Below, one piece after another: positions 1 through 64,000 of a stretch of 64,000 nucleotides of DNA. The notes below the pieces were generated by a model, which worked only from the letters and a program-made list of their open reading frames with translations, ran no database searches and was not told the origin of the DNA. Each line of letters opens with the position of its first letter. The first letter of the stretch is position 1. The DNA lies in assembly GCA_014526335.1 (NCBI GenBank), contig JACTAT010000044.1, positions 2,203,421 to 2,267,420 of the forward strand, given 5' to 3'. A program made the position numbers and the translations under genes. This DNA comes from Chrysaora quinquecirrha (lineage: Eukaryota; Cnidaria; Scyphozoa; Semaeostomeae; Pelagiidae).

Positions 1-4048
<4,048 letters not shown>

Positions 4049-4056
4049 AAGGACAG

Positions 4057-4365
4057 CTAGGAAAAGTATTTGTCAAATTCTTCCATGGCCTTCACAACAT
4101 CACTTTTCACATCAGGGTGAACTTTGATGTCTTTAAAGATAAATCTTTGTAAAATTGACAAAGACAACTGCCAGTTTGATGGATAATCCAAATCAACCAA
4201 ATAGAAACAGGCAATGAATGCTGTTACAGCTTTCAACATTTCATCTTCATTTAAAATAGCCAAGATCTCTTTACCAATAATTATCACTGCACCGCTTCTT
4301 GTGACTATCAGGCCTGGGGCATAGCTTTGACGCTTCCTCCTCCAATCATCTGGATCTTCATTGTC
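4057..4365 (-). CDS. Possible 3' terminal exon of an unidentified gene
   Basis: On the minus strand a pyrimidine-rich tract ending in CAG at 4366-4368 is a good splice acceptor. It is followed by an open exon of about 102 codons that ends with TAG at 4057. The encoded segment begins DNEDPDDWRRKRQ and contains a hydrophobic stretch GAVIIIGKEILAIL, a mixed helical region with FYLVDLDYP, and ends EEFDKYFS. I do not recognise the family with certainty; the composition is that of a folded, non-repetitive protein. No upstream exon can be seen because a minisatellite starts about 65 bp upstream, and the TTAG satellite starts immediately after the stop codon. It may be the stranded end of a host gene or a captured gene piece. 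Confidence 0.45.
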   Translation of the reverse strand, partial: DNEDPDDWRRKRQSYAPGLIVTRSGAVIIIGKEILAILNEDEMLKAVTAFIACFYLVDLDYPSNWQLSLSILQRFIFKDIKVHPDVKSDVVKAMEEFDKYFS

Positions 4366-4429
4366 CTGGCAAAAAAAGCAACAGGTCACAAATAAATTGC
4401 TAAACTTTTTCACCCCGTGTAACGTGTGT

Positions 4430-5010
4430 GCAGTACCGTGGGGGATGCGCAGTACCGTGGGGGATGTTCAGTACATGTGGGGAGGCATCCCTGAGTACCG
4501 TGGGGGATGTTCAGTACCGTGGGGAGGCATCCTGAGTACCGTGGGGCGACATCTTGAGTACCGTGGAGGGTGTTCAGTACCGTGGGGGGATACCATGATT
4601 TTTGTGGGGAGGCATCCTGAGTACCGTGAGGGATGTTCAGTACCGTGGGGAGGCATCTTGAGTACAGTGGGGGGATATCATGATGTCTGTGGGGAGGCAT
4701 CCGTGAGTACCGTGGCGGATATTCAGTACCGTGGGGGGATACCTTGAGTACCGTGGGGGACGTTCAGTACCGTGGGGAGGCATCTTGAGTACCGTGGAGG
4801 AATATCATGATGTCTGTGGGGAGGCATCATGAGTACCGTGGGGGATGTTCAGTACCGTGGGGGGATATCATGAGTACAGTGGGGAGGCACCTCTGAGTAC
4901 CGTGGGGGTTGCTCAGTACCGAGGGGAGGCATCATGAGTACCGTGGGGGATGTTCAGTACGGTGGGGAGGCATCTCTGAGTACCGTGGCGGATGTTCAGT
5001 ACTGTGGGGT
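4430..5010. repeat. GTACCGTGGGG minisatellite
   Basis: About 580 bp of degenerate tandem repeats. Two half-units alternate, CAGTACCGTGGGGGATGTT and GAGTACCGTGGGGAGGCATC, giving a unit of about 38 bp, with some units replaced by ATCATGATGTCTGTGGGGAG. The open frames across it on both strands repeat the same short peptide and are by-products of the periodicity. Confidence 0.9.
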
Positions 5011-5102
5011 TGATCAACTGTAATCAATTTTCGAATCACTTTTTGCGTTGTTATTTTTATAACTTATCGCGCGGGATTAGTACATCGTTTCTTAGTCAAC
5101 AC

Positions 5103-5570
5103 AACGGAAAACCGGACTACTATGAATGCCAAGTTCACAGAGTCGTTTGCGTGAGATAATCTGATGTATTTCAAAGAAACCCAGACTCTCGAATGGCCAA
5201 AAATTGAAGAAACTCCAGTACTGGAATTTTATTGCGTAGGAAACTTTTCACCTCAAACAGCGAAAAGTTTTCTTTTATTAAGAAACTTTCAGTACCGGAT
5301 AAATTTTTTAGTTTCTTATAAAAAAAATAGGTGTTTATTAAAAACATAGTGTACAGTATATCAAAATTTTTGGTACAGCTCATCCATCGAGATCTTAATT
5401 CATTCTCTCATTTGGTCAGTACAACACACTCTTGTAAGGAACAATTGTCCTAAGCAGGTTCTAGAAATATCAACTACAGAACAAAACTTCGCTGTGTTTT
5501 GAAACACATCAGATTATCTCACACAAACGACTCTGTGAACTTGGCATTCATAGTAGTCCGGTTTTCCGTT
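5103..5570. mobile_element. Foldback / MITE-like element
   Basis: A 468-bp unit bounded by imperfect inverted repeats of about 72 bp (about 5103-5175 and 5498-5570). Both arms start AACGGAAAACCGGACTAC and run through AGATAATCTGATGT with only scattered mismatches. The interior is AT-rich and has no convincing reading frame. I could not identify a target-site duplication. The right arm ends three bases before the LTR element at 5574, so that element may have integrated at its edge. Superfamily unknown. Confidence 0.75.
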
Positions 5571-5573
5571 CAA

Positions 5574-5773
5574 TGTAGTAGGACTGGACACTAATTCATA
5601 ATCTATGTTAATTTATGCTAATTATCATTTCTGTTGTGTATATAATCTTGTGTGTTAATATTTATAATTAGTCAGTATTTCCTCATCACACGAGTCGCAT
5701 CTCTCAAGCTTTGCTCTTCGCTTTTTCTACTCAAAGTAACAGGGAATCATTAGGCAGTTCAAGCCCTGTTATA
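5574..5773 (+). repeat. 5' LTR of the short LTR element
   Basis: A 200-bp LTR running from TGTAGTAGGACTGG to CCCTGTTATA, with no difference from the copy at 6822-7021. It contains an AT-rich stretch with TGTATATAATC that could serve as a TATA-type core promoter about 60 bp from the start; the promoter role is inference. Confidence 0.9.
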
Positions 5774-5907
5774 GTTGGTGGAGAATCGTTTTCAAGATTT
5801 TGGTTACCTCATCGTGTCGAAGATATTAATTCGCCTCATTGCACGTCGTAGCTACTGCCGCTCGTTATCGTATCTCGTATCGTAAATTTATCGTTTTCGC
5901 ACGCAAA

Positions 5908-6753
5908 ATGTATGCGACTTGCTCATATTGCAACGCATCAGGTCATTTTATTCATTCTTGTCTGAAACGCCTTACAAAAGATGGTGATCCAAGAATTTGT
6001 CGTGACTATAATCGTTATGGAAAAACGAAATGTGACATCAATGGTTCCTGCGTCTACAACCGGACTCATATGTGCCTTCTTTGCAAAGATTTTTCATGCA
6101 AGGCTTACAATCATGTTTTTCCATACGATACTATGTGTTCTACTAACATTCACTCAGAAGACACACTTAAGAAGTTTTCAAGTTCACTTCAAAGTCTTAT
6201 GGAAATTGTCGACAAACTAAAGTCATTTTTGTTCAAATTGGAAAAATCTAACAAGGAAGTTACGCCCTCTACTTCTCTTGATGGAAACCATGAGCGCAAC
6301 GTCATTTCAACACCAGTCCCTGATGACATATTAACGGTTCCCGTTGTTGCAGCTCATCGTGCATTTTCAATGCCTATTGTCAGTGACTTGTCAACGTCCT
6401 GTATTTCCTTGCAATTTGCTGAAGAATTGCTTAAAATCGATAAAGAAAGAACTTTGGACCCAGTAGATTCTCTTCCTGATGAGTCGTTATCAAAACTACA
6501 CCCTTGTGGATCTATGATCGTTCCTCTGAAATTTGCCAACAATAAGTCTTATCGCTTCCAAATGTTGGTCATTCCAAATTTGAAAAAAGATGTTATCTTT
6601 GGAAAGAATCATATGCAGAAAACTGCTGCAGAAGTAGATAAATTCAAGCGCACGATTCATTTTCGTGATCCGCAAATGAACTTCATTCTAAGTTATAACG
6701 TTCAATCGAACCCATTCTCTAAACAAATTGAGTCGTTTATTCATCCAACATAG
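5908..6753 (+). CDS. Gag/retropepsin-like protein of a nonautonomous LTR element
   Basis: An uninterrupted 281-residue ORF starting at the ATG at 5908; the frame is open further upstream but has no earlier ATG. Residues 5-18 form a CCHC zinc knuckle (C5-x2-C8-x4-H13-x4-C18), right at the N-terminus. Residues 31-69 hold a second Cys/His cluster (C31, C42, C48, C56, C59, C64, H69). After a linker, residues 150-235 look like a retropepsin fold: a VVAAHRAFSMPIVSD strand leading into S-D-L-S-T-S, where an active protease would have D-S/T-G-A, and a later VIFGKNHM resembling the second hydrophobic strand. The catalytic Asp position is kept but the Gly is lost, so protease activity is doubtful. It probably packages or matures the element RNA with help from another element. 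No capsid domain is recognisable. Confidence 0.7.
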   Translation: MYATCSYCNASGHFIHSCLKRLTKDGDPRICRDYNRYGKTKCDINGSCVYNRTHMCLLCKDFSCKAYNHVFPYDTMCSTNIHSEDTLKKFSSSLQSLMEIVDKLKSFLFKLEKSNKEVTPSTSLDGNHERNVISTPVPDDILTVPVVAAHRAFSMPIVSDLSTSCISLQFAEELLKIDKERTLDPVDSLPDESLSKLHPCGSMIVPLKFANNKSYRFQMLVIPNLKKDVIFGKNHMQKTAAEVDKFKRTIHFRDPQMNFILSYNVQSNPFSKQIESFIHPT

Positions 6754-6821
6754 TTATGTAGTTTTCTTGATTTTGTCAAAAATATAAGTTCCTCATATTT
6801 TTTTATGTGGAAGGAGGAGAC

Positions 6822-7021
6822 TGTAGTAGGACTGGACACTAATTCATAATCTATGTTAATTTATGCTAATTATCATTTCTGTTGTGTATATAATCTTGTG
6901 TGTTAATATTTATAATTAGTCAGTATTTCCTCATCACACGAGTCGCATCTCTCAAGCTTTGCTCTTCGCTTTTTCTACTCAAAGTAACAGGGAATCATTA
7001 GGCAGTTCAAGCCCTGTTATA
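6822..7021 (+). repeat. 3' LTR of the short LTR element
   Basis: A 200-bp direct repeat of 5574-5773 with no visible difference, preceded by the polypurine tract at 6809-6821. Identical LTRs indicate a recent insertion, or recent conversion between the two LTRs. Confidence 0.9.
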
Positions 7022-7525
7022 TAATAATATCTATATTTAAAAAACTTACCCGGAATTCTTTGGCCAAATATTCTGGAAATGCTTTTTGCTTTTCAGTGAA
7101 ACGAACAAAGCAGAGCACCTACTGGCCTGGAAATTCTGTTCTTTATTTGTTTAACTTCTTCGGCTTGGCTTTGGCTTCCTCTTCTTCCATTCTGCGCGCC
7201 TTTCTTGTCAAATGTCGTTAACTGTCATTCAAATTTTTCTGTGTCATTTTAATCATCAATCCCAGGATTCAATGCGGTGAAGGAAAGCAAAAGCAGTTGT
7301 TTGCTCATTTTGAAAACAAAAGAATTTGACAGCGCGGCATATCGCAGAATTCAAAGCAATTTTCCCTTTTCATTGAGACGAGGAATTTTCCGAATTTTGT
7401 GCCCAGGGTCAGAATTTTGAGGATGGAAGGGGCTCTTGCATAACTTCAGCCCTGGGCTAACCACTGTAGCGTTTGAAAAACTGAGAGCAATAAACTGTAA
7501 AATTTGTTCCACTGCATGTTAACCG

Positions 7526-7529
<4 letters not shown>
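7022..7529. other. Unassigned interval
   Basis: About 500 bp of non-repetitive sequence between the LTR element and the second satellite block. No ORF, RNA gene or inverted repeat stands out. Confidence 0.5.
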
Positions 7530-12725
<5,196 letters not shown>

Positions 12726-12739
12726 TTAATGATCTTTGA

Positions 12740-13345
12740 GAGTAAGCAAAAATTAAAACGTATTAGCGAGATGCAGATCATGATCGGAAATGAAAAACTT
12801 AATCATTGTGAGTTAAATATAAAGGTGTTTGGTTCGACCCACACCACAACTGGAATGAACATATCAAAAAATTAGCAGATAAAATCAGCATGAAAATAGG
12901 AAAGATTAAAAGGGTCATGCCATTTCTGAACAAGATCACGAGAAAACGCCATAGTGATGCCACAAGCCACATTTTGACTACTGTTGTGAGGTATGGTCAT
13001 CAGCTAGCAAAACTAGTTTAAAGAGACTAGCACGCCTCTATAAAAAGGCAACTAAACTCGTATAATATGAAGACAGATTATCACTGCAAGACCGCCTCGA
13101 TAAAAAAGTAGCAATATTAACTTTTAAATGTTTGAATGATTTAACACCGTTGTATCTCAAAGAAAAATTAAAATTAGCATCATACAATAAGATACAATAA
13201 GATATATGTTGAGTGTATAAAAAACCGATGGACCTCTTCAACATGCAAAGCAAGAGCTACTCAAATATGGAACAAATTACCCAATGAAATAACATCTCAG
13301 CGTAGCATTTTACAGCTTAAGTCCCATTCTAAGAACTGATTTAGA
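12740..13345 (+). pseudogene. 3' end of a CR1/L2-type non-LTR retrotransposon ORF2
   Basis: Conceptual translation on + across several frames gives the region that follows the reverse transcriptase catalytic core in CR1/L2/Jockey-like elements. HNWNEHIKKLADKISMKIG matches the usual NWNxHI segment. RLARLYKKATKLV is followed, after an in-frame stop at about 13060, by EDRLSLQDRLDKKVAILTFK and CLNDLTPLYLKEKLKLA. The C-terminal IWNKLPNEIT block and a stop codon come at about 13340. At least one stop and several frame changes show it is dead. The catalytic domain is missing, as expected for a 5'-truncated copy. The downstream ATT run may be its tail. Confidence 0.8.
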
Positions 13346-13495
13346 CATACCCATTAAGAATTCAAATGCTTTTATGTAACTTATTCCTTTTAGCTTTTAG
13401 ATATTTTTCTTTGTTACTTTGACAGTGCGCCCTATTGTAAAGAATTTTTCTCTTAGTAGATAAATTATTGCAGGCTACCCACTGTAGATGTACCA

Positions 13496-13533
<38 letters not shown>
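13496..13533. repeat. (ATT)n microsatellite
   Basis: About 12 perfect ATT units, about 150 bp downstream of the non-LTR retrotransposon stop codon. It may be the 3' tail of that element. Confidence 0.9.
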
Positions 13534-13537
<4 letters not shown>

Positions 13538-13632
13538 ATCATTTCACCTCGGACAGTATATATTGGCTATTCTAACTAGCTGACTAGCTGATTAATTATA
13601 CACAATAAAACACAGTATAATACACAGTAAAA

Positions 13633-15010
13633 CAAATCGACCCTAAACCAACTTTATCACCAAATTGACCATAAATTGACCCTATTCTTTCTCTAAACTG
13701 TCCTTGAAATTTAGGGACAAGCTTTGTTCTTACTAATTTAGGGTCAGTTTTTCTTACATGCCTAAATCGTCCCTAAAGTCAAATGAGGTCGTCCCTAAAT
13801 TGTCTCCAAATTTTGCCGAAATTTTTATGTCCCTAAAAGTTCATCCCTTCAGAGTAAAAGATATCTTCCATTAATTTAAGTGAAAGTGTCACTAAATCGA
13901 ATTGACCCTATAGTGTTACTTAAATGACCCGAAAGTTTCCGATTCTGACGTTTTCTTACATAAATTCGTCCCTAATTTGTCCCGAATATTCAATTTTTTT
14001 ACAAACTCAAAAGCAAAAAGGCGCGTAAAGTAAATGTTGTAACAGTCAACATTAGCCTTAATATTTCAGGAGGGCTGCAAGGATTGAGATACATCATGAA
14101 ATCAATCTTCGAAGAAGCAAGAGAAAGATCTTTTGGAGAAAGTTCTGTTTACTGCTGAAGACTGTTATACGAAACAGGTAAGAATGTTTATTAGTCTGAA
14201 TTCGATTTTACAAACAGTTTGCAACGCAATCGAAGGATACTAGATTTTTGCTCAAGGTATGCATAGGCCAATCTAGATGCACAATTTCATTTACCAAGGT
14301 TTTGTTTACTATCGTATTGTTAGCCCAATGCCTAAAGTAAACGATAACTGTCTTTTGATATAATGCTTTCACAGAAAAGAAGTGTTCATTCTGTTATCTC
14401 ATTTTCAGATCTTAATGTCTAATTGGAGAACAAGCTTCTGTACCAAGCCAAGGATAATGTGGTGCTTCAACGGCTCAGTCATTGTGAGGTATTGAAGAAA
14501 TAACTGATGAATGCTGATGAAATAACTTAGAAAAAAACTGCTGGCTATTGATAAAGCTCAAGGAAATGCAAGGCAAAACAATAGTCAAATAATCTAGTAC
14601 TCATTGACCCTTCGATGTTTTTGTGTTGCATGGCTTGATTCAAGTTATGTAAGTAAGTTGACTGTTGACTTTGCCGAAGTAATCATATCTTTCAGACATA
14701 GATTATTTTATTAGCTTCAGCACAACAGTATAAATATATTGTAATACGTTATTGTGTTGTTTTCATAATTAAGAAAAAATTATCAGTAGTGAAAATTGCT
14801 CGATCTCTAGTGGTGAATCTGGAAAAATAGAAAACAGGGGGTAACGTTTTTGTAATTTCCATAATATTTTATGGATAGTTTAGGGACAATTTGGGGACAG
14901 TCAGGATTCAATAACAATAGTTCTCCCAAAGAAATAACTTGAAAATTTATGGACAAATTATGGTCAATTTATGGTCAATTTATGGTTAGTTTAGGGTTGA
15001 TTTATGGTTA
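13633..15010. mobile_element. Foldback element with subterminal GTCCCTAAA / TTGACCATAA repeats
   Basis: The two ends are imperfect inverted copies. The left has AAATCGACCCTAAACCAAC and then AAATTGACCATAAATTGACC; the reverse complement of the right has AAATCAACCCTAAACTAACC and then repeated AAATTGACCATAA. The outer roughly 350 bp on the left and roughly 140 bp on the right are rich in the word TTTAGGGAC or its complement in opposite senses, a subterminal repeat structure typical of nonautonomous DNA transposons. The interior (about 14000-14870) has no long reading frame. I could not define the exact ends or a target duplication. Confidence 0.6.
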
Positions 15011-15017
15011 AAAAAGT

Positions 15018-15310
15018 TTCTTGCTTCTATATTTTCTTGCTGCTACTATTTCTTTCTTCCATACGATCTTGCTGCAATATTTTTTTGCTTCTATAGTTTC
15101 TTTCTTTCATATTTTCCTGCTGCTCTATTTTCTTGCTGCAATATTAACTTGTTTCCATATTTTCTTGTTTCTATATTTTCGGGTTTTAATGTTATCTTGC
15201 TTACATATTTTCTTGCTTTAATATTTTCTTGCTTCTTTGTATCCTTCCTTCTATACTTCGTGCTTCCTTATTCTCTGGCTTCTATATTTTTTTCGTTTGA
15301 TATTTTTGAA
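15018..15310. repeat. T-rich tandem repeat (TTCTTGCTTCTATAT units)
   Basis: Imperfect head-to-tail units of about 15 bp built on TTCTTGCTTCTATAT. Open frames across it encode only Phe/Leu/Ser-rich periodic peptide and are not genes. Confidence 0.85.
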
Positions 15311-16592
15311 AAAATTCTACAGAATTTTGTTTCAGATAAGCTTTGATTTCAATCAAGGGAAAAAAATTTGAAGACTTCTAGTAAATTGATTCATTTAAGA
15401 GCATTTAATCCTGGTTACCATACAGCCGTAAATACATGCCGCCCGTACAAAGAAGACACTTTGCCCGCAGTTGACTTAGGCAGCGGCAGTCATCTAGCTT
15501 CGGCCTCCGACGGCAGTTACAGCTGTGTGAAAGCTGGCTTTAATAGCTGTTCAGCAGAGCTCCATGAACGATGCAAGTATGATTTTCAGTGAGGATGCAC
15601 AAACATCAAACGATGTGAAAAATTACCAGCACTCCATCTAAGGAGACAGGTACGTTTTGTAATCTCCCTGTGCCATCCATCTACTTTAAACTTCAAATTG
15701 TCTAAGCCCCAAAACGTAGAGGCCGAGATTGTGGATCCACAAAGCTCCTTTAAAGTTAGGCCCTTTTAAGACCCCCAAACTTTGTTTGACAAACATTTGA
15801 AATTTGATTATCAAGAAAACTTTTTGCAATATTTAGCCACGACACAAAGCATTACCCCTGAAATCTTCTTTGCCTGCGTCAAGGGAAACTGTTTTTATCG
15901 TTTTCAAAATCATCGTGCAACATATTTGCTTACTCGTGCTCGTCAAAGTAATTGTTTGCGATGTGGCCAAAAGATAGAACATTGCTTTATAAGCAAGTTC
16001 TGTTGTTAAAATTGTTTTCATTATTATTGTAATGCTGAGAATACACAATGAAATTTATGCTAAGTTGAAATAACACTTTGTTATAATCAGTTTTGTTTAG
16101 TAACTTTCAAATTGCCCTACCCTAAGAGCTAGATAAATACAGGATTCTAGACCAAAATTTTCCAAATCGTACGTCATCTTGAGCTACCATATTCCCTCCT
16201 GGGCATGCAAATTGTTTCTTTCATGCAAATGAGAATGCTATTCTTTAAAATGGAAGAATTGCAAAGTTAAATAAGATAAAGCACTTGCGGAGATCACAGG
16301 CAAGCATATGAATCTGTATATTTTTGTCATTCAAGAGAAAAACAGATTAAATGATATGTCGATCATGTGATCTGTCAATCAAAACCTCGCTTCAATTAGG
16401 CCTCATTTTCAATAAATCTTGTTTTGAAGTAGCCTCGCTTGAATTTTAATATCGCTTTCGCGCAAACCCTCTTCAGAAAGCTTGTTCACATTTCAAGTGA
16501 AGAGCATTTTGTTTTTAAACATTTCGAAAATTTAGATTATAAGGCAACCAAAATAAAGATGTAAGGATGCTTGTGCGATACCTATAATGCAA
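15311..16592. other. Unassigned interval
   Basis: Mixed-composition sequence. Short open frames at 15368-15592 (+) and 15782-16009 (+) have no recognisable motif, no clear splice sites and no family I know. I see no repeat structure. Confidence 0.5.
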
Positions 16593-16666
16593 GGCCGGTT
16601 AGCTCAGTTGGTAGAGCGTGGTGCTAATAACGCTAAGGTTAAAGGGTTAAAGGCCAACACTGGCCA
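16593..16666 (+). pseudogene. tRNA-Ile (AAT) pseudogene
   Basis: The sequence begins GGCCGGTTAGCTCAGTTGG and ends ACTGGCCA. The 7-bp acceptor stem pairs with one G-U, the D arm (GCTC/GAGC) and an intact box A are present, and the anticodon loop CTAATAA gives anticodon AAT. The T arm is broken: the expected GGTTCGA loop is replaced by GGGTTAAAGG and the stem does not pair, so box B is lost. It is either a decayed tRNA gene or the head of a tRNA-derived SINE; no A/B-box SINE body is evident after it. Confidence 0.8.
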
Positions 16667-17433
16667 TTGAACGGCCTTCTTTCTAAACTAATTCAGGCAA
16701 ACTCTGTGTTTATTTAACACTCATGTTTGTTTGCGCGCACTTAGATGTTAGCACAATAAAATCTCAAAAATCTTTTCTCATGATAGAGTATTATTTCAAT
16801 TCGTATTTTACAAAAAGTTCGTTCTAAATAGTTCTGTTTTCTTCTATACTCTTTGCCATTCCTCCCACATTTTGACTTGCAAGCATTGACAGCAGCGTTC
16901 AAAGTTTTTTATCCATATTCCCTTCATTTCAATCATTATAATTATAAAAATCATCACCAGCAAAATCATCTTCAGCGCTAATGAATATTGATCATTTGAC
17001 TTCTTAACAAAACTTCTAGGATCTCTTTGCTTCTCTTGAGGCATCAGTTCATCGAAGGAGCTCTGTCTTTCCCGTCTTTCGATAATGGTGATTAAATGCA
17101 ACGAGGGGCAAATAACTTTCCTTATAACTGGACGAGATTTTTGGGATTTTCACAAAGGAACAATAGAATTTCCAGAAAATTATTAAAGGATTTTCAAAAT
17201 AACAATAGGCATTTTCAAAAGTGGAAGAGATTTTTTGGAGTGATTTGCCCCTCGAAATGCAAACTGGCCTTGTGTCTTATATATATATAATTTTGTGGAA
17301 GATTTTCAGAGATAAACACACACACAGAATAAGAATCCGTATCTTCTTTTCACAAATTCACCTATAATAATATCGTTATTCAATTTATTACCAACTGTAA
17401 AATTTGAACATAATTGATTAAAACTATAACCAT
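16667..17433. other. Unassigned interval with one short membrane-type ORF
   Basis: No recognisable gene. On the minus strand 16844-17101 there is an 85-codon frame whose middle (LALKMILLVMIFIIIMIEM) is a plausible transmembrane helix followed by a basic/Cys segment. It has no known relative that I can name and may be chance. Its position beside an adenain-like protease is the only reason to keep it in view. Confidence 0.3.
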
Positions 17434-17790
17434 TCAACGTTTACATAGATAGAAAATGCGATATTGTCCACAAACATTAGAATCGTTGCTCTGAAATTGT
17501 TTTTCATTTGATAAATTTTCAAGTTTTGTATGATAAGAAATAAAATCGTTAATTTCTTTCATTGGTAACTGTCCATAGGAGTCGAAAAATTCAAATTTGC
17601 CAGTCTTGTTGAAGAAAAGACAAACCCAGTGAGTTCCTCGATGCATGATATCGGATTCGTTTACCACAAAGCATAATGGTAGTCTATTGGATGTAATGTT
17701 TTTCAATTCATCTTTTGCGTAGACCCAACGAAACGTGGCAGCCGTCGAAGAATCTGATTTTAAGATTTTTAAAATCTCTGCATCATGCAT
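17434..17790 (-). CDS. Adenain-like cysteine protease (Maverick/Polinton or adintovirus type)
   Basis: A 118-residue frame with the full catalytic pattern of the adenovirus-type C5 protease family used by Maverick/Polinton elements. The active-site His is in GTHWVCLFF (H54), the acidic partner in FEFFDSYGQLP (D70), a Gln is at 100 for the oxyanion hole, and the nucleophile is in NVCGQYRIFYL (C107). In this family the enzyme matures capsid proteins after assembly. The product stops 11 residues after the Cys, shorter than the roughly 150-200 residues usual for the family, so the C-terminus may be truncated. No polymerase B, retroviral-type integrase, packaging ATPase or capsid gene is visible within several kb, so this is an isolated remnant. 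The start is the ATG at 17788-17790. Confidence 0.75.
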   Translation of the reverse strand: MHDAEILKILKSDSSTAATFRWVYAKDELKNITSNRLPLCFVVNESDIMHRGTHWVCLFFNKTGKFEFFDSYGQLPMKEINDFISYHTKLENLSNEKQFQSNDSNVCGQYRIFYLCKR

Positions 17791-17972
17791 GATGTGTAGC
17801 TCTTCTCAACATTTCTTAAAGAATCGATCTCAATTGTACCATTGAAATCACCAAGGCCGATTTTTCAGATTCTACAATCATTCTTCGTACACAGCGACAT
17901 GCGCCCTATCTTTTAATACCAATCTATAATGGTAGTTAGAAATCCAAGTGTTCGATGAATTTATCCTTATTT

Positions 17973-18269
17973 TCAGTGCTTAATGTTTATGATCTCCTTA
18001 GCCTCCTTGACACAACGCTTCGGGGAAATAGGTAATGCATGCGATTCCTCACATGGCGGATCTGTGAGTCTCCATGTAGCAACGCTATTAATTTTTGGCT
18101 TGGAAATAGCAGGTTCTGTTACTGCCAGCTTTTCTGCATTACTCTCAGAGTTTAATGTTAGGGTGAGCTGATTTGGGTTCATACTTGGGTCATATAAGGT
18201 AGCAGGAAGTATTGAATTGAAATCAACAAAGTCTTTGTTCTGAATGGCTTTCATTATAGTAGGTTGCAT
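17973..18269 (-). pseudogene. DIRS-type gag fragment
   Basis: A 98-codon minus-strand frame whose first two thirds, around DFVDFNSILPATLYDP and NPNQLTLTLNSES followed by KPKINSVATW, match the segment just before the conserved Trp-rich block in DIRS-like Gag proteins. The DIRS gag at 34.4-35.5 kb has a comparable LSKLLPENLHGF ... FQLTLGENS segment. The match stops after KINSVATW and the tail (CVKEAKEIINIKH) looks unrelated, so this is a broken, chimeric piece. It is a different copy or family from the larger DIRS element in the window. Confidence 0.5.
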
Positions 18270-18432
18270 ACAGTGCCAACGGATACCAAGGGCAAACGAC
18301 TACCAATGACGTCATCAATGACATCATAAGGTCGCGCTATAGTACGACGGTTTTATAGGTATATTATGTTGGTTTCTCCAGCCTCGTTTTCAAGAGCCTC
18401 ACAGGGATATCATCAATGACGTCATAAATCTA

Positions 18433-18455
18433 GAAGTTTCCAGAATGTTCCAGAG
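18433..18455 (+). promoter_or_regulatory. Heat shock element, five pentamers
   Basis: Alternating GAA and TTC triplets at the exact 5-bp spacing of HSF trimers: GAA, TTC, GAA, TTC, then GAG as an imperfect fifth. Confidence 0.75.
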
Positions 18456-18487
18456 CATCCCTAAGAATCCCCTTATCTGATTGGTTA

Positions 18488-18520
18488 GAACTTTCCAGAA
18501 GTTTCCAGAAGTTTCCAGAA
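18488..18520 (+). promoter_or_regulatory. Heat shock element, seven perfect pentamers
   Basis: Seven uninterrupted alternating GAA/TTC triplets at perfect 5-bp spacing over 33 bp, beginning GAACTTTCCAGAAG. HSF binds as a trimer to three inverted units, so this site could hold two trimers. It lies about 130 bp upstream of the ATG at 18651. Confidence 0.85.
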
Positions 18521-18650
18521 ATCCTATAATCTGATTGATTAATTGTGATGGCGTAATAATAATTCAAACGCGTTGTTCGAATCGTTTATGAAAAAGCGAA
18601 ATCAGTTCAGTTGCTGAAGAGTATAGAGTCTATAATAAATAATTTGTATT

Positions 18651-19060
18651 ATGGGACTTGATCAGTACGCAATAGCTCGCAAAGAGCAATCCAACAATTA
18701 TGGGAGTCGATACACCATGACAGACCTTGACGATCATAAAACAGAAAACATTGAATGTGAAGATTCAATAGAATTAGCCTACTGGCGTAAACATCCTAAT
18801 CTACAAGGTTTTATGGAGGTGCTATGGCGCAAAAAGAGTAATAGTGGCGATTTTAACTGTATTGAACTAGAATTGACACTTGAAGACTTAGACAAGCTAG
18901 AAAAGGCTCTTACCGAAAAAGCGCTACCTGCAACATATGGCTTCTTTTTGGAAATAATGCTGACGACGAAGAATATATCAAAGATGATCACGAGTTTGTT
19001 GTAAAGGCTCGTGCTATAATTGACAAAGGATATACTGTTGTATACTACAGTTCATGGTAG
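18651..19060 (+). pseudogene. Phage-like MGLDQYA-family protein, frameshifted
   Basis: The ATG at 18651 opens a frame starting MGLDQYAIARKEQ, then ELAYWRKHPNLQGFMEVLW (residues 41-59) and FNCIELELTLEDLDKLEKAL. I know this combination from small proteins of bacteriophages, with related forms in large DNA viruses; the function is unknown. A run of five T at 18945-18949 shifts the frame. Read in the correct frame past the run, the product continues GNNADDEEYIKDDHEFV and KARAIIDKGYTVVYYSSW to the TAG at 19058-19060, giving about 136 residues in total. Loss of frame in a homopolymer could be a true mutation or a sequencing error. Presence downstream of a heat-shock-type promoter suggests it was once, or still is, expressed. 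Transfer from a virus is inferred. Confidence 0.7.
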
Positions 19061-19503
19061 AACAGATGAAAATTGTGCAAGAATCATTATGTTAGGAATT
19101 TTAGAACTGTAGAGTTTGATCAACGACGAAAAGTTAGGACATTGGGGTGAAAGTTGTTGACTGATTGTTTCATGTTATGTTAAATTCGATTATTGAATTG
19201 TGTATTTGTTTATTTGTGAATTTTGAGGAATTATATCATTTCTCTACATTCTTGAAACTTTAACTATTATAAAGTCTTTAGAAAAAGGAAAGTCCGTGAT
19301 AATCCTGTAATCTCATTGACTAGAAGAAAGGGAAAGCCCCTTATCAAAAGGAATCAATGTCGGGGTCTTGTTGTTGTTGTTGTTAGGGTTCTAAAAGGAG
19401 AAGTGATGTATAATCGCATACTCTGATGACTGGTTAATCACAAGCCGGTTTAAATGGTGCAATAATTCTAATAAATTCTAAAAATATCATATTTTTAAAT
19501 ACA
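19061..19503. other. Unassigned interval
   Basis: Downstream flank of the phage-like gene; AT-rich, no ORF of note. A short TTG run lies at 19364-19385. Confidence 0.4.
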
Positions 19504-19511
19504 TTACAACA

Positions 19512-19745
19512 AGAGACTTTATACTTGGTACATATAACAAGTCATTGTTGCAGATTCAAAAGATATATGTAAATATATATTCATCAAACTGCGCCTGCGC
19601 AGTAGCCATTATAATGATGATTGTAGCTAGAGACTTGGATATTCATACATATAACAAGTCAATGATGGAGACTCAAAATATATATCTAAATATATATTCA
19701 ACAAACTGCGCATGCGCAGTGGTCATTTTAGATACGGTGAGAACT
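19512..19745. repeat. 117-bp tandem duplication carrying NRF1-type palindromes
   Basis: Two diverged copies with an offset of 117 bp; both contain ATAACAAGTC, AAATATATATTCA and a GC palindrome. The palindromes are TGCGCCTGCGCA (19590-19601) and TGCGCATGCGCA (19707-19718), the latter the exact NRF1 consensus. A third related site TGCGCGTACGCA is at 19821-19832. Copies match at most positions outside a short divergent stretch. Confidence 0.8.
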
Positions 19746-20088
19746 AGAGGCCTGGAACCTAGTTTTTGGAATAAAAAGACAATGAGTGCAATCAAATAAA
19801 TGAAATCAAATTTATAAAATTGCGCGTACGCAGTTGGGATCTCTGCAATAGGCTTCGTTTATTATATGGTTATATTGTTTGTACGCAAAAGTATTATCTA
19901 AGCTTATGCAATGCATTGTCCGTATATAGACAGTAGCCATTGATTTACAGGCTTGTTTTGAAGAATGAACACATAAACACAAGATAATTTTCTAACAGTA
20001 CATTAATGAACAATAATGTGTAAACATTTTTTAGGTATAGCTATTTCTAGTTATTTCCAAAGTATAGGAATGATTGAGTACGAACATA

Positions 20089-20553
20089 TTAAACTTCATT
20101 CACAGCAGCATCCTCAGAATTACTAGCTTCCTCTTCTTCATCATTCTTTGCTTGACGTATGATGAGATATTTTCTTTTTTCAATGGCATAATCTAAGGCC
20201 TCTTGCATATCCATACCATCTTCCTTCTGTGCTTTTCGCATGGTTGCTATGACTGCAGTCACAACAGCATCATTTTCAAAACTTCTATTATATAAAAATT
20301 TACGCCTGAAGACTTGCAGTATGTTTTCATCGTCATCCACTTCCTTACGCATCGAAGGCCATACATTCCCTAAAGGAAGATCCTCCTCAGTGTTGACAGT
20401 TTCATCATCATCATGGTCACTTTCCACTTCTATCTCATCATCATCTGAGTCAGACTCTTCACTACTCTCCTCATGCATCTCTTCTTCATGTCGCTTAACA
20501 TTACTTTTAAACTTGGAAGAGAATTCACAATGATCACATTTATACTGATTCAT
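20089..20553 (-). CDS. Small acidic C2H2 zinc-finger protein
   Basis: An intact 154-residue frame from ATG to stop. Residues 4-28 form one C2H2 finger (C6-x2-C9-x12-H22-x4-H27) at the extreme N-terminus. Residues 29-62 are strongly acidic, rich in Glu, Asp and Ser. The C-terminal 85 residues are mixed alpha-helical in character, including NVWPSMRKEV, VVTAVIATMRKAQKEDGMD and ALDYAIEKRKYLIIRQA, with an acidic tail. A single finger plus a helical tail could be a DNA- or RNA-binding accessory protein. It is not a known host transcription-factor family as far as I can tell. It lies 1.5 kb from the phage-like gene and 2.3 kb from the adenain-like protease, so membership of the same decayed viral/Polinton-like element is possible but unproven. 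Confidence 0.6.
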   Translation of the reverse strand: MNQYKCDHCEFSSKFKSNVKRHEEEMHEESSEESDSDDDEIEVESDHDDDETVNTEEDLPLGNVWPSMRKEVDDDENILQVFRRKFLYNRSFENDAVVTAVIATMRKAQKEDGMDMQEALDYAIEKRKYLIIRQAKNDEEEEASNSEDAAVNEV

Positions 20554-20704
20554 GATTAGCTGTTTACTAATAATTGTCGACTACCACTTAAACACCTGAG
20601 TCCTAGAGCATCAACTCACTTGAATTTATAGACTGGTTCCTCCATTCAATATGATGTGGGAAAGGTATTCTGACTTGCGCAGGAAGGATGTTTCCAATCA
20701 GACC

Positions 20705-21145
20705 ATACCTAATCCATTGTTAATCCTTACTGATCCTTAACTAATCATTACCTGATCCTCACTAATCATTACTGATCCTTAACTAATGATTACCTGATCC
20801 TCACTAATCATTACTGATCCTCACTCATCCTTAGTTGATCCTTACTGATCCTTAGCTAATCGTTACTGATCCTTAACTGATGATTACCTGATCCTCACTA
20901 ATCATTACTGATCCTCACTAATCATTACTGATCCTCACTAATCATTGCTGATCCTAACCTAATCCTTACTGATCCTCACCAAACATTACCTGATCCTCAC
21001 TAATCCTTAGCTGATCCTTACTGATCCTTAACAAATCATTACTGATCCTTAGCTGATCCTTACTGATCCTCACTGATCATTACTGATCCTTACCGATCCA
21101 TAACTAATCATTACTGATCCTCGCCCTGATCCTCACTAATCATAA
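20705..21145. repeat. Minisatellite, about 20-bp units of ACTGATCCTCACTAATCATT
   Basis: About 440 bp of tandem units alternating TACTGATCC with CTCACTAATCAT or TTAACTAATCAT, with small length differences between units. No coding potential. Confidence 0.9.
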
Positions 21146-23513
21146 CAGGATGGATACGACAGGTAAAGTAGTTTTTTCGGTTGTCGGAAGTATATATCGC
21201 GTCAGGAGAACGACGCATACCTTAATATCTACAATTGCTGCCAAAAGTGCTGGAACGCCTGTGCTGAAATCGAATTCGGCTGTCTGCCATCGCATGACCT
21301 CCCCCCTCCTCCCCCTCGAACAATGTTGTCTAGGGGTGTAATATCCTGTCTTTTCCAGTTGCGCACGACTGCTTAGACTGATTACCTGAGTCCACTCATC
21401 GCAAACAGCAGGAACAACAACAACAACCATATAGCTGTTTGCTCAGAGTGGGACTCATAATCTTTCAGCTGAAAAAGTGGACAGCGACTCCAACTTTCTG
21501 GAGCCATCGCTGATTGGCTAATCATCTTCTCCCACATTATCCTCGATTTCATGTCAAAGATTCAAGCGACTTTCGGCCACAGCTTTCACAAAAACAAACT
21601 TGGAGCAGTTTTATCAGGGTTTTATTATTTCTGAAGAAAGTTTAAATATTGCCGATAGGGAGAACGACAAATGGCTTTAAGTGTACACATTATTTCAAAT
21701 AATGTGTATGTTGTTGTCAATGAAAGTTATGCTTTAAACAGAACCGAGGAAAAAGATTTTCAATGTTCCCGAGATGAGATTTCAGGTTGGTGAATTCAAA
21801 ATTTTTTTTGTATGAAGATATTTGGGTACTAATACATTTAATGGAACAGTAAATATGTTAGTTTCAGCAGAAACCTTTAACAAAAATAGTACAAAGGAAA
21901 AGTTAGGTAAATTCAAATGTTTCACCGAGTTGCCTGCCAACTTGCCGAGCATTTTCGTGTCGTCGATAAATTAGAAAGCAACACATGTCCAGATAATTTT
22001 CAGATAATTCCTTAGTTCTTTCCAACTTGATCATTTTGTTCCTGCAAAGATTCATTCGCCTGAAAATCGGTACTTTTATCTGTTTTCTCCTTTGGAAGTC
22101 AAAACTTCAGCCAAAGTTTTCCATAAAATAAAAGTTTTACTGCTTCATCCTCGGCTTCATCTTGAGAGCAAATTAGCGGTTGAAAAATTGTTTAAAACAA
22201 TTTTGCATTTGATCGCTGCGCTGTTTAAATTTTCTTCTTAAATATGCTAAATGTCAACCTCGTAGTTTTCTTGAATTATACTTCATCAAAGTTTGAATAA
22301 TGGAGTCTTTTTAAATTTCAAGTCGATGAAATTATTAGATATAACATTTTCCCGCCGAAGCCGAGATTTTGTGTGTCCAGGGCCGCGTGACCTCAGTGGA
22401 AAAAACATTTTTTATACACATGCAATTACTTATGTAGCAAAGTCAACTTCCTTCTTTGTAATTATATCCTATTTTCACATTTATCCTCCTAAAAATGTGA
22501 ATTTCTAGGCAGCTTCTTGCAGGCTCGAAGCCCTCGCAGCTTTCCATTGAAATCGCGCCATCGCATTCGCTCTTTCGCGCCACTTTGCTTTTTTGGAAAC
22601 GAGGATCAACGGTTTTGACCACTTTTTCTTTTTGAAAAGTTATGAGTCGTAGTTTGAGCGTCCAGCATAGACTCAATAGCGATAACTACGACTCTTGTAA
22701 TAAGTCTAACGACTGCTAAGAGAATCTTCAATAGTTTCAGCATTGTTTGAGGGGGGAGGGGAGGTTTTTCTCTTCAATATGCCAAGTTGAAGAAAAAGAT
22801 CTGTGATTTGTACAATAAATCTAGGGCGTTCATTTGGCAGTCATTGTAATTTTTTTTCTTGGAAGTGGCGGATTGAAATGATTGATCTTGATTATATTAG
22901 GGGATTTTCGGGGGCGCTGAATTCAATGGTGATAGTTACGATCCAAAAATTTGCCGATTTGACGTCATAATTGACAATTTCATTCATTTTTGCGCCAATT
23001 TTTACGTCCCTCCGGATAGAAAAGGAAAATAAATGCAACATATGTTACCATATTCTGATATTAGTAATTATATAAGTAAAATACATCATCTCAATCGTAC
23101 ATGTCTCTGGAAAGCCCTATATCTGTTATAGTTATGCCAAGAAACACAGTAGAGTGGAACTAAAGAAAATGTGACGTCATAAGGCAGTTTTAGCCATTTA
23201 TGTGTTTCAGTGTATCTCTTCAGATGTTGGGAAAACATTTCATTTATGTGTAAAGTGCTTTTTAGTGAATGTCATTTTAAAACTGGAAAAGGGTATGCAA
23301 ATATTTGTTGTGTTAAAAATGGGAATACCTTGTCCTATGTCTAGAGGCATTGTTTCGGAAATTGCGCATTTCCTGCAACAATTAGGTATATTTACTATAA
23401 TATAAAGGTTTTCTTGACTAAGAAATTGTTTTATATTAACGAAATGAGACAGAGGCTATGAAACGGCGGTTTATTTCAAGTTTCCAAAGTTACTATTCCG
23501 TGGCTAATAGATC
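21146..23513. other. Unassigned interval
   Basis: About 2.4 kb without a supported gene. Short frames (for example 21140-21430 on - and 22293-22508 on +) show no motif, no splice-site support and no periodicity. I see no inverted or tandem repeats of note. Confidence 0.5.
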
Positions 23514-24579
23514 ATGGCTAATGCACAGAATCCATCTAATCTTCGTCCAGGTGAAGTAATGAAAGTGTATCTCATAATGTACAGTCAAGCAGTCCCTGAA
23601 GTTTTTAACCGGCAATCACGACTTGAAGACATCACAACTACTAGAGTTATCCAATGGGCTTGCTCACTGGAAAACCATGAGGAAGATGGCGTGCATTTCC
23701 ATATGTGTGTGCTTCTCAGCAAGCTGCAGAGGCGGAAGAAAGTCAAAATCAATATATATACCTAATCAGCATGAGATTGTTCTCAATTTCTCTGGTAATT
23801 TGGGCTATCATACTGCGCACCAGTATTGTATTAAAGAGGATGCTGACTTTCTTACCAGCGAAAATCATCCGGAGCGTGTACCTGCCCCCAAAACAGGGAA
23901 AGCTACCAAGGCGAAGCATTGCAAAGCTACGAAGAAGAAGAAGCGATTATCGAACTTACAAGTTTCCAACGTCATAGTGAAAAATAACATCCATTCTCGT
24001 GTGCATCTTCTGACATTTGTAAAAGCTCAGTCATCCAAGTCTTTGTACGAGTTCATTCTCAATAAAGGAGCCAAAAAATCCAATGAATTGTCGGAGGCTG
24101 TGTGGGAGATGGAGGGTGCGAAAGAGAAAATTGACAAGGCTTCTTTGTCACGATTGCAGATCCTCCAACAGCAGCTGCAACAGAAATGTGTTAGTGAGGG
24201 CAAATGGCTTATGTGCGCTCTGGAGATCCTCGAGAAGAATGGCATCGAGAAACCCGTTTTCTGTGATGCCATTGTCAAGTTGCTTGTCATGGGGCGGGGG
24301 AAGGGGCGCAACATATTCATCAGTGGCCCAGCCAATTGTGGCAAAGCCTTTATATTAGACCCCTTGAGAGTCGTTTTCAAGATCTTCTTGTCTCCTGCAA
24401 CTTGCTTTTATGCTTGGCTTGGGGTAGAGGATAAAGAAGTTATCTTTTTGAATGACTTCAGATATTCACCCGTCATCTTACCTTCGAGTGACACGCTGCT
24501 ACTTCTAGAAGGTCATGCTGTCCATTTCGCTTCTGCAAAAACGTCTTACATAGACAGAGAAAAAACCATAACAATCTGA
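23514..24579 (+). pseudogene. HUH endonuclease / SF3 helicase Rep-like gene, 5' part
   Basis: The start at 23514 opens MANAQNPSNL. A Rep-type HUH nuclease follows, with VIQWACSLENHEEDG and then the metal-binding H-F-H (H61, H63) in GVHFHMCVLL. A frameshift in an AT run at about 23748-23762 moves to the next frame, where the catalytic segment GYHTAHQYCIKED (Tyr at 23805-23807 and 23824-23826) is found. A basic linker (KATKKKKR) and a helical region lead to an SF3 helicase: Walker A GPANCGKAF (about 24324-24350), with Ala where Thr/Ser is expected, and Walker B EVIFLNDFRY (about 24431-24466). The match ends at FASAKTSY at about 24552. The missing C-terminus of the same family is at 36028-36240 on the same strand. 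Such genes are scattered in cnidarian genomes and resemble replication proteins of circular ssDNA viruses and related mobile elements. This copy is dead. Confidence 0.8.
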
Positions 24580-25052
24580 TTACAGGGGTTGTCAAAGTTC
24601 TGAAAACGGTTTTGTGATCCTTACCCACTGGAGAATCCGAATCCACCAGATACCAATCAAGATTTTGCTTCCAGTCACGTGACCATCGGATCGTCTAATT
24701 AACGGTCACAAGAAAATGAAAATTGAGATAGAGGCAATCTGAACCCACCATTCGAAAGATAACCAAAAAAGATATAATATATTTTCAAACATCAATACTC
24801 TTGCGTTTTTTGTCTTCGAGATACGGACTATTAAAGTTCTACTGATGACGTCATCAGTGAAACATATTTCTGCTTTGCACGTCGAGATATCTTTGAAAAT
24901 TCGTTGGTATGGTACATTTTTAACTTCAAAACGCTTGTGTAAGTTGTTAAATAGTGACAATATACAGCTATTATCCATTCACTTGGTTCAATACCAAAGA
25001 TAAATGCGTATGATCATCAAAATAAGCGGACATCTAAAGGTTCACTGATGAA
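24580..25052. other. Unassigned interval
   Basis: Unique-looking sequence between the broken Rep-like gene and the 18S fragment. No feature recognised. Confidence 0.4.
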
Positions 25053-25146
25053 GTAAGATTAAGAGGGACACTTGGAGGCATTCCTATCGTATTTCGTTGT
25101 CAGAGGTGAAATTCTTGGATTTACGAAAGACGAACAACTGGGAAAC

Positions 25147-25985
25147 AGGGAGCGCGAAGCGCGGGAGGCGAAACGACCAATGAAATGCGGTTTTCTGATG
25201 TGTGATGCAAAATTCGAATTGCGCTTCGAGGCGAAATCGAGCTGTGTCATGAAATTTTTGACCCTGTAAAATTGAAGGATGATATTTTGTTTTTACTGTT
25301 TTCACTTTAGATCTGGGATAGGTAAGTTTTTGACTGATTGTATTAGGTTTATTATGCTTTTCTTTTGATTTTTGTGCAAGTTTAACAACTGTACAAATAA
25401 ATTTATCCGAATTTTAGCCGTTTTAGTACGACAGTGAGACGTTGGCCTAAGCTACAATAAAACTCTTAGCTGCAGGCGGCTTTCAATTTTCTCTCAGGAA
25501 TGTTAAAGAATGTTTGCGCTTTCAGCATAAAAATGTTACCACATGCATGGCCAGTCTATGTGTTTAAACTTTTCTTGCAATATTTTGCCGCTTGCGAGAT
25601 ATTGAGAGAGGAAGACATCTGAATAGTTTCTTGTCGACTCTGGCCTTGTTTTTATTTTTGCATCTTGTTGTTTTGTATTTATATCAATGATACTGTGCAA
25701 AAAGTAATCAAAATACTCACAAACAAAGAACGTTATAATAAAAAACCGACATACGGTTATCAGAGAGAAACATTCTGTTAATTTCTAAGGTTTTTAAAAT
25801 AAATGCAACATGAATTTGAATTTTAAACCTTTATGATTCAGTACGTAAAATGTGGTAGAACACGAAGAACACAAGACGCCATTCACAATTTCTATTCTAG
25901 TTTTCCCGCCCCGACCCAGTCCTCTGCATCACACATAAGAAAACTGTCCACCGGGCGTTTCGCCTCCCGCGCTTCGCACTCCCTG
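25147..25985. mobile_element. Nonautonomous hAT element (MITE) inside the 18S pseudogene
   Basis: An 839-bp insertion flanked by a perfect 8-bp target duplication CTGGGAAA (25139-25146 and 25986-25993). Terminal inverted repeats start CAGGGAGCGCGAAGCG (left) and, read inward from the right, CAGGGAGTGCGAAGCG. They match almost perfectly for 30 bp and remain similar to about 66 bp (both carry ATGTGTGATGCA). 8-bp duplications and CAGGG ends are hallmarks of the hAT superfamily. The interior has no transposase frame. Confidence 0.93.
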
Positions 25986-26180
25986 CTGGGAAAGCATTAA
26001 TAAAGAACTTTTTCGTTAATCAGGAATTGTTTTATGTGAAGTGGCTCGAGGACTGTCAGATACTGTCCTAGTTCTAACCATAAGGTGCCGAATAGGGATC
26101 AGCGGACGCTATTTTCTGACCCCGTGGGCATCTTATAGAAAACCTAAGCTCATGGGTTCCCGGGGAAGTATGGTTGCAAA

Positions 26181-26210
26181 GTTGAAACCAGGGCGTTCCC
26201 TGGTTGAAAC
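26181..26210. mobile_element. hAT insertion scar with a 14-bp terminal remnant
   Basis: Within the 18S fragment the octamer GTTGAAAC occurs twice (26181-26188 and 26203-26210), separated by the 14-bp near-palindrome CAGGGCGTTCCCTG, while normal 18S has a single GCTGAAAC here. This is exactly an 8-bp target duplication around the fused ends of a hAT-type element (CAGGG...CCCTG) that has lost its interior. Confidence 0.75.
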
Positions 26211-26425
26211 TTAAGGAATTGACGGAAGGGCACCATCAGGAGAGGAGCCTGCGGCTTGATTCGACTCAACGCGGCTCAACGTGGGAAAACTCACTGGTAA
26301 GGATTAACAGGTTGAGAGCTCTTTCTTGATTCTATGGGTGGTGATGCATGGCCGTTCTTAGTTGGTGGAGTGATTTGTCCGCTTAATTCCGTTAACGAAC
26401 GAGACGTTAACCTGCTAATTAATCA

Positions 26426-26890
26426 GCCCCCTTTTCCCCCCATAAGAAAGTACAACAGAGAAACAGTGACTTATGAACAGGTAGCATTAATCAACTATCA
26501 ATAGCATAACAATCAAAGCATACATTTTTCTACATTAAATTCACTAAATACCGTATGTGGGCTTTGGAAATGTGAAGTGGCAAGAAGCACTCTAAAGGTT
26601 GGACAAATACCGCCGTTGGTAGGTGAAGTACCCCTGTGGGCAGGCAATGCCAGACTTTGTTTATGGAATATGTTTTTGGTGTGCTGGTGTGTCCTAGCGA
26701 TACAGAGTGCCAGGTCTCTGTCGTCTAGGGGGGACCAACAATCCAGAAATTGGGTGCACAGATGCCGAGAGGAGGCCGTGTTCCCAAGGCAACACCCGTG
26801 GTCAACTCTGGTGTGAAATATGCAAGTTGTGGTTTACTTGGAAGATTTTGGTTGTAGTTGTAGTCTGTTCTGGGGGAAAGTGCAGTTATA
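26426..26890. other. Unassigned interval
   Basis: Follows the 18S fragment and precedes the DIRS recombinase remains. It may include the 3' non-coding end of the DIRS element, but no inverted terminal or internal complementary repeats could be recognised. Confidence 0.4.
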
Positions 26891-27560
26891 TTAGTTTTTC
26901 ATAGCTTGAACATGACAAAGGTGGTTCTTGGTAGCTCCAATAGAAAGTAAAATTCCTTGGCGAAAGGGATCTGTTTTTGATGATTTAAGTCTCACTTGAC
27001 TAAACTCTTGGTTGGAAAAAGATGGTCGAAAGATGATATCCGTGGCTGCAAGGTGGATATCTGGATCAAAAACTTTGTCAAATGTGAATTCGCTGATCCT
27101 CAAAAAACCAAAGAATGCCAAGCAGATTGCGGCCCAAAGCATTTTGTTATCATTGCAGCTGTGTTGGTGCAGCGGTTGTAGAAAACTAGAGAACATATTG
27201 AGATGAGTTGGGGTGATTGGTCTTCGAACATAATTTAAGGTCCCTTGCGATCTTTTGATCCCCTAAGGAGATATTGTAATCGGTTGAATCTGTGTAAAGG
27301 TAGCTCGTAGTTATTTTTAAAGTGAAGATGTTTCACTGCTGCTAAGTAACTTTTTATGGTGGCATGCCGGGTTGTTTGGGCCAAGAATGTTGCAAAATAG
27401 CAAAGAATTTCTTCATTGGTTGGAAGCATGCTTCCCAGTTCATGAACCCGAAAAAGATGAAAAAATCGCAGAATTGTTGTTCACCTGTCATATAGCTCTT
27501 TTTAGTTGCTGCTGCCAAAGAATTGACCGAAAACTGGTCCTGGAGGATTTTCAGAGCTGC
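26891..27560 (-). pseudogene. DIRS tyrosine recombinase, frameshifted and truncated
   Basis: 27429-27235 encodes the N-terminal core-binding part, including LPTNEEILCYFATFLAQTT and TIKSYLAAVKHLHF. A one-base shift follows, and 27240-26891 encodes the start of the catalytic domain, including CLAFFGFLRISEFTF with the first catalytic Arg, then VRLKSSKTDPFRQG, as in DIRS/Ngaro/Crypton recombinases. The downstream HxxR box and nucleophile Tyr are missing. The upstream leader (PEQIPTSILQLWKSS) is in other frames. The enzyme would normally integrate circular cDNA without a target duplication. Confidence 0.8.
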
Positions 27561-27589
27561 AAAATGCTGGTGGGTATCTGCTCTGGCAT

Positions 27590-28140
27590 TTAGTTTGCAT
27601 GCGGGGCAAGCTGACGGAACCTTGTGACCTGGAAGCGAGATAGAGCATCAGCCATTTCATTGGACACCCCTGGGACATGCTGGACTCTGAAATAAAAATT
27701 ATGCTGCAAAGTAAGCAAGGTTAGATAGCGCACAAGCTGCATTAGTGTTTTGGGCATTTAGCTTTTTTCCCATTTACAATGTGTACTACAGATAAATTGT
27801 CACATTTGAATAACACCCTTTTTGTTGTCCATTGCTTACCCCATATTGCGCATGCGGCAATTATTGCATATAACTCCAGCCAAGCGATTGTTATCTGGCC
27901 CTGTCCTAGTGTTTGGTGAGGTTGCCAGGCTCCTTGGAACCACTGTGAACCATGAATGCCCCCAAAACCGTGCAGCCCCAAGGCATTTGTATGCAACAAC
28001 AAATCGTCGGAAGATTCCCAATAATTATTTAAGAAAAACGCCTTGCCGTTCCAGGAAGCAAGAAATTGCTGCCACATTTGGATATCTGCATGAAATTCCT
28101 GGGTTAGTCGAACGTGATGAAATGGCTTCCGAATTTTAAA
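27590..28140 (-). pseudogene. DIRS RNase H domain, frameshifted
   Basis: The frame is open from about 28140 through RKPFHHVRLTQEFHADIQMW, SWNGKAFFLNNYWESSDD, QITIAWLELYAIIAACAIWG and LFKCDNLSVVHIVNG. These are the Glu and Asp blocks of the DIRS RNase H. A one-base shift at about 27755 is needed to continue into TLMQLVRYLTLLTLQHNF and VPGVSNEMADALSRF, the last acidic residue of the active site and the linker to the recombinase. Confidence 0.8.
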
Positions 28141-28186
28141 GGGCTACTACCACCATATCGTATTTTTGTGTTTCTGGCTAGTTTTA

Positions 28187-28248
28187 GATGCCAAAACACG
28201 TTCTGTAACTTTTAAATTTGATAATTACCTCATTAACACGCCTTTTAA
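28187..28248 (+). repeat. Left inverted repeat of the THAP transposon
   Basis: About 62 bp matching the reverse complement of 33330-33391 with only one or two differences. Confidence 0.92.
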
Positions 28249-28376
28249 ATCTTCCGAAAAGACGAAATCATAACAGTTTCTTGGAAATGTTGCTTTCTTC
28301 CAAAAGGGTCAACGAAATAAAATCCCTGTGTGGCCTTTCACAAAATTTTGCAAGAAGTTTTATTACAGCAAAGAAA

Positions 28377-31300
28377 ATGCCTGATCGTTGTGTTGTGGCG
28401 AATTGCTCCAACACAAATAGCTCTTTTTATACTGCTCAAGGAATATCCTTGACTAGAATTCCATATTTTGGTGATAAAAGGCCTATAGCAAAGCAACGAC
28501 GAAAGCTGTGGGTTAATTTTGTACAGAAGAGGAGAGCCAAATGGATCACCACAGAGCACTCAGTCATTTGCTCAAACATTTTAAGCCATCCGATTTTGAA
28601 CAACCAAAAATTGTAATACCTGGTTTTACAAAAAGATTCAAGCCAGTTTTAATAAGAGATGAAATTGGAATCACAGCTGTGCCAAGCATTCATGCCCCCC
28701 AGTTCGACGAAGAAGCCTGTCAGAAAGTCTCACAAAGAGAGAAGAGAAATGTAAGTACCAAGTCTTATACATTTGAAAGTTTTCAATACATTTCATTTTA
28801 CAAAAATGTACAACCAGAAATGTTCAAACTCGTTGTGTTTTTTTTAGACTGTAAGGAATGTCATGAAATCATTTCAAGTCATCCCACAAACTTCAAATAA
28901 TGAGCCCGAGATTAATATTGAACAGGAGGAGATGCAGCCATTGAATGTGTTTGAGCCTGAAGAACCACAGCCTTTTTGTGAGTGTCTAAAATTTAAATTT
29001 ACAGATTTATTAGAAATTTCAAACATTTAAGGAAAATAATATCATAAGTAAACATAATTGAAGCAAAGTGGAACTCAAAAATGAAACTTTTATGTTTTAA
29101 ATTGTAGCATCAAGTCCTTCTAAAACGAAAAATTTCCTTGTTCAAATTGCAAGCTTGAAAAGAAACGAATCCGAAGACTGAACGACCAGTATCTTGCAGT
29201 AATATACAAATTTAATAAAATGAAGAAATATGTCAAAGAGCTCGAAGGTAATGAGATCAGATAATATATTATTACATTGTTAACTGTTGAATGCTAATGT
29301 GCTACTATAGTTATGCCAGAAGCATGGTTGCCTATGCTGTACCCTGCTTCTGGCACCCTTCTATTCTGATGATGAAATGGATATTGATGTAGATTGCCAA
29401 GAAGAAAATTATGATGATTCTTATGATTCTGATGACAGTTTGGATGAATGCAAGGAGATGTGAGTAAATATGGATGTAACTTAAGTAATGTATATAAATT
29501 AATCATATTTTCAATCTTGCCTTTCAAAATCTCTGTTGATGATCTTTTTTTGTTGAACAGTTACTCTACAGAAAATGACGTAAAATCAGAGAAGAAGTTT
29601 ATTGTCTTTCTATCCGAGTTGTTACAATTATTCTCGTTCTGTCACACTTGCAAAGCTGATCATCCAGTCATAAAATCTTGGACTGTTGGTAGCATGATTA
29701 TCATTCAATCAACTTGTACAGACAGTGCCTGCAAGAAAGTAGAAACATGGAGGAGCCAGCCAAATATGCCCGGTACACAGAGACCAGCTGGAAATCTTTT
29801 GCTTTCATTCTCGATTTTGAATACTGGCGGATCACCCACCAAGTTCATCAGAGCCTTAGAGCAGATAAATGTATCCTCAATATCACTTTCCACATATTAT
29901 AGACATCAACGGGTAGGTTCTTTGTTATTTGAACTTCTTTCAAAAGTAATCCAGAAGCAGTAATTTAACATTTAATGGCAATTTTCTTTCAAGGAGTTTC
30001 TCTTTCCTACTCTTCAAATGCACTGGGAGGCATATCAGAAAGCAATGATAACCAAACTGGAGCAAAAATCAGAGCTCACAATTTCTGGAGATGCACGTCA
30101 TGACAGTATGGGCCACAGTGCAAAATTTGGCGCCTACACAGTTTATTGTAACGATACTTCTCAAATAATTCACTTCTCGCTTGTACAAGTAAGTGAACAC
30201 TGAAAAACTGTTTTCTTTTTCATACAAAAATTGCCATTTATGCATAAAATATACCTCTTGAACAATCAACAAGAAGATATTTGTATTTCTTTTCAGCGAA
30301 ATCAAGTTACCAGCAGTAGTGCAATGGAGTTTGAAGGTTTCAAGAACTGTTTTGATTATCTCCTGGAGGACAAAAAGCTCAGTGTAAAAAATTTCATATC
30401 GGATAGACACACAACAATTGCTAAACATATGAAAACGAACGTACATTCGATAAACCATTACTTTGATCTTTGGCACTTGAAAAAAAGTAAGTACAGCAGT
30501 TTTTCATAAATGGCAAACAGGTCATCCTTAGAAAATATGATATTACTTTACCTTTTTAATGAGGAGGGATCAGAACTTTTGAAAATTAATTTCTTCTTCA
30601 GAAATTCACAAACTCCTGCTTAAGATTTCAAAATTGAAGGGTTGTGCGTCACTTGAGTGCTGGATTAAGCCATGTCTAAGACACCTTCACTGGAGTGCAG
30701 TCTCAACACCAAGCGGAAATGGAGAAGTCATTTGGGCTAAATTCTATTCATTCCTATTTCACGTCCAGAATGTTCATGAGAATCTTCCTAATCCCATATT
30801 CAACAAATGTGCTCATTCATTAGAAATACCACCAAAAAAATGGTTGCAAAAAGGTACCTTGAATAATAATCAGCTATTCCTAAAATTAAAAAGCAATACT
30901 GTCATGCTACCAAAATTTGAAAAAAAAAACAAACAAAGAACAATGTAAGTAAAACCAACCTGTCTAAAGATTGAATTTTCTACTTTGCAGACACAATCGC
31001 TTTCCAGAAACTATCTGAAATTTTTGACAAGCCAGGGATAAAAGCAGGTATAATGCAAGCATCGCCAATTGCTCAGACTAGCTGCTTGGAGGCCTACCAC
31101 TCAGTTGTGAATCACTTTGCTCCAAAAATGATTGCCTTTACCTTTCCCGGAATGTATTGCAGGTTTGCAAATCTATAAATAGTGTTGTTGAAAATTGAAT
31201 TCTGTCATTTTCTGTATGATATAAAAAATTGAAATCTCAAATGTAACACAAATACTTACTTTCGATTTTAAGACTCATTCTATCAATGCTGCATTTCAAT

Positions 31301-32110
31301 GAGAACTTGTTTCGGGACAAGATAGTTGACACTGATGGGAAGCCAAAAGTTACAGTCACCTATCCGAAATTCAAAAATGGCGAAGCATCAGTAAAAAGTA
31401 CAAGGGTTCAACAGACATACAGTAAGTGACTCCAAACAATCGTTAATGCAAATTTGAAAAAGATACAAATTGTAACTAACAACTTAAATTCTATGTAACA
31501 ATTCTTACCCATGCCAGGATATATTCAGTCTGTATTTGACACTATGATGAGTGGTATTGCTGGAGACAAACTCGGAATTTTCAAAGAGCGAATTATGCAA
31601 ATGATACCAGCGCCGATGCATTCAATACTGGATAAAGAAGACAAGGTTTCTGCTGTTGAAAAGTTCATTGCACGCCAAAGTATGGTAACAAAGGAGGTTC
31701 CACCAACCACAGAGCCTGGTATGTTCTATGCATCAAAACTAAAATAAAAGAAATACGTTTTGCTAATACTGCCTTTGTTAACCCTGTTAAAGTTTACACA
31801 CACAGAAAAGTGTATCTCCTTGTCAAAGAAAATATGCACACTTAGAGATGACAATCTCTGTTTCTTCAAGCTGACCTTCCCATACACAAGGGTTGCACAT
31901 TGCATAAGAATTGCACACCACCAGAATGGGTGGTGAGGGTGGAGGTGCAGTGGAATAAAATCTAATTTTAATAATAAAAATCATCTTACAGCAACAACAT
32001 CAACTTCATCTGAAAGCAGCTCTGAAAGACGCAAGCCCAAATGCAAAGCATGTGGCAACCCTATGAAAGGACATAAAAATGTTTCATCCTGCCCAAAGAA
32101 TAAGGAATAA
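28377..32110 (+). pseudogene. 12-exon THAP-domain transposase gene
   Basis: Exons with GT-AG boundaries: 28377-28750, 28848-28977, 29108-29247, 29311-29459, 29561-29912, 29994-30188, 30297-30486, 30602-30853, 30991-31162, 31273-31421, 31518-31718, 31992-32110. From exon 5 to the TAA at 32108-32110 all splice phases agree. Exon 1 encodes a THAP DNA-binding domain (C5, C10, W45, C65), but a one-base loss at about 28572 falls between the last Cys and the His of HFKPSDFE. Exon 3 encodes CSNCKLEKKRIRRL and a coiled coil after an indel in an A run, and exon 4 is acidic with a further shift. Exons 6, 7 and 9 hold likely catalytic acids in SGDARHDSMGHSAKFGAY, FISDRHTTIAKHM / YFDLWHLKK and SCLEAYHSVVNHFAPK. 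The last exon has a zinc-knuckle-like CKACGNPMKGHKNVSSC. The superfamily is not certain; similar THAP proteins occur in fish and cnidarians. About 806 residues. Confidence 0.85.
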
Positions 32111-32159
32111 TTAATTTAACAGTGAGTAGTATAAAGTGTGTGAGTCCACACCTTGATTA

Positions 32160-33128
32160 TCAGTTATCTTCTTGAAACCCAACTTGTTCATTTGTTGGAA
32201 ACTTGTTCCTGATGGCATGATATGCACATGCAGGAAGAGGAATTCTTCTTTCCCCGAGCCTTCCATGTATAAGGCGGGTGAATTGCCGATATGCAACTGC
32301 TCTCATAAATCTATTAATATGAACAAAAAAGAATTTTTTAAAAGAAATCTAAGGGTGGAGGTCTCTTTCCTAAAATGATTGATAAATGTGTTTTTTAAAA
32401 AAAATCATCATGCACTTTGATTCAGAAATAATTCTTCTGTATCTGGCATTCAACTTAGTCTTGTACTTTTCAGCAGCAAGACGAAGAGTCCATCGAGACA
32501 AGCAAACAGGATTGAAGCCTGGATGAAGGGTGACACAAGGTGGAACCTGTCCAAACTCCTCAACAACTTCGACATCTATCAATGCTATACTGCAACCTTC
32601 GATTTCTTTACAACATTTGCATTCTTGGGGATTCATAAGTTTCTCTATACTGCAATGACCGCAGCTGCACCTAGAATATTTGAAATAAGGTCTTCATATT
32701 CTTCAACAGGAACTGTTGGGTAGATAAGAACATTTGAAGAACGGTTTTAAAATGCAAGACCAATGAATACTTTCGGGCCTTTACAACCAAACGACAAACA
32801 ACTATATATATAGGTACAAGAAGATAGCTCACCAGTTCTCAACCAAGTCGGTCCCATCAAGTCGTCGTCTCAAGCGAGCTTCCTCTTCATTAGCTACCCT
32901 AACTTCTTCCTGATATCTTTGAATCCATTCTTCATCAGCCAAAGGTTCATCTCTGTATGGCTCAGCGACATCAAAATCTGCTTCATCTTCGAGCTCCAGG
33001 TTATCATCCACAACAGGCCTAGGCCCAGCTCCCGCGAATCCATCCTCCTGTTCTTGCTGAAAATTTAAGCTATTCGCAACAGAAACGTCACCAATAGATT
33101 CTTCTGACTCTGAATCGTAATTCGACAT
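32160..33128 (-). CDS. P2X7-ballast-like cysteine-rich protein encoded by the transposon
   Basis: Three exons on the minus strand: 33128-32833, 32670-32416 and 32310-32160, with donors CTG/GTGAGC and AA/GTGCAT and acceptors ATTCTAG and TTAATAG. The spliced length is 702 nt, exactly 233 codons plus stop, with no internal stop. Residues 1-98 are acidic with a Glu/Arg-rich coiled-coil segment (66-90). The first junction completes Trp99 and opens a cysteine cluster WCSCGHCSIEKLM, then ECKCCKEIEGC (C100, C102, C105, C116, C118, C119, C125). Further on are PPCVTLHPGFNPVCL, then across the second junction SKFMRAVAYRQFTRLIHG, then IPLPACAYHAIRNKFP and VGFQEDN at the end. This order matches the cytoplasmic ballast domain of P2X7 receptors, which binds zinc through cysteines. 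No transmembrane segment or P2X channel core is present. The role in the transposon is unknown. The gene is convergent with the transposase. Confidence 0.82.
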
Positions 33129-33329
33129 TTTAATTCTAATGCAGGAGCACAAGTTTTTTAAAATACCGGAGGAAAAATCAGTAAGCAAACTATGAACGCA
33201 CGCACAACGAAGCTTGAGATCTTTGATTGATTCAGTTCAGCAGGTATTCCGGGATCTACGTCACAGAAAGCCTCGACCCAGTCCCCAAATTCAGCGTTTT
33301 TCTCACTGAATTTTGAATTTTTGGAGGTG

Positions 33330-33391
33330 TTAAAAAGCGTGTTAATGAGGTAATTATCAAATTTAAAAGTTACAGAACGTGTTTTGGCATC
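33330..33391 (-). repeat. Right inverted repeat of the THAP transposon
   Basis: Inverted copy of 28187-28248; similarity extends about 6 bp further out (AGTTTT) and then stops at DIRS coding sequence. Confidence 0.92.
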
Positions 33392-33397
33392 AAAACT

Positions 33398-34180
33398 TTA
33401 AGGCTTGATTGGCACTCTGCTTCCCCTCTACGAGCATCAGGACCAGGCTCCATGATTAGGAAGTCATCGAGGAAGTGGCACACGAAAGATATTGCACACT
33501 TTTCAACCAGTATCCATTCAATGGCCTCAGATAGCTGGTTAAAAAGAAAGGGGGCACTACGAAGACCAAAAGGGAGGAATTTCTCGAAATAGTATTTACC
33601 TTGCCAACACATTCCCAGTAGTTCCCAATCATCTGGGTGTACAGGAAATAACCGAAAGGCAGACTCGATGTCGGTCTTTGCCATGTAAACATTTGGGCCT
33701 AGCAACTGGATGTGTTGAATGGCTTTATCTACAGACACATAGCTCAGCGAGAAATCTTCCTTGGCAATGAAAGAGTTAATAGAATCGCCTAATTTTGGGT
33801 AAGAGAGATGGAAAATGGTACGGAATTTCTCTGAGTGCTTTTTTGGGATAATACCAAGAGGAGAAACCTGAAAGTTCGGCAGAGGCGGTTGATCAAATGG
33901 ACCGGCTGTTCTTCCCAAAGAAACTTCGTTGGCAATATTATTGCTGACTTTACCTGGATTTGAGGCGGCTGTCGGCAAGTTGCTAGCTTACCTACTTATT
34001 CTTGGGCCATTGTAGCCAATTCGAGCCCCTTCTTTTAGTTCCGTGCACAATTTCTTGACAAAGTTTTGATCTGGATGGGTTGAAAGTTGCTCTTCGAGGA
34101 CCTTGACCTTTACCGGAGTGACGGCGGGATCTAAATCAAAGCATTGTTTATCATAGAATTTCAACAGGAGGGAGACAAAA
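33398..34180 (-). pseudogene. DIRS reverse transcriptase, interrupted
   Basis: The frame can be followed from KFYDKQCFDLDPAVTPVKV (about 34180) to an in-frame TAA at 33988-33990. It then runs open through SPLGIIPKKHSEKFRTIFHL, VYMAKTDIESAFRLFPVH (first catalytic Asp), FLPFGLRSAPFLFNQL and CHFLDDFLIMEPGPDARRG (catalytic L-D-D) to the border of the inserted transposon at about 33398. The final residues of the open frame are supplied by the transposon end. The thumb is missing. This is the DIRS-specific RT type with FLDD in place of YxDD. Confidence 0.85.
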
Positions 34181-34373
34181 ACCGCACAAAGAGAACAACT
34201 AAGAAAACCCGTGTTACTCTAATACTTCGTCTGACCATAAAAGACTTCTTAAGGGCTACTGGGAAAAACTTCTAACCCAAACGTGAAATTTAATGAATAT
34301 AACAACAATAGTAATATAATATAATAGAAGATTTGTGATTATAACGCAATTAATGATTACATGTTAAGCATTG

Positions 34374-35493
34374 TTAACTTCCGTCGATTTTGTTGTTGCT
34401 GCTGTTGTGGTTGCTGTTGCTGCATAGCTGCTGAGGGCAGATATAGGGGGTTTGAGGAGGCGGGGACTGGATGGTTGGGTGGTTGGGCCCTCCACATCCG
34501 GGAAGGCTGTACACGTGGCAATACCTGCAAGGTGTGAACGCGCATTTGCGTCCTCGATTAAAATTGCTGCATATGTCGGACCCCGCTACGGCAGTTCCTG
34601 AGTCCACATTAAAGGAGGGGCCATTAAAAAAGAGAGAATGATCAGCCAAAAGTTTTGACTGGCTTACAGTGAATATTCTCATCCAGAGTGACATTTCAAT
34701 ATTCCCCAGTTTATAGACTTGTCGTTGGCTGCTTTTAGACAAAATTTATGATCATACAACAACCATCCCAGAGAATGATGGTAGGAGGCAGCATAGCGAA
34801 TTAAATCTAAATAAGCGATTAACTCCTTAGCTCTACCCGGGAATTTTTCAACCATCAGTTTCATGTAGGTGGTAAAAGCATTCCTCCAACTTTGAATGTC
34901 TCTAATCTTTTTCTTTGGAGCATTGTTACTGGACGGTTTAAGGGTAGAGTTTTCCCCCAAAGTCAACTGGAACGATTGATTATCCAGAGGTGTCGTAAAA
35001 CCATGAAGGTTTTCAGGTAAGAGCTTGGATAGATAAAAAACTCACCACTTTGTATTGTTGTGACATAGCTGCTTGGGATTTCTGGCGTAAAACCACCATC
35101 TGAGGGAGCAATCTGAAAAGGCATCTGGGATCCCATGCTTTCGAATTCGGTGCTGATCCGCTGGAATGCAGGTTGTTGACCAGGAATCCCAGTGCCAGTT
35201 TCGTTTCTATCTGAAGCAGAAGTTGAAGTTGGGCTTATGTTGTCGCTGCTGATGTTGTTGGCCAAAAACTGTTTTGTTATTTCGCTCGTTGCTTCTTTAA
35301 AGCTTTCTTGGACCACTTTCTTTACCAACTCTTTAATTTCGTTGCGGACTTCCGTGTTGAGATTTAGAAGTCCATTGCTATTCTGTTCAGAGTCTGGTTG
35401 AGCTGACTCGGCTTTGGGTGCTTCGGGTCTTGAGCTCATTGTGCTTGCTCGTGTTGAGTTACGTTGGCTTCGACGAGAGCTGGACTTAGGCAT
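34374..35493 (-). pseudogene. DIRS gag, two frameshifts
   Basis: The start is the ATG at 35493 (MPKSSSRRSQRNSTR). It has a Ser/Arg-rich N-terminus and a helical region VRNEIKELVKKVVQESFKEA. A shift at about 35040 leads to LSKLLPENLHGFTTPLDN, then DIQSWRNAFTTYMKLMVEKF and GWLLYDHKFCLKAANDKS, the Trp-rich block of DIRS Gag. A one-base shift in a G run at about 34695 leads to the C-terminal Cys/His motif ICSNFNRGRKCAFTPCRYCH and SLPGCGGPNHP. The tail is Gln/Asn-rich because of a CAA-type microsatellite at 34383-34430. Confidence 0.85.
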
Positions 35494-36027
35494 CGTGAGA
35501 TATCAATTTTTTTTTTCGCTAGACTGAGAACCTATCAGCTTGATGCCCAAGAAAGAAGAGGCCCTTCGAGAAACGCATTTGGTTTTTGGTGAGGCAAGCC
35601 CTAGGGGTGTGACCACTTTCTCTGTGATTGGCTGGGAGCAAGTCATGCCACTACCAAGCTAGCTGATTGGCTAAAACACAATTACCAAGGGGGCTATTTG
35701 TCATTTAATAGGTTAACATAGAGCAGGCAACCTGGTTGACTCTGATTGATGAGTTCCAGTGATGCCACTGGGAAAAATGCATGGTATTTCCGCATCATAG
35801 CTGGAAACTTTATGCCATCTGCTATATTTATGTATTATTAGGTTGCTAGTGGCGTAAGAAAAGGGGGGAGATTAACCACAGTTCAGCCTTTGTCAGAACT
35901 TTAAAATAGTCACATGAATCTCGCTTCGTGCCTGACTTCTTAAATAGATTGTTTGTGTTAACCATCGTGACGAAGGCAGTCACAGGTCTGTGATGCCCTT
36001 AGATCTTCTTGGCCGCCCGCTGCACTG
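35494..36027. other. Unassigned interval
   Basis: Between the DIRS gag start and the Rep-like 3' fragment. It may contain the 5' end of the DIRS element; no terminal repeat recognised. Confidence 0.4.
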
Positions 36028-36240
36028 AAGGTGGACATACTTTTCGAGGCTGACACACCAATATTATCAACATCGAAAGCTGCGATAACGTTCATAAAGG
36101 GCTCTGTTCTCGATCATAAAGAGACAGAGATGATGAATGTTCGATGGCGTATGTTCGAATTTCAACATCAGATTGATTTTGATAATCAAAAGATTGTTCC
36201 CTCCTGTGGCTGTTGTTTTGCTAAATTTCTTTTGCAATAG
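36028..36240 (+). pseudogene. SF3 helicase Rep-like gene, 3' part
   Basis: An open segment of about 70 codons to TAG at 36238-36240 with DILFEADTPILSTSKAAITF (the motif C/sensor region of this SF3 helicase family), LDHKETEMMNVRWRMFEFQH and a C-terminal CGCCFAKFLL. It is precisely the portion that the Rep-like gene at 23514-24579 lacks, and it has the same orientation. It is therefore likely the 3' half of one gene split by the intervening 11.4 kb, although a separate truncated copy cannot be excluded. Confidence 0.75.
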
Positions 36241-37007
36241 AACAATTCATTACGTAATCTGAAAACTGTACAGCTTTTTGTAGTCCCGACGGTAAACGAT
36301 TTTCTACCATCAAATAACTCTGTTTCTTTCAGGCTAAGAATTGCCATTTCATATCAAACAACTGTACATATATCAGTCTCAAATCAATGATGAAGCCCCT
36401 CCGATTTACATCTTCCATCCCCTGTGTACGGATAGTAAATGGAATGTCCCAATGCGTCGTATGCTTTCGGTATTATTTTCTTTTCTTCACCTTTTCAGTG
36501 CATTCGTATTTTGCACTAACGACTTTGCCATTTTTAGATGGATTTGCTTGCTAACATCCTCTGTATATTTTCCTAACCGCACACGTGTAGGCCTGCTTTA
36601 TTTTTGTCCTGGCGTTTGGCTGCTGTATGATGTCTCAAATAAAACTGCGTGTATGTCTCAAATATATCCAATCTGCTTTTTTGAATTAGTGCACTTTTAG
36701 GAATTGTATATACCCAACGTTACTCCCTACTCTAAGTGTCGCGTTATTCATGTTTTTGTCGTTTTCATATAACCATCTTTCAATCACTTTTAGGCCGATT
36801 TGTTCCTTACAATACATTACCCAGTACCTGTGTACTACTTAGGCCAATGTTTCTTGATCTAATTTTGCACTATTGTGATTGATCTTTCATTGTTGAGGCA
36901 CTAGGCTAGCATACAGTTGTTTATGATAATCACTGCCTCTACCTCAGACTAAATCATTGTGGGCTACAGATGCCTACTCCTTATGTCCTTGCAACTTGTT
37001 TATGATG
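36241..37007. other. Unassigned interval
   Basis: No supported gene. A 119-codon frame at 36341-36700 (+) contains hydrophobic stretches but no motif, promoter or splice signal, and I do not consider it real. Confidence 0.4.
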
Positions 37008-37560
37008 AGGCACTGCGTTTATGCAATGATGCAATGATATTAAGTCACTGCATGGACCTGTTTTTATTAGCCATTATGGTTTGTTCATGACCGATATACC
37101 TTAATTTATGCATTTGTTATTATAATGATTATGAGACACTGCGTAGACCTGTAATTATTGATCATTGTGGCATGCAGATGACCGATATACCTTAATTTAT
37201 GCATTTCTTATGATGATGATTATGAAGAGGCACTGCATAGACCTGTAATTGTTGATCATTGTGGCATGCAGATCACCGATATACCTTAATTAATGCAATT
37301 GTTATGATGATGATTATGATGAGGCATTGCATAGACCTGTAATTATTGATCATTGTGGCATGCAGATGACCGATATACCTTACTTTATGCATCATTTGTT
37401 ATGATGATGATGAGGCATTGCATAGACCTGTAATCATTGTGGCATGCAGATGACGGGTATATCTTAATTTGTTTTGATAATGATGATGTCCCGCATAGTC
37501 CTGTAATTATTAATCATTCTGGTATGCAGATGACCGGTGTACCTTAATTTATCCATTTCT
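37008..37560. repeat. 91-94-bp tandem repeat, about six copies
   Basis: Units contain GAGGCACTGCATAGACCTG, TAATTATTGATCATTGTGGC, ATGCAGATGACCGATATACC and ATGATGATGATTATGA. The GACCTG word recurs at 37055, 37146, 37240, 37334 and 37425, giving periods of 91, 94, 94 and 91; the last unit is shorter and diverged. Confidence 0.9.
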
Positions 37561-38249
37561 AAGTATAGTCTTTTCTTAAGAAAATTTTCTCTGCATGTGC
37601 GTTTTGCACACTTGGGGGTTTTCAAACAATACTACTTTTTATCACTACTTTTAAAGAGTAGTTAACTTCCATCTTTTCATTAAAACTTTCAGGTAAGGTA
37701 CATTATCAGTAGGAGTAACTTACAATACTTTTTAGGTTTTTTATTACATAGTCAATAGAATAAACACTGGTCTGGAAGCCTATTGTTATAGGTTATTATC
37801 CGGGTTTTCTTCAGTCACGTGATCGAAAAGTGTGCATTGCGACGCCTTAGCAACAAAGAAAGTACTGTGAAACCATAAGGCACGACTGCAGAATGCAGGG
37901 CAAAGTTGTGTTGGGCCGCCTACAGCCTACGCAGCAAGCTATTGTCATTTGTAACAGAAAGCATTTGTTTGTGGACAATAGATTTTGAGAAAAAGAATAG
38001 AAAATGAGATGTTAATCACCTTTCCTTCGCAAATGTTGTAGGCTCTTCGTAATATCGGACAGTGTGAACTTCATTTTGAGAATAGGGAGAAGAACGGGGA
38101 CAAGAATGGCAGCCGAACCGACTCGATGAAAAGGGAAGTATCCGCGATCAACAGAAGGACTATATTTGAAAGTTTTGCACATAAACTATGGTCACCAATG
38201 ATTCAAACTGAAAAGCTGGAGACACTGGATTTTTGGGTCCTTTTTCAGA
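37561..38249. other. Unassigned interval containing a dispersed inverted repeat
   Basis: 37747-37787 is an exact reverse complement of 63170-63210 (41 bp). A second block, 37832-37856, corresponds in inverted orientation to about 63087-63111. They are two copies of one uncharacterised dispersed repeat. No coding sequence. Confidence 0.6.
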
Positions 38250-38430
38250 CTAAATCGTTGAAATTAGCTTTTTTAGATCTCGAAATCACTCACTGAAGTT
38301 CACTTTTTCCACTTCACTCAAAAACTGTTCTCGCATGTTACTTAGCAACTAAAGATAAAAGGATTAACATAACAAAACAAATTAATCGGATTAACTAGAA
38401 ATAAAGAAATAAAGTCGAATGTTCACGACA
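38250..38430 (-). repeat. Truncated 3' LTR of BEL/Pao copy A
   Basis: The first 181 bp (in element orientation) of the same LTR found at 43263-43673 and 49050-49462, beginning TGTCGTGAACATTCGAC at 38430. Similarity ends at about 38250. The PPT AGGGGGAGAG lies immediately beyond at 38431-38440. Confidence 0.92.
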
Positions 38431-38469
38431 CTCTCCCCCTATTTGACATCGAAGACGTCAAATACAGGT

Positions 38470-41400
38470 TCAAAGTTCTTCATCTTCTTCATATTCGAGA
38501 GTCCCTCGTATATTCTCTGTTGCACAAGCTGCAGCTCTTCTCTTCGGTCGATATTCCTGTGCTTCAACATTCAACGTCGATTTCTTTTCGATTGGCCAGT
38601 CGCAATGAAGTTCCAACGGATAAAGAAACTGTATCGGTCTTTCCAGCTCTCCTTTCCCGGTACGCAACTTCACGACTCGTACTACGCCATCTCTTCCCGG
38701 AATCATTGCTGTGACGATCGCCATTCTCCACCTTCCTCGGTTCTTCTCTTCTCCTTTTACGATGACTACGTCGCCAATTTTCAAATGTGGTTGATTTGCA
38801 GTATACGAACAGTCATGCCTCTCTCTAAGGGCTTTGAGGTACTCTGACTGCCAGCGTTTCCACATTGCCTCTTTACATCGGATCAAGTATTTTGCTCTTT
38901 TCCGCAAGTCTTTGTCTTCAATGCTGGCGCTGTTTTCTTCCGGCAGTAGGTTGGGTTTCCCAAAGATCAATATGTTTGGTGTCAGAGTGGGCAGTTGAAC
39001 ATCGTCTTCGCAATACGACAGCGGTCGATTGTTCAAAACAATTTGTATGTCAAGCAGGACTTCTTGCATCTCATTAAATGTCAACTTTGCTGCCCGATCA
39101 CTTTGTAAAGGCAGCTTTTGACAATGCTGACCATTCTCTCAAACAGTCCTCCCCACCAGCTTCCACGGCTAACGTTGAATTGCCATCTGATTTGGTATTC
39201 TTTGAGATGTTCTTGTAACCTTTCATGTTTCCATATTTTGTCAATCCATTTTGCAGCTGCAATAAAGGTTCTGCCGTTGTCTGAAATTATCTTTCGTGGT
39301 CTGCCTCTCGCAACAATGAAGCGTTTGAAACTCATCAGGAATTCTTCACATGACATGTTCGGCAGAAATTCCAGGAATAGGCCACGGGTCAGGCTACAGG
39401 TGTAAAGAATGATGTAACCCTTGCAATCTTGTCTTCTTTCTCCCTTGTATATGATTGGGCCAGCAAAATCGAGCCCCACTACGTCAAAGGGAATGCTTCC
39501 TTCTGATCTTTCTTTCGGCAAGTTACCAACAGGTGGTTCAGGCAATGGAGTTGCTTGGAACCTCTTGCAGCCATGACAACTCTTTCTTATTTTCTTTGTG
39601 ACAGTTCGTAGTTTGGGTATCCAGAATGTATCACGGACTTTTGCCATGGTCAATCCGACTCCCCCATGTAAGGCTTGTAGATGGGCTTGTTCGACAAACT
39701 TCTCTGTTACGATGTGTCTAGGTGGGAGGTATACAGGGTAGTCTCCCTGAATTCGTCCCTTACAGATGTAAATTCCATCTTCATTCTCTTGTAAATTGAG
39801 GGTCTTGGCATTTTCTTTGAACTGATGTGTCTCTCTGACATCTTGTTGGGCACGTTTGATGAGAAACTTCTGTTGCTTTTCAATCTCATCAAGTGTCAAC
39901 TGACCCTTTTCCACTTTGGTTCCTCTACATTTAGCGATGAATCTGCTAATCCAGGCTAAAATTCTTGTGGTTTTCCAGATTGGCTTCTTTTCAATCAGCT
40001 TGTCGATCTGATCAGGAGTTCTTTCTGTACAGATCTTCATTATCTCCTTAACAAGTTTCTTCTCAGCATCTGACTCATCTGTTGCTTTGATTGTGATTTC
40101 TTCAGGCCATGTATTTTGCGATTGTAGCCACTCAGGTCCGTTTCTCCACTTCTCGCCCTTGAGGTTAGTTGTTCCACGGCTTCCGATGTCGGCAGGATTC
40201 TCATCAGTTGGCACGTATCTCCAAGTAGCTGACTTTTCCTTTATCTTCTTTACACGGTTGCCGACGAACTGCTTGTATTGGCCGTCACCTCTTATCCAGT
40301 GGAGAAATACAGTGGAATCTGTCCAAGCATATCTTTTGGATACTGGATAATGCTGAAGTGCTTGAGCTGTGTTGTCAAGTAAGTTCACAACCATATGGCA
40401 TGCAACTAATTCAAGCCTTGGAATAGTAAGATCTCTTTTGGATAAGCGTGTCTTTGATACCAGAATGCCTTGGTTACTGGAGCCTTCTTGAACTACAACT
40501 GCGTAGATAACAGCACAGCAGCCCAGGAGACTTGCATCAGCGAATCCATGTAGTTCCACTGCAATCAGGTTATCTCTCTTCAAGGGAATAGATCTTGGAA
40601 TGATAAACTCTCTTGGTAGGCTGTTGACCCATTTCTCCCATCGTTTCTTCAATTCATCTGGAAGTTCAACATCCCAAAGGATCTTCTTGTCGCAAATGTC
40701 TCTGAAAATGACTCTAGCTGTCAACAGGATCGGAGAGACTATGCCAATTGGGTCATAAACCTTTGCGATACTTCTTAGGACAACTCTTTTTGTAGGAGAT
40801 TCATTGATCATCGGAAAAGTGACTGACAATGTGTCTTGGCTTTTGTCTCATGTCAGACCTAGCAACTTTGTCTCAGCCTGGTTTGTACCAAGACTCTCCT
40901 TCGCATAAGTGAGTTCACAGTCACTTGTTGCTTGTTCTTCTAGTTCAGGTACGTTAGAGTGCCATTTATGCAGTTCGAATTTCCCATCACTGAAGATCTT
41001 GATAGCTGTTTCTTTCATTTCTCTTGTCTCATCAACGGAACTTGCCCCAAGGTTAATGTCATCGACGTATATCCCTTCACTTAGCTCACTGACAAAATTA
41101 GGATAGACTTCCTTGTATTTCTCAAGATGTTGTTCAAGTGTTCCATTCAAAAGAAAGGGACTGGGAGCCAAACCGAAAAGTACTCTAGTAAGTCTGTAGA
41201 CAGTTTGCTTCTTGGTTTCCAGATCCTCAATCCACAGAAATCTGAGTGCATCTCTATCGATTTCTCTAATGACGATTTGTAAAAATGCTTGTTTCATGTC
41301 CCCAGCTAGGTAAACAGGTTTAAATCGAAGTCTGATTAGAATGTCCAAGATCTTCCTCTGGAGCGGTGGACCAATCTCCAAGCACTGATTGAGAGAAGGG

Positions 41401-43262
41401 GATGTGCAGTTTGCTTTTGCGGATGCATCATACACTATGCGCAGCTTCGTTGTTTCGGCCTTTTCCTTTATGACAGGTTTGTGTGGTATATAATGTTCCT
41501 TGTTCTCTGATTTCTCTGGCGCAATCTCCACTATTCCTTCCTGGATTTGTGCTCGTATTATGTCATCATAAGCTTTGAAAATCTCTGGTTGGCTTTCCAA
41601 TTTCTTTGTCAGAGAATTGAATCGAGCTCTTGCCACAGCAAAGTTTGTTGGCAAGTCTGGATGGTTTGCTTTCCAAGGTAAGGATGTCTCGTATCTTCCA
41701 TCCGGTCTCTGTGTTAGCTGATCTTTAAAGTCTTCATACACTGCGAGCTGATCGCCTTCAGGCTTATCTTCTAAGCCTAGAACATCCAAATTACACATTT
41801 GCATATAATCGTCTTGAGAGTTTCTTGCAAACATCAAAGTTGACTGGACATTGCCTTGGCCAGGAGACATTATCACCCATCCAAGTTTGGTTTTTTCTGC
41901 AATCGGTTGTCCCATTTCACCAACTCTTGCTGGGGTCTGTGTCTTTATCAGAGCATACTCACTTGCCCCTAAGATTGCATGGATGGGCAAATTCTCTTTT
42001 TGGTCATCATCGTTCATCTTTATACCTTGTGGGTGTGCGTTTGCTGTTATTACTTCTTTGTATCGTGGGTTTGGTATTGAAAGTAGCACTTTCCTCTCAA
42101 CTGCATTCATCTCTACATTAGCTTTGAAGTCATCATTTGTACCTGCCAGCTCAACATCATAGACTTTGATTGTCCTTGTTGTGTTCTGGAACATCATTTC
42201 TATCGTCTTTGATTCCTGCCTCACTGGTTCTCTTCCAATCATGTCTACCAAAGTAGAAGACATATAGGAGTTGCTTGCCCCAGTATCTAACAAGGCTCTG
42301 CATGTGATTCCTTCGATCTTTACAACCACCACTGGGTGTATCACTTGTTTGCTTGCAGCGGCTGTCAACAGTTGATTATGTTCTCTTCTATCACATATTG
42401 AGGTATGATGCTTCTTGTGGCAAATTCTACAGCTCAGTTTACTTTTGCAATCATTGGCTCGGTGTTTTCGCCAGTACAATTGAAGCATAGTTTTTCTGGC
42501 TTAGGATTTTCGTCTTTCTTCAGTTCCTTTCACATCTTCACATTCTGTTGGTTTGTGATCAGACTTCCCACAATAGGCGCATTCTCTTGCTTTGTTGTGA
42601 TCCCGCGTGTTGAAGTTTTTCTCTCTGTTGCTGTCACTTGCATACAATCTTCCCTCTCTGTTGGTAGCTTGAATTGGATTTCGATCAACCCATTGTTTTA
42701 TGGCCTCAATGAGATCATGGAAGTTCCATTGTTTCCAATTTGTGTCTGTCCTTGTCAGGTCAGCTCTAATTCCATCAAGTTTGTCTAATACCATTCTTAC
42801 ATTTCCAGTTACTTGTCCTAGCTTACCCAAAGTATCAAGTGCTTGGACATGAGAAAGCAGCTGATCATAGAAATCATGTATTTTGTACTTTGAAATCCCA
42901 TGGATGACAGGAAGACCCATTATCTGCTGCAAATGAGCATTGACTACCTCGGATACATCTCCATATCTCTCTTCTAGCATTATTTTGGCCCTTTTATACC
43001 CTTCAGCGTCTGGTGGCAATTTATCGATAACTATTCTGACTTTAGGAATTACCAGCTCTTTCAGATAAGAGAACTTTGCTTCTTCTTTCAGTGCTGACTG
43101 ATCAATCTGAGATTCGAAAAGACTCCAGAATCTCACCCAGTCTAGATGGGTTCCTTGAAACTTTGAAATCTGAAGATCTGGGAGCTTTGTTTTTAGACGT
43201 TTTTTCTCTGCAAGTTCCAATTTCTTTTCTTCCAGCTCAAGAGAAAATTTCTCTTTTCTTGT
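38470..43262 (-). pseudogene. BEL/Pao gag-pol pseudogene, copy A
   Basis: Compared with copy B, it lacks codons 1 to about 161. Three one-base losses lie in the zinc-knuckle region (about 42465-42515: one in a T run before CGCC, one in TTTTTCTGG, one in GGATTTTCG). A Trp codon becomes TGA at about 40848, and a single C is lost at about 39090 between integrase and the C-terminal domain. The blocks between these lesions keep protease, RT with YVDD, RNase H, integrase and the C-terminal domain, with only scattered substitutions. Reading through LTR sequence creates a spurious N-terminus for the gag remnant. It cannot make a full polyprotein. Confidence 0.93.
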
Positions 43263-43673
43263 TGTGGTGAATTTAGTCGATAACCACAAATATTTGGGTG
43301 TAAGAATAACAAGAATATAAAAATGAGCAATCCAGATATGCAGCAAACAGCGAAATTTTAAGATTAAACCAAAACAGCGAAGCGTAATATAATAAAGTTT
43401 TAAAACGAACGATAAATCACTACGAAACTTATGCCATGTATGAATTCTGGCGGTCAATAATATAAATAAAATTGTTCCTTCTCTCTCACGTAAGCTAAAT
43501 CGTTGAAATTAGCTTTTTAGATCTCGAAATCACTCACTGAAGTTCACCTTTTCCACTTCACTCAAAAACTGTTTTCGCATGTTACTTAGCAACTAAAGAT
43601 AAAGGATTAACATAACAAAACAAATTAATCGGATTAACTAGAAATAAAGAAATAAAGTCGAATGTTCACGACA
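43263..43673 (-). repeat. LTR shared by BEL/Pao copies A and B
   Basis: A 411-bp LTR, TGTCGTGAAC to CACCACA in element orientation. It acts as the 3' LTR of copy B, preceded by a polypurine tract (43674-43683), and abuts the truncated gag of copy A on the other side. About six single-base differences or indels from the 413-bp LTR at 49050-49462, roughly 98.5 percent identity by eye. Confidence 0.92.
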
Positions 43674-43712
43674 CTCTCCCCCTATTTGACATCGAAGACG
43701 TCAAATACAGGT

Positions 43713-46700
43713 TCAAAGTTCTTCATCTTCTTCATATTCGAGAGTCCCTCGTATATTCTCTGTTGCACAAGCTGCAGCTCTTCTCTTCGGTCGATATTCC
43801 TGTGCTTCAACATTCAACGTCGATTTCTTTTCGATTGGCCAGTCGCAATGAAGTTCCAACGGATAAAGAAACTGTATCGGTCTTTCCAGCTCTCCTTTCC
43901 CGGTACGCAACTTCACGACTCGTACTACGCCATCTCTTCCCGGAATCATTGCTGTGACGATCGCCATTCTCCACCTTCCTCGGTTCTTCTCTTCTCCTTT
44001 TACGATGACTACGTCGCCAATTTTCAAATGTGGTTGATTTGCAGTATACGAACAGTCATGCCTCTCTCTAAGGGCTTTGAGGTACTCTGACTGCCAGCGT
44101 TTCCACATTGCCTCTTTACATCGGATCAAGTATTTTGCTCTTTTCCGCAAGTCTTTGTCTTCAATGCTGGCGCTGTTTTCTTCCGGCAGTAGGTTGGGTT
44201 TCCCAAAGATCAATATGTTTGGTGTCAGAGTGGGCAGTTGAACATCGTCTTCGCAATACGACAGCGGTCGATTGTTCAAAACAATTTGTATGTCAAGCAG
44301 GACTTCTTGCATCTCATTAAATGTCAACTTTGCTGCCCCGATCACTTTGTAAAGGCAGCTTTTGACAATGCTGACCATTCTCTCAAACAGTCCTCCCCAC
44401 CAGCTTCCACGGCTAACGTTGAATTGCCATCTGATTTGGTATTCTTTGAGATGTTCTTGTAACCTTTCATGTTTCCATATTTTGTCAATCCATTTTGCAG
44501 CTGCAATAAAGGTTCTGCCGTTGTCTGAAATTATCTTTCGTGGTCTGCCTCTCGCAACAATGAAGCGTTTGAAACTCATCAGGAATTCTTCACATGACAT
44601 GTTCGGCAGAAATTCCAGGAATAGGCCACGGGTCAGGCTACAGGTGTAAAGAATGATGCAACCCTTGCAATCTTGTCTTCTTTTTCCCTTGTATATGATT
44701 GGGCCAGCAAAATCGAGCCCCACTACGTCAAAGGGAATGCTTCCTTCTGATCTTTCTTTCGGCAAGTTACCAACAGGTGGTTCAGGCAATGGAGTTGCTT
44801 GGAACCTCTTGCAGCCATGACAACTCTTTCTTATTTTCTTTGTGACAGTTCGTAGTTTGGGTATCCAGAATGTATCACGGACTTTTGCCATGGTCAATCC
44901 GACTCCCCCATGTAAGGCTTGTAGATGGGCTTGTTCGACAAACTTCTCTGTTACGATGTGTCTAGGTGGGAGGTATACAGGGTAGTCTCCCTGAATTCGT
45001 CCCTTACAGATGTAAATTCCATCTTCATTCTCTTGTAAATTGAGGGTCTTGGCATTTTCTTTGAACTGATGTGTCTCTCTGACATCTTGTTGGGCACGTT
45101 TGATGAGAAACTTCTGTTGCTTTTCAATCTCATCAAGTGTCAACTGACCCTTTTCCACTTTGGTTCCTCTACATTTAGCGATGAATCTGTTAATCCAGGC
45201 TAAAATTCTTGTGGTTTTCCAGATTGGCTTCTTTTCAATCAGCTTGTCGATCTGATCAGGAGTTCTTTCTGTACAGATCTTCATTATCTCCTTAACAAGT
45301 TTCTTCTCAGCATCTGACTCATCTGTTGCTTTGATTGTGATTTCTTCAGGCCATGTATTTTGCGATTGTAGCCACTCAGGTCCGTTTCTCCACTTCTCGC
45401 CCTTGAGGTTAGTTGTTCCACGGCTTCCGATGTCGGCAGGATTCTCATCAGTTGGCACGTATCTCCAAGTAGCTGACTTTTCCTTTATCTTCTTTACACG
45501 GTTGCCGACGAACTGCTTGTATTGGCCGTCACCTCTTATCCAGTGGAGACATACAGTGGAATCTGTCCAAGCATATCTTTTGGATACTGGATAATGCTGA
45601 AGTGCTTGAGCTGTGTTGTCAAGTAAGTTCACAACCATATGGCATGCAACTAATTCAAGCCTTGGAATAGTAAGATCTCTTTTGGATAAGCGTGTCTTTG
45701 ATACCAGAATGCCTTGGTTACTGGAGCCTTCTTGAACTACAACTGCGTAGATAACAGCACAGCAGCCCAGGAGACTTGCATCAGCGAATCCATGTAGTTC
45801 CACTGCAATCAGGTTATCTCTCTTCAAGGGAATAGATCTTGGAATGATAAACTCTCTTGGTAGGCTGTTGACCCATTTCTCCCATCGTTTCTTCAATTCA
45901 TCTGGAAGTTCAACATCCCAAGGGATCTTCCTGTCGCAAATGTCTCTGAAAATGACTCTAGCTGTCAACAGGATCGGAGAGACTATGCCAATTGGGTCAT
46001 AAACCTTTGCGATACTTCTTAGGACAACTCTTTTTGTAGGAGATTCATTGATCATCGGAAAAGTGACTGACAATGTGTCTTGGCTTTTGTCCCATGTCAG
46101 ACCTAGCAACTTTGTCTCAGCCTGGTTTGTACCAAGACTCTCCTTCGCATAAGTGAGTTCACAGTCACTTGTTGCTTGTTCTTCTAGTTCAGGTACGTTA
46201 GAGTGCCATTTATGCAGTTCGAATTTCCCATCACTGAAGATCTTGATAGCTGTTTCTTTCATTTCTCTTGTCTCATCAACGGAACTTGCCCCAAGGTTAA
46301 TGTCATCGACGTATATCCTTTCACTCAGCTCACTGACACAATTAGGATAGACTTCCTTGTATTTCTCAAGATGTTGTTCAAGTGTTCCATTCAAAAGAAA
46401 GGGACTGGGAGCCAAACCGAAAAGTACTCTAGTAAGTCTGTAGACAGTTTGCTTCTTGGTTTCCAGATCCTCAATCCACAGAAATCTGAGTGCATCTCTA
46501 TCAATTTCTCTAATGACGATTTGTAAAAATGCTTGTTTCATGTCCCCAGCTAGGTAAACAGGTTTAAATCGAAGTCTGATTAGAATGTCCAAGATCTTCC
46601 TCTGGAGCGGTGGACCAATCTCCAAGCACTGATTGAGAGAAGGGGATGTGCAGTTTGCTTTTGCGGATGCATCATACACTATGCGCAGCTTCGTTGTTTC

Positions 46701-48986
46701 GGCCTTTTCCTTTATGACAGGTTTGTGTGGTATATAATGTTCCTTGTTCTCTGATTTCTCTGGCGCAATCTCCACTATTCCTTCCTGGATTTGTGCTCGT
46801 ATTATGTCATCATAAGCTTTGAAAATCTCTGGTTGGCTTTCCAATTTCTTTGTCAGAGAATTGAATCGAGCTCTTGCCACAGCAAAGTTTGTTGGCAAGT
46901 CTGGATGGTTTGCTTTCCAAGGTAAGGATGTCTCGTATCTTCCATCCGGTCTCTGTGTTAGCTGATCTTTAAAGTCTTCATACACTGCGAGCTGATCGCC
47001 TTCAGGCTTATCTTCTAAGCCTAGAACATCCAAATTACACATTTGCATATAATCGTCTTGAGAGTTTCTTGCAAACATCAAAGTTGACTGGACATTGCCT
47101 TGGCCAGGAGACATTATCACCCATCCAAGTTTGGTTTTTTCTGCAATCGGTTGTCCCATTTCACCAACTCTTGCTGGGGTCTGTGTCTTTATCAGAGCAT
47201 ACTCACTTGCCCCTAAGATTGCATGGATGGGCAAATTCTCTTTTTGGTCATCATCGTTCATCTTTATACCTTGTAGGTGTGCGTTTGCTGTTATTACTTC
47301 TTTGTATCGTGGGTTTGGTATTGAAAGTAGCACTTTCCTCTCAACTGCATTCATCTCTACATTAGCTTTGAAGTCATCATTTGTACCTGCCAGCTCAACA
47401 TCATAGACTTTGATTGTCCTTGTTGTGTTCTGGAACATCATTTCTATTGTCTTTGATTCCTGCCTCACTGGTTCTCTTCCAATCATGTCTACCAAAGTAG
47501 AAGACATATAGGAGTTGCTTGCCCCAGTATCTAACAAGGCTCTGCATGTGATTCCTTCGATCTTTACAACCACCACTGGGTGTATCACTTGTTTGCTTGC
47601 AGCAGCTGTCAACAGTTGATTATGTTCTCTTCTATCACATATTGAGGTATGATGCTTCTTGTGGCAAATTCTACAGCTCAGTTTACTTTTGCAATCATTG
47701 GCTCGGTGTTTTTCGCCAGTACAATTGAAGCATAGTTTTTCCTGGCTTAGGATTTTTCGTCTTTCTTCAGTTCCTTTCACATCTTCACATTCTGTTGGTT
47801 TGTGATCAGACTTCCCACAATAGGCGCATTCTCTTGCTTTGTTGTGATCCCGCGTGTTGAAGTTTTTCTCTCTGTTGCTGTCACTTGCATACAATCTTCC
47901 CTCTCTGTTGGTAGCTTGAATTGGATTTCGATCAACCCATTGTTTTATGGCCTCAATGAGATCATGGAAGTTCCATTGTTTCCAATTTGTGTCTGTCCTT
48001 GTCAGGTCAGCTCTAATTCCATCAAGTTTGTCTAATACCATTCTTACATTTCCAGTTACTTGTCCTAGCTTACCCAAAGTATCAAGTGCTTGGACATGAG
48101 AAAGCAGCTGATCATAGAACTCATGTATTTTGTACTTTGAAATCCCCTGGATGACAGGAAGACCCATTATCTGCTGCAAATGAGCATTGACTACCTCGGA
48201 TACATCTCCATATCTCTCTTCTAGCATTATTTTGGCCCTTTTATACCCTTCAGCATCTGGTGGCAATTTATCGATAACTGTTCTGACTTTAGGAATTACC
48301 AGCTCTTTCAGATAAGAGAACTTTGCTTCTTCTTTCAGTGCTGACTGATCAATCTGAGATTCGAAAAGACTCCAGAATCTCACCCAGTCTAGATGGGTTC
48401 CTTGAAACTTTGAAATCTGAAGATCTGGGAGCTTTGTTTTTAGACGTTTTTTCTCTGCAAGTTCCAATTTCTTTTCTTCCAGCTCAAGAGAAAATTTCTC
48501 TTTTCTTGCAAGCTTAGCCTCTTCAGCTTCTCTCTCATCTTTTCTCACCTTTTCTTTCATCTCAGTTTCCAGCCTAAGTTGCTCTGCTCTTTCCCTCTCA
48601 AGCTTTTCCTGCTCAATTCCATGTAACATTGAATTCAATTCAAACATACCATCTTCAAATGGTTGGATTTGGGTAGTTATTTCCTCTGACCAAGCATCAA
48701 TATCTGTCTCATCTTGTCCTTGGTCGATACATAAACCTTGAATCTCGTGAATTAGATCATAGGCTTCTTCAGTCTTAGTTTTCAACAGATTATATTGTCT
48801 CTTGATTTGATCACTTTTACTGGCTTGTAGAACATCTCGAGTAGATTTGTGGTAGTAGTTGAGTTTTCTCAAAGTTGAATTAAGCGAAGTTTTCATGTTC
48901 TCAATCTCAGTAGCTTCATCTTTTTCACCATCATCTTCTTGTCTCGGTCTGCTAGGCTCTCTGGTTTTGCCTCTTGTAGTCGCCAT
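43713..48986 (-). CDS. BEL/Pao gag-pol polyprotein
   Basis: An intact 1757-residue ORF, ATG at 48986. Domains in order: a coiled-coil, Glu/Lys-rich N-terminus (about 120-185); the Pao-type gag core (about 186-350); zinc knuckles CAYCGKSDHKPTEC (387-400), CFNCTGEKHRANDC (419-432) and CRICHKKHHTSIC (438-450); an aspartic protease with ALLDTGAS (483-490); reverse transcriptase with GDMKQAFLQI (D815) and IYVDDINLG (catalytic 892-895); RNase H with ELHGFADASLLG (about 1063-1074) and AWTDSTVCLHW (from 1139); a His/Cys zinc-binding integrase N-domain (about 1354-1392); and an integrase core with D1425, D1488 and E1535 (GSWWGGLFER). A C-terminal domain with KIGDVVIVKGE and RPIQFLYPLEL is typical of this family. 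Gag and pol are one frame, so no frameshift signal is needed. It could encode all activities for transposition. No envelope gene. Confidence 0.96.
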   Translation of the reverse strand: MATTRGKTREPSRPRQEDDGEKDEATEIENMKTSLNSTLRKLNYYHKSTRDVLQASKSDQIKRQYNLLKTKTEEAYDLIHEIQGLCIDQGQDETDIDAWSEEITTQIQPFEDGMFELNSMLHGIEQEKLERERAEQLRLETEMKEKVRKDEREAEEAKLARKEKFSLELEEKKLELAEKKRLKTKLPDLQISKFQGTHLDWVRFWSLFESQIDQSALKEEAKFSYLKELVIPKVRTVIDKLPPDAEGYKRAKIMLEERYGDVSEVVNAHLQQIMGLPVIQGISKYKIHEFYDQLLSHVQALDTLGKLGQVTGNVRMVLDKLDGIRADLTRTDTNWKQWNFHDLIEAIKQWVDRNPIQATNREGRLYASDSNREKNFNTRDHNKARECAYCGKSDHKPTECEDVKGTEERRKILSQEKLCFNCTGEKHRANDCKSKLSCRICHKKHHTSICDRREHNQLLTAAASKQVIHPVVVVKIEGITCRALLDTGASNSYMSSTLVDMIGREPVRQESKTIEMMFQNTTRTIKVYDVELAGTNDDFKANVEMNAVERKVLLSIPNPRYKEVITANAHLQGIKMNDDDQKENLPIHAILGASEYALIKTQTPARVGEMGQPIAEKTKLGWVIMSPGQGNVQSTLMFARNSQDDYMQMCNLDVLGLEDKPEGDQLAVYEDFKDQLTQRPDGRYETSLPWKANHPDLPTNFAVARARFNSLTKKLESQPEIFKAYDDIIRAQIQEGIVEIAPEKSENKEHYIPHKPVIKEKAETTKLRIVYDASAKANCTSPSLNQCLEIGPPLQRKILDILIRLRFKPVYLAGDMKQAFLQIVIREIDRDALRFLWIEDLETKKQTVYRLTRVLFGLAPSPFLLNGTLEQHLEKYKEVYPNCVSELSERIYVDDINLGASSVDETREMKETAIKIFSDGKFELHKWHSNVPELEEQATSDCELTYAKESLGTNQAETKLLGLTWDKSQDTLSVTFPMINESPTKRVVLRSIAKVYDPIGIVSPILLTARVIFRDICDRKIPWDVELPDELKKRWEKWVNSLPREFIIPRSIPLKRDNLIAVELHGFADASLLGCCAVIYAVVVQEGSSNQGILVSKTRLSKRDLTIPRLELVACHMVVNLLDNTAQALQHYPVSKRYAWTDSTVCLHWIRGDGQYKQFVGNRVKKIKEKSATWRYVPTDENPADIGSRGTTNLKGEKWRNGPEWLQSQNTWPEEITIKATDESDAEKKLVKEIMKICTERTPDQIDKLIEKKPIWKTTRILAWINRFIAKCRGTKVEKGQLTLDEIEKQQKFLIKRAQQDVRETHQFKENAKTLNLQENEDGIYICKGRIQGDYPVYLPPRHIVTEKFVEQAHLQALHGGVGLTMAKVRDTFWIPKLRTVTKKIRKSCHGCKRFQATPLPEPPVGNLPKERSEGSIPFDVVGLDFAGPIIYKGKRRQDCKGCIILYTCSLTRGLFLEFLPNMSCEEFLMSFKRFIVARGRPRKIISDNGRTFIAAAKWIDKIWKHERLQEHLKEYQIRWQFNVSRGSWWGGLFERMVSIVKSCLYKVIGAAKLTFNEMQEVLLDIQIVLNNRPLSYCEDDVQLPTLTPNILIFGKPNLLPEENSASIEDKDLRKRAKYLIRCKEAMWKRWQSEYLKALRERHDCSYTANQPHLKIGDVVIVKGEEKNRGRWRMAIVTAMIPGRDGVVRVVKLRTGKGELERPIQFLYPLELHCDWPIEKKSTLNVEAQEYRPKRRAAACATENIRGTLEYEEDEEL

Positions 48987-49026
48987 AAATATTCAAGTTT
49001 GCACCCAAATTCAAGATATATCGCCA

Positions 49027-49045
49027 AGTCCCGTCTGAGGTGCCA
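49027..49045 (-). promoter_or_regulatory. BEL/Pao primer-binding site
   Basis: TGGCACCTCAGACGGGACT in element orientation, four bases inside the 5' LTR. The leading TGG pairs with a tRNA CCA end. I have not assigned the tRNA. Confidence 0.75.
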
Positions 49046-49049
49046 CGTT

Positions 49050-49462
49050 TGTGGTGAATTTAGTCGATAACCACAAATATTTGGGTGTAAGAATAACAAG
49101 AATATAAAAATGAGCAATCCAGATATGCAGCAAACAGCGAAATTTTGAGATTAAACCAAAACAGCGAAGCGTAATATAATAAAGTTTTAAAACGAACGAT
49201 AAATCACTACGAAACTTATGCCATGTATGAATTCTGGCGGTCAATAATATAGATAAAATTGTTCCTTCTCTCTCACGTAAGCTAAATCGTTGAAATTAGC
49301 TTTTTTAGATCTCGAAATCACTCACTGAAGTTCACTTTTTCCACTTCACTCAAAAACTGTTCTCGCATGTTACTTAGCAACTAAAGATAAAAGGATTAAC
49401 ATAACAAAACAAATTAATCGGATTAACTAGAAATAAAGAAATAAAGTCGAATGTTCACGACA
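49050..49462 (-). repeat. 5' LTR of BEL/Pao copy B
   Basis: A 413-bp LTR nearly identical to 43263-43673. An AT-rich segment around AATATATTATTG-like sequence is present, but no core promoter is claimed. Confidence 0.92.
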
Positions 49463-50889
49463 CAGAATCGGTGATGTTGAATTGTTTTCTGTCGACATTG
49501 CTTTGGGAAAATTGCTGTAGAGAGGTACGAATAACTCTTTATCATATTCCTTGTTAAATGTAGGACTTTTCAATTAGATTTCGCTCATAAAATAAAAGTC
49601 CCGCTCCGTCCGAATTTTGTTAGGAATGGCCTATGCCATTTTGCGTGATATTGGTACCAAAAAATATCGAAATGGTCTGGAAGGCCAGAGGGTTGGTGGC
49701 TGGGTTTTATTTGCGGACGGTCTGTAACCAGAATTTTGATTTCTAGCGTGCGGAAGAAATTACCCTCGCAGTGGGTGTTATCACACGCGCGGGGTCTACT
49801 GTACCGGAGCATTGCCTCCGTTCTACCGTAGTTCATGGGGTCATGGCCATGGGATTTTATCAGAAGATCTTGAGTAAGTTCAAGGCTGTTGGAATTTTTG
49901 CAAAAAAATATATGTTGGGTTTGAGAAAAATATTTCCAATTTTAGAGAGTTTGCATTACCACTACACGATTTTTTTATAAGAAAGTGGTTTATAAGAAAG
50001 TAGTGCTCAACATCTTAAAAGTTTAAGGAAGTTCAATACTGGATTCTTGAAACTTAAGAAAGTTCTGTTTCATACTTTCACTCAATGTTCTGTGTGTTAC
50101 TTTCGCTCTTCTGTTCAGTCGCTCTTCTTTCTATTAAACAAGTCTAATGATGATTTTCTTTGATACAGTGCCTTAAACTGTGCATTCTTAGAAATACTGT
50201 ATTCCAAAGTTTTTGCTAAGAAAGTCACAAGAAAGTTTTGGTACTGAAAACATGAAATATCTAAGAAAATTTCAATACTGGCCCAAAAAAACTTTCTTAT
50301 AAAAAACATGTGTATCATAGAGCTGTACTGTATATAGAATTGAAACATTTTCAATGTGGACAAATCCCCCCCCTGGGATAGTACTGGCAGATCGGGGGTC
50401 AAGATTGTGTCAAAAGAAATATTTTTACAAACTGTGTCTAATTATCTTGGAAATGTTATGACAGCTTTTTAAAATGTGTGCATAATGTACAAATTTTGCT
50501 TTCTAGTTTGTATAAGAACAAAGAAGAAGAGTAGTACAACATTGATTGAAAATAATGCAGTGGAACAGTTAGCAAGCCTTTTGTGCCATTCTGTACAAAG
50601 ATGCACTACAAGCCAATAGCGAAGAGAATGGTTTCAATGAAAGATCGGACATGAAATATTATATAACTTTATGCATCAAAAGATTTTTAGGTTGAGAGAA
50701 GTTTGTCTATCTTTTTGCATTGCAGCTCAAAGCTTATACCTGGTTTGGTGCCACAGGGAAGACTGGGGGATAGAAACTTGAACTCTATTTCCATTTAGGG
50801 TCAATTTTCTTATTTGTACTGGCAGATAGAAGTTGGCCAGAATTCAAACCCAAAATAGGGCCAGCATCACTGTCTTCATGTTGACAAAT
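49463..50889. other. Unassigned interval
   Basis: No supported gene. Parts of 49990-50340 (AAGAAAGTT, CAATACTGG and TTTCTTATAAAA words) resemble the interior of the foldback element at 5103-5570 (AGTACCGG, TTTCTTATAAAA), suggesting a related decayed repeat. Confidence 0.4.
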
Positions 50890-52990
50890 GCCAGAGCATG
50901 ACCATAAAAGAGCCAGAGCACTAACATCCTCCAAATGGAATCCTTTCAATCCCCACAGTATCACCACAGTATAAAAGAGCTAGCACAATAACACCTTTCA
51001 TTCAAATGGGATAGTTTTATCTTTGCAAGAAAGCAATCCCAAGTATCAACCGGTTATTAAAAGGGCTACAGCTCTAACACCTTTCAAATGGAATCCTTTC
51101 ATCTTAGCAAGAAAGCAATCCCACAGGACAAAAGAATCACTGTGCGTGTGGTGAGAGGAACATAATAGATGGCCGCCATTGAAATCAAAACTTTTTTGAG
51201 CCGAGAGAAAATCGAAATTTTAACAAACTTATAGGCTTCAAAACGCTTAGCAAAATCTTTAAACAGTGTCCGGCCAGAAACGGGATGCATTAAAAAAAAG
51301 CGCATCTCTAGGTGGCCAGGGAAAAAGCCTTTCTTGTTCAATTGAACAAGGGCCCATAACAATGGGGCATCTCATTTGCATAATAAGCATTCTTTGCAAG
51401 AAAGCAATCCCAAGTATCAACCGGTTATTGAAAGGGCTACAGCACTAACACTTTTCAAATGGAATCCTTTCATCTTAGCAAGAAAGCAATCCCCACAGTA
51501 TCAATTAAGTGGGCGACCCCCCCCCCCACAGTATCACCCGTTTATTAAAGAGGCGAGAGCTTTAACACTCTTTCAATTAAATTTCTTATCTTAGCAAGAC
51601 ATCAATCCCCATCTCCACAGTATCAAGTAAGTGGGCAAACCCCCCCCTCCCACAGTATTGTTATTGGGATCGTTCGTAGCAGAAGGATCTTTAACTGCTG
51701 CTTGGGTTTTACGTGCGCGCAGAGAACACACGGAGTCAGACGACATTTGAGAGACGATTCTCTATCATGTCCGATCAACTGACTTTACTTTAACTTCATA
51801 CTGACTTCGTACTGACTTTTTACTGACTGACTACTTATTTACAGAGTTTCTAAGTTATAGTATTTACAAGTCACATGATCTATTGCGCAGTTAGAAATTA
51901 TACATGCAACTATGTTCTAGCAGAAAGTTCTAGTTATAATGACGTACAAGTACTTACGTAAATAGATAGAAGGCATAGAAAGATCATAACGTGCAAGAAG
52001 ACATACGTTAAATTTACATGAAGTAGCTGTTCCTACTACAGTATCACTCGTTTATTAAAAGGGCTAGAGCTTTAACACCCAAATCAATTTCTAATTTTAG
52101 CAAGAAAAAATCCCCACAATATTAATTAAGTGGGCAACCCCCCCTACAGTATCATTCATTTATTAATAGGGCTAGAGCTTTTGACACTCTATCAATTGAA
52201 TTCTTTCATCTGAGCAGAAAGGCGATCCCCACAGTATCACCCGTTTATTAAAAGGGCTAGAGTGCTAGCACTCTTATAACTGAACACTTTCATCTGAGCA
52301 GAAAGGCAATCCTCACAGTATCACCCGTTTATTAAAAGGTCTAGAGTGCTAATACTCTTATAACTGAACAGTTTGATCTTAGCAAGAAATCTATCCCCAC
52401 AGTATCACCCGTTTATTAAAAGGGCTAGAGTGCTAACACCCTCACCAGTGAATTGTTTCTTCTTAGCAACAAGGCAATCTCCACAGTATCAACTAAGTGG
52501 TGAAACCCCACAGCATTATTAAAAGGGCTAAAGTGCTAACACTCTCATAATTGAACTGTTTGATCTTAGCAAGAAATCAATCCCCACAGTATCATCGTTT
52601 ATTAAAAGGGTTAAAGTGCTAACACGAATTGTTTCATCTGAGCAAGAAGGCAATCCCCACAGTACAGCAGCTTGGCTGTCGATTCTTCCAAGGTTGGTAA
52701 ATGAGTACCCAGAGTATTCGTTCTAGAAAATCAGTCTGGGGGCACAAGCTGTAGGTAAACATCATCTGTATAGCTGACATGAATCCCTGTCCTGCATTAA
52801 CTTTAAGTTAATGTTAATAACAAATGAAGATTGCTTGCTTGACCGGCGGTTTATATTAAGGCCTAGGGCACTAACACCCCAGAGGGAATTTTTTTAGTTT
52901 ATAGGAAGAAAGCAATCCTTACAGTATCACCCGTTTATCAAAGGGGCTAGAACACGAACACTCTTCCAATTGAAAATGGTTTCATCCGCT
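50890..52990. repeat. Degenerate satellite of about 80-95-bp units
   Basis: Recurring words in fixed order: AGCAAGAAAGCAATCCCCAC, AGTATCACCCGTTTATTAAA, AGGGCTAGAGTGCTAACAC, and TTTCATCTTAG. At least twelve copies are recognisable, interrupted by other sequence at about 51123-51400, by a solo LTR at 51659-52040 and by about 52680-52860. Several units have expanded C runs (for example about 51515-51530). No ORF. Confidence 0.85.
51659..52040 (-). mobile_element. Solo LTR in the satellite
   Basis: A 382-bp insertion that interrupts a satellite unit at CACAGTAT and is flanked by the 4-bp duplication GTAT (51655-51658 and 52041-52044). It has TG...CA ends: in minus orientation it begins TGTAGTAGGAACAGC and ends CCCAATAACA. 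The start matches the first eight bases of the Gypsy LTRs and the 5574 element, and 4-bp duplications fit the Gypsy element here (TAAT). It was most likely produced by recombination between two LTRs. Confidence 0.82.
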
Positions 52991-53271
52991 GTTCATCTTA
53001 CAGTCTTGAATGCAGACACGTGACAGGGCCTAGTCGTAGAAAGTACTGTAAAATAACCAAGCGATAACGGTGCTCACAGTCACAGACGTTCATGTAACAT
53101 TTGATTATTGATGCAGTGACAATGGAATCGTGATACATGACTTCCAGTGTTGCTCTTGCATGCTGTGTGCTTAAAATTCAAAACCTTGTATCGTTAAGGA
53201 CCTGCAAACAACGTCCATCTCGATCTGCGAAATGCCGAAGCCAGCCAGCTCTCATCAGTCATTGCCATAGT
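52991..53271. other. Spacer between satellites
   Basis: No recognisable feature. Confidence 0.4.
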
Positions 53272-53545
53272 TTCCGTCCATGCGCTTTGAGTCGTTGGCT
53301 GTAGGCTGTAGGCTGGCCAAAATATATACTTGCAACATGTTAGCAAGGCTGTGACGTTGCGCTTTTCTTTCCGTCCATGCGCTTTGAGTCGTTGGCTGTA
53401 GGATGTAGGCTGGCCAAAATAATACTTGCAACATGTTAGCAAGGCTGTGACGTTGCGCTTCTATTTTCCGTGCATGCGCTTTGAGTCGTTGGCTGTAGGC
53501 TGAAGGCTGGCCAAAATATATACTTGCAACATGTTAGCAAGGTTA
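53272..53545. repeat. 96-97-bp tandem repeat, three copies
   Basis: TTCCGTCCATGCGCTTTGAG recurs at 53272 and 53369 and as a one-base variant at 53465. Each unit continues GTCGTTGGCTGTAGG, TGGCCAAAATA, ACTTGCAACATGTTAGCAAG and a CTGTGACGTTGCGC end. Confidence 0.92.
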
Positions 53546-53789
53546 TTCAAAAGCTTGAGCGCTGGTGACGCGAAGCGCGGTAACGCGCTTGGTTATAACA
53601 TGTCGTCAGTCAGTACTGTTCTTCGCTAACTTGGCGCTTCGCGTTTGTAGGTTTGAGGCTGTGCGGTTTGTGCCGTAACTGCACTCTAAGAAAAGTCGGC
53701 TATTGGCCTTCTTGCATTTGAGGTGAAAGGTTAACATTGGCTGGCCCTGTATTCTGCAGTTGCTCCCTTTATGGATATACTTTTTGCCT
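53546..53789. other. Spacer between satellites
   Basis: About 240 bp; includes GC-rich short palindromes around GCGAAGCGC at about 53570. Otherwise nothing recognised. Confidence 0.4.
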
Positions 53790-54520
53790 AATTTCTTTCT
53801 GCCCTGAACTTCAGGGGATAATAACTTTTTGGGAAACTTTCCCTTGCAACTTTTGCCTGAACTTCAGGGATATCCTTTTCACTCAACTTCCGTGTTTAAT
53901 TTCTTTCTGCCCTGAACTTCAGGGGATATTAACTTTTTGGGAAACTTTCCCTTGCAACGTTTGCCTGAACTTCAGGGATATCCTTTTCACTCAACTTCTG
54001 TGTTTAATTTCTTTCTGCCCTGAACTTCAGGGGATATTAACTTTTTGGGAAACTTTCCCTTGCAACTTTTGCCTGAATTTCAGGGATATACTTTTCACGG
54101 GACTTCCGTGTTTAATTTCTTTCTGCCCTGAACTTCAGGGGATATAAACTTTTTGGGAAACTTTCTCTTTCAACTTTTGCCTGAACTTCAGGGATACACT
54201 TTTCACTCAACTTCCGTGTTTAATTTCTTTCTGCCCTGAACTTCAGGGGATATTAACTTTTTGGGAAACTTTCCCTTGCAACTTTTGCCTGAATTTCAGG
54301 GATATACTTTTCACGGGACTTCCGTGTTTAATTTCTTTCTGCCCTGAACTTCAGGGGATAATAACTTTTTGGGAAACTTTCCCTTGCAACTTTTGCCTCA
54401 ATTTCAGGGATATACTTTTCACGGGACTTCCGTGTTTAATTTCTTTCTGCCCTGAGCTTCAGGGGATATTAACTTTTTTGGAAAAACTTGCCGGTTCACT
54501 TTGCCTGAACATCAGGCAAT
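53790..54520. repeat. 108-bp satellite, seven copies with hairpin words
   Basis: AATTTCTTTCTGCCCTGAAC starts at 53790, 53898, 54006, 54114, 54222, 54330 and, with one change, 54438: exactly 108 bp each time. Each unit has two hairpin-capable words (CCCTGAACTTCAGGG and CCTGAACTTCAGGG or a variant), about 55 bp apart. Because 108 is divisible by 3, a periodic open frame of 36-residue units runs through 53737-54147; it has no other sign of being a gene. Confidence 0.95.
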
Positions 54521-54837
54521 TTCACTCCTTGCTACTTTGGACAACTGAATTTTGAGAAGGATCACGTGATGCAGAGAAGTTTCTACAGTGGTGGTAATGA
54601 CAAGAAATTGTCCTAAAATGTAAAAGAAAAATGTATGAACCTGTGGAAAGAATGTGTTAACTCATGTCTATTTAACACAACCAATGGAACAATTTCCATG
54701 TTTGGGATGTGTTTTGGTGACAATGATTAAATTGCCCCCTGAGAAGTGCATTGCATGTCCCCGGTAGAATAATATTGTGACTCTATTGGGGCTACCATTG
54801 GGAGGCGGTACTAAAGATCTTAGGGAGGGTGGGTTGG

Positions 54838-55022
54838 AAAAGAAATCATGACATTGATATCTAACATTTATTAACCAGCTTGTTATTTTGTAGAGAGATT
54901 TCAGGCTTCCATCATCGATGCTTCTTGTGGCTGAATGCCAATCATATGGCTGCAAGCAGGGGAATAGAACCGAGACCTTCGCGTTAATCATCATTTACTC
55001 CTGGGGCGTAAATGGACCCTTA
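54838..55022 (+). repeat. Direct repeat, copy 1
   Basis: About 185 bp (GAAAAGAAATCATGACATTG to GTAAATGGACC) with a copy at about 61869-62055 in the same orientation and about 96 percent identity by eye. Uncharacterised dispersed repeat or segmental duplication. Confidence 0.85.
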
Positions 55023-55503
55023 ACACGTGGCGGCCTCTAAGACAGACAAATGAGACAATAACACACATAGGGTTGGCAGTATTTGGGATCGTATTTGGCA
55101 AATTTATCAAAGTATAATAACTAATAATGATGTATATATTTATAAATTCTTATTTGCCACCAATTCTTGGTGGCCAATCCGCCAAAATACTGCCCAAACA
55201 GCCAAACCCTGAACAGACATTGTAAATGAGCACTACACAGAAGAACCGGGAAGAAATGGTGTAGACTCAGCCTTAGCCAAGATACTTTGGTGCCAGGCAA
55301 CATACACATGTGTTAACAATGAAGACCAAGAGGCCTGTAGACACAGAATAGCTTGGTTTCATACCATAAGACTGAAAAATGAATGAACCTTGTACTTTGG
55401 TGATGCAGAATAAACTGCGAACAATGGTAAGAAATTCCTGTTGAAGCTTCTGGCTTTAGAATTCAGGCCCTCCAATTGTCATGTTCCCAAGGATGAATTA
55501 GTG
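55023..55503. other. Unassigned interval
   Basis: Left flank of the Gypsy insertion; no feature recognised. Confidence 0.4.
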
Positions 55504-55507
55504 TAAT

Positions 55508-56024
55508 TTTGGTAAAACGTGGATTTTTAAGAATTACCAATAAATGCTAAGCTATAAGATCTAACTATACAAGAACAATTTGAAACAATCTCACCCAAAA
55601 CTTTGGTAGGCTTTGTTTGCGTGCCGCAGTAGAATAACAGCGAGAGAGAGAAACTTCGATTTGCTTTTCTGTGACTTACCAACTTGCATCTGAATCTGAA
55701 TAATTACTAACTAAAATCTACCTACTTTTATACTTAATCTAAGTGAACTATATACAATATTTTTCTACATATAAGGAATGAAATGATAGGCTATAACGGT
55801 AAGAAAAACTAGCTTAATATGGTATGAATATCGAAGGCTATGCTACATGCGACAAATAAGGTAATACCTATGACGATGCGGGAATTACCTACGTGGGCAG
55901 AATGCAATGATGTAATGCGGGGATGCCTATGCTAGTGTATGCTACGGATGTTACCTAAAATGGCTAGTGCTAAGGATGAGTGACTAAATATGCTAATGTA
56001 TGCGAATATATGCTAACTACTACA
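55508..56024 (-). repeat. 3' LTR of the Gypsy element
   Basis: 517 bp, TGTAGTAGTTAGC to TTTTACCAAA in element orientation. A polypurine tract AGAGGGGGAGC lies just beyond (56027-56037). About nine differences from the 5' LTR, roughly 98.3 percent identity. Confidence 0.92.
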
Positions 56025-56206
56025 TAGCTCCCCCTCTAGAAGGCGAGCGAAGAGAAGCGTTCGATAATAGTGAAAATTAAGCAAAATATTTTAAGACTAC
56101 GAAATTTCGGAATATACGGATTAACTAAATGTCATAAAAAATATTCAAGAGAGGTGTCCATGCACTGAAAACAGAGGGTTTTGCGACAGGGTCCCTGAAC
56201 CTGAAC

Positions 56207-57442
56207 TTAGAATCCATAACGGTCCGGAAAGTGGACTCTCCGTCCTGAACGAGTGACGCGTGGCGTTGTCAAAGTCGATGGTTGTTGTTCTTGCTCTGTA
56301 GTGGGCGGTTTTGAAGTTGGAAGATCCTGAATGGTTGTTGGAAATGCAGAAAATGATAAATATGCGGTGTCTAAGTGTGCTACTTTCAGGCGATCTATGC
56401 TGATTGTCTGTTTTTGATTTTTGATTTCGAGAACAAAGTGTTTGTCGTTGCGCTGGGGCACTTTGAATGGGCCATCGTAAGGTGTTTGCAATGGCTTTCG
56501 AACGGCGTCGTGGCGGACAAAAGCATGCGTACAAGTAGCAAGATCGGCGGGAATGTAGGATGACGTGGTTTGTTGGCGAAGTGGAATGGATGACAAATGT
56601 TGCATGGCGAATTGTAGACGATGAGCATAGTTGGTTGGATCAAGATCAGCGATGTTGGTTGATTGCTCGAAGAACTGTCCGGGTAAGCGAAGTGTTGTTC
56701 CAAAAACGAGTTGCGAAGTTGTACAGTTGATATCAGCTTTGATGGTTGTGCGAATTGTGAGAAGTATGAGAGGAAGGATTTCAGACCATTTGCTAGAATC
56801 AGGATTTGCCTTGATTGACGACTTAAGCTGACGGTGAAATCGTTCTACCATACCATTTGCACAGGGATGACATGACGTGGCTCGGATGCGTTGAATACCG
56901 AGAAGCGATGTGAGTGAATGGAAGAGAGCTGATTCAAACTGGGCTCCACGATCGGTGGTGAGTGTTGATGGAACGCCGAAATGGGCAACCCAATGTTGGA
57001 CGAAATGACGAGCAACGGTGTCTGCAGTGACATCTGGGATGGGAATGGCTTCGGGCCAACGGGTGAATCTGTCGATGCATGTGAGCAAGTATCGAGAACC
57101 ATTTGATGGTAGCAGTGGACCAACGATGTCAATATGGACGTGTGAAAAGCGTGCGTCTGGAGTAGTGAAAATGCCGAGAGGTGCAACTGTATGTCGTTGA
57201 ATTTTGGCTTTTTGACACTGAATACAAGAGCGAGTCCATTGTCGAACATCGGAGTTGATACTAGGCCAGACATAGCGATCGGTGATGAGATTTTGTGTGG
57301 CTCGAATACCAGGATGGGACAGTGAATGCAGATGATCAAAAACAACACGACGAAATGAGACTAGAACGTATGGTCTTGGTGTACTGGTGGAAGTGTCAGA
57401 TAGGATGGTGCCGGATGAATCTGGAATGGGAATTGCTTTCAA
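56207..57442 (-). CDS. Gypsy integrase part of pol (after a frameshift)
   Basis: 411 codons, in the frame one base from the preceding pol segment. The zinc-binding N-domain has HLHSLSHPG (H39, H43) and CIQCQKAK (C73, C76). The integrase core has D105 (HIDIVGPL), D164 (TTDRGAQFE) and E200 ([12 protein letters not shown]), the expected D-x58-D-x35-E. The C-terminal part has [20 protein letters not shown], a GPY/F-like module. The first residues of this open frame are not a real start: in-frame sequence upstream ([14 protein letters not shown]) shows it was continuous with RNase H before a one-base indel at about 57500-57511. Confidence 0.9.
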
Positions 57443-59454
57443 GCGAAGTGATGATGATGCTTGCAGGTGTGGTAGCTGAGGGTCTTGTTGTTGGGCTTTG
57501 GCGAGGAGGAAAAGTCGATTGGTGTTGACGAATGAAGTGAGTTGATTTCAGTGCGTGACAATGCATCAGCAACGACATTTTCTTTGCCTTGCACGTGGCG
57601 GATGTCGGTGGTGAATTGTGAGATGAAATCAAGATGGCGGATTTCACGAGGTGAATGACGATCAGCTGAAGCAGAGACAGCGTAGGTCAGCGGTTTATGA
57701 TCAGTGAGCACGTAGAAATCACGACCTTCTAAACAATAACGGAAATGGCGTATTGCAAGATAGACAGCAAGTAACTCTCGTCCGAAAGTGCTATACTTGG
57801 TTTCTGCCGGTTGTAATCGCTTTGAAAAGAAAGCTACAGGTTTCCAAACACCATTGATGTTTTGCTGAAGAGCAGCTCCTACAGCAACGTTAGACGCGTC
57901 GACCATCAAGCAATATGGAGCGTTGGAAGAAGGATGGACTAGAAGTGTGGCGGTGGAAAGTGCAGATTTGATTTCGTTGAAAGCGACCAAAGCGTGATCA
58001 GAGAGTTCAAGTGCAGTTCGTTTCTGTTTTCCAGCTAAAAGATCAGTGAGTGGTTGAACAATGGAGGCACAATTAGGTATGAAGCGTCTATAGAAATTAA
58101 CGAGACCAAGGAACTCACGGAGTTTACGGAGCGATGTTGGAGCTGGAAATTCCTGGATAGCTTTGACTTTAGCAGAGAGTGGAGAATTTCTGTCTGCGGA
58201 GATATGATGTCCAAGAAATTCCAAAGAAGAAGATCCGAAGATACACTTAGCTGGGTTGATGACAATACCATATTCGGAGAGACGTGAAAACAAGATTTCT
58301 AGATGTGCGAGATGTTCAGATTCTGAAGAACTGGCGATCAGCAAGTCATCGATATACGCATAGACAAAGTCAGGACCTTGAAGCACCTGGTTTATGAACC
58401 TTTGAAACGTCTGAGCAGCGTTACGAAGACCGAAAGGCATTCGAACGAACTCGAAAAGGCCAAATGGAGTGGTGATTGCTGTTTTTGGAATGTCTGAAGG
58501 CTCTACTGGAATTTGATGGTAGGCTCTAACTAAGTCGATTTTGGAGAAGATGGTCTTGCCGTGTAATGATGATGTGAAGTCTTGGATGTGTGGGATTGGG
58601 TATCTGTCTGGAATTGTGGCATTGTTCAGAGCTCGATTGTCCCCACAGGGTCTCCAGTCACCAGGAGTGGGCTTTGGGACCATATGTAGAGGTGATGACC
58701 AACTACTCTTGGAATGACGTATGATCCCTAATTGGAGCATATGTTCAAATTCCTTATTTGCAATGTCCAAACGATCTGGTGCAAGACGACGCGGACGACT
58801 GAAAACTGGTGGACCTTTGGTGTTGATGTGGTGAGTGATTGTGTGTTTGACAGCTGATTCCTTGTAAGATTGGCGTGTGATTGATGGGTACTTCTTCAAC
58901 AAATCCTTATATGGTGAAGAGGTGTCAGGAATAGCGAACATCAAGCGTGGAGAAGGTTCAGAAGATTGAATGCCTTGAATGGTGAGGTTGGTTGTGGTGT
59001 CGATGAGTTGACGATTACGTACATCTACTTTAAGCGAAAAGTGCGACAAAAAATCTGCGCCAAGAATTGGAGTGGGAAGGTCAGCAACGATAAAAATCCA
59101 TCGGTACGTACGGCGAAGTCCGAGATCCAAGGTGAGAGATCGTTCGCCATAAGTAGCTATGGATGATTTGTTGACAGCTTGAAGGGTTAGCGGAGATGCG
59201 TTGTTGCGATGTTTGTCGAAAGCTTTGCATGGAAGTACGCTTACGTCGGCGCCCGTATCTACCAAAAAACGTGTACCGGAGTACTTATCGGTAATATAAA
59301 ATAGGCGACTTTGTTGAGATGAGCCAGGGTGACTTGTCGCCGCTAGTCTCTGGCTTGGGCGTTTCCCTGCTGCTGTTGTTGTTGTGGTTGAGCAAGTGGT
59401 TGGCTGAGTATTGTGGCTATAGTTGAAGGTGTAAATGAGCATGGCTGGGTGCAT
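57439..59454 (-). CDS. Gypsy protease, reverse transcriptase and RNase H part of pol
   Basis: 671 codons that overlap gag by 112 bp in the -1 frame, the usual arrangement for frameshift expression. The aspartic protease has [13 protein letters not shown] (66-69 DTGA) and ILGADFL. The reverse transcriptase has [13 protein letters not shown] (D307), [16 protein letters not shown] and [10 protein letters not shown] (catalytic 367-370). RNase H has [16 protein letters not shown] (D519), the [12 protein letters not shown] block (E560), [10 protein letters not shown] (D585) and NVVADALSR (D630). After [13 protein letters not shown] the frame slips, and the last 20 or so residues are out-of-frame before the stop at 57439. 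The residue positions count from the first codon of the open frame; the real product would start within gag. Confidence 0.92.
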
Positions 59455-60320
59455 TTTTGGGCGTTTTGTCCATATTTACGGTGGTACCAGCAAATGCCAT
59501 CAGCACGGTTTGGTGAAACAGATTGGTTTCTGGAATTAGAATTACCGCGAAAAGAACGAGATCGAGATCGAAATTGGCTCCTTTCACGAAAACGAGGCTG
59601 AGATTGGAGTTGTGTTGTGAGAGCTTGTAAATGTGTTGTGAGCTGATTAATTTGGTTTTGAAGACTTTCAATTTGATTTGAAGGAGCTGGATTTGAAACT
59701 TTAGCCGGAGAAATAGCCGAAACTGAAGCAGGAGGCAATGCTACTTCAAGTATTTTGTCAGCAATTGGAGCCAATTGGTCTAACGAAACAGAATCTGCTG
59801 TAGAGGCCAAAATTAGTTGAGCATTTGTTGGCAATCGTTGGAGAAATAGCTGTTTTAAAATTTGTTCTTCTACATGGTTGTCTCCTAAAAGTTGGTGCAT
59901 TCTGCGTAAAAGCTGTGACGGTTTACGATTGCCTAATTCCTCCGAAATTAGTAATTGATGGAGACGTTTTTGCTCTGAAGCAGATGTACGTTTTATTAGT
60001 TCCGTTTTTAGAACATCGTAACAATTTTCAGCAGGAGGATTGATCAAAATATCACGAATTTCTTGTGCAATTTCTGGTTGGAGTGAAACGATAACGTATG
60101 CAAATTTTGTTTTTTGTGAAGTTATGCCCCTTGTGATAAACTGGGCTTCAACTTGCGCAAACCAAACTGTTGGATCGTTCGGCCAAAAAGGTGGAAGTTT
60201 TAGACTAACTGTGCTGACAGGTGGAGTGAATGGCATTGGTGTCAATGCTGGAGTTGTGCTTGTATTTGCAGATAAACTGGCAGTGGCAGTAGCAGCTGAA
60301 TTTGCAATTTCAGGATTCAT
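59343..60320 (-). CDS. Gypsy gag
   Basis: An intact 325-residue ORF. A Thr/Pro-rich N-terminus (1-40) leads to a capsid-like helical region starting [19 protein letters not shown] (41-59) through about 190, with [20 protein letters not shown] Gln/Leu-rich helix lies at about 215-240, then an Arg/Ser-rich RNA-binding stretch ([15 protein letters not shown]). The final Cys/His box [19 protein letters not shown] has C277-x2-H280-x9-C290-x3-C294, the CHCC variant of the CsRn1 clade in place of CCHC. The tail is Gln-rich. The start is the ATG at 60320, 325 bp inside the primer site. A -1 shift within the last 112 bp would give gag-pol. Confidence 0.93.
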
Positions 60321-60644
60321 ATTTAATTAATATACACAGAAGAACAGTTAAAAATTTGAATATTTGGCAAAAAATAACAACGAATGTACGAACGAACACG
60401 TGCAACGAATATTGCGAAATAACGAAGTGACGAAATGTTTGTAACCACGTACACAGAAAGAACGTGAGTAGATTGCCAATGTGAAATACCAAAGTTTTTG
60501 AATACGATGAATAGCTAAGTTCTTTTTGAAAATATATTACACGAATGAATTGACTGATAAAAATTGTTCTTTGATGATTGATAAAACGAATTGTAAATAT
60601 TTGAATAACGAATAAGTTGAATACCAATGTTTTGAATCTTTCGA

Positions 60645-60664
60645 GTCACTTGTCGTGGTCACCA
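60645..60664 (-). promoter_or_regulatory. Gypsy primer-binding site, tRNA-Trp-like
   Basis: In element orientation it reads TGGTGACCACGACAAGTGAC, one base inside the 5' LTR. It agrees with the complement of the tRNA-Trp 3' end (TGGTGACCCCGACGTGA...) except for about two positions. Confidence 0.75.
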
Positions 60665-60665
60665 A

Positions 60666-61182
60666 TATGGTATAACGTGGATTTTTACGAATTACCAATA
60701 AATGCTAAGCTATAAGATCTAACTATACAAGAACAATTTGAAACAATCTCACCCAAAACTTTGGTAGGCTTTGTTTGCGTGCCGCAGTAGAATAACAGCG
60801 AGAGAGAGAAACTTCGATTTGCTTTTCTGTGACTTACCAACTTGCATCTGAATCTGAGTAATTACTAACTAAAATCTACCTACTTTTATACTTAATCTAA
60901 GTGAACTATATACAATATTTTTCTACATATAAGGAATGAAATGATAGGCTATAACGGTAAGAAAAACTAGCTTAATATGGTAGGAATAACGAAGGCTATG
61001 CTACATGCGACAAATAAGGTAATACCTATGACGATGCGGGAATTACCTACGTGGGCAGCATGCAATGATGTAATGCGGGGATGCCTATGCTAGTGTATGC
61101 TACGGATGTTACCTAAAGTGGCTAGTGCTAAGAATGAGTGACTAAATATGCTAATGTATGCGAATATATGCTAACTACTACA
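60666..61182 (-). repeat. 5' LTR of the Gypsy element
   Basis: 517 bp, the same length as the 3' LTR, with about nine substitutions. Begins TGTAGTAGTTAGC and ends TTATACCATA in element orientation. Confidence 0.92.
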
Positions 61183-61186
61183 TAAT

Positions 61187-61868
61187 AATGCATAAATAAG
61201 CCAGAAAAGAATTAGTAAATGCCTGTGACAAAATTCGCAAATTGTGGGCAGTGCCAGAATCACCTGAATAAATGGAACTGGGATGCCAACCAACTTCCCA
61301 TACTGTGACCATTATGTGCCTGCCTGTCTCAGCTTGAAAGGAAACAGGAAGGGCAGGACACTGGATTTTGTAGTGATTTCCTCCTTGGACTAAGATGAAA
61401 AGGCATGATAACTAATAAAGAAACATTGAACAACACTTACCTTCTTTCCCAAGTTATTCGCTTTTCTTTAATGGAAACTTGTACTGATAGCGCCTTAGCT
61501 CCTTGACCCACATCTGTTTTCTAGGACTCTGATCTGGTTTCGTTCTCCTCTTCTGGGCTGATATTTCTTGGCGGCGAATGCGAGCCAGATGACATTTATT
61601 TCTTTGTCGAATCGAATTTTTAAAGTATTGCCAACTTTAGCTAACCTTTCAAGGATACAGTTCATGTTGAGTATTCAAGACATTGTTGAAATTTGTAATT
61701 TAACGCCAACACACAAGTGACGGAAGTGTTCCTTGACGTGACTTAGGCCCAGCGGTGTCTTCTCTTGCTTGCTTGTCTTGTCCACCCATTCTCAAGGCGT
61801 TTGAGGTTAAACTTACAATGACATAACCATAACTTGAAAATTCAGCCCAAGCAAAACACAAGCAGATG
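61187..61868. other. Unassigned interval
   Basis: Right flank of the Gypsy insertion; no supported gene. Confidence 0.4.
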
Positions 61869-62055
61869 ATTGAGAAAAGAAATCATAACATTGATATCTA
61901 ACATTTATTAACCAGCTTGTTATTTTGTGGAGAGATTTCAGGCTTCCATCATCGATGCTTCTTGTGGCTGAATGCCAAGCACATGGCTGCAAGCAGGGGA
62001 ATAGAACCGAGACCTTCGCGTTAATCATCATTTACTCCTGGGGCGCAAATGGACC
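61869..62055 (+). repeat. Direct repeat, copy 2
   Basis: Second copy of 54838-55022, with differences such as GTGGAGAG for GTAGAGAG and CCAAGCACATGG for CCAATCATATGG. Confidence 0.85.
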
Positions 62056-64000
62056 ATTAATATCGCGCCGCAGATAGCTACTAGTACGAAAGTGAAAATG
62101 AGAAATGAGGGCTAAAAGTCTTAGTACTCTCATATTCCACTTATATTCCCCATAATTAGGGTTATGTGTCTAAACTGTAAGTGGGTCTTGGTGGGTTTGT
62201 AAAATCTCTACGGCAGATTTCGGTCCATCTACAAGTGATGTTATCCCCCCTTAGGGCAGAAAATGGGGGGGGGGGGATTCATTCTAAATCAAGCTATCAT
62301 TCCTTTACCCAAGGTTGTTTTCATCAGGCCCGGAAAAATACAAAACTCGCTCAATGCCACGCCACAATGAGGGTAAATAATTAGAAAACAACGTTACGTC
62401 GTATCTTAAACGCATTTTCTAACGTTTATTTCAAGACTTTGTTTTTGACAACGTTAGTTGTATTTATTACATTAGCACTGTTTGTTTGCATCCGAAGTTC
62501 GCGTAGTCTTAGCCCATTCTCTGAAAATTTTTAAAAATGAATATTTATGTGAAATTTTTCAAAAATTACGGAAAGTTGGAATTGTTGTTGGGCGTATGTA
62601 TTTGCGAATAAAAAAGAGCTTTCAAAAATGTTTAGATCCTTTTCCCGGTAGCTACTTTTACTCCAGAACCCCATGCTAATATCGAGGAAACAGTAATTGT
62701 GGTCTCAACAAGTCGAAATTTTGATCCTCTAAAAGAAAGTGTGACACAAAACCATGAAAAAGGCAGACAAATTTAGAAAAAATGACGAAAAATAAGATGG
62801 TTTTTTTGCTTAATTTTTCAAGAGTTTAATGTAAAGGTATTTTGGCCAATTGAAACACTAGTATCCTGAACCCAGAACCGGGATCAATTCAGCTATTGAG
62901 CACTGCGGAAGAGCGGAGTTGTTCTAGGGAAAATTGTCTTTTGAAGTTCCAAAGAACTATTTTTAATTTTTTCTGACATCTCGATGTATCGTTCTCTTCT
63001 ATAAGTACAATAATTTGCATGTATTAACATATATTTTTCAGCAAATCGATGTCATTGCCATTGGTTTTACACTATTGGCGGTGTTGCTAAGGCGTCGCAA
63101 TGGACAGTTTTTGATCGCGTGACAGCTTTTTCACACTGACTCAAGTTCTACGAGCGAACAATAGACCGAAACAATAGGCTTCCAGACCAGTGTTTATTCT
63201 ATTGACTATGTTTATTAATGTATTTCTGCTAGCCTTGTCCCGTTGATGCCGATTGGAAATTAAAGTTTTCTCTTTCAGCCTTGTACCTTGTCGATGGAAT
63301 TACATCGCAGGCTTTTTTTCCAGTTCGTTTGCATTTTTTCTTTAGGTTTGGCTCACCCCAGGGCATCTTTTAACATTGTAACTACTGGGCCATTGGCCCA
63401 GTGGGCCCTCTTCCTGGCCCAGTAGTAGAGCAAATTTTTCAGTTTTTGGCCCACTAGTGTGGGCCCTTTCCAAAACAAAATTGTTATAATAGTTTCATAA
63501 ATATAGGGTTCACCTCTTCACCATGTGCTCAGTATTGAAAATCATTACAAATACTACTATGAAAACCACATGCATGTTATTAGTCAGCAAGCCGATCGTT
63601 TCAGCTCAAAACTCCTAAAGAAACTCCAGTCAATATCTAAATATGCATCAATGGCACAAAAGAAGCCAATTGAAACAACGCTATTTACTCATGCATTCAA
63701 TTTTTCGACAAAAGACCAACCAACTACTTCAAGAAAGGTCGGAAAACCATGAACCGCTCGTTAAGATTGGGCATGTTTCAATAAGTTGGTGAAATAGAAT
63801 GATTTTGTAGTTAGATATAGCATATTTTTTCAGTCATGGAAACCCAACCAGAGCGACTCTGGACACAAAAAATTTCAAATTTTTCTGGGGGAGCAAGCCC
63901 CCGTTCCCCCCTTTGAAAGAATGCCTTTGGCACACAGGTCTCATCTCATGTTTCCTTCATTGACGGAAAACTACTTCCCCCGGTCAAAAGAGGTGTGCAG
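62056..64000. other. Unassigned interval to the window end
   Basis: No supported gene. It holds the inverted partner of the 37747-37860 repeat (63087-63210) and a cluster of GGCCCA-containing imperfect palindromes at 63390-63470. An open frame at 63525-63752 lacks motifs I can recognise, although its composition (KLLKKLQSISKYASMAQKK) is protein-like; an exon of an unidentified transposase or host gene is possible. Confidence 0.45.

What the first reader, a model, noticed from the sequence alone, without database searches (positions are those of the whole stretch)
32160..33128. A transposon-borne gene for a P2X7-ballast-like protein
Seen: three minus-strand exons with GT-AG borders splice to exactly 702 nt without a stop, and the join rebuilds a WCSCGHC...ECKCC...AYRQFTRLIHG...LPACAYHAIRNKFP...GF order. 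Established: the P2X7 receptor has a C-terminal cytoplasmic ballast domain with zinc-binding cysteines and a similar order of AYR, ILPxC, IRxxFP and GF blocks, and related domains occur outside channels in invertebrates. Inference: because the gene lies inside the inverted repeats of a THAP-transposase element, this domain may be mobile cargo. A mobile source would offer a route by which a P2X-type channel gene could have acquired such a domain. The frame is intact while the partner transposase has decayed.
Basis: partly seen in the sequence, partly recalled or inferred. Interest (0 to 1): 0.92.

Follow-up and report, generated by a model that had tools for sequence, protein, structure and literature searches.

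The report
Kolobok transposon carrying its KolX gene
The gene is real and encodes a relative of the P2X7 receptor's zinc-binding tail inside a cut-and-paste transposon, but this link between that transposon family (Kolobok) and P2X7 was already published in 2022, so this is another copy of a known thing.

The parts
28180..33397 (.). Kolobok-type DNA transposon, 5,218 bp, termini 5'-AG...CT-3'
   Evidence: inverted repeats
28180..28268 (+). left terminal inverted repeat
   Evidence: blastn to the other arm 89.9% over 89, E 3.5e-29
33310..33397 (-). right terminal inverted repeat
33398..33401 (.). TTAA directly outside the right end; the left end is preceded by GGCT (28176-28179), not TTAA
32833..33128 (-). 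KolX-like gene, exon 1 (acidic N-terminus, EPLADEEW motif)
32416..32670 (-). KolX-like gene, exon 2 (CSCGHC, ECKCC, CVTLHPGF)
32160..32310 (-). KolX-like gene, exon 3 (AYRQFTRLIHG, LPACAYHAIRNKFP) with stop codon
28377..28750 (+). transposase exon with THAP domain; reading frame changes near 28,575
   Evidence: Pfam THAP E 2.4e-6; tblastn of P0025, P0034, P0040 in two abutting frames
28848..28977 (+). transposase exon 2 (inferred)
   Evidence: GT-AG and open frame; no tblastn piece covers it
29000..29459 (+). transposase middle part, frame not resolved before about 29,359; coiled stretch at 29136-29247, acidic exon to 29459
29561..31162 (+). transposase catalytic core in five exons (29561-29912, 29994-30188, 30297-30486, 30602-30853, 30991-31162), open when spliced
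   Evidence: Pfam PF20700 E 2e-5, below its cut-off
31286..32110 (+). transposase C-terminal part, last exon 31992-32110 with zinc knuckle KCKACGNPMKGHKNVSSC
   Evidence: tblastn pieces to 32104, translation
33373..33987 (-). reverse transcriptase frame of the retroelement into which the transposon appears to have gone
   Evidence: Pfam RVT_1 E 1.4e-9

Best explanation
A Kolobok DNA transposon of the Kol0 type, 28180-33397, holding two convergent genes: a THAP/DDE transposase (+, 28377-32110) and the accessory gene KolX (-, 33128-32160). Shown: inverted repeats, gene structures, catalytic-type residues in the sequence, ballast homology by sequence and (for a relative) by predicted fold. Inferred: the transposase binds the repeats by its THAP domain and cuts and pastes the element at TTAA; KolX is a small accessory factor whose acidic tail and helix tether a zinc-binding ballast domain that docks on the transposase or a host protein to help or regulate transposition (about 0.4 for that role; I saw no reported function of KolX). 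The P2X7 C-terminus is, as published, a descendant of such a KolX. This copy is probably not autonomous because of the THAP frame change.
Against: TTAA on one side only, so no target-site duplication was shown. No second copy could be examined: the window's own genome could not be searched. No hit is named Kolobok in the listing, and Pfam's weak label for the core is Mutator-like (below cut-off). The single-sequence search of PDB sequences found nothing, and the profile search stayed above 0.001. 37 of 40 KolX-type contig lengths did not recur among the transposase hits. Two stretches of the transposase do not read through.
Confidence: 0.92

Rival explanations
1. A host ballast (nanor-like) gene captured by an unrelated THAP transposon as chance cargo.
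For: Rump 2020 reports ballast genes as short host genes with a conserved neighbourhood in some invertebrates. Of 40 contig lengths of KolX-type hits compared by hand, 37 did not recur among the transposase hits, although those lists are far from complete.
Against: The same pairing at three loci of two cnidarians and the published KolX gene of Kol0 elements.
Confidence: 0.04
2. The element is a P-type or MuDR-type transposon rather than Kolobok.
For: Pfam PF20700 'Mutator-like' partial matches, below cut-off; THAP domains also occur in P elements (recalled); hAT, P, MuDR and Dada share the C/DxxH signature.
Against: RR/YY termini, TTAA on one side, an H..H..CxH pattern between DxxH and E (H2CH as named in passages of PMC6004289), and KolX, described for Kol0.
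Confidence: 0.05
3. Chance resemblance: the three exons are not a gene.
For: Two introns chosen by eye; acceptor choice is free to some degree (nine acceptors printed give different ends, three of them keep the ballast C-terminus).
Against: Relatives predicted independently align across both junctions; Pfam match and fold match of a relative.
Confidence: 0.005

Closest known systems
Kol0 lineage of Kolobok transposons with KolX (Kojima and Bao 2022, PMC9587614; abstract, sections 10, 12, 16 and found passages seen)
   Same: Two genes, DDD/E transposase and KolX; KolX has the ballast fold with conserved cysteines; reported in cnidarians among others; C/DxxH signature; RR/YY ends given for Kolobok
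   Different: Nothing found that differs in kind. This copy has a broken THAP exon and TTAA on one side only. Whether their families have the same convergent order I did not see.
P2X7 receptor cytoplasmic ballast domain (6u9v and later entries)
   Different: No channel part; an acidic N-terminus and an EPLAD motif; KolX has two invariant Cys, C125 and C144, about 19 residues apart, where P2X7 has one (C506): one search aligns that one to C125 in one stretch and to C144 in the other
Nanor / 'ZCD' proteins (Rump et al. 2020, PMC7016195; abstract, sections 11 and 14, passages seen)
   Same: Short proteins with a C-terminal ballast domain; a fish 'P2X purinoceptor 7-like' of 221 aa, P0166, is 33% identical over 180 alignment positions and shares a PYxDEP stretch
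   Different: Treated there as genes of the host, with no occurrence of 'transpos' in the main text; one protein of Ixodes with a 'TAHP' domain is mentioned

Membership tests
Kolobok superfamily | DDD/E core with C/DxxH between second D and E | tested here: met
   D391 or D395, D459, D480-L-W-H483, E604 in A4; which residues are catalytic is my assignment
Kolobok superfamily | zinc finger between DxxH and the last E | tested here: met
   H514, H545, C556, H558 invariant or nearly so in A4; the choice of four ligands is mine (H540 is another candidate)
Kolobok superfamily | THAP DNA-binding domain | tested here: met
   Pfam THAP 28.7 bits against 23.9; the frame changes within the domain
Kolobok superfamily | termini 5'-RR, YY-3' | tested here: met
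   AG...CT; the end point rests on where the arms stop matching
Kolobok superfamily | TTAA target-site duplication | tested here: inconclusive
   TTAA on the right, GGCT on the left; the left flank does not continue the host frame, so a flank deletion is possible
Kol0 lineage | KolX gene | tested here: met
   matched to the published description; no published KolX sequence was at hand to align
Kol0 lineage | transposase groups with Kol0 in a tree | not testable with these tools
   no named Kol0 sequences at hand
P2X7 ballast / P2RX7_C | Pfam PF20478 above cut-off | tested here: met
   42.1 bits against 23.5
P2X7 ballast / P2RX7_C | seven zinc-site cysteines | tested here: met
   WCxCx2C, CC, C(I/V)T and LPxC positions present; the partner of P2X7 C506 is C125 or C144; zinc binding itself not testable
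P2X7 ballast / P2RX7_C | fold | tested here: met
P2X7 receptor | P2X channel part | tested here: not met
   no P2X domain reported for the 233-aa product at E 1

The most novel reading that the evidence does not exclude
KolX is kept working in trans after the transposase of the same copy fails, either as a regulator useful to other copies or as a gene being taken over by the host, so that this locus is an early step of the kind of domestication that gave Nanor and P2X7.
Probability: 0.06. Interest if true: 0.5.

Novelty: new member of a known kind. Interest (0 to 1): 0.2.

Why it matters
It is an independent, sequence-level confirmation of a published claim for which my searches found one paper: the ballast domain of the P2X7 ion channel matches a transposon's accessory protein. 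It adds a gene structure (two introns in KolX, a many-exon transposase, convergent order) and three linked loci in two cnidarians. The open question it leaves is what KolX does for the transposon.

Tried and rejected
Rejected: 'decayed transposase' as a general statement. Rejected: intact frame as proof of selection (hand estimate, no call). Led nowhere: single-sequence search of PDB sequences (no match at E 1); Rfam on the whole window (two matches, an SSU fragment and a tRNA, both outside the element); other copies of the repeats or of the gene within the window (best extra hits E 0.58 and 0.64); joining the two flanks to see the empty site (the host frame does not continue, so no clean empty site). 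Paper searches. KolX returned 61 papers, 20 listed, of which one, PMC9587614, is about the protein and the other 19 listed are from unrelated fields; P2X7 with Kolobok returned two, PMC9587614 and PMC9319628, the latter seen in listings only. Of PMC6004289 I saw the start of the abstract in a listing and passages. Three searches are capped and spent: the search for homologous proteins.

Full report
Observation. The minus strand at 33128-32160 was spliced as described: exons of 296, 255 and 151 nt, GT-AG borders, 702 nt from ATG to stop, 233 residues. Nine acceptors for the second intron were printed; three (32310, 32301, 32259) keep the ballast C-terminus and the one at 32310 gives the 233-aa product. 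Relatives predicted elsewhere align across both junctions, and tblastn of P0001, P0003 and P0005 lands on the same exons. Two database ORFs, P0021 and P0020, keep an insert at the first and the second junction respectively, which suggests that the intron positions are shared.

The element. Inverted arms of 86 nt at 90% extend to 28180-28268 and 33397-33310. The longest exact inverted repeat in 24-42 kb is 55 nt; 20 shuffles reached at most 19. The ends are AG...CT. TTAA lies just outside the right end; GGCT lies outside the left. The right flank is a reverse-transcriptase frame (RVT_1); joined to the left flank it does not read on, so I suspect, from memory of such elements, that a piece of the left flank is missing.

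The partner gene. The plus strand 28377-32110 encodes a transposase of many exons. From the acidic exon at about 29359 through 31162 six exons splice into one open frame with GT-AG introns. Searched as a stitched query, its core has 75 relatives, the named ones mostly cnidarian, with three fish, a lancelet, a scallop and a sea cucumber, best E 1e-144. Alignment A4 (10 rows) keeps D391 (N in one row), D395, D459, D480LWH483 and E604, with H514, H545, C556 and H558 as the likely zinc finger. A THAP domain starts the gene. tblastn of P0025, P0034 and P0040 covers that exon in two abutting frames that change near 28,575: a frame lesion. Part of 29.0-29.36 kb could not be read through and probably holds a second lesion. 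The last exon, 31992-32110, encodes a zinc knuckle shared with relatives. The transposase stop ends at 32110 and the KolX gene at 32160, 49 nt between them, tail to tail. 'Decayed' is therefore too strong.

Linkage elsewhere. Three KolX-type hits and three transposase hits have equal contig lengths and consecutive locus names: Actinostola QZH41_012091 and 012090 (482,746), Actinostola QZH41_008384 and 008383 (162,862), Dendronephthya LOC114539600 and LOC114539599 (310,116). These are 3 of 40 KolX-type contig lengths compared by hand with 66 transposase lengths. The lists hold only part of each genome's genes, so this is a floor; the other 37 neither support nor refute. The own genome could not be searched, and the host species is not known to me.

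What is known. Rump et al. 2020 (PMC7016195; abstract, sections 11 and 14, found passages) showed the domain outside P2X7 across Metazoa and proposed capture by a P2X4-like gene; the main text has no 'transpos'. Kojima and Bao 2022 (PMC9587614; abstract, sections 10, 12, 16, found passages) state that Kol0 Kolobok elements encode KolX beside the DDD/E transposase, that KolX is similar to human P2X7 476-595 with the ballast fold and seven conserved Cys, that the lineage occurs in cnidarians, and that P2X7 arose by fusion of a P2X4-like gene with KolX; they see Nanor as likely domesticated KolX. The finding's central inference is thus in print.

Mechanism. Cut-and-paste by the transposase is the recalled mode of the superfamily. 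The role of KolX is unknown to me; its acidic N-terminus (28 D/E against 8 K/R in the first 92 residues), the long helix predicted in P0001 (residues 57-82) and the ballast domain fit a docking or regulatory factor, which I put at about 0.4. A fish protein named 'P2X purinoceptor 7-like', 221 aa (P0166), shares both the ballast region and a PYxDEP stretch, so it looks like a free KolX or Nanor-type protein rather than a channel.

Verdict. New member of a known kind; interest 0.2.

Noticed in passing
window 25146-25985: About 840-bp element with 33-nt inverted ends (CAGGGAGCGC...) flanked by an 8-bp direct repeat CTGGGAAA: looks like a non-autonomous hAT element (label recalled).
   Followed up: partly
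window 26270-26542: Fragment matching eukaryotic SSU rRNA (Rfam 87 bits, model 1194-1485) amid transposon sequence.
   Followed up: no
window 26891-28143 and 33373-33987: The retroelement split by the transposon: reverse transcriptase on one side (Pfam RVT_1), frames on the other that recall RNase H and a tyrosine recombinase; looks DIRS-like from memory, Pfam gave no match above cut-off for the two frames scanned there.
   Followed up: partly
window 38470-48992: Two very similar Pao elements in a row by reading of the frames, one with a single open 1759-aa frame, the other broken in several frames.
   Followed up: no
window 56207-60326: Retroelement frames: RT, RNase H and protease by Pfam in 57442-59475; the two neighbouring frames look integrase-like and gag-like but were not scanned.
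   Followed up: no
window 47-4031 and 7526-12728: Very long tetranucleotide arrays, about 4.0 and 5.2 kb, TAGT and AGTT units, 78% and 72% matches.
   Followed up: no
window 23578-24579: 333-aa open frame with a GPANCGKA stretch that recalls SF3 helicases of parvovirus-like replicases; no Pfam match at E 0.1.
   Followed up: no
PMC7016195, section 11: The paper mentions an Ixodes protein with a 'TAHP' domain ahead of the ballast region; if that means THAP it could be another transposon link.
   Followed up: no
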